This document shows, one piece after another, positions 1 to 25,742 of a DNA stretch of 25,742 bases (positions are counted from its first letter, which is position 1; every line of letters starts with the position of its first letter). A model generated the notes under the pieces. It was not told where the DNA came from, ran no database searches, and saw only the letters and a program-made list of their open reading frames with translations. The stretch covers positions 1 to 25,742 of IMG/VR virus record IMGVR_UViG_3300025642_000027, one strand, 5' to 3'. The position numbers and the translations under genes are program-made. Source of the DNA: a virus.

Positions 1-2
1 AG

Positions 3-107
3 CATGGACATTTGACCGGGACGAATGATGTGGGGTTTATTCGGGTGTCCAGAGCGTCTATGTTGAGAGTCAAACACGGCCCGCTTGTTGTCGGACCTAT
101 GGGATAG
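3..107 (+). CDS. C-terminal end of an upstream gene (partial)
   Basis: An open frame runs from the window edge for 34 codons to a TAG at 105-107. That stop overlaps the AGGGGAG ribosome site of the next gene and lies 12 bases before its ATG, the tight spacing seen throughout this operon, which favours this frame over the other two (they stop at 13-15 and 26-28). The visible tail reads HGHLTGTNDVG and ends VVGPMG. I do not recognise it. By position ahead of portal it could be the end of the terminase large subunit, but nothing in these residues proves this. Confidence 0.35.
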   Translation, partial: HGHLTGTNDVGFIRVSRASMLRVKHGPLVVGPMG

Positions 108-119
108 GGGAGTAAATAC

Positions 120-377
120 ATGGAAAACTATGAAAATGAGGCGAAAATAGAGGAAATTCAACCCCTACCAGCACGGCCTACACTGCGAGTCAGCGAAGTT
201 GCGGCATATTATGGCGTGGTGGAGAGGACCGTCTATCTATGGATTGAACACGGCCACCTGAAGACCGAACTCACGCCAGGAGGACAAAAGCGGATTACGC
301 GGGAGTCGCTTGATACTTGCCGGTTTGCCAAAAAGGAAACAGATAAAAAGTTGTCTAACCTACCTCGCCTGGGGTGA
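120..377 (+). CDS. Small helix-turn-helix DNA-binding protein, excisionase/MerR-like
   Basis: An 85-residue protein whose centre (about residues 23-70) matches the HTH_17/excisionase type of winged helix-turn-helix: LRVSEVAAYYGVVERTVYLW is the helix-turn-helix, followed by a wing (TPGGQKRITRESLD). In this family Arg/Lys in the wing and second helix contact DNA. The N-terminus is acidic and the C-terminus basic. The ATG at 120 has AGGGGAG at a normal distance. The gene lies directly ahead of portal rather than in an early lysis/lysogeny region. It may regulate the late operon, perhaps through the promoter-like site at 434-463, or assist terminase in DNA recognition. The fold call is fairly safe; the role is inference. 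Confidence 0.75.
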   Translation: MENYENEAKIEEIQPLPARPTLRVSEVAAYYGVVERTVYLWIEHGHLKTELTPGGQKRITRESLDTCRFAKKETDKKLSNLPRLG

Positions 378-548
378 AACTTCCTGAAATTTCATGAGAC
401 AACACACTTTATTGCACTCAAGCGCAGTTTAACTTGACATTTCCCTATTTCCCATTCCATAATACCTACCATACTATCTTTTTCTCCTTTCTTGGTTCCT
501 CACTTGACCGGAACAGCTAAGGGACCATTCTTTTAATGAGGACATCAT
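378..548 (+). other. Intergenic region with promoter-like site and pyrimidine-rich leader
   Basis: A 171-base gap between the helix-turn-helix gene and portal, one of the longer gaps in the window. It contains a small palindrome (GAAATTTC), a sigma70-like promoter (434-463), a pyrimidine-rich run around 472-500 and an imperfect hairpin in which GTTCC near 495 can pair with GGAAC at 510-514. The end carries TGAGGA, the ribosome site for portal. No additional ORF of convincing quality is seen. Confidence 0.5.
434..463 (+). promoter_or_regulatory. Candidate sigma70-type promoter ahead of the head genes
   Basis: TTGACA at 434-439 is a perfect -35 box, followed after 18 bases by CATAAT at 458-463, one base off the TATAAT consensus. 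It points toward portal and would give a leader of about 80 bases. The -35 box lies within a 15-base word, TTTAACTTGACATTT (428-442), repeated exactly at 4435-4449. It could be the late or head-operon promoter, possibly under control of the neighbouring DNA-binding protein. Sequence match only. Confidence 0.45.
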
Positions 549-1868
549 GTGACCCTCTTTGGCAAGATCAAACGAATTTTCAATCTCAGTCTATCTGACC
601 CTAAAGCGTGGAATCCGAGCCTGTGGAATTTGCGCGGATCTCAATCGCTATCCGGTGAGCATGTTGATGAAGATACCGCACTCACCTATTCAGCTTTTTG
701 GAATGCGATTAACCTGATTGCAGGTCCGCTTGGCTCTTTACCCCTCCATTTAATCCAACAGACCGGCAGAAACAAGAAAAACGCCATAGGCCAAAGCCTT
801 TATCATGTATTACACACCCAGTACAACCCCTACATGACCGCAATGGCAGGCCGGGAGTGCCTTGGTGCCCATGCTCTTACATGGGGCAATGGGTACGCCG
901 AGAAGGTCTTTAACGGCTACGGTGACATAATTGAGCTATGGCCTATCCCTCCGAATCGCGTTACCCCTAAAATGCAAGACAGTAAACTCGTTTACGAGAT
1001 AAGACTACCTGATGGTGGTAGCGTAATCCTTCCAAGAGAGAAGATTCTACACATCCCCGGCATCGGGTTTGACGGGTTTATGGGGTATTCAATCGTTGCG
1101 ATGGCGCGGAAATCCATTGGTTTGGGCATGGCGATGGAGACATTCGGCTCTCATTTTTTCGGACAGGGCACACACCCAGGCGTTATTGTGTCACATCCTG
1201 GGAAGCTGGACCCCCAGACCCACAGCAATATGAAAAAAGGGCTTACTGATACATACAGCGGGCTTGGTCAATCCCATAAACTTATGCTTCTTGAAGAGGG
1301 TTTGAAAATCGAGAAGTTAGGAGTTTCCCCAGAAGATTCGCAGTTCCTGCAGAGCAGGCAATTTCAAATCACAGACATGGCACGATGGATGAATTTGCCG
1401 GTTCATAAGCTGAAGGAAATGTCAAAAAGTTCCTTTAACAATATCGAATCTGAGAATGCCAGCTATGTTGCCGACTCATTATTGCCGTGGTTTGTGCGGT
1501 TTGAAGAAAATTATAATATGCAGCTCTTGTCTAAAACACAACAGAAACAAGGATTCTTTTTCAAGCACAATTTCGAAGGACTTTTAAGAGCCAGCACTAA
1601 AGACCGCGCTGAGTATTATCGGATAATGATAGGGACAGGCGTAATGACTCAAAACGAAGCCAGGTCTAAGGAGGATTTTAATCCCAGTGCTGATCCATTG
1701 GCTGATGAATTGTTCATGCCTACGGGATTGATACCACTTAGTAAATTTGAAGACTACCTGTCTAAAAATCAGGGGAATCAGGCAGGCCCACAACCAAAAC
1801 CAAAAGAAGATGAATCGCCAGAAGATATAAAAGACAAGAGACTTAAACTTATAACAGCACCTAACTAA
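549..1868 (+). CDS. Phage portal protein, HK97 family
   Basis: A 439-residue portal protein, the usual size for the HK97/SPP1-like portal family. Portal forms the dodecameric ring at one capsid vertex through which terminase pumps DNA and to which the neck attaches. Typical motifs include AFWNAINLIAGPLGSLPLHL near residue 50, then the YNPYMTAMAGRECL and TWGNGYAEKV segments, ELWPIPPNRVTP and a late helix-rich part (ITDMARWMNLPVHKL). The tail is charged and Pro/Lys-rich. The start is a GTG at 549 with TGAGGA about seven bases upstream; the nearby ATG at 547 is out of frame and meets a stop at once. The stop is followed directly by a structured element (1869-1982). Confidence 0.93.
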   Translation: MTLFGKIKRIFNLSLSDPKAWNPSLWNLRGSQSLSGEHVDEDTALTYSAFWNAINLIAGPLGSLPLHLIQQTGRNKKNAIGQSLYHVLHTQYNPYMTAMAGRECLGAHALTWGNGYAEKVFNGYGDIIELWPIPPNRVTPKMQDSKLVYEIRLPDGGSVILPREKILHIPGIGFDGFMGYSIVAMARKSIGLGMAMETFGSHFFGQGTHPGVIVSHPGKLDPQTHSNMKKGLTDTYSGLGQSHKLMLLEEGLKIEKLGVSPEDSQFLQSRQFQITDMARWMNLPVHKLKEMSKSSFNNIESENASYVADSLLPWFVRFEENYNMQLLSKTQQKQGFFFKHNFEGLLRASTKDRAEYYRIMIGTGVMTQNEARSKEDFNPSADPLADELFMPTGLIPLSKFEDYLSKNQGNQAGPQPKPKEDESPEDIKDKRLKLITAPN

Positions 1869-1982
1869 CAATCAGGGCGTTCCTTAACCGACGGGTTGAG
1901 GGATTATAAAGAAATTCAAGGGCAGTGTGGACTCCACATCGGGATTATTCCCGGTTCACACTGCCCTTTTTCTTTGCCCTGA
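1869..1982 (+). other. Three-level structured RNA element, copy 1 (portal/protease gap)
   Basis: This element starts at the base after the portal stop. A long-range stem closes it: TCAGGGC (1872-1878) with GCCCTGA (1976-1982). Inside are a small hairpin (AACC/GGTT around 1885-1896), the single-stranded word TAAAGAAATTCAA (near 1907-1919), and a strong 12-bp stem AAGGGCAGTGTG/CACACTGCCCTT (1918-1929 with 1957-1968) capped by CGGG/CCCG and followed by TTTCTTT. A second element with the same plan, flanking words and 114-nt span lies at 14702-14815. The protease ribosome site follows eight bases later. It may act as a partial terminator or an RNA processing/stability signal. Confidence 0.6.
1918..1975 (+). 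terminator. Intrinsic-terminator-like hairpin inside the operon
   Basis: A perfect 12-bp stem (1918-1929 with 1957-1968), containing a small CGGG/CCCG hairpin, runs straight into a T-rich tract (1967-1975, nine bases with one C). As transcribed on the plus strand this is a good intrinsic terminator. Essential virion genes follow without an obvious new promoter, so termination is probably partial or overridden. Confidence 0.55.
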
Positions 1983-2002
1983 AGCTAATGGAGGAAAACC
2001 AA

Positions 2003-3058
2003 ATGAGAATCAAAAGGAGCCCATTCAAACCGAGAGCGAAGGCAGGACTTTATAAAATCAAGGACGCAGACCCGACCTATGATTGTGAATGTATCGACTG
2101 CGGGCATGAGATGCAATCCGATGAACATTGCCGAGATATTAAATGCCCTGAATGTGGCGGAGAAATGAGAAGGGCGGAACGTCCAGGGCAGGGTGCAAAG
2201 AGTGCGAAAGCAACTGAAGCAACCGTTTTTATTTATGATGAAATTGGCTGGTTTGGTGTTAATGCCGAGGACTTCATAAAAGACCTGAACGGTATTAAAG
2301 CAAAGACGATCCATTTACGGTTTAATTCCCCCGGCGGGTCCGTTTTCGATGGCACAGCCGTATTTAATGCAATTAAGCAGCACAAAGCGAAGACGGTCTC
2401 CCACATAGACGGGCTCGCCGCCTCTATCTCTTCTGTGATTGCTCTTGCCTCCGATGAAGTACGCATGGCCGAGAATGCTTTTCTAATGATTCACGATCCG
2501 TGGTCGATGGTGATTGGGAATGCAGACATTATGCGTGAAGAGGCTGATTTGCTGGATAAGATCGGCGGAACGATTGCGAAGTCGTATATGGACAAGACTG
2601 GGAAAGACGCCAAAGAAATCAAGAAATTAATGGCAGCCGAAACATGGATGACAGCCGATGAAGCCCTCGAAATGGGATTTATCGACGCGATTGATGAGAA
2701 TGAAGAAGACGAAAAGGCGAAAGCCACATTATTTGATCTGTCTGTTTTCGCTAACGTGCCAGACACACTAATGAAGATGGAAGCAAAGAAAGACCTTAAT
2801 GAGCGTGATTTAGAGAAAGTCCTGCGAGAGGCAGGAGGTTGTTCTCGAAGTCAGGCTAAGGAAATATTGGCTAAAGGGTTTGCCGCTATTCAGGATGTGC
2901 GAGATGCCCAAACTGAAAGCGATGGTCAGGATGTGCGAGATGCCCAAACTGAAGAAACCCCTCTGCGAGATGCCGAGCCAGCCGAAGACCATGCGATTAC
3001 CGAAGGAAGCACAGAATATCTATTAATGCAGGCCGAAATAATGGCCCCAACAGGATAA
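2003..3058 (+). CDS. Head maturation protease, ClpP/SppA-like, with N-terminal zinc ribbon
   Basis: A 351-residue serine protease expected to cleave capsid and scaffold proteins during head maturation. Residues 28-51 form a zinc ribbon (CX2C at 30/33 and 48/51, extra Cys at 28 and 43), followed by MRRAERPG. The ClpP-type core spans about 74-250: FNSPGGSVFDG gives the oxyanion glycines, DGLAASISS the nucleophile (Ser141) and FLMIHDPW the catalytic His164. The C-terminus is charged, with a 12-residue tandem repeat (QDVRDAQTE). I chose ATG 2003 because GGAGG lies eight bases upstream. Upstream in-frame codons back to 1925 would read through the structured element and are unlikely to be coding. 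An AAGGAGG at its stop leads into the capsid gene. Confidence 0.9.
   Translation: MRIKRSPFKPRAKAGLYKIKDADPTYDCECIDCGHEMQSDEHCRDIKCPECGGEMRRAERPGQGAKSAKATEATVFIYDEIGWFGVNAEDFIKDLNGIKAKTIHLRFNSPGGSVFDGTAVFNAIKQHKAKTVSHIDGLAASISSVIALASDEVRMAENAFLMIHDPWSMVIGNADIMREEADLLDKIGGTIAKSYMDKTGKDAKEIKKLMAAETWMTADEALEMGFIDAIDENEEDEKAKATLFDLSVFANVPDTLMKMEAKKDLNERDLEKVLREAGGCSRSQAKEILAKGFAAIQDVRDAQTESDGQDVRDAQTEETPLRDAEPAEDHAITEGSTEYLLMQAEIMAPTG
2891..2953 (+). repeat. 27-bp direct repeat in the protease gene tail
   Basis: An exact 27-base word beginning CAGGATGTGCGAGATG occurs at 2891-2917 and 2927-2953, a 36-base (12-codon) period that keeps frame. A third, shorter echo (CTGCGAGATGCC) is at 2961-2972. It encodes an acidic linker and probably varies in copy number by slippage. 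Confidence 0.85.
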
Positions 3059-3072
3059 GGAGGACTTTTGAG

Positions 3073-4416
3073 ATGAAAACTGTAACACAATACAGAGAAG
3101 ATATCGCCAGTCTGATGAAGAAAATCGGTGATATTGATGCAAAGTGTATCGCAGAAAACCGCGATCCGACCGAGGAAGAAACGGCTCTAAAGAGCGAAAT
3201 GATGAACAAGATCGACAAAACCCGAATAGATGTGGATGCGCTGGTACGCCAGGAAAAGATAGTTGCAGAATTGAGCGCACCGATATCCGCACCTGAAACC
3301 AAGCCTGCCCCACAGAATAGCAAAGGCAGTGGGATTGTAGTCCGAGATAAGGATCGGTTTGCCACTCTCGGCGAACAGTTGAGTGCCGTTATAAACGCCG
3401 GGAAACCAGGCGGGATGGTTGACCCTCGGTTGAGGAATCAGGGTGTAATCCAAAATGCAGCCACTGGCTTGAATGAAACCGTACCCAGTGAAGGAGGGTT
3501 TCTTGTTCAGACTGACTTTAGTTCTGAACTTCTGGAACAGGTAATCGCAACGGGGCTTCTGGCTGCAAAGTGCAAGCGCATTCAGATTTCTGGGAATTCC
3601 AACGGGATCAAGTTGAATGGCGTTGACGAAACCTCCAGAGCATCGGCTACTTGGGGTGGCATTCAGGTTTACATGAAAGACGAGGCCGCCGCTGCAATTG
3701 CGAGTAAGCCGACATTCAGGGAAATCGAGCTTAATCTCCATAAAATGATCGGAGTGTGCTACCTCACTGAGGAATTGATGGCTGATACTGTGGCCCTGGC
3801 GGGTTGGGTTACGCAGGGCTTCGTTCAGGCCTTTGGTTTTAAGACTGATGATCTAATTGTCAGAGGTACGGGCGCTGGACAGCCTATGGGCATCCTGAAT
3901 TCAGGGAGTCTGGTATCAGTTGCCAAGGAAACCGGGCAGACCAAAGAGACTATTTTGGCAGAGAATGTAATCAAGATGTATTCGCGCATGTTCGCAGGAT
4001 CTTTAACGAGCGCCGAATGGTACATCAACCAGAACATTTTGCCGCAGCTTTTAACCATGTCCCTTGCAGTTGGGGTTGGTGGAGTACCGGTGTACCTGCC
4101 GCCAGGGAACACTCTGTCAAATGCTCCAGGTGGAGCGCTTCTCGGAAGGCCAGTAAATCCCATTGAGCAGGCATCGACCCTTGGAACTTTGGGCGATATT
4201 ATGTTTGCCGATCTGAGCAACGGGTATCTTCTTGCGGAGAAAGGCGGAATAAGGCAGGAAACCTCCATTCATGTGCAATTTTTACAGGACGAGGAAGTCC
4301 TGAAATTCGTGGTTCGGCTGGATGGACAAACGGTTAGAGCGAGTGCATTAACGCCATACAAGGGCGGGTCCACATCAACTCAGTCGCACGTAGTCGCCCT
4401 TGCAACTCGTGCATAA
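3073..4416 (+). CDS. Major capsid protein, HK97 fold
   Basis: A 447-residue capsid subunit of the HK97 family. Residues 1 to about 110 are a charged, helical delta domain of the kind that acts as built-in scaffold and is removed by the prohead protease, which fits the adjacent protease gene. The mature shell domain starts near residue 140 with GGFLVQTDFSSELLE. It continues through KLNGVDETSRASATWGG (the E-loop region), LTEELMAD, the RGTGAGQPMGIL motif near residue 265 and a C-terminal beta segment with LDGQTV. The gene has a strong AAGGAGG (3057-3063) ten bases ahead of ATG. A long hairpin region follows it. I saw no evidence about chemical cross-linking. Confidence 0.93.
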   Translation: MKTVTQYREDIASLMKKIGDIDAKCIAENRDPTEEETALKSEMMNKIDKTRIDVDALVRQEKIVAELSAPISAPETKPAPQNSKGSGIVVRDKDRFATLGEQLSAVINAGKPGGMVDPRLRNQGVIQNAATGLNETVPSEGGFLVQTDFSSELLEQVIATGLLAAKCKRIQISGNSNGIKLNGVDETSRASATWGGIQVYMKDEAAAAIASKPTFREIELNLHKMIGVCYLTEELMADTVALAGWVTQGFVQAFGFKTDDLIVRGTGAGQPMGILNSGSLVSVAKETGQTKETILAENVIKMYSRMFAGSLTSAEWYINQNILPQLLTMSLAVGVGGVPVYLPPGNTLSNAPGGALLGRPVNPIEQASTLGTLGDIMFADLSNGYLLAEKGGIRQETSIHVQFLQDEEVLKFVVRLDGQTVRASALTPYKGGSTSTQSHVVALATRA

Positions 4417-4434
4417 TGCGATTTAACCATTTAA

Positions 4435-4449
4435 TTTAACTTGACATTT
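4435..4449 (+). repeat. 15-base word shared with the promoter region at 428-442
   Basis: TTTAACTTGACATTT occurs exactly at 428-442 and 4435-4449. Here too it contains a perfect TTGACA (4441-4446), but no good -10 box lies 16-18 bases on; the sequence there is AAACCCCA. It overlaps the left arm of the nested hairpins (4448-4517). It may be a regulator site or a decayed promoter. Confidence 0.5.
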
Positions 4450-4517
4450 AACCGCCTCTTTTAAACCCCAAGTAATCATCAATTAATTACTTGGGATTAT
4501 AGCAAAGAGGCGGTTAA
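4448..4517 (+). other. Two perfect nested hairpins after the capsid gene
   Basis: The outer arms TTAACCGCCTCTTT (4448-4461) and AAAGAGGCGGTTAA (4504-4517) are a perfect 14-bp inverted repeat. Inside them, CCCAAGTAAT (4467-4476) and ATTACTTGGG (4486-4495) form a perfect 10-bp hairpin with a 9-base loop. The inner and outer stems are separated by short unpaired A/T-rich stretches. No T-run follows, so it is not a standard intrinsic terminator. The next gene's AAAAGGAGG begins about 20 bases downstream. It may be an RNA stabiliser or processing site between capsid and the next gene, a DNA cruciform, or a dimer-binding site. Confidence 0.8.
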
Positions 4518-4554
4518 TCAAAACATTTCAGTAATTTAAAAGGAGGACGTTATT

Positions 4555-5046
4555 ATGACTATGAAATTTTCACCAGAAACATTCCCGACCATTCAATGCC
4601 ATGAGCCGGTCTTGAGTAATGCGATCGCTGCAACTTGTCAGCCCATTTACCTTGGGAACGCCGATGGTGTGTGGCTTATGATGCACGAGGATTACGCCGT
4701 TGATGGAACCCAGCTTGTTTTGACATTCAGAGAGGGTGCAACGGAAGCGATTGCCTTGGCTGGAACCTATGCTGTCACGGCTACCTGGGGCGGGTGGAAG
4801 AATATCACCGCACAGACCAGCGATGTGTGGACGGCATTGACCGCCGCTGCTACCTTCACCTTGGATGGAGAGGCGGGTGGTAACAACTGCATGTGGGCGT
4901 TTTATGTTCCCTCCATCATGCTCACAGACGGGTACGATTGGCTGCACCCGACCTTTGCCGATGGTAATGGTGGTAATTATGTCAGTGCTATGTATATCCT
5001 GGACGGTTTCAGATACAAGCAGGCTACACCTCCCACCGCGATGTAA
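4555..5046 (+). CDS. Putative virion protein, possible capsid decoration
   Basis: A 163-residue protein of unrecognised family. It is neutral to acidic, rich in Thr, Ala, Trp and Gly, with no signal peptide or membrane segment. Alternating hydrophobic stretches such as AIALAGTYAVTATWGGW suggest beta structure. Two ATGs are possible (4555 and 4561); AAAAGGAGG at 4538-4546 lies eight bases before the first, which I chose. The very strong ribosome site and its position right after the major capsid gene suggest an abundant head protein, for example a decoration or head-fibre protein. This is inference from position. Confidence 0.6.
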   Translation: MTMKFSPETFPTIQCHEPVLSNAIAATCQPIYLGNADGVWLMMHEDYAVDGTQLVLTFREGATEAIALAGTYAVTATWGGWKNITAQTSDVWTALTAAATFTLDGEAGGNNCMWAFYVPSIMLTDGYDWLHPTFADGNGGNYVSAMYILDGFRYKQATPPTAM

Positions 5047-5058
5047 ACCGATAACCAT

Positions 5059-5080
5059 GGCGGGCTGAAATATGCCCGCC
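5059..5080 (+). other. 7-bp GC hairpin followed by ACTATAAA
   Basis: GGCGGGC (5059-5065) and GCCCGCC (5074-5080) make a perfect GC-rich stem with an 8-base loop just after the 163-residue gene. It is followed by TAACTATAAA, not a T-run. A similar hairpin at 6477-6496 is followed by TGACTATAAA, so the pair may be one type of intercistronic element. Confidence 0.65.
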
Positions 5081-5142
5081 TAACTATAAACCTGGGTGGT
5101 CTGGAAAGATGACCATGCCATTATCCAAAGGAGGATAAAAAT

Positions 5143-5640
5143 ATGGCGAACTATAACCCAAGCACGATTGCAAGAATTGCTGACATTAATTATGGACTGC
5201 GGGTTGATACAGCCGTTCTGGCCGCTACAGGCTGGGGCGGAATAGCGGTTTGGCCGTTATTTACCGTTGTCAATGGGAGAGTTCTGGTTAATCAAATTGT
5301 CGGGGAAATCACAACCGTTCTGCCGACGCTTGCCACATTGGTAAAGTATTATTTCACGCCAACCGGGGGGGCACAGGTTGACCTTAGTGCTATTTCTTTG
5401 ACTGTTTCAGATTTAGCAGTAGGCATACGTATTTTAGCAGCAGGAACCATCGGAGGTGCAACCACATTCAGCGGTATTGGGGCATCAATGGCGCAACCGA
5501 CACCCTACATAGTTGGTCAAGTCGGAGTCGGCGGAGCGCTTGGCATTGAATCCACGACTATAGCGTTGACTTCAGGGGCAGCAAAGTTTTCTGTCTGGTA
5601 TGTACCGCTTGATGACGGTGCCTATATAGAAGCTGCATAA
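5143..5640 (+). CDS. Putative virion protein, Gly/Ala/Thr-rich
   Basis: A 165-residue protein with almost no charged residues in its C-terminal two thirds. It is rich in Gly, Ala, Thr, Val and Ile, as in many beta-sandwich virion proteins. The start reads MANYNPSTIARIADINYG; the middle (KYYFTPTGGAQVDLSAISLTV) and end (AAKFSVWYVPLDDGAYIEA) look like edge strands of a compact beta domain. AAAGGAGG lies a normal distance ahead of ATG. I do not recognise the family. Strong translation and placement between capsid and connector suggest a decoration protein or trimeric head protein. It is not obviously similar to its neighbours at 4555 and 5853. Confidence 0.6.
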   Translation: MANYNPSTIARIADINYGLRVDTAVLAATGWGGIAVWPLFTVVNGRVLVNQIVGEITTVLPTLATLVKYYFTPTGGAQVDLSAISLTVSDLAVGIRILAAGTIGGATTFSGIGASMAQPTPYIVGQVGVGGALGIESTTIALTSGAAKFSVWYVPLDDGAYIEAA

Positions 5641-5652
5641 GGGAGGTAGGCT

Positions 5653-5838
5653 ATGACCGTGCAACTTGTCACAACCATTCAAAGGTGGAATTGGTGGGAT
5701 GGAGATACGAAGCCCACTGATCCACCGGAGGGTTCAACCGGGTACGAAGTCAACACAGGTGTAAGATGGATTTACCATGACGGAAACTGGGTTGAGGATA
5801 TCTCGTTAATCTATGCGCTTACAGAAGCGTTACCATAA
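5653..5838 (+). CDS. Small Trp-rich phage protein
   Basis: A 61-residue protein with six Trp residues: RWNWWDGD near the start, then VRWIYHDGNWVED. It has a good GGGAGG ribosome site and gaps of only 12-14 bases on both sides, so it is part of the same transcriptional unit. The segment GSTGYEVNTGVRWIYHDGNW looks like a short beta-hairpin module of the kind seen in small phage structural or attachment proteins. Function is unknown; a minor head protein is a guess. Confidence 0.6.
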   Translation: MTVQLVTTIQRWNWWDGDTKPTDPPEGSTGYEVNTGVRWIYHDGNWVEDISLIYALTEALP

Positions 5839-5852
5839 CGGAGGATTTTAAA

Positions 5853-6470
5853 ATGCAAGCAGAAGCAAGAGTGGGTGCGATTTCAGCATCCAGTGGGAGC
5901 GTAAATCCACTACGGACGAATGAGGAAGGTGCTCTCGTAACACAGTGCGGGGGCGGAAAGTATTATGAGGCGACAAAGAACGCTCAGGTTTACGTGGTCG
6001 CAAATCAGGCGGCGGTGGCGCTCACAGCATTGTACGCAACTCCATACACGGGCCTTTTGATAGCCAACCCGCCAGCTTCAACAAAAAATCTGGTTATGTT
6101 GCGATTCGGATATACCTTCACCGTTTTGGCACCGACAGCCGCTACATGGATTGGGTTGATGACTGGATCTGCTCCGACGACCGCCCTTGTCAGTACGATT
6201 GACACAAGGAATCGCTTAAAGGGTGGCGCCGCAGGCGTAGGTATCGCCTTAGATGCCGCTGTCTTGACTGGGGGTATCCCGGTACTTGAACAGGTGTTTG
6301 GAATGTATGGCACAGGGGCGACAAACCTATTCACCCAAGGCCCATTTGGTGACATCGATCTTGACGGTTCGTTGATTCTGGCTCCTGGTTATTATGTGGC
6401 TGCATGTAGTTTTGCGGCAAACACGGCCAGCGCGGAATTTTCATTTATGTGGCAGGAAGTGGATGCCTAA
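5853..6470 (+). CDS. Putative virion structural protein
   Basis: A 205-residue protein, Ala/Gly/Thr-rich and poor in charge, with no membrane segment or signal. It opens with MQAEARVGAISASSGSVNPL, then carries strand-like runs (TGLLIANPPASTKNLVMLR) and ends APGYYVAACSFAANTASAEF. This composition is typical of beta-rich virion surface proteins; I do not recognise a named family. CGGAGG precedes ATG. With the genes at 4555, 5143 and 5653 it forms a four-gene block of strongly translated unknowns between capsid and neck, consistent with head decoration. A hairpin follows its stop. Confidence 0.6.
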   Translation: MQAEARVGAISASSGSVNPLRTNEEGALVTQCGGGKYYEATKNAQVYVVANQAAVALTALYATPYTGLLIANPPASTKNLVMLRFGYTFTVLAPTAATWIGLMTGSAPTTALVSTIDTRNRLKGGAAGVGIALDAAVLTGGIPVLEQVFGMYGTGATNLFTQGPFGDIDLDGSLILAPGYYVAACSFAANTASAEFSFMWQEVDA

Positions 6471-6476
6471 ATAGTG

Positions 6477-6496
6477 GGCCGGTCATTATGACGGCC
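6477..6496 (+). other. Hairpin followed by ACTATAAA, second copy type
   Basis: GGCCG (6477-6481) pairs with CGGCC (6492-6496), and TCA/TGA inside can extend the stem past one unpaired base. It begins six bases after the stop of the 205-residue gene. The downstream TGACTATAAA matches the TAACTATAAA found after the 5059-5080 hairpin. There is no T-run. Confidence 0.6.
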
Positions 6497-6556
6497 TGAC
6501 TATAAAGGACAATTGGGGGTGTTAGCGTCCAGGGATATGTGGAACAGAGGTAAACC

Positions 6557-7525
6557 ATGCAAGTGATTTTAAACACGGCTTCAGTGTTATATCCAATTAC
6601 TTTGGCATCTCTCAAGCTCCATCTTCGTGTAGACAGCGGGTCATTTTCTGATAATGTGGATGAAAGTCAGAGTCTTGTGCCAGACGTTTACGCAATCCAA
6701 AACAATTACACCACGCATGTAGGAGATGGAATCGATGTACTCGGTTATACCGCCCTTGTGGTTCTCAACTCAGGGACCAATGGTGCGACCGGGACCGTTG
6801 ATGTGAAGGTCCAAGAGTCAGATGATGATATCACCTATACCGATTGGCCCACGGGAGCCTTCACGCAGGTTACAACGGTCAATGACAATGCAGTACAAGA
6901 AATCGCTTATACCGGCGTGAAGCAATACGTGAGGACAGTTGCAAAGGTCTTGCTGGCAACTTGTGAATTCGCCACAACGGTTATCCGACTGACCGCGACA
7001 ACGGTTGAAGACGACCTGCTAAACAATATCATCAAATCAGCGCGGGACTACGTTGAGGACATCACCCGCAGAACATTATTGACAGCAACTTGGGAGTATT
7101 ACCTTGACGAATGGCCGGCGGGTGACAGGATCAAGCTACCCTTCGGGAACCTTCAAACGACAAGCCTTGCCGTGTCATATGATGAAGTGGATTCGGACGG
7201 GAATAAAAGCACCGAAACCATGACGCTGACCACGGATTACCTGATCGAAACGTCCGGTTCCCAATGTGGAAGCATAGTCTTGTCATACGGAGAAACCTGG
7301 CCATCATTCACCCGCTGGCCCACGAAGCCGATCAAGATCCAGTTTCAGGCGGGGTGGACGACTGCGGCCTTAGTACCATACAAGATAAAAGCCGCATGTC
7401 TGCTCATTGCTGGCGACTTATATACCAACAGAGAAGCGCAGGTAATGAGTAGCCAGTCATATAGGCAAAACGAGACTGTGATGCGGCTTCTTGCGAGTGC
7501 CAGACTTTGGGATGAGTTTCGATGA
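6557..7525 (+). CDS. Head-tail connector protein with inserted beta-rich domain
   Basis: A 322-residue protein of the HK97 gp6 / phiE125 gp8 connector group, which forms a ring under portal. The connector core appears in two pieces: ITLASLKLHLRVD at residues 15-27, then EDDLLNNIIKSARDYVEDIT from about residue 152, followed by TWEYYLDEWP, IKLPFGNLQTT, a beta section with IKIQFQAGW and the final helices KIKAACLLIAGDLYTNRE. In ordinary members the two helices are separated by a short acidic loop. Here about 120 residues intervene, with strand-like runs (YTALVVLNSG, GTVDVKVQESDDD) resembling phage decoration-type domains. GTAAACC precedes ATG, a weaker ribosome site than its neighbours. Its end overlaps the next start (ATGA). 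Confidence 0.8.
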   Translation: MQVILNTASVLYPITLASLKLHLRVDSGSFSDNVDESQSLVPDVYAIQNNYTTHVGDGIDVLGYTALVVLNSGTNGATGTVDVKVQESDDDITYTDWPTGAFTQVTTVNDNAVQEIAYTGVKQYVRTVAKVLLATCEFATTVIRLTATTVEDDLLNNIIKSARDYVEDITRRTLLTATWEYYLDEWPAGDRIKLPFGNLQTTSLAVSYDEVDSDGNKSTETMTLTTDYLIETSGSQCGSIVLSYGETWPSFTRWPTKPIKIQFQAGWTTAALVPYKIKAACLLIAGDLYTNREAQVMSSQSYRQNETVMRLLASARLWDEFR

Positions 7526-7656
7526 CAGTAAAAGAATTAATAGAAAAGTTGAAGGATTGCAACCCTGACGATTATGTATATCGGGGCGATTCCGAATATG
7601 ATGAATGTGCTGTTACGGAAATTGAAACAACTAACGGAACAGTCTATATTTATTAA
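7522..7656 (+). CDS. 44-residue small phage protein
   Basis: A 44-codon ORF, MTVKELIEKLKDCNPDDYVY at its start and TVYIY at its end. It overlaps the connector stop by four bases (ATGA), the classic arrangement for coupled translation. The opening TVKELIEKLKD(x)NPDD is a pattern I know from small phage proteins of unknown role that begin with one amphipathic helix followed by a beta-hairpin. It is acidic. The coupling and pattern make it likely real despite its size. Function is unknown. Confidence 0.65.
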   Translation: MTVKELIEKLKDCNPDDYVYRGDSEYDECAVTEIETTNGTVYIY

Positions 7657-7677
7657 CATTTGGGGCTGGAGACGACG

Positions 7678-7725
7678 AAGGAAATCATTATTAATCAATG
7701 GCCAATTAACTTTCATGATTTCCTT
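7678..7725 (+). other. 11-bp perfect inverted repeat with inner stem
   Basis: AAGGAAATCAT (7678-7688) pairs perfectly with ATGATTTCCTT (7715-7725). Inside, TTAAT can pair with ATTAA around TGGCCA. This nested-arm design recalls the element at 4448-4517. It starts 21 bases after the stop of the 44-residue ORF. No T-run follows. Confidence 0.65.
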
Positions 7726-7842
7726 AGAGTGACGCGCCTCCTGTATCCCCCAAGCGATATCCCGGGACATCGACAAGGGTTAATCACTCCAATGAAAATA
7801 TTAGTATTTTAAAAGTGAAAAGTCAAGATAAATTTTAAACAA

Positions 7843-7931
7843 CTTGGAGATAGGGGCATCCCCTTCTCTGCCCTGAACGCCGCTACCCCCTGGCGGTTTC
7901 TCCAAGCCACCATAGGGGGAGAGGGTTTTTT
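7843..7931 (+). promoter_or_regulatory. Candidate cis-regulatory RNA that can mask a ribosome site
   Basis: An 8-bp stem CTTGGAGA (7843-7850)/TCTCCAAG (7899-7906) encloses two hairpins: GGGG-CAT-CCCC (7853-7863) and CGCC/GGCG (7878-7881 with 7892-7895). The loop of the second holds CCCCCT (7886-7891), which can pair with AGGGGG (7914-7919), part of the purine-rich ribosome site GGGGGAGAGGG for the ORF at 7933. Six T residues (7926-7931) follow. Alternatively, CCCTTCTC (7861-7868) can pair with GAGAGGG (7919-7925), giving a terminator-like fold. Two competing folds suggest a leader switch or autoregulatory site. No match to a known riboswitch class was recognised. Confidence 0.45.
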
Positions 7932-7932
7932 G

Positions 7933-8046
7933 ATGTTTTTAGACTTTATAAACTGGGTAATCAACTTTGAAATCAGATTTTTGGATGTGGTTTTCTGGAC
8001 TTATATTTCTGTAATGGTTTGGATAATATGCCGATCGGTGACTTAA
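7933..8046 (+). CDS. 37-residue small hydrophobic protein
   Basis: A 37-codon ORF with a strong purine-rich ribosome site (GGGGGAGAGGG) seven bases upstream. The product starts MFLDFINWVINFEIRFLDVV and continues with a hydrophobic stretch (VVFWTYISVMVWIIC, about residues 19-33) long enough for one membrane helix, then ends CRSVT. It overlaps the next small ORF by 19 bases. No similarity recognised; a small membrane-active protein is possible. The ribosome site is inside the candidate regulatory RNA. Confidence 0.45.
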   Translation: MFLDFINWVINFEIRFLDVVFWTYISVMVWIICRSVT

Positions 8047-8138
8047 TGCAACAGCAAGCCCTACCCATATTCCCGACGCCGAGTATTGAGTTGATACGCG
8101 GGTATTGCCGTTATTATAGCGGCTATTTGGTGGATTGA
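8028..8138 (+). CDS. 36-residue ORF sharing its first six residues with the next gene
   Basis: A 36-codon ORF in the same frame as the head-closure gene that follows, separated from it by TGA and TAA. It begins MPIGDLMQQQ, while the next protein begins MPIGDLNKRI, although the codons differ. The ribosome site is weak (GGATAAT), so translation would depend on coupling with the 37-residue ORF it overlaps. It could be a small real protein or a remnant of a duplicated gene start. No function can be given. Confidence 0.35.
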   Translation: MPIGDLMQQQALPIFPTPSIELIRGYCRYYSGYLVD

Positions 8139-8141
8139 TAA

Positions 8142-8462
8142 ATGCCTATAGGGGATCTCAATAAAAGGATTACATTACAGCATACCACTAAGGTCAGTGA
8201 CGGTATGGGAAATTTTACTACTGTCTGGCACGACACGGCCACCGTTTTCGCAGCTATTTGGCCCCTGTCAGCAACCGAGCGCATAATGTCAAAACAGTTA
8301 TCTGGCGAACTTACACACCGTATACGTATCAGATACCGGCGCGGCATAAGAACATCACACAGAATTAAGTTTGGAAACCGTTATTTCAATATTGACGGAC
8401 CGCCGATTAACCCGAATGAGAAAAATGAGTATCTTGACATCATGTGCAAAGAGGCAGTTTGA
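8142..8462 (+). CDS. Head-tail adaptor / head closure protein
   Basis: A 106-residue protein of the phage head-tail joining family (SPP1 gp16-like, Phage_H_T_join). These form a ring between connector and tail and close the DNA channel. The opening MPIGDLNKRITLQ, then GNFTTVWHDTATVFAAIWPLS, LSGELTHRIRIRYR and the near-final FNIDGPPINPNEKNEYLDIMC follow the family pattern strand by strand, and the length is normal. The start has GGTGGA upstream and comes after two closely spaced stops of the preceding ORF. The stop overlaps the next ATG by one base. Confidence 0.9.
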   Translation: MPIGDLNKRITLQHTTKVSDGMGNFTTVWHDTATVFAAIWPLSATERIMSKQLSGELTHRIRIRYRRGIRTSHRIKFGNRYFNIDGPPINPNEKNEYLDIMCKEAV

Positions 8463-8950
8463 TGAAGAATTTGACGGAAGCAATATGGGGGGAATTATCA
8501 GGTAGCGCATTATCGGCCCGCATCCAAAATAGGATGTTTAAGGGCCAAGCACCTGAAGGAACTACTTACCCTTACGCCGTATTTTTCGTGGTAACGGATG
8601 TACCAGAGCATACATTTACGGAAGATTTTGAAAATGTGGTCGTACAGTTTTCTCTCTTTTCCTCGGCGTCGGGAACGGAACAAATTGAAGATATGTATGC
8701 AGATTTACTAACCCTTTATGATGAGAATGATTTTTCCATAGAAGAAGAAGACCTGATATGGATGCGAGAGTCCAATACTGCATTCCTGGTAGAGGATCAC
8801 ACCACACCCACAGGAACACAAAGGATTTGGGCGTATCATGTGTCATTTGACGTAAAAACATTAAACGAGCCCTATGCTGTTGTCTGGATGGATACACCGG
8901 ATGTTATTTTTGAAGATACCACGGGTGTTGAATTTAGGAACCGGTCGTGA
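8462..8950 (+). CDS. Tail terminator/completion-like protein, paralog A
   Basis: A 163-residue protein similar to the DUF3168-type tail completion family, which caps the tail tube and joins it to the head. Visible features are MKNLTEAIWGEL at the start, TYPYAVFFVVTDVPEHTF, the strand VVVQFSLFSSASG, a helix (EQIEDMYADLLTLYDE) and a final TQRIWAYHVSFDV. I chose ATG 8462 because it follows GAGG by a normal distance and matches the next protein's start. It is about 57% identical over 136 ungapped positions to the next gene, by hand count. It carries an extra C-terminal tail of about 27 residues (starting PYAVVWMDTPDV). Confidence 0.75.
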   Translation: MKNLTEAIWGELSGSALSARIQNRMFKGQAPEGTTYPYAVFFVVTDVPEHTFTEDFENVVVQFSLFSSASGTEQIEDMYADLLTLYDENDFSIEEEDLIWMRESNTAFLVEDHTTPTGTQRIWAYHVSFDVKTLNEPYAVVWMDTPDVIFEDTTGVEFRNRS

Positions 8951-9357
8951 AGGATTTAACCACAGCGATATGGGGACAATTATTAGGCAGTGATTTAAGT
9001 GATCGTATATCTTCAAGGCTTTATAAAGGGCAGGTGCCAGACGGTGCAAGTTATCCATATGCGGTTTATTCAATATCTTCAATCACATCGAACCGGAATT
9101 TTACCGAGCATTATAAAGATGTTATTGTGCAATTTAGCCTTTTTAGCTCGGCATCGGGAACCACGGAGATTGAAAATTGTTACACAGACCTGAAAACTTT
9201 ATACGATGAGAAACAGTTTATAGTCACCGGATCAACCCTTGTGTGGATGCGAAGGATAAGTGCTGCATTTATCGTTGAGGACCATGTTACGCCCACAGGA
9301 ACGGTGAGGGTTTGGGCGTATCATGTGGATTTTGAAGTGTTGACCAGCTTGGATTAA
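8947..9357 (+). CDS. Tail terminator/completion-like protein, paralog B
   Basis: A 136-residue paralog of the preceding gene. It begins MKDLTTAIWGQLLG and shares exact blocks VQFSLFSSASGT, TLYDE, VEDH and TPTGT. It starts with GTG at 8947, overlapping the previous stop (GTGA), with TAGGA upstream. It lacks the C-terminal extension of copy A, which matches the ordinary length of the family. One copy is probably the true tail terminator; the other may have a separate neck role or be a dispensable duplicate. The next gene starts four bases later and belongs to the sugar-modification cassette. Confidence 0.75.
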   Translation: MKDLTTAIWGQLLGSDLSDRISSRLYKGQVPDGASYPYAVYSISSITSNRNFTEHYKDVIVQFSLFSSASGTTEIENCYTDLKTLYDEKQFIVTGSTLVWMRRISAAFIVEDHVTPTGTVRVWAYHVDFEVLTSLD

Positions 9358-9360
9358 ACG

Positions 9361-10020
9361 ATGATACCAATGCCCCAAATAGTTTATTTACAGACCATGA
9401 CAGCCTGCAACGGTCATTGTAGGTATTGCCCATTTGACGATATTTACAAGGGCAAGACAGAAAAGAAGATGTCTTTTGCCTGTTACAAAACGATAATCGA
9501 ATGGCTGAAGGATAACAATTATAAAAGCCGGATTGGATACCTCCTTCATTATGAGCCTACAATGGATTCACGTTTAGGCAAGTGGATTGAATATGCCAGG
9601 GAGATGTTGCCAGGCATATCCCTTGAGATAGCCACTAATGGAATTATTGACGCCCCGATTTTGAAAAAATTCGATAGGGTTGATTGTGCCCCGGCGGGGT
9701 CTTTAAAGGTCGCAACATCCAGGGCCGGGAATTGTAAGGCTACGCCGGAGACAATACAGAGAAAGCGGCTAATAGAACCCCCCTGTGCTGTGCCATCATG
9801 GACCATGCCAATTGCTGCCAATGGGAATGTCCTATTGTGCTGCCAGGATTGGCGGCATGAGGTTGTGGTTGGTACGTGGAAGGATTTATCAGCGGCAAGG
9901 AGTAAGCAATTATATTACGCTGAAAAGGCTCAGAAATTAGAGCTTGAAATCTGCCAGGACTGTATGGCAGGGAAAACGGTTGAAGAAGTTGGGGAACGGT
10001 TAGGAAAACGGACACCATGA
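9361..10020 (+). CDS. Compact radical SAM protein with SPASM/twitch-type C-terminus
   Basis: A 219-residue radical SAM protein. CX3CX2C at Cys16/20/23 (TACNGHCRYC) binds the catalytic [4Fe-4S] cluster and S-adenosylmethionine. HYEPTMDS sits where the usual GGEP-like SAM-contact motif is expected, and LEIATNG follows. The C-terminus has a twitch-type auxiliary-cluster motif: Cys142, Gly155 then Cys160 (CX12GX4C, followed by CCQDW), and CX2C at 198/201. SRAGN near 120 is familiar from radical SAM proteins in glycosylation loci. Most SPASM proteins have roughly 300 or more residues; about 60-70 residues of barrel appear missing between TNG and SRAGN. It has no good ribosome site and starts four bases after the tail-terminator stop. 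The substrate is unknown; the neighbours suggest a sugar or glycoprotein. Confidence 0.85.
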   Translation: MIPMPQIVYLQTMTACNGHCRYCPFDDIYKGKTEKKMSFACYKTIIEWLKDNNYKSRIGYLLHYEPTMDSRLGKWIEYAREMLPGISLEIATNGIIDAPILKKFDRVDCAPAGSLKVATSRAGNCKATPETIQRKRLIEPPCAVPSWTMPIAANGNVLLCCQDWRHEVVVGTWKDLSAARSKQLYYAEKAQKLELEICQDCMAGKTVEEVGERLGKRTP

Positions 10021-10649
10021 AAATTACAGTCTTTACTATTGCTTACAACGGATACGGAGTATTTATTCCACGCTGGTTGAAGAGCATACATTCGCAAACC
10101 TACCCATCCTATGAGATCATCATTGTTTTAGGACGCGACCACGGGTTAAAAGATATCCCTGGGGGTGCGAAAATCTTATACCACGATCAATCTGCAACAA
10201 TGGGATTCCTTCGTAATTTGGCAATAGATGCGGCCACTGGTGATTATATGTTCTATTTTTCAGCCGATGACATATTACTCGGAAATGCTTTACGGGAGAT
10301 TAGTAACGTAAACGCTGACATTATTGCGCTCCGTTATTATAAAGAACATGAGGTGCATGTTACACCAGAAATAATGGCTGAAAAATTGGGGGAATGGGAA
10401 ACACTTTATACCGATTGTTGCGGATATATGGCTTTTAAAAAAGGCTTGCGATATGAAGATACTGATTGGCCTAATTATCCATTATTGTTTCAGGCGTATA
10501 TGGAAGGATACACATTCAGGAGAACAAAAGAGCCTGGAGCGGTTTATATAAAGCGGCATGGTGGCCATGGTCGGGTATTTGCAAACAATGTTCAAGGGAC
10601 CGGTGAAATAATGAAATACCTTGTGCAATATGGGCTTATAACTGAATGA
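10017..10649 (+). CDS. Family 2 glycosyltransferase (GT-A fold)
   Basis: A 210-residue enzyme transferring a sugar from a nucleotide donor. ITVFTIAYNGYGVFIPRWLK at the start is the typical GT2 beginning, followed by IHSQTYPSYEIIIVLG, the GFLRNLAIDAATGDYMFYF segment and SADD at about residues 83-86 as the metal-binding DXD-type motif. The C-terminal half (YEDTDWPNYPLLFQAY) carries the acidic acceptor-side residues and is short. No membrane segment, so it acts in the cytoplasm of the infected cell. Start and stop both overlap neighbours by ATGA, implying coupled translation. The acceptor cannot be told from sequence. Confidence 0.88.
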   Translation: MKITVFTIAYNGYGVFIPRWLKSIHSQTYPSYEIIIVLGRDHGLKDIPGGAKILYHDQSATMGFLRNLAIDAATGDYMFYFSADDILLGNALREISNVNADIIALRYYKEHEVHVTPEIMAEKLGEWETLYTDCCGYMAFKKGLRYEDTDWPNYPLLFQAYMEGYTFRRTKEPGAVYIKRHGGHGRVFANNVQGTGEIMKYLVQYGLITE

Positions 10650-12757
10650 AAATTTTGATTACAGCATATTATGTGAACGGTGAAGGCGGATCGGGACGGT
10701 TTATGCGATGCCTTTCGTACACTTTGGCTGATATGGGCCACGAAGTGATGGTCTCTTCGGAACCAGAGGAAGTCCTTGACCGGGAATACGACTTGATTAT
10801 TTGCAGTCATTTCCTTCACAGGATCAAAGGAAACCCAGCACCTAAAATATGTATATCGCACGGGATAGTTGACAATGAATGGATTTACCCCGGTGCCCAG
10901 AAATATGTGTCGATAAGTGAAGAAGTAAAAGCTCACAACCTGAAATATGGGATACTCAGCGAGGTAATCGGGCAACCTATTGTGATAGGAGAGCAGAAGA
11001 GGCCTGGGGAGTTTTTGGAAAAGATCCTGGTCATCAGAAGACATGAAAACGACCCGTGTCCGTTTAAGTTCCTGGGTGAAATAGAGACAGTGGGGCGTTA
11101 TTATGAGCTTCGATATAGCGACCCAGAAATACCGATTGAAGATCAAATAGAGTGGGCGGATCTTTGTATTACACTTGGCAGGGGGGCCCTGGAATCAATG
11201 GCGCAAGGCAAGCCGGTCTTGGTTGCTGATAATCGGGATTATATGGGCGCAATAGGAGATGGATACATCACGCAAGAGAACATAAACGAGATTGCAAAGC
11301 ACAACTTCTCAGGCAGGCGATATAATATCCCATTAACCCGAGATTGGATAGAAGGCGAACTTAACAAATATAACCAGGATGATTCGGATTTTCTTTATGG
11401 GTACGTTACTAAAAACCACGAAGCCAAACAAATAGCAAGGGGGTATTTGAAAATGGTAGGACCAGGACAGGAAAAGAAGGAAGCTCAAAAGGGGTTGCTC
11501 TCTATTGTCATACCGATCTGGAACCAGCATACCATGACTAATGACTGTATCCAGGCAATTATGGAGAATACGGAAGCTGGAACCTATGAAATTATTTGCA
11601 TTGACAACGGATCAGACCCACCATACAAACCGCCGTTTTCAGGATTCAACGAGACTCGGATAATTCGCAATAAAGATAATAAAGGCTTCCCGATTGCGGC
11701 AAACCAGGGGATCAGGGATGCAAAAGGGGACGTGATTTGTCTGTTTAACAACGATATCTTTGTTACACCAGGATGGGCAGAACGGCTTTTAGCCTGGTTG
11801 GACGAATTTGACATTGTAGCACCTATGACAAACTACAGTGCCGGGGTGCAGCAGACAGTTATTTCATCTTATCAAACAACGGAAGAATTGGCCGAGGCCG
11901 CAGAACAATTCAGTGAAGAAAATGAGGGCCGGGCTCATAACGTTAATTTTGCAACGATTTCCATGTTCATTAAGAGGGAGATCTTTGACGACATCGGGTA
12001 CCTTGATGAAACATTGTGGCCGAGCAGTGGTGAGGACATTGATTTTGGTTTCAGGGCCAGGCAAGCAGGGTACAAGATGGGGATTGCCAACGATGTATAT
12101 GTCCATCACGAGGGGTCTCAGACATTCAAGGCATTGGAAGAATCTGGGTTGATAACTTACGGAGAGGTTATTGCTCAAAATGATAAATACCTTGCGGAAA
12201 AATGGGGCGAAGATTTTTGGCATAATCAAATGTATTACGGGAAAACTACAGTCCCGGGTGAGGATGCAGTTCGGTTGAATCTTGGATGTGGTGGATATCC
12301 AAAGAAAGGCTTTGTAAATGTTGATCAGCTTGAAAGCGTAAAACCGGATCTATTATCAGATGTAACGGATTTGCCATACCGACCTAACACGGCAGATGAA
12401 ATTTATTGCGGGCATCTGCTTGAGCATTTGTCATGGGATGAAGGGCAGGGCGCATTAAAGCATTGGTTGGATATTTTAAAGCCGGGTGGGGAGATTAGGA
12501 TAGTCGTTCCAGATTTTGATATATTGGCAAAACGATATTTTGACAATCCGACGCCGGGAGACTTGAAGCATCTTAACGATTTTTACATTTATTCTTACGT
12601 GCAGGAATCTCCACATCGATATTTTTACAGCGCAGGTCTTTTGAAAATGGCAATGGGGACGGCGGGGTTCAAGAAGGTTGAACAGTTGGCAGTTGATGAT
12701 CCGTACTTCGTGGAACCCGTCCCGTGGCAGTGTGGCTTTGTGGGAGTGAAGGGATGA
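10646..12757 (+). CDS. Three-domain glycan enzyme: GT-B-like, GT2 and methyltransferase
   Basis: A 703-residue fusion. Residues 1 to about 270 resemble a GT-B glycosyltransferase: MKILITAYYVNGEGGSGRF and HEVMV at the N-lobe, KICISHGIVD, YVSISEEVK, then LCITLGRGALESMAQGKPVL in the donor-binding lobe. Residues about 284-505 are a GT2 domain: LSIVIPIWNQ, CIDNGS, NKGFPIAANQG, FNNDIF as the DXD-type motif, and SSGEDIDFGFRARQAGY. Residues about 540-703 are a class I SAM methyltransferase: LNLGCGGYPKKGFVNVD, then DEIYCGHLLEHL and LKPGGEIRIVVPD. It overlaps both neighbours by ATGA. One chain could add two sugars and methylate one of them. Domain calls are firm for GT2 and methyltransferase, moderate for GT-B. 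Confidence 0.88.
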   Translation: MKILITAYYVNGEGGSGRFMRCLSYTLADMGHEVMVSSEPEEVLDREYDLIICSHFLHRIKGNPAPKICISHGIVDNEWIYPGAQKYVSISEEVKAHNLKYGILSEVIGQPIVIGEQKRPGEFLEKILVIRRHENDPCPFKFLGEIETVGRYYELRYSDPEIPIEDQIEWADLCITLGRGALESMAQGKPVLVADNRDYMGAIGDGYITQENINEIAKHNFSGRRYNIPLTRDWIEGELNKYNQDDSDFLYGYVTKNHEAKQIARGYLKMVGPGQEKKEAQKGLLSIVIPIWNQHTMTNDCIQAIMENTEAGTYEIICIDNGSDPPYKPPFSGFNETRIIRNKDNKGFPIAANQGIRDAKGDVICLFNNDIFVTPGWAERLLAWLDEFDIVAPMTNYSAGVQQTVISSYQTTEELAEAAEQFSEENEGRAHNVNFATISMFIKREIFDDIGYLDETLWPSSGEDIDFGFRARQAGYKMGIANDVYVHHEGSQTFKALEESGLITYGEVIAQNDKYLAEKWGEDFWHNQMYYGKTTVPGEDAVRLNLGCGGYPKKGFVNVDQLESVKPDLLSDVTDLPYRPNTADEIYCGHLLEHLSWDEGQGALKHWLDILKPGGEIRIVVPDFDILAKRYFDNPTPGDLKHLNDFYIYSYVQESPHRYFYSAGLLKMAMGTAGFKKVEQLAVDDPYFVEPVPWQCGFVGVKG

Positions 12758-13914
12758 AATGCCGGGTCTGTGAAAGTAATTGCAAGATGTTTTTAGACTT
12801 GGGGCGGCAACCGATAGCCAATAACTTCCTGACTCCTGAGAATTTTAAGGATGAGTGGTTCTACAATCTCCAAGTGTATTTTTGCCCTGACTGTTTCACG
12901 GCCCAGATCGGAGAATGCCCGGACAGCTCTGAGGTGTTTAATAAGGATTATTCTTTCTTCACCGGATCTTCACAACGCATGGTTAAACATTTTGCAAATT
13001 TGGCCGACAAGATAAAGAAATCATTTATGCCGAAAAACGGCTGCATCATGGAAATTGGAAGCAACGATGGGACATTTCTTGAGCATTTTAAAGACAATGT
13101 ACATCTCGGTTTCGATCCATCCGGGAGTGTTAATGATGTGGCAAGAGCTAAGGGTGTGAGAGTTTATCCTTATCCATTTGAGAACTTTGGAAACGTAGCG
13201 AGTGCATGGCCAAAAACTGATGTCTTCGTGTCGGCCAATTCATTCGCTCATATTTCAAACAGGCGCGGGGTTTTGGATGGTATCAAGCGAATGCTGGCTC
13301 CTGATGGGGTCTGGATAAATGAAGAGCCTTATCTTGGAAATATTATCAGTCGGTTGGAATATGACCAGTTTTATAACGAGCACACGTTTTACAGTTCAAT
13401 AGTTTCGATGCAAAAGACCTTGTATTTATACGACCTTGAGATAATGGATTTTGAGTTCTTATGGACTCACGGCGGGTCAATTCGGTATTTTGTGGGACAT
13501 AGAAAGCCGGGGTTACGCGAAAAGGTTGAGGATGCAATTAAGGCTGAGGGGCTTGACAATTTCGATGTTTTCAACAGTTTTGGAAAATTAGTGAAGTTCA
13601 GTGCAAAGAGATTAAAGCAACGATTGATAGACATAAAAAAGCCGGTCGTCGGGTACGGGGCGGCAGCGAAAAGCACCATCGTACTCAATTACTGCGATAT
13701 TGGTCCGGATATTGTGTCGAAGATTTACGATACAACGCCGGAGAAGCAGGGGAAGTTCTCACCTGGGATGCATGTACCGATCGTGTCCTATGAACAATTC
13801 AAAGAGGATAACCCATTGGATATAGTTTTATTTGCTTGGAATCATGCAAAAGAGATCTTTGCAAAAGAGGCTGGGATAGAACGTAACTGGATTATACCGA
13901 CAGGGGGGATATAA
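12754..13914 (+). CDS. Sugar C-methyltransferase
   Basis: A 386-residue member of the NDP-sugar C-methyltransferase family (TylC3/NovU type), which adds a methyl carbon to a 4-keto sugar to make a branched sugar. It has all three family parts: an N-terminal zinc site (Cys3, Cys6, Cys44, Cys47), a central SAM-binding domain (MEIGSNDGTFLEHF near 100, then ANSFAHISN and LAPDGVWINEEPY), and the C-terminal domain with KPVVGYGAAAKSTIVLNY. YNEHTFYSS lies at the expected active-site region. Start 12754 overlaps the previous stop (ATGA) and follows GGAGTGAAGGG. No 4,6-dehydratase is in the window, so the 4-keto sugar would come from the host or from outside the window. Confidence 0.88.
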   Translation: MKCRVCESNCKMFLDLGRQPIANNFLTPENFKDEWFYNLQVYFCPDCFTAQIGECPDSSEVFNKDYSFFTGSSQRMVKHFANLADKIKKSFMPKNGCIMEIGSNDGTFLEHFKDNVHLGFDPSGSVNDVARAKGVRVYPYPFENFGNVASAWPKTDVFVSANSFAHISNRRGVLDGIKRMLAPDGVWINEEPYLGNIISRLEYDQFYNEHTFYSSIVSMQKTLYLYDLEIMDFEFLWTHGGSIRYFVGHRKPGLREKVEDAIKAEGLDNFDVFNSFGKLVKFSAKRLKQRLIDIKKPVVGYGAAAKSTIVLNYCDIGPDIVSKIYDTTPEKQGKFSPGMHVPIVSYEQFKEDNPLDIVLFAWNHAKEIFAKEAGIERNWIIPTGGI

Positions 13915-14019
13915 ATGAAACTTGAATATAGGACTCTTGTAATCTGGCGGAAGGAATTACAGGATAAACCATTAACAATCAATAAAATAAGGGGGTTTAT
14001 TGAAAATGCGTGTATCTAA
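13915..14019 (+). CDS. 34-residue ORF between cassette genes
   Basis: A 34-codon ORF starting directly after the C-methyltransferase stop (TAAATG), with GGGGGG six bases upstream as a usable ribosome site. The product begins MKLEYRTLVIWRKELQDKPL and ends FIENACI; it is basic and overlaps the next gene by 14 bases in another frame. It may be a true small protein or only a leader that couples translation to the next gene. A radical SAM gene lies in the same cassette, so a modified peptide is conceivable, but no leader/core features are visible. Confidence 0.4.
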   Translation: MKLEYRTLVIWRKELQDKPLTINKIRGFIENACI

Positions 14020-14701
14020 TACAAGGCTCGCAATAGGCGTTCCACTTTCTTTTCCGTGGGTGCCATCAAGTTTTTTTCATTCGTTTATTCAGATGGAGAA
14101 ACCAGACTATATGTATTTATACGAAGATTCGACCGGGCCGATTCATGAGCTTAGAAATAACATGGTTGAAAAAGCTCAAATGATGGGAGCCACAAAATTG
14201 CTCATGTGTGATATCGATCAGGTGTATCACCCAAAAACGGTTACTAAACTTTTATCCCATAATCTTCCGGTAGTGGGGGCACTTGTCCACCGTCGTTATC
14301 CTCCGTTTGATAGTTTGATGATTAAGTTAGTTGACGTAGACGAACACACACAAGCCTATGCCAGTATCGACGATTGGGAGGAAGATGAACTCGTAGAAGT
14401 GGACGCTACAGGATGTGGATGTATTATGTACGATATGGAAGTTTTTCGGAAATTACCGCGTCCTTGGTACAAAGCATCATACGGTGCGGACGGAATGCCG
14501 ATAGGTGAGGATTTTGGTTTCTGCTCTGATCTAAAGGCAGCGGGTTACAAAATCTTTGTTGACACCTCAGTGCCTGCGGGACATTTGGCAACTATGATTA
14601 TAAACACGGCAACGAACAGGTTATACAGGGCAATGAAAAGCGAAAAGCAAAAAGAAGCAGCAAAGAGCGCAATGGGCATTGAAGAAAAGAAGTTTGCGTA
14701 A
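14006..14701 (+). CDS. Glycosyltransferase-like protein (GT-A type)
   Basis: A 231-residue protein with the outline of a short GT-A glycosyltransferase. It has LAIGVPLSFPWVPSSFFHSF at the start, ELRNNMVEKAQMMGATKLL, then CDIDQVYHP with DXD at residues 69-71, VDATGCGCIMYDMEVF and GEDFGFCSDLKAAGYKIFVD, ending in a HL pair near 193 often seen in such enzymes. I prefer ATG 14006 over the TTG at 14000, because GGGGG at 13991-13995 is ten bases from the ATG but only four from the TTG. The gene closes the sugar cassette, and its stop is followed at once by the second structured RNA element. Confidence 0.75.
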   Translation: MRVSNTRLAIGVPLSFPWVPSSFFHSFIQMEKPDYMYLYEDSTGPIHELRNNMVEKAQMMGATKLLMCDIDQVYHPKTVTKLLSHNLPVVGALVHRRYPPFDSLMIKLVDVDEHTQAYASIDDWEEDELVEVDATGCGCIMYDMEVFRKLPRPWYKASYGADGMPIGEDFGFCSDLKAAGYKIFVDTSVPAGHLATMIINTATNRLYRAMKSEKQKEAAKSAMGIEEKKFA

Positions 14702-14815
14702 CAATCAGGGTTCAGAAACTAAGCCTGGCCAGGCGATAGACTGACGTAAGAAACATTCAAAAGGTGGCATGCTGGTGCCAGCACATCAGCGGCTACCTTT
14801 TTTTGTTTGCCCTGA
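14702..14815 (+). other. Three-level structured RNA element, copy 2 (glycosyltransferase/tail tube gap)
   Basis: This element starts at the base after a stop codon, as copy 1 at 1869 does. The closing stem is TCAGGG (14705-14710) with CCCTGA (14810-14815). Inside are the palindromic hairpin GCCTGGCCAGGC, the word TAAGAAACATTCAA and a 9-bp stem AAAGGTGGC/GCTACCTTT (14760-14768 with 14792-14800) holding a GCTGG/CCAGC hairpin, then TTTTTTTGTTT. Copies 1 and 2 share CAATCAGGG, TAA(A)GAAA..TTCAA and TTTGCCCTGA, but the stems differ in sequence, so pairing is kept while bases change. The tail tube ribosome site follows 26 bases later. Confidence 0.6.
14760..14808 (+). terminator. Intrinsic-terminator-like hairpin before the tail tube gene
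   Basis: The 9-bp stem 14760-14768/14792-14800 (one G-T pair), with an inner 5-bp hairpin, is followed by seven T's, one G and three T's (14798-14808). It is a good intrinsic terminator in sequence, yet tail genes follow with no obvious promoter, so it is probably leaky or serves as a 3' end for sugar-cassette transcripts. Confidence 0.55.
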
Positions 14816-14853
14816 TGCAACAGTAACCATTTAACTTTCAGGAGGTAATTATC

Positions 14854-15300
14854 ATGGCAGATCGTGCGACCACGCTTAGTGGTAGATTTCAAAAGGTAAC
14901 ACTCGGACCCACAACGAAGATCCTTGGTGCCGGAACCTATACGATTTCAGGTATGACAAGGAGAACGGTGGATGCCGGCGAGTTTGGCGTAGACGTAGAC
15001 GTCTTTGAGTATGATAGTTCAGATGGTGGAACTATTTCGCTTGGAAGCTGTCTTTATGATCCTACGGATGTGCCGCAGAATACGCTAAGGTCAGCAGTTG
15101 AGGATAGCGTGAAACTCGGTCCCAGTCTTCTTACGTCAGGTATTCGATTCTGGATCAATTCGTCTTCTTATTGGACTATCGGAACCTCTGGCCACATCTT
15201 AATGACCAAGGCTGGAAATGTTGAAGCAGATCGGAATGGATTGGGGAAGACTTCATTCGAAGGTCAAGTCTCTGGTGCTTTCATGTATCTCAGTGCTTAA
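14854..15300 (+). CDS. Major tail tube protein (probable)
   Basis: A 148-residue protein in the position of the tail tube gene: after neck genes and directly before the tail assembly chaperone pair. AGGAGG at 14840-14845 with good spacing implies high expression, as expected for the most abundant tail protein. The sequence is Gly/Ser/Thr-rich and beta-like: TLSGRFQKVTLGPTTKILG, TYTISGMTRRTVDAGEFG, and a C-terminal GKTSFEGQVSGAFMYLSA. The GEFGVDVDVFEY part is compatible with the strand-loop-strand of tube subunits. The family was not matched by a signature, so the call rests on context and composition. Confidence 0.7.
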   Translation: MADRATTLSGRFQKVTLGPTTKILGAGTYTISGMTRRTVDAGEFGVDVDVFEYDSSDGGTISLGSCLYDPTDVPQNTLRSAVEDSVKLGPSLLTSGIRFWINSSSYWTIGTSGHILMTKAGNVEADRNGLGKTSFEGQVSGAFMYLSA

Positions 15301-15326
15301 ACCTTTTAACAACAGGGGGATTTATT

Positions 15327-15827
15327 ATGATTTTAGATATTAACACTGCTGATGAAGGCCAGTGGTTCACTTTTTTTTATAGTCATTTAGATCCGAATAC
15401 CTTGGAGCCAATCTACGATGATCCAATCGAGAATGGCCCAAGGATGAAGATTCGGAATCCCGCGTCACTGTGGAAGGATCGAAGTCAGAAGAAAAAGCAG
15501 AAAAAAGAGCATGTCTTCAATCCTAAAACCCGCGCGATGGATATGGTTTCAAGTGATGTTGATTTAACGGCAGCACAGAAGAAAGCTGAGAACGAGGAAT
15601 TCGTGGATTATGTCATTCAGGACGTTGAGCAATTTACGCTGAATGGAAAAGAGATAAAAGGGACCATTGCTGAGAAAGTTAAGGCAATGGAAAACCCCTT
15701 AATCTCCATGTTTGTCCAGCGATGTATTCAGCTTTTGCAGGAATCTGGGGTACAGGAGGCGGAAGCAGAGTCAAAAAACTCCTTGCCTGGATCGGGTTCT
15801 CGGACGACCAAGCCCAATCCAGGATAG
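15327..15827 (+). CDS. Tail assembly chaperone, upstream frame (G-like)
   Basis: A 166-residue protein equivalent to lambda gpG: the tail assembly chaperone that, with its frameshifted longer form, coats tape measure protein during tube assembly. It is charged and helical, with no membrane segment. The segment KDRSQKKKQKKEHVFNPKTR is strongly basic, and a helix EEFVDYVIQDVEQFTLNG follows. The last 15 codons form a linker (NSLPGSGSRTTKPNPG) typical of a frame not under fold constraint. A -1 slippery site lies at codons 150-151. AGGGGG precedes ATG by a normal distance. Confidence 0.8.
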   Translation: MILDINTADEGQWFTFFYSHLDPNTLEPIYDDPIENGPRMKIRNPASLWKDRSQKKKQKKEHVFNPKTRAMDMVSSDVDLTAAQKKAENEEFVDYVIQDVEQFTLNGKEIKGTIAEKVKAMENPLISMFVQRCIQLLQESGVQEAEAESKNSLPGSGSRTTKPNPG

Positions 15828-16147
15828 AGTATGATGATGGCACTGTATCGACGAAATGCGATCAGTGCCGGGCTATGTACGCGGAACGTACTCCCCCGGA
15901 GGAGCCCCCTTGCGAGATGTGTTGGGTTGACCTGATGCCGGAGAATCGGCAGGCAGTAGAGGTGTATATGATTGTCAGAGGTCAAATGATAACCGCTGGC
16001 ATGGGGCAGGTGATAGATTTATCAATCCCCGCCGTCAAGATCGTTATGGACCTCTATCCTGGAGGCATTGATGATCAATGGAAATGTCTGTCTAAAGTCC
16101 GCGCCGCCTTTCACGAATTTAAACCAAAGTCAGAGGAAAAACCATGA
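15722..16147 (+). CDS. Tail assembly chaperone, frameshift extension (T-like)
   Basis: The -1 frame relative to the upstream chaperone, open from about 15722 to the TGA at 16145-16147. It is most likely translated only as the tail of the G-T fusion, with the decoded part starting at CTC 15779 (LLAWIGFSDDQ). No ribosome site supports the ATG at 15722. The extension has four Cys in a possible zinc-binding arrangement (KCDQCRAMY and PPCEMCWVD), then helices with AVKIVMDLYPGG. In lambda the T part recruits tail tube subunits to tape-measure-bound chaperone; the same role is expected here. The start given is the beginning of the open frame from its first ATG. Confidence 0.75.
   Translation: MYSAFAGIWGTGGGSRVKKLLAWIGFSDDQAQSRIEYDDGTVSTKCDQCRAMYAERTPPEEPPCEMCWVDLMPENRQAVEVYMIVRGQMITAGMGQVIDLSIPAVKIVMDLYPGGIDDQWKCLSKVRAAFHEFKPKSEEKP
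15773..15823 (+). promoter_or_regulatory. Programmed -1 ribosomal frameshift site
   Basis: A_AAA_AAC (15773-15779) is a canonical slippery heptamer, in the correct zero-frame register of the upstream gene (codons AAA at 15774, AAC at 15777). After a 6-base spacer comes a stem-loop: CCTGGAT (15786-15792) with ATCCAGG (15817-15823), extended past one mismatch by GGG/CCC (15794-15796 with 15813-15815) plus T-G and T-A pairs. The zero-frame stop TAG follows at 15825. Shifting -1 enters the downstream frame and gives a fusion of 151 + 122 = 273 residues. Confidence 0.88.
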
Positions 16148-16167
16148 GGCTGGAAGGGTGAATAATT

Positions 16168-16578
16168 ATGCGCGTTGAATATTGGAAACCAGAGGAGGCA
16201 TATAAGGACTTCTCTTATATATCAAAGAAGAGAGTTTTAAAAGCAGCTAATGTCATCAAGGATGCCGTAGTGAGGCGATTGAGAAGTCAAATAGGCACAG
16301 GTAAAACAACCGGCATTAGTAGGCCAATGTATAAGAGCGGGCCATATGCCGGAGTGCCGTGGACTAAAAGAGATTTCGGGGAACTATTGAAAAGTGTAAG
16401 AGTGGTCCAAAAGAAAGAAAACTATGGTGTTGAAAAATTTGAAAAACAAAACGTGCGTGTCTATGTGGGCAATTACTATGCTTTTTATGCTGACATCTTT
16501 GAATTTTCAAAACCATTTATGCGCCCCGCCGTTGCAGATACATTAGATGAAGTTAAAGACATATTGGGTACGAAATAA
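16168..16578 (+). CDS. HK97 gp10-like neck/tail protein
   Basis: A 136-residue protein resembling the HK97 gp10 family, small head-tail joining or tail completion proteins. Features are an early helix rich in Lys/Arg (SKKRVLKAANVIKDAVVRRL), a Gly/Pro loop (SGPYAGVPW), a strand segment NVRVYVGNYYAFYADIFEF, and the near-terminal SKPFMRPAVADTLDEVKDIL, where PFMRPA is the most characteristic motif. GAAGGGTGA lies ahead of ATG. In most phages this gene lies between head closure and tail terminator; here it sits between chaperones and tape measure. Its stop overlaps the tape measure ATG by one base. Confidence 0.7.
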   Translation: MRVEYWKPEEAYKDFSYISKKRVLKAANVIKDAVVRRLRSQIGTGKTTGISRPMYKSGPYAGVPWTKRDFGELLKSVRVVQKKENYGVEKFEKQNVRVYVGNYYAFYADIFEFSKPFMRPAVADTLDEVKDILGTK

Positions 16579-19500
16579 TGGCAACTCATAGAATAGGAAA
16601 AATCTTTGTTGAAATTGATTTAGATCCTAATCGGTTTTATAAGTCTCAAAAGAATATTCTGAATGAGATCAAAAACGGCGCGAAGGTGTTTGAGAAAAAT
16701 TATAGAAACTTGGGGATCAAGAGTGGTGCTGCTTATGATCTTATGCGGGCTCAAGCTGAAGCGTCTTTTAAGGCAATCAAAAAAAGCGGCCGTGCCACCA
16801 TTGATGATATGGTAAGGGCTGAGAGGGCCAAGGCCACCAAAATACAACAGATTAATGAACAGCAATATGGAAAGCAAATTTCCATGATGCACAAGTTTAA
16901 AAAGAATTACCTGGCTATATCAGCAAGCATAGCGGCGTCTCTTTATGTGCTTCAGCGTGCTACCCGGCCATTTGTGGTGGCATTTGAAAAAGGTTTTAAC
17001 GCGGTTGAAGATTACGCTCAGTCTGTTGCAGGTTTAGCGGCCATGGTGGTTACTTTCACTGAGCGTTCAAAGGGTGTCTCTCTCTCTGATCAATGGGAAT
17101 TGGGTCTAAAATATTCAACGGCTATGGTTCCTATCCTTGAAAACCTGGCAGCCAAAACGCTTCTTTCAGGAAAAGAAACCACCGCTCTTGCGAACGCTTT
17201 TGCCAGGGCCGGGGTGTTCCTTAACGCTTCAAACGAAAAACAGGTCGAGAGCTTTACAAGGATCTCAAATGCACTACCTTTAATGACCGCAGGCCAGGAA
17301 ATCATGAAGCAGATTAACTCTGAAATCAGAGCTGTCATGACCGGTGCAAATGCTGCAACGTCTATGATGCTTCAAACTCTCAGAGCAATAGATCCGGAGC
17401 TTGACAAAAATTTAAAGACATGGCGGGCAGAAGGAACCGTACTTGAACATATAGGGGATTTACTCGTTGGTTTTGGTCCAGCTACAGAGCTACTTGAAAA
17501 GCAATGGCAAGCTGTGAAATCAACCATTGAAACAACTGCTACTCAGATTTTAAGAGGGTTAATGAAACCCGCATATGAATCTATTATCGAAAGTACAATA
17601 GAATTAAACAATTGGCTTCTCAAAAACAAGGAAACAATAACTAACTGGGGAATATCATTTAGGATCACCCTGATTAGCGTGGAAGCTGAAGTGCTCCGCC
17701 TTGCTATGCTCCTTGATAAGTTTGGCGGAACTTTCACATCAGCGCAGATGCTTCTTTACGGACCTGGCTCTGCCTTGGGATTTAAGAGTAGTGTAAAAAG
17801 ATTTGAAGCGGCTGCTAAGGCTAATATGGAATACGCGGCCAGATATGCGGAAAACGACAAACGGCTTGAAGAATTGGCACGAAATCAGATCGCGTTAGAG
17901 CAGGAATTGGCTGACGGAAGTGTTTCAGCGGCTCAACAAAAGGCAGACGCATCGACCGAATTCACGGCAAAGATTGTCAAAGATTTAGATGCTCAAAAGA
18001 GAGCAATGAAGGAAGCCGCAGAACAAGCTAAAGCATTAGTCACTGCAATAAAGGAGCTGGCTTGGGGGCTGGCAAATCTACCCGATGAAGATCCTTCAGG
18101 TTTATTCGCATTTATCAATCAAGAGGATCTTTACTTTGACATAGAACTTGGTCCAGGTTTCGCAGATGCTAAAAAGGTATTGGCAGCGGTGGCGAAAGAA
18201 GTCAAGAAAACTACAGACTATTTCAAGGAGTTAGATGATTTAATGAAGCAGGCCGGGGATTCTTTTTCTGGCAATACCTTTGCTAATACTATGGCGGATG
18301 ACATTGGTAAAGTTGTGATCTCCATGCAGGAACTTATGGAGATGTATGAAGAGCAGGCCGAGATCCAGAAGGAACTTGCAGAGGCTCGGAAGGAAGCCTA
18401 CAAGATAAACGATATTGATAAAAGGACCAAGGCCCTTGAAAAGATCGGTGATATTGAAGAAACAATGATGAAGAGCCAATTGTCTGGGTATCGTCAGCTC
18501 TTTGGTGCAACAGCGCAAATGTTTGAGGAAAATTCATCAGCGAGGCAGGCTATGCACACCGCCGAAATGGTGTTTGCTGCTGCTGAGATTGCCATAGGAT
18601 TAAAGAAAGCTCTTGTCAATGCGGTTGCAGCTACGACAGCACAAGGATCAATTCCCATAGCTGGTTTCGCTATGGTAGCGGCCATGGCGGTAATGATGGG
18701 GGCTATATTAGCACAAATAGGCGGATCATTTTCTGGAGGAAGTGGCTCCGCACCCTCTGTGGCACAACTTCCACAAAGCACAGTCCTTGGAGCAGATCCG
18801 GGAACAGCCAGCGAGTCCATATCAAACGCCTTCGAAATGCTTGAAGATGTCAATGCAGACCAGTACGCAGCATTGTTGGATATTTACCATGCAATTCAGG
18901 ACCTGAATCAAAATATCACAGGTCTTGTAACAGCAATAGTAAAGGGGAGTGGCAGTGTCGGTGGTGGGTATGGGGCGATTAGCAGTCCTGAAATGGAGTG
19001 GAATGCTCAGATTGAAAATAAATGGGAGGAGTTTTCAAACGCTTTTGCAAAATTTTTGTCTCTTGATCCAATAGTTAGCATGTTAATGAAATTTACAGGG
19101 GGGCTCCTTGCAAGCCTGCTTGGGAAAATCTTTGGTGGTGGGGGCTGGCAAGTTTTAGAGGCAGCAGGTATTGAATTACGAAATATAGATTTTGGAAAAA
19201 TCTTGCAAGGCATGGAGATTACAGCAGTAGCTTTTGCAAGACTTTTCAAGCACACGGAAGGAGGATTGGTCCACAGTGATAAAGATGAGCGCTGGACTGA
19301 ATATGCAGAACTTGACCAGGACGTAATTCGATTACTGACTGATATTTTTAAGAATATTGGTGAAGCTATGGTGGCTCTTTCCAAAGGATTAGGAACTGAT
19401 GTTCAAGCAGTATATGATTATATCATCCCAAAAATGCAAATCAATCTAAACGGGCTGAATGCAGAGCAAATCGATAAAGCCATGCAAGCATTCTTTGCAA

Positions 19501-22500
19501 ATCTAACAGACACCATGGCTGAAGATTTGTTCGGGCCGATAATTAAACAATATCAACAGGTAGACGAAGGTCTTTACGAAACAGCTGTCCGTCTTGTAAT
19601 GCAAAAAGAGATATTCTTATCAGTCCTTGATATGACGGGCAAGGCTTTTGAAGGAACAGCCGAAGAAGCCATAGCCATGAGCCAAGCTGTTATTGAGGCC
19701 GCTGGGGGTTTTGAAAAGTTTGCTGAATCAATAGAATCTTATTACGATGCGTTTTTTACTGAAGCTGAACAGCTTGCATTCTTGGGCAGTAGTCTATCAG
19801 AATCATTCATGGAACTTGATTTAGTTATGCCGGGCACAAAACAAGGTTTCCGTGATCTAATTGAAGGGATAGACCTTACGACTGAATCCGGGCAGGACTT
19901 ATATGCAGCCTTACTTTCCATCGCCGGGGCAAGCGGTGAATATTATGATGCCCTTGAAGACGCTGCAAAACAACTTGCAGATGCTGAGAAATCTTTACAT
20001 GAAACGCAAATGGAATCAATCGTGAGAGGGGTTGTTGATGACTTCAATGATATTTATGAAGCCCTGGGAATGTTGTATGGATTAGGATCCACGACAGCTT
20101 CGGGGATGCAGGTTGAAATTGCAAATAAAATAGAAGCAAATCAACTACAACAAGCAGCTTTATTAGCATCAGAGGTTGCGAAAGCCTCATCTTTTGAAGC
20201 ATTGTTAACAGTTTTAGAAAATGAAAATCTTCTCATCCAAAGTCGTATAGTAGGTGCGAAAGCATATTTTGAAGGATATCTGTCAGACATGATAATTACT
20301 GGGGACGTAGAGGGTCAAGCAGACATTACACAAGTATTGGCAGATCTTGAACAAGGAACCTTGTCATCAGCCCTTACGTGGTTAAATGCTGAAATTGCAC
20401 GTCTCCAAGCAGGGGGCGATTCGGCAGAAGCGATTGCGGCTTTGGCATCTGCATTGTTAGACCTCGAAGCAGCAGCTATACGATTAGCAGAATTTGAGAA
20501 AAGGCAATTGGTAGCCATAAAGGTTGATATGGGCCTTCAAGATGAAGTCGTTTTTGAGCAATTTAGATTTGATGAGATTGCAGCTCGATATGAAGGTTCT
20601 TTTGAAGACACAATTGATTGGTTTGCAAATGCAACTCTTGATGACATAAAAGCCATAGCGGATACATTAGGGATTAATTGGCTTGAAATCGCAACGGATG
20701 TCGGTTTCTTAGTTGGATATTTTGATGATCTTCAAGCTGCCATAACAAAAATAACAGAGAATCAATGGGAGTTGTTGGGTACTACTGAAGAAGAACGTAT
20801 TAAAGAAATAGAGAACAGATATGCAAGAATAACTGGACCAGAGCCACCTGATTCAAGAATGCCTGTCCTTATCCCCACATTAGAAGGCATAATATCATTT
20901 ATTGATCATCTTAGTACAATGAGACCAGAAAAAGTTATTGCATTAGCAGAGCATTATGAAGTTACGATTGATCAATTATTTGAAGATTTATTTTTCCTGA
21001 AAGATGCTTTTGAGATTGCAGAGGAATCGGTTGAGGATTTTGCGGAAAAGATAAAGGATATTTTTGCTCAAATAAGGGAAAATATAGAGATATCTCAATG
21101 GACGCAAGCAAGACCAAACGCTACTACTGCCGATTATTGGTTCTCGCAGATTGGAGATATGCAAGCACGGATTCTACCTGGAGCCGAAGACCCATTGGTA
21201 AAAGGTGATCTTGTTACAATGTCAGAGCTCGTAACAAAATGGTATGATGCTGCTATTCAAGTTGCGCAAACCTGGGAACAGGTTGCAGATAGCATTGAAG
21301 GTCTAATCAGCCAGGTTGATAGCCTCGTTAATAGCATCAAATATTCCACTCTGAATGTCGGACTACCGGCTCAAAAATTCACGGAAGCTGAGCAAGATTA
21401 TGCTACTCTAAAAGCAGCAGCAGAAACAGGTGGCCAGGCTGAGATACAAGAGTATTTAAGTTTTGTTCAGACATACCTCCAGCAGGCTCAGGATGAGTTT
21501 AAATCAAGCGAAGCGTACCAGCAAATCTATACGGATGTTATGGCAGATCTTGAAACAGTCAAGGGTGACCTCGAAGCTGGGGGTTACGATCAGAAAATCT
21601 ATGATGAGCTTACAACCATAGATGCCACATTACAAGCCAGACTGACTGAGATTAATGAAACCTTTCTTGGCTTTGAAGACTGGATTAATGCTGCACTGGA
21701 AGACTTTGAAGGGTTTGGAACATGGATTGTCCAGTTTGAAGGGATAGATCAAACTAATTTTGACGATGTTATGGGTTTCTTGGCAGATGTTGTTGATGGA
21801 ACCTCTTGGGAATCAGCCATCACATTATATTTCCTTGGAGAAATTGATTGGGATTCTTACGATGTAGAAGATGTACAAAGACAGCTTAATGATATAATTG
21901 AAGGTGCCGGTTGGAACTCGACAGCAATGGTAACAATTGTATCTAATATCAACTGGGCTGCATGGACTGCTGCTGAAATAGAAGCCTGGCTTACGGCTTT
22001 ACAGGAAAATATCGACGAAGAAATGTGGACATCTGCTGCATTCATTCATATGATTGCTGATATTAATTGGGATCAGATTGATCCAACAGCAGTAAGTATC
22101 CTTCTTCAAAATATGGTTGATGCTGTGGGATGGGATGCCGATGCTACTGTATTACTCATAGCTCGTATCTCATGGGATCAGATCGATCCTGCTTTAGTTT
22201 TGCAGTATCTACAACAAATGATAACGGACCTTGGAACTTGGGATGCAATAGCTATAACTACTTTAATAGCCAATGTTAATTGGGGATCATGGAGCGCCGC
22301 AGAGATTGAGGCACTGCTACTATTATTACAGGATACTGTTAATGGTGAGGATTGGAATGCCACATCCATAGTCACTTTATTTGCAAGTATTAATTGGGAT
22401 ATAATTGATCCCATTGCAATACAAGCCTTATTACAACAAATGATAACAGATCTTGGAACTTGGGATGCACCTGCTATAGTAGCATTAGCAGCAAGTGTTA

Positions 22501-24932
22501 GCTGGGAAACTTGGACACCTAAACAAATTTTAGACTTATTTGATGCTTTAGCAGCATTAGATGAAGGAATAGATTGGACTTCGCCGGCAATGATTTACTT
22601 AGTAGCGGATATTCATTGGAGAGATTGGACAGAACAACAGGTTGAAGATTTATTAGCTGGGCTACAAGATACTGTAACTGGTGAAGAATGGAATTCCACA
22701 GCTATTATTGATTTGTTAAGCAGCATTGATTGGAGAGATCCTTTTGATTTTTCAATAGTATTAAGTACTTTAAAAGCAGCAGTATTAGCAGTTGGTTGGG
22801 ATAGTGATGCAGCAATAGCCTTAACTGCTAACATAGATTGGGCTAATTTAGCAGGTTATGATTACCAGGCGTTGATAGATGAAATAATATTAGGAATAGA
22901 AGGTGAAGATTGGAATACAACAGCCGTTATAAATTTAATGGGTCGTATTGATTGGGGTACTATGCCTGAAACAGCAGTACTTAAGTTGATAACTGACTTA
23001 AATAATGACCCCATATGGCAAACATCAGCTGCTAAATTAGTATTTGCTGGATCGTTAGACTTTGGAGAGTGGGAAGATCCTGCAAACATTGTTGCGGCCC
23101 TTGATGCGTTATTTGAAGGCGTTGAATTTGACAGTACTTTCTTTGCTGATCTAACTTTACAATTAGCTGATAACCCTGATATAACTTGGAAAGAGTTAGC
23201 TGATGGTTTAGCACTTAAATATCCGCAGGAAGACATTGAGTTATACTTAAAGACAATGTATACAAATGATACAGGGTCTATTACATTTAATACATGGGAT
23301 GAATTTGAAGATGCTTGGACTGCAATGGGTATGGCCACGGAAACAAATACAAAAGCATTAAAAACAGTTTATGATAACTCACTTAATGGTGAAGCTGATC
23401 TTCAACTTTGGTCAAAATTCTTAATTGCATGGAATGTTGAAGGTGTGCCAAAAGAAACTGTAGAAAAAGTACTTGAGTCTGCATATATCGCTGCTGCTGA
23501 GACAGGACTTACAACATGGACAGATTTTAAAGCGGAAATGTTGGATGCGAACATTGGTGTAGATTCTACTGCATGGAAAACAATTGAGGCTGAGTATAAT
23601 AATAGCAAACCAGCAATGTTTACAGATTGGGAAGCTTTTAAAATTGCATTAAATGAAGCTGGTGTTAGTACTCCAGATGGCGGTCTTATTAAAGCAATCG
23701 AAGCTGAATATAATTCAACAGATGGGATAAGTTGGTCAGAATTAGAAGGTTTATTAGATGCTACAGGTGATCCTTCTGCTGTTATTAGATCAATTGAAGC
23801 AAGTATAATTGGCACTGTGCCTCTTGTACTTACTGAACAAGATGTGTGGAGAACGCAAGTGGGGCTTTTGATTGGTATTCTCCAGAATACTGCACTTATG
23901 GCAGAAGCATTAACTGGCGGTTACGCCCAAACACTTGCTACCGTTGAAAGTTATTGGGACCTGCCAAGTGTTCTTAATGAGTATATTAAAGAAGGGGTCT
24001 CACCATACGCAGTTTCAGACAAAAATAGGTCTGGACAAGTATGGGAAGAATATCCTGCCGGACAGTATGCTCCAGATATAAGAGGGTTTTCGTATACATA
24101 TGGGGATATGGCACAATTATTAAATGTTGAAGTTGTAGAAATTAGAGATTTCAGCTATACCGATGGAGCGTTGAATGTGTCTGCCGCAGATGTAGTTGAA
24201 GCTCTTACTGGTCCTGGTAGCGTTGAATCTTATCTGCAAGTTACTAACAATTATTTGTATGAAATAAGAAGTCTTTTAAACAGCATTAAAAGCTTCGCTT
24301 CTTTATCCAGTAACAATCTTCTGATGATTCACCACTATTCATCTTATTTGGCAAACATATCAGCACTACTTGGTGGACCTGGTTTAGTAGGCCCAGATCT
24401 TCAACCAATACCAGGAGCGCCTTATATTGCAGGAACAGACTTTCCACGAGATGAAGAAGGAGATATAATTGCTGGACCTTACGAAGTGCCAAAGATGATA
24501 GATTATCTTGCACAAATTGCAGAGAATACTGGATTGACCGTGATGGCCCTTGCTCATGGAGATGCACATGAACTTTCTAATATTATTGCAGCTTACCAAG
24601 ATTTTATTTTGTTGAATGGGTGGCCTGATCTACCTTCCCAATTACCTCAATTCGCAGAAGGTGGTGTGGCCTCTGGTCCGACATCAGGATACCCTGTTGA
24701 GCTTCACGGAACAGAGGTGGTTTCTACAATTCCACAATTCTCCCAATTAATCAATGGCGGATCTACGCAAGTAGGGGCAAGTGATAGACCAATTGACATC
24801 AGTCTAACTGTTGAGATTGAAGGTAAACCACTTGATATCAAAATTAAAAATATCAGTAGTAGAGAGGCAGATCGTGTAAGAGTCACTGCAAACAAACGCC
24901 CGGGGAATGAAACCAGGAGACTATACAGATAA
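16578..24932 (+). CDS. Tape measure protein, very long, with two repeat arrays
   Basis: A 2784-residue tape measure protein, which sets tail length and is ejected with DNA. The N-terminal part (to about 160) is Lys-rich and helical, like the chaperone-bound start of the family. A charged coiled-coil-like region (about 588-634) and a hydrophobic segment with VAAMAVMMGAILAQIGG (about 667-715) follow. The C-terminus has FAEGGVASGPTSGYPVELHG near 2700 and a basic end, both typical of shorter tape measures. In between are about 1900 unusual residues, including 11 acidic Trp-rich repeats (21843-23054) and six repeats of another type (23181-23816). Leu codons shift toward TTA from about 22300 to 23800, suggesting different origin or recent expansion. 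At about 0.15 nm per residue the tail would be near 418 nm. Confidence 0.93.
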   Translation: MATHRIGKIFVEIDLDPNRFYKSQKNILNEIKNGAKVFEKNYRNLGIKSGAAYDLMRAQAEASFKAIKKSGRATIDDMVRAERAKATKIQQINEQQYGKQISMMHKFKKNYLAISASIAASLYVLQRATRPFVVAFEKGFNAVEDYAQSVAGLAAMVVTFTERSKGVSLSDQWELGLKYSTAMVPILENLAAKTLLSGKETTALANAFARAGVFLNASNEKQVESFTRISNALPLMTAGQEIMKQINSEIRAVMTGANAATSMMLQTLRAIDPELDKNLKTWRAEGTVLEHIGDLLVGFGPATELLEKQWQAVKSTIETTATQILRGLMKPAYESIIESTIELNNWLLKNKETITNWGISFRITLISVEAEVLRLAMLLDKFGGTFTSAQMLLYGPGSALGFKSSVKRFEAAAKANMEYAARYAENDKRLEELARNQIALEQELADGSVSAAQQKADASTEFTAKIVKDLDAQKRAMKEAAEQAKALVTAIKELAWGLANLPDEDPSGLFAFINQEDLYFDIELGPGFADAKKVLAAVAKEVKKTTDYFKELDDLMKQAGDSFSGNTFANTMADDIGKVVISMQELMEMYEEQAEIQKELAEARKEAYKINDIDKRTKALEKIGDIEETMMKSQLSGYRQLFGATAQMFEENSSARQAMHTAEMVFAAAEIAIGLKKALVNAVAATTAQGSIPIAGFAMVAAMAVMMGAILAQIGGSFSGGSGSAPSVAQLPQSTVLGADPGTASESISNAFEMLEDVNADQYAALLDIYHAIQDLNQNITGLVTAIVKGSGSVGGGYGAISSPEMEWNAQIENKWEEFSNAFAKFLSLDPIVSMLMKFTGGLLASLLGKIFGGGGWQVLEAAGIELRNIDFGKILQGMEITAVAFARLFKHTEGGLVHSDKDERWTEYAELDQDVIRLLTDIFKNIGEAMVALSKGLGTDVQAVYDYIIPKMQINLNGLNAEQIDKAMQAFFANLTDTMAEDLFGPIIKQYQQVDEGLYETAVRLVMQKEIFLSVLDMTGKAFEGTAEEAIAMSQAVIEAAGGFEKFAESIESYYDAFFTEAEQLAFLGSSLSESFMELDLVMPGTKQGFRDLIEGIDLTTESGQDLYAALLSIAGASGEYYDALEDAAKQLADAEKSLHETQMESIVRGVVDDFNDIYEALGMLYGLGSTTASGMQVEIANKIEANQLQQAALLASEVAKASSFEALLTVLENENLLIQSRIVGAKAYFEGYLSDMIITGDVEGQADITQVLADLEQGTLSSALTWLNAEIARLQAGGDSAEAIAALASALLDLEAAAIRLAEFEKRQLVAIKVDMGLQDEVVFEQFRFDEIAARYEGSFEDTIDWFANATLDDIKAIADTLGINWLEIATDVGFLVGYFDDLQAAITKITENQWELLGTTEEERIKEIENRYARITGPEPPDSRMPVLIPTLEGIISFIDHLSTMRPEKVIALAEHYEVTIDQLFEDLFFLKDAFEIAEESVEDFAEKIKDIFAQIRENIEISQWTQARPNATTADYWFSQIGDMQARILPGAEDPLVKGDLVTMSELVTKWYDAAIQVAQTWEQVADSIEGLISQVDSLVNSIKYSTLNVGLPAQKFTEAEQDYATLKAAAETGGQAEIQEYLSFVQTYLQQAQDEFKSSEAYQQIYTDVMADLETVKGDLEAGGYDQKIYDELTTIDATLQARLTEINETFLGFEDWINAALEDFEGFGTWIVQFEGIDQTNFDDVMGFLADVVDGTSWESAITLYFLGEIDWDSYDVEDVQRQLNDIIEGAGWNSTAMVTIVSNINWAAWTAAEIEAWLTALQENIDEEMWTSAAFIHMIADINWDQIDPTAVSILLQNMVDAVGWDADATVLLIARISWDQIDPALVLQYLQQMITDLGTWDAIAITTLIANVNWGSWSAAEIEALLLLLQDTVNGEDWNATSIVTLFASINWDIIDPIAIQALLQQMITDLGTWDAPAIVALAASVSWETWTPKQILDLFDALAALDEGIDWTSPAMIYLVADIHWRDWTEQQVEDLLAGLQDTVTGEEWNSTAIIDLLSSIDWRDPFDFSIVLSTLKAAVLAVGWDSDAAIALTANIDWANLAGYDYQALIDEIILGIEGEDWNTTAVINLMGRIDWGTMPETAVLKLITDLNNDPIWQTSAAKLVFAGSLDFGEWEDPANIVAALDALFEGVEFDSTFFADLTLQLADNPDITWKELADGLALKYPQEDIELYLKTMYTNDTGSITFNTWDEFEDAWTAMGMATETNTKALKTVYDNSLNGEADLQLWSKFLIAWNVEGVPKETVEKVLESAYIAAAETGLTTWTDFKAEMLDANIGVDSTAWKTIEAEYNNSKPAMFTDWEAFKIALNEAGVSTPDGGLIKAIEAEYNSTDGISWSELEGLLDATGDPSAVIRSIEASIIGTVPLVLTEQDVWRTQVGLLIGILQNTALMAEALTGGYAQTLATVESYWDLPSVLNEYIKEGVSPYAVSDKNRSGQVWEEYPAGQYAPDIRGFSYTYGDMAQLLNVEVVEIRDFSYTDGALNVSAADVVEALTGPGSVESYLQVTNNYLYEIRSLLNSIKSFASLSSNNLLMIHHYSSYLANISALLGGPGLVGPDLQPIPGAPYIAGTDFPRDEEGDIIAGPYEVPKMIDYLAQIAENTGLTVMALAHGDAHELSNIIAAYQDFILLNGWPDLPSQLPQFAEGGVASGPTSGYPVELHGTEVVSTIPQFSQLINGGSTQVGASDRPIDISLTVEIEGKPLDIKIKNISSREADRVRVTANKRPGNETRRLYR
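21843..23054 (+). repeat. Eleven tandem 35-38-residue Trp-rich repeats in the tape measure protein
   Basis: Repeats start at 21843, 21948, 22062, 22167, 22275, 22389, 22497, 22611, 22725, 22833 and 22947; a decayed twelfth begins at 23055. Each begins I/V-x-W (INWDQIDP, IDWRD) and has a second fixed Trp about 21-25 residues later (GW or DWN), then a hydrophobic helix-like end (AIITLIAN). Two subtypes differ in length: 35-36 residues (DP after the first Trp) and 38 residues (W..W with GEDW). Lys/Arg are almost absent. Copies 4 and 6 share near-identical DNA around ATGATAAC...CTTGGAACTTGGGATGCA, indicating recent duplication. Confidence 0.9.
23181..23816 (+). repeat. Six tandem repeats of a second type in the tape measure protein
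   Basis: Units start at 23181, 23280, 23394, 23508, 23616 and 23727, of 30-38 residues. The pattern is W-x-x-F near the start (TWDEFEDAW, LWSKFLIAW, TWTDFKAEM, DWEAFKIAL), a short turn with Gly or Pro, then a helix ending in a Tyr (KTIEAEYNN, KAIEAEYNS). It follows directly on the first array but has its own pattern, so the middle of the protein was built from at least two repeat families. Confidence 0.8.
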
Positions 24933-25742
24933 TGCCTGTTCTTGTAGAAGTCCATCCATCGAAGGTAGTTAAGTTCCGAGATACCAGCGGAGTTGTCTGG
25001 AGAACTTACGGGGTGGTGGAAGACACAACGGGCGGGTCTGATGTCCTGTATGTTTCAATAGATGGTCAGGCACTTGACCATTTCTGGGATGCGTTTATTG
25101 AGTCTTTTACATCTCCACAGTATCAAATGGCGCAGGATTATGGCGGGTTTATCCGCCTTGGGTTTGGGCAGATTGTTTTTAGCATTGAACTTTTTGCAAA
25201 TGACTGGCCTCCGCCAAAACAGTGTGTAGTAACGATAAGGCATACTGATACAACAGAGGATGCCTCCAAAACTGTTTTTGCTGGCGATATTTACATGAAT
25301 GAATATGATGTTGAGAGCGTTAGCTATGAAATCAATGCTCCAAAATTCCCGCAGAGGCTGTTGGATATCGGAACCGATTATGCCACTAATACAGTCCCAT
25401 ACCCTAAAGCTTTTGGTGTTGTAACTCATGTGGAACCGCTACGTCTTGTAGATGATGACGCAAGCCGTCCCTGCTATCATTTAGGGGGTATCTCCACAAC
25501 CAGTGTTGGATTCAAAATAATCTCTTATTCGTCTGCTGCTGCTGGAGCTGCGACAACGGTAACAACTGATGCTGCTCATGGATACAGCAATACTGACACA
25601 GTTATTATTGTAGGATCTATAAATTTCAACGCGTCTCATACAATCAGTGATAAGACAGCAACCACCTTCCGAATACCGATCCCATTTCCAACTGACAATA
25701 GTGAGACTGTCCCAATACATGCTGTTGCATATCAGAGCGGGG
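24932..25742 (+). CDS. Tail-tip / distal tail protein (partial at the window end)
   Basis: An open frame of 270 codons running off the window. Its ATG overlaps the tape measure stop (TAATG). Directly after the tape measure gene, siphophages encode distal tail and tip proteins. The visible part is beta-rich: VSIDGQALDHFWDAFIESF, GFIRLGFGQIVFSIELF, then PYPKAFGVVTHVEPLRLVDD and YHLGG, a type of motif seen in minor tail proteins. Residues about 195-268 (AATTVTTDAAHGYSNTDTVI onward) look like an inserted small beta domain of the kind common in phage tail proteins. No stop codon is in the window; the exact tail-tip class is uncertain. Confidence 0.7.
   Translation, partial: MPVLVEVHPSKVVKFRDTSGVVWRTYGVVEDTTGGSDVLYVSIDGQALDHFWDAFIESFTSPQYQMAQDYGGFIRLGFGQIVFSIELFANDWPPPKQCVVTIRHTDTTEDASKTVFAGDIYMNEYDVESVSYEINAPKFPQRLLDIGTDYATNTVPYPKAFGVVTHVEPLRLVDDDASRPCYHLGGISTTSVGFKIISYSSAAAGAATTVTTDAAHGYSNTDTVIIVGSINFNASHTISDKTATTFRIPIPFPTDNSETVPIHAVAYQSG

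Follow-up and report, generated by a model that had tools for sequence, protein, structure and literature searches.

The IMG/VR virus record analysed here spans the entire window (the whole 25,742-base stretch of DNA) and contains a siphovirus-type head-to-tail operon, in which portal, ClpP-like protease, capsid, head genes, adaptor and head closure are followed by the tail genes. The tail part comprises, in order, two tail terminators, a cassette of five enzymes, the tail tube and the tape measure (Table 1), and identical cassettes are present in separately assembled contigs. The gene positions, families and order set out in an earlier note on this sequence are borne out by gene calls and Pfam, which place the cassette downstream of the tail terminators and upstream of the tail tube, and the three ATGA overlaps said to chain the first four cassette genes are indeed there. 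Dozens of distinct loci show the same gene order, which is therefore not a product of chance. The C-methyltransferase was assigned the ATG at its ATGA overlap rather than an upstream GTG at 12724, and the GT-A-like protein a conserved ATG rather than the TTG at 14000. A 34-codon ORF counted as a cassette member in the same note does begin at TAAATG, but it is absent at the same junction in three close relatives (L021-L023), where the gap between the C-methyltransferase and glycosyltransferase genes is at most a few bases. It was therefore rejected as a part of the system, and on this comparison is probably not a gene. The tandem tail-terminator paralogues (8444-9357) are 57% identical, and most relatives have a single copy. 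Elsewhere in the operon, the tape measure (16578-24932, 2784 aa) predicts an unusually long tail and contains ~40-aa repeats with tryptophan at around 22000-23500, and the ClpP-like head protease (1925-3058) has a zinc-ribbon-like N-terminus, from weak NCBIfam matches, and short peptide repeats at its C-terminus.

Table 1. Features from the first tail terminator to the tail tube, with the related loci that have long tubes.
Feature	Position or loci	Strand	Evidence
Tail terminator paralogue 1, Tail_completion_gp17 family	8444..8950	+	Pfam PF11367 1.4e-7
Tail terminator paralogue 2, bordering the island upstream	8947..9357	+	phrog_176 tail terminator 9e-7
Short radical SAM enzyme, BtrN-like, twitch-type auxiliary cluster, 219 aa	9361..10020	+	Pfam, profile, Foldseek
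Family 2 glycosyltransferase (GT2)	10017..10649	+	PF00535 3e-8; ATGA overlap with the radical SAM gene
GT-B-like/GT2/class I methyltransferase fusion	10646..12757	+	PF00535 3e-19, PF13489 2e-8
Sugar C-methyltransferase, TcaB9 family	12754..13914	+	PF08484/PF08421; PDB TcaB9 6e-76
34-codon ORF, probably not a gene	13915..14019	+	Absent from L021-L023
GT-A-like protein (phrog_1574/Anp1-like), last gene before the tube	14006..14701	+	phrog_1574 8e-12
Tail tube protein, 148 aa, proposed acceptor	14854..15300	+	Model fold, gene order
Long tubes with extra N- or C-terminal domains, without island	L219, L227, L251, L213, L220, L221, L222		

The first cassette enzyme matches the Pfam families Radical_SAM (5e-8) and SPASM (1e-4). 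A profile built from eight relatives has BtrN as its sole PDB match (4e-14), and Foldseek with the predicted model also returns BtrN (1e-7) and nothing else below 0.001; the model is of low confidence overall (pLDDT 63) and its fold match was used only to back the sequence result. Both cluster sites are invariant across eight members of the family, namely the CX3CX2C radical SAM motif (C16/C20/C23) and a four-cysteine twitch site (C142-x12-G155-x4-C160, then C198-x2-C201). The twitch motif is described as CX9-15GX4C with a further cysteine pair but lacking the remainder of the SPASM motif (PMC6231123), and the cysteines of the phage enzyme match the motif given for BtrN (PMC6231123, PMC9012708). 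BtrN (PDB: 4M7T), a radical SAM 2-deoxy-scyllo-inosamine dehydrogenase, has the same CX3CX2C at 16/20/23 and the same four-cysteine site, but in the phage enzyme the segment joining the two domains is shorter by ~28 residues, identity is 19-20%, and the gene is phage-borne and located beside glycosyltransferases. On these matches the enzyme is related to BtrN, a sugar dehydrogenase, and is a shorter form of it.

Relatives of this enzyme were found on 16 IMG/VR contigs, corresponding to 10 lineages after removal of duplicates. In all 10 the gene lies directly after the tail terminator or one gene on, and in nine a GT-B gene is located within a gene or two downstream; in the tenth (L017) the contig stops inside the radical SAM gene. 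The tail tube is found downstream in all five lineages whose contigs extend so far. Among 50,697 GenBank phage records there are no cultured relatives of the radical SAM enzyme or the GT-A-like protein, the only matches (26-28%) all being to uncultured records, and no close relatives of the tube or the GT-B domain. The single match in GTDB, a distantly related enzyme of 285 aa from a Clostridia MAG (L020), was placed outside the family.

The fusion protein consists of a GT-B-like domain (aa 1-280), a GT2 domain (aa 284-530) and a class I methyltransferase domain (aa ~536-703). The last two are matched by Pfam (GT2, 3e-19; Methyltransf_23, 2e-8) and the first falls below threshold (0.15-0.17), with counterparts encoded as separate standalone genes in L008, L011 and L016. 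Profile searches with GT-B and GT-A found no PDB relative, and both assignments are putative, coming from weak matches. The C-methyltransferase has a zinc domain, a SAM domain and a C-terminal domain (Methyltransf_13, 1e-17; Methyltransf_14, 5e-35; Methyltransf_12 was also matched), and all three align end to end with the sugar 3-C-methyltransferase TcaB9 (6e-76), including the conserved Glu-His pair and zinc Cys. TcaB9-type enzymes require a keto-sugar nucleotide, and no genes for keto-sugar or nucleotide-sugar synthesis were found within the 25,742-base window. The maximum hydropathy over any 19 residues is ≤1.13, and none of the enzymes has a segment resembling a membrane span.

The tail tube protein has no Pfam match. 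Its AlphaFold model (pLDDT 81) was matched by Foldseek to the monocin tube, the gene transfer agent tube and lambda V; a tube match was also obtained against a viral library, and the gene precedes the tape measure. Across 53 tubes a hydroxyl-rich loop (aa 102-106, NSSSY in this phage) is conserved, with Ser or Thr in 96% at position 104 and in 92% at position 105. This S/T-S/T-Y loop is a candidate glycosylation site only, and its conservation may be structural. No N-glycosylation sequon is claimed here, since many tubes have NxS/T at this loop but some lack it.

Islands of this kind recur in uncultivated phages, the present cassette being one variant. Using the tube alignment as bait we recovered 76 loci, 44 of them distinct with both terminator and tube visible, and in 44/44 the terminator-to-tube interval is 1.2-5.5 kb. 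Pfam was run on 129 of the proteins encoded in these intervals, of which 41 match GT2, 38 Methyltransf_11, 20 Anp1 (best 1.6e-7), seven radical SAM and seven sugar C-methyltransferase. With the GT-A gene as bait, 63 distinct loci were obtained, and the downstream gene could be judged in 60; it is the tube in 52, and in a further four the tube lies one gene further on (together 56/60). Minimal islands consist of terminator, GT-A and tube (L052, L072, L146), and the same tail terminator HMM family forms the upstream border in related loci too. The tie to virion genes proposed in the earlier note is thus upheld, and specifically to the tail tube: homologous cassettes, rather than lying away from virion genes, stay in the terminator-tube slot across many divergent phages. 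Other, longer radical SAM families also occupy this slot (L058, L077, L111, L113, L115, L126, L122, L123, L108), a MoaA-like radical SAM among them. One island encodes a MobA-like nucleotidyltransferase (L047:5324-6037), possibly producing its own sugar nucleotide, with a response-regulator-like gene adjoining. In L171, L181 and L170 the portal and capsid genes are immediately preceded by a GT-B/GT-A pair belonging to the island families.

The radical SAM enzyme is 62-67% identical to those of L008 and L012, but the tubes of the same phages are only 30-36% identical, which indicates that modules are exchanged between phages and settle at one genomic position. As judged from these identities, from the other radical SAM families in the slot and from the separate occurrence of modules, the islands are assembled from parts that repeatedly land beside the tube gene. 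The radical SAM enzyme and the C-methyltransferase are independent modules, found together only in the present lineage (of 10 and 7 lineages, respectively). Their combination, which had been singled out as unusual, does not hold up as a functional pair, with co-occurrence in 1/16 lineages having either. A ketone made by the radical SAM enzyme and fed to the C-methyltransferase is chemically attractive, and was rejected as a general logic on the same count.

The tube alignment was seeded from carriers of the radical SAM gene, and we therefore added a bait unconnected to both tube and cassette, the head-tail adaptor. Within 80 of its 242 IMG/VR relatives, an island is present in 26/26 distinct loci with a short tube (~145 aa) and in 0/7 whose tube is long (212-242 aa) and carries an extra domain. 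Fisher's exact test gives p=2e-7 for island versus tube type, a value which is not corrected for phylogeny and overstates the case, because the short tubes form one family; the long tubes are of at least two kinds. In the seven long-tube loci 11-92 bases separate the tube from the end of the terminator, which in some was assigned from its position alone, and the extra tube sequence is either N-terminal (with a weak E1_FCCH-type match) or C-terminal. The adaptor's sole match in a named organism is to a Desulfofustis phage (31%), and in Desulfofustis phage MD02, a relative of the long kind, the terminator and major tail genes overlap; plasmid matches to the capsid are distant. The short-tube rule is not absolute, since L118 carries an island together with a long tube of another kind.

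Taken together, we consider it roughly two-in-three probable that the five enzyme genes form a phage-encoded island dedicated to building a glycan on the tail. The enzymes would act as soluble proteins in the cytoplasm of the infected cell, consistent with the lack of membrane-like stretches, and would modify a virion protein soon after its synthesis, the tube encoded by the following gene being the likeliest acceptor. The GT-A-like protein, being both near-constant and adjacent to the tube gene, is the most likely to attach the first sugar to protein, after which the GT2 and GT-B/GT2 enzymes would lengthen the chain using host nucleotide sugars, with methyl groups added by the methyltransferase domain of the fusion and by the C-methyltransferase. 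The BtrN-like enzyme is predicted to oxidise a hydroxyl group of a sugar. This sugar is probably the unit on which the downstream GT-B domain works, a domain that follows the enzyme in every lineage where the next genes are visible. Many modified tube subunits together would give the tail a sugar sheath. From these genes we infer the glycan and its sugar chemistry, including any methyl branching, as well as the protein that receives it, the sequence of enzymatic steps and an advantage to the phage, which might be shielding, adsorption or stability.

The acceptor could differ, given the GT-B/GT-A pairs beside portal and capsid genes elsewhere (L171, L181), and the island might modify another virion protein, such as the head proteins (4555-6470), capsid, tape measure or fibre, its slot being merely convenient and late-expressed. 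The precedent of Corndog-type phages, whose glycosyltransferase genes sit between those for portal and protease although the proteins modified are the capsid and the tube (PMC4351075, PMC11600133), lends this some weight. We nonetheless regard it as unlikely, since the GT-A gene keeps to the tube in 56 of 60 loci and the island tracks tube type (26/26 against 0/7), whereas the head genes are variable or unrelated among island carriers. Alternatively, the radical SAM enzyme could act on the tube polypeptide, by oxidation or cross-linking, alongside a separate glycosylation. Peptides are the substrates of many twitch/SPASM enzymes (PMC6231123, PMC9012708), and the longer radical SAM families have also been recruited to this slot (L058, L077, L111, L113, L115, L126), but the only strong structural relative is an aminocyclitol dehydrogenase, the radical SAM core begins at residue 5 with no N-terminal peptide-binding domain, and the neighbouring GT-B gene in 9/10 lineages points to a sugar. 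Action on the polypeptide therefore appears improbable.

It is more doubtful still that the enzymes remodel host surface polysaccharide for serotype conversion or superinfection exclusion. Bacterial polysaccharide clusters also contain GT2, C-methyltransferase and radical SAM genes, and NCBIfam gives GT2 matches of exopolysaccharide type. However, the cassette has neither the membrane-embedded glycosyltransferase and flippase of gtrABC-type serotype-conversion cassettes nor a polymerase, its enzymes contain no hydrophobic segments, and dozens of phages keep the slot in one place, flanked by a tail gene on either side. There is similarly very little to recommend the slot as a mere insertion hot spot for cargo unconnected to the tube. 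Homing endonuclease-like genes (NUMOD3, HNH) do occur within the islands of L029, L069, L231 and L253, but the contents are overwhelmingly glycosyltransferases and methyltransferases, the near-constant GT-A gene adjoins the tube, and the long-tube relatives have no insert.

Glycosylation of virion proteins is known from mycobacteriophages, whose own glycosyltransferases modify capsid and tail tube (PMC12363180, PMC12619734, citing Freeman et al. 2023); the systems described are those of Corndog and Firecracker (cluster O), Che8 and Myrna (PMC12363180, PMC12619734, PMC4351075). Cluster O phages encode an O-methyltransferase and glycosyltransferases inside the virion operon (PMC4351075), a tight run resembling that of the present phage, and the tail tube is among the modified proteins; there the acceptor is shown, whereas here we infer it from the genes. 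In Corndog and Firecracker these genes lie between portal and protease instead of in the terminator-tube slot. Firecracker gp35 is matched by the HMM of the cassette GT2 only (2.3e-7), the GT-A, GT-B and methyltransferase HMMs having no match in Firecracker, and the stretch compared has no annotated radical SAM enzyme or C-methyltransferase, unlike this phage. The two sets of enzymes are distant relatives at best. No publication describing the terminator-tube layout was found within the open-licence literature. What is new is the terminator-tube slot, the BtrN-like radical SAM enzyme and the association with short tubes.

Decoration of the outer tube surface is also achieved by the Ig-like domain of lambda V and the major tail protein extensions of 936 phages (PMC6669499), in which the extra domain is part of the tube gene and does not involve separate sugar enzymes; the long-tube relatives seem to use a solution of this type. 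One tentative reading is therefore of substitution, in which a bare ~145-aa tube has a swappable enzyme island beside its gene and lineages with extra tube domains have no island. Glycan islands and extra tube domains might then be interchangeable as tail coats, with the sheath sugar of this phage conceivably oxidised by a phage-borne BtrN-type enzyme. Tail-tube glycosylation has been documented in a few mycobacteriophages, and the present layout predicts it for a broad group of uncultivated phages, in which the proposed acceptor gene adjoins the predicted glycosylation island. The swappable modules (glycosyltransferases, methyltransferases, C-methyltransferases and more than one kind of radical SAM enzyme) amount to a repertoire of chemistries for glycans on proteins, and through the short-tube rule the purpose of tail surface decoration can be addressed concretely. 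In an unrelated phage genome (MW202711), a GT-A-related glycosyltransferase gene lies between the genes for capsid and tail tubular protein A (L204:6893-7522).
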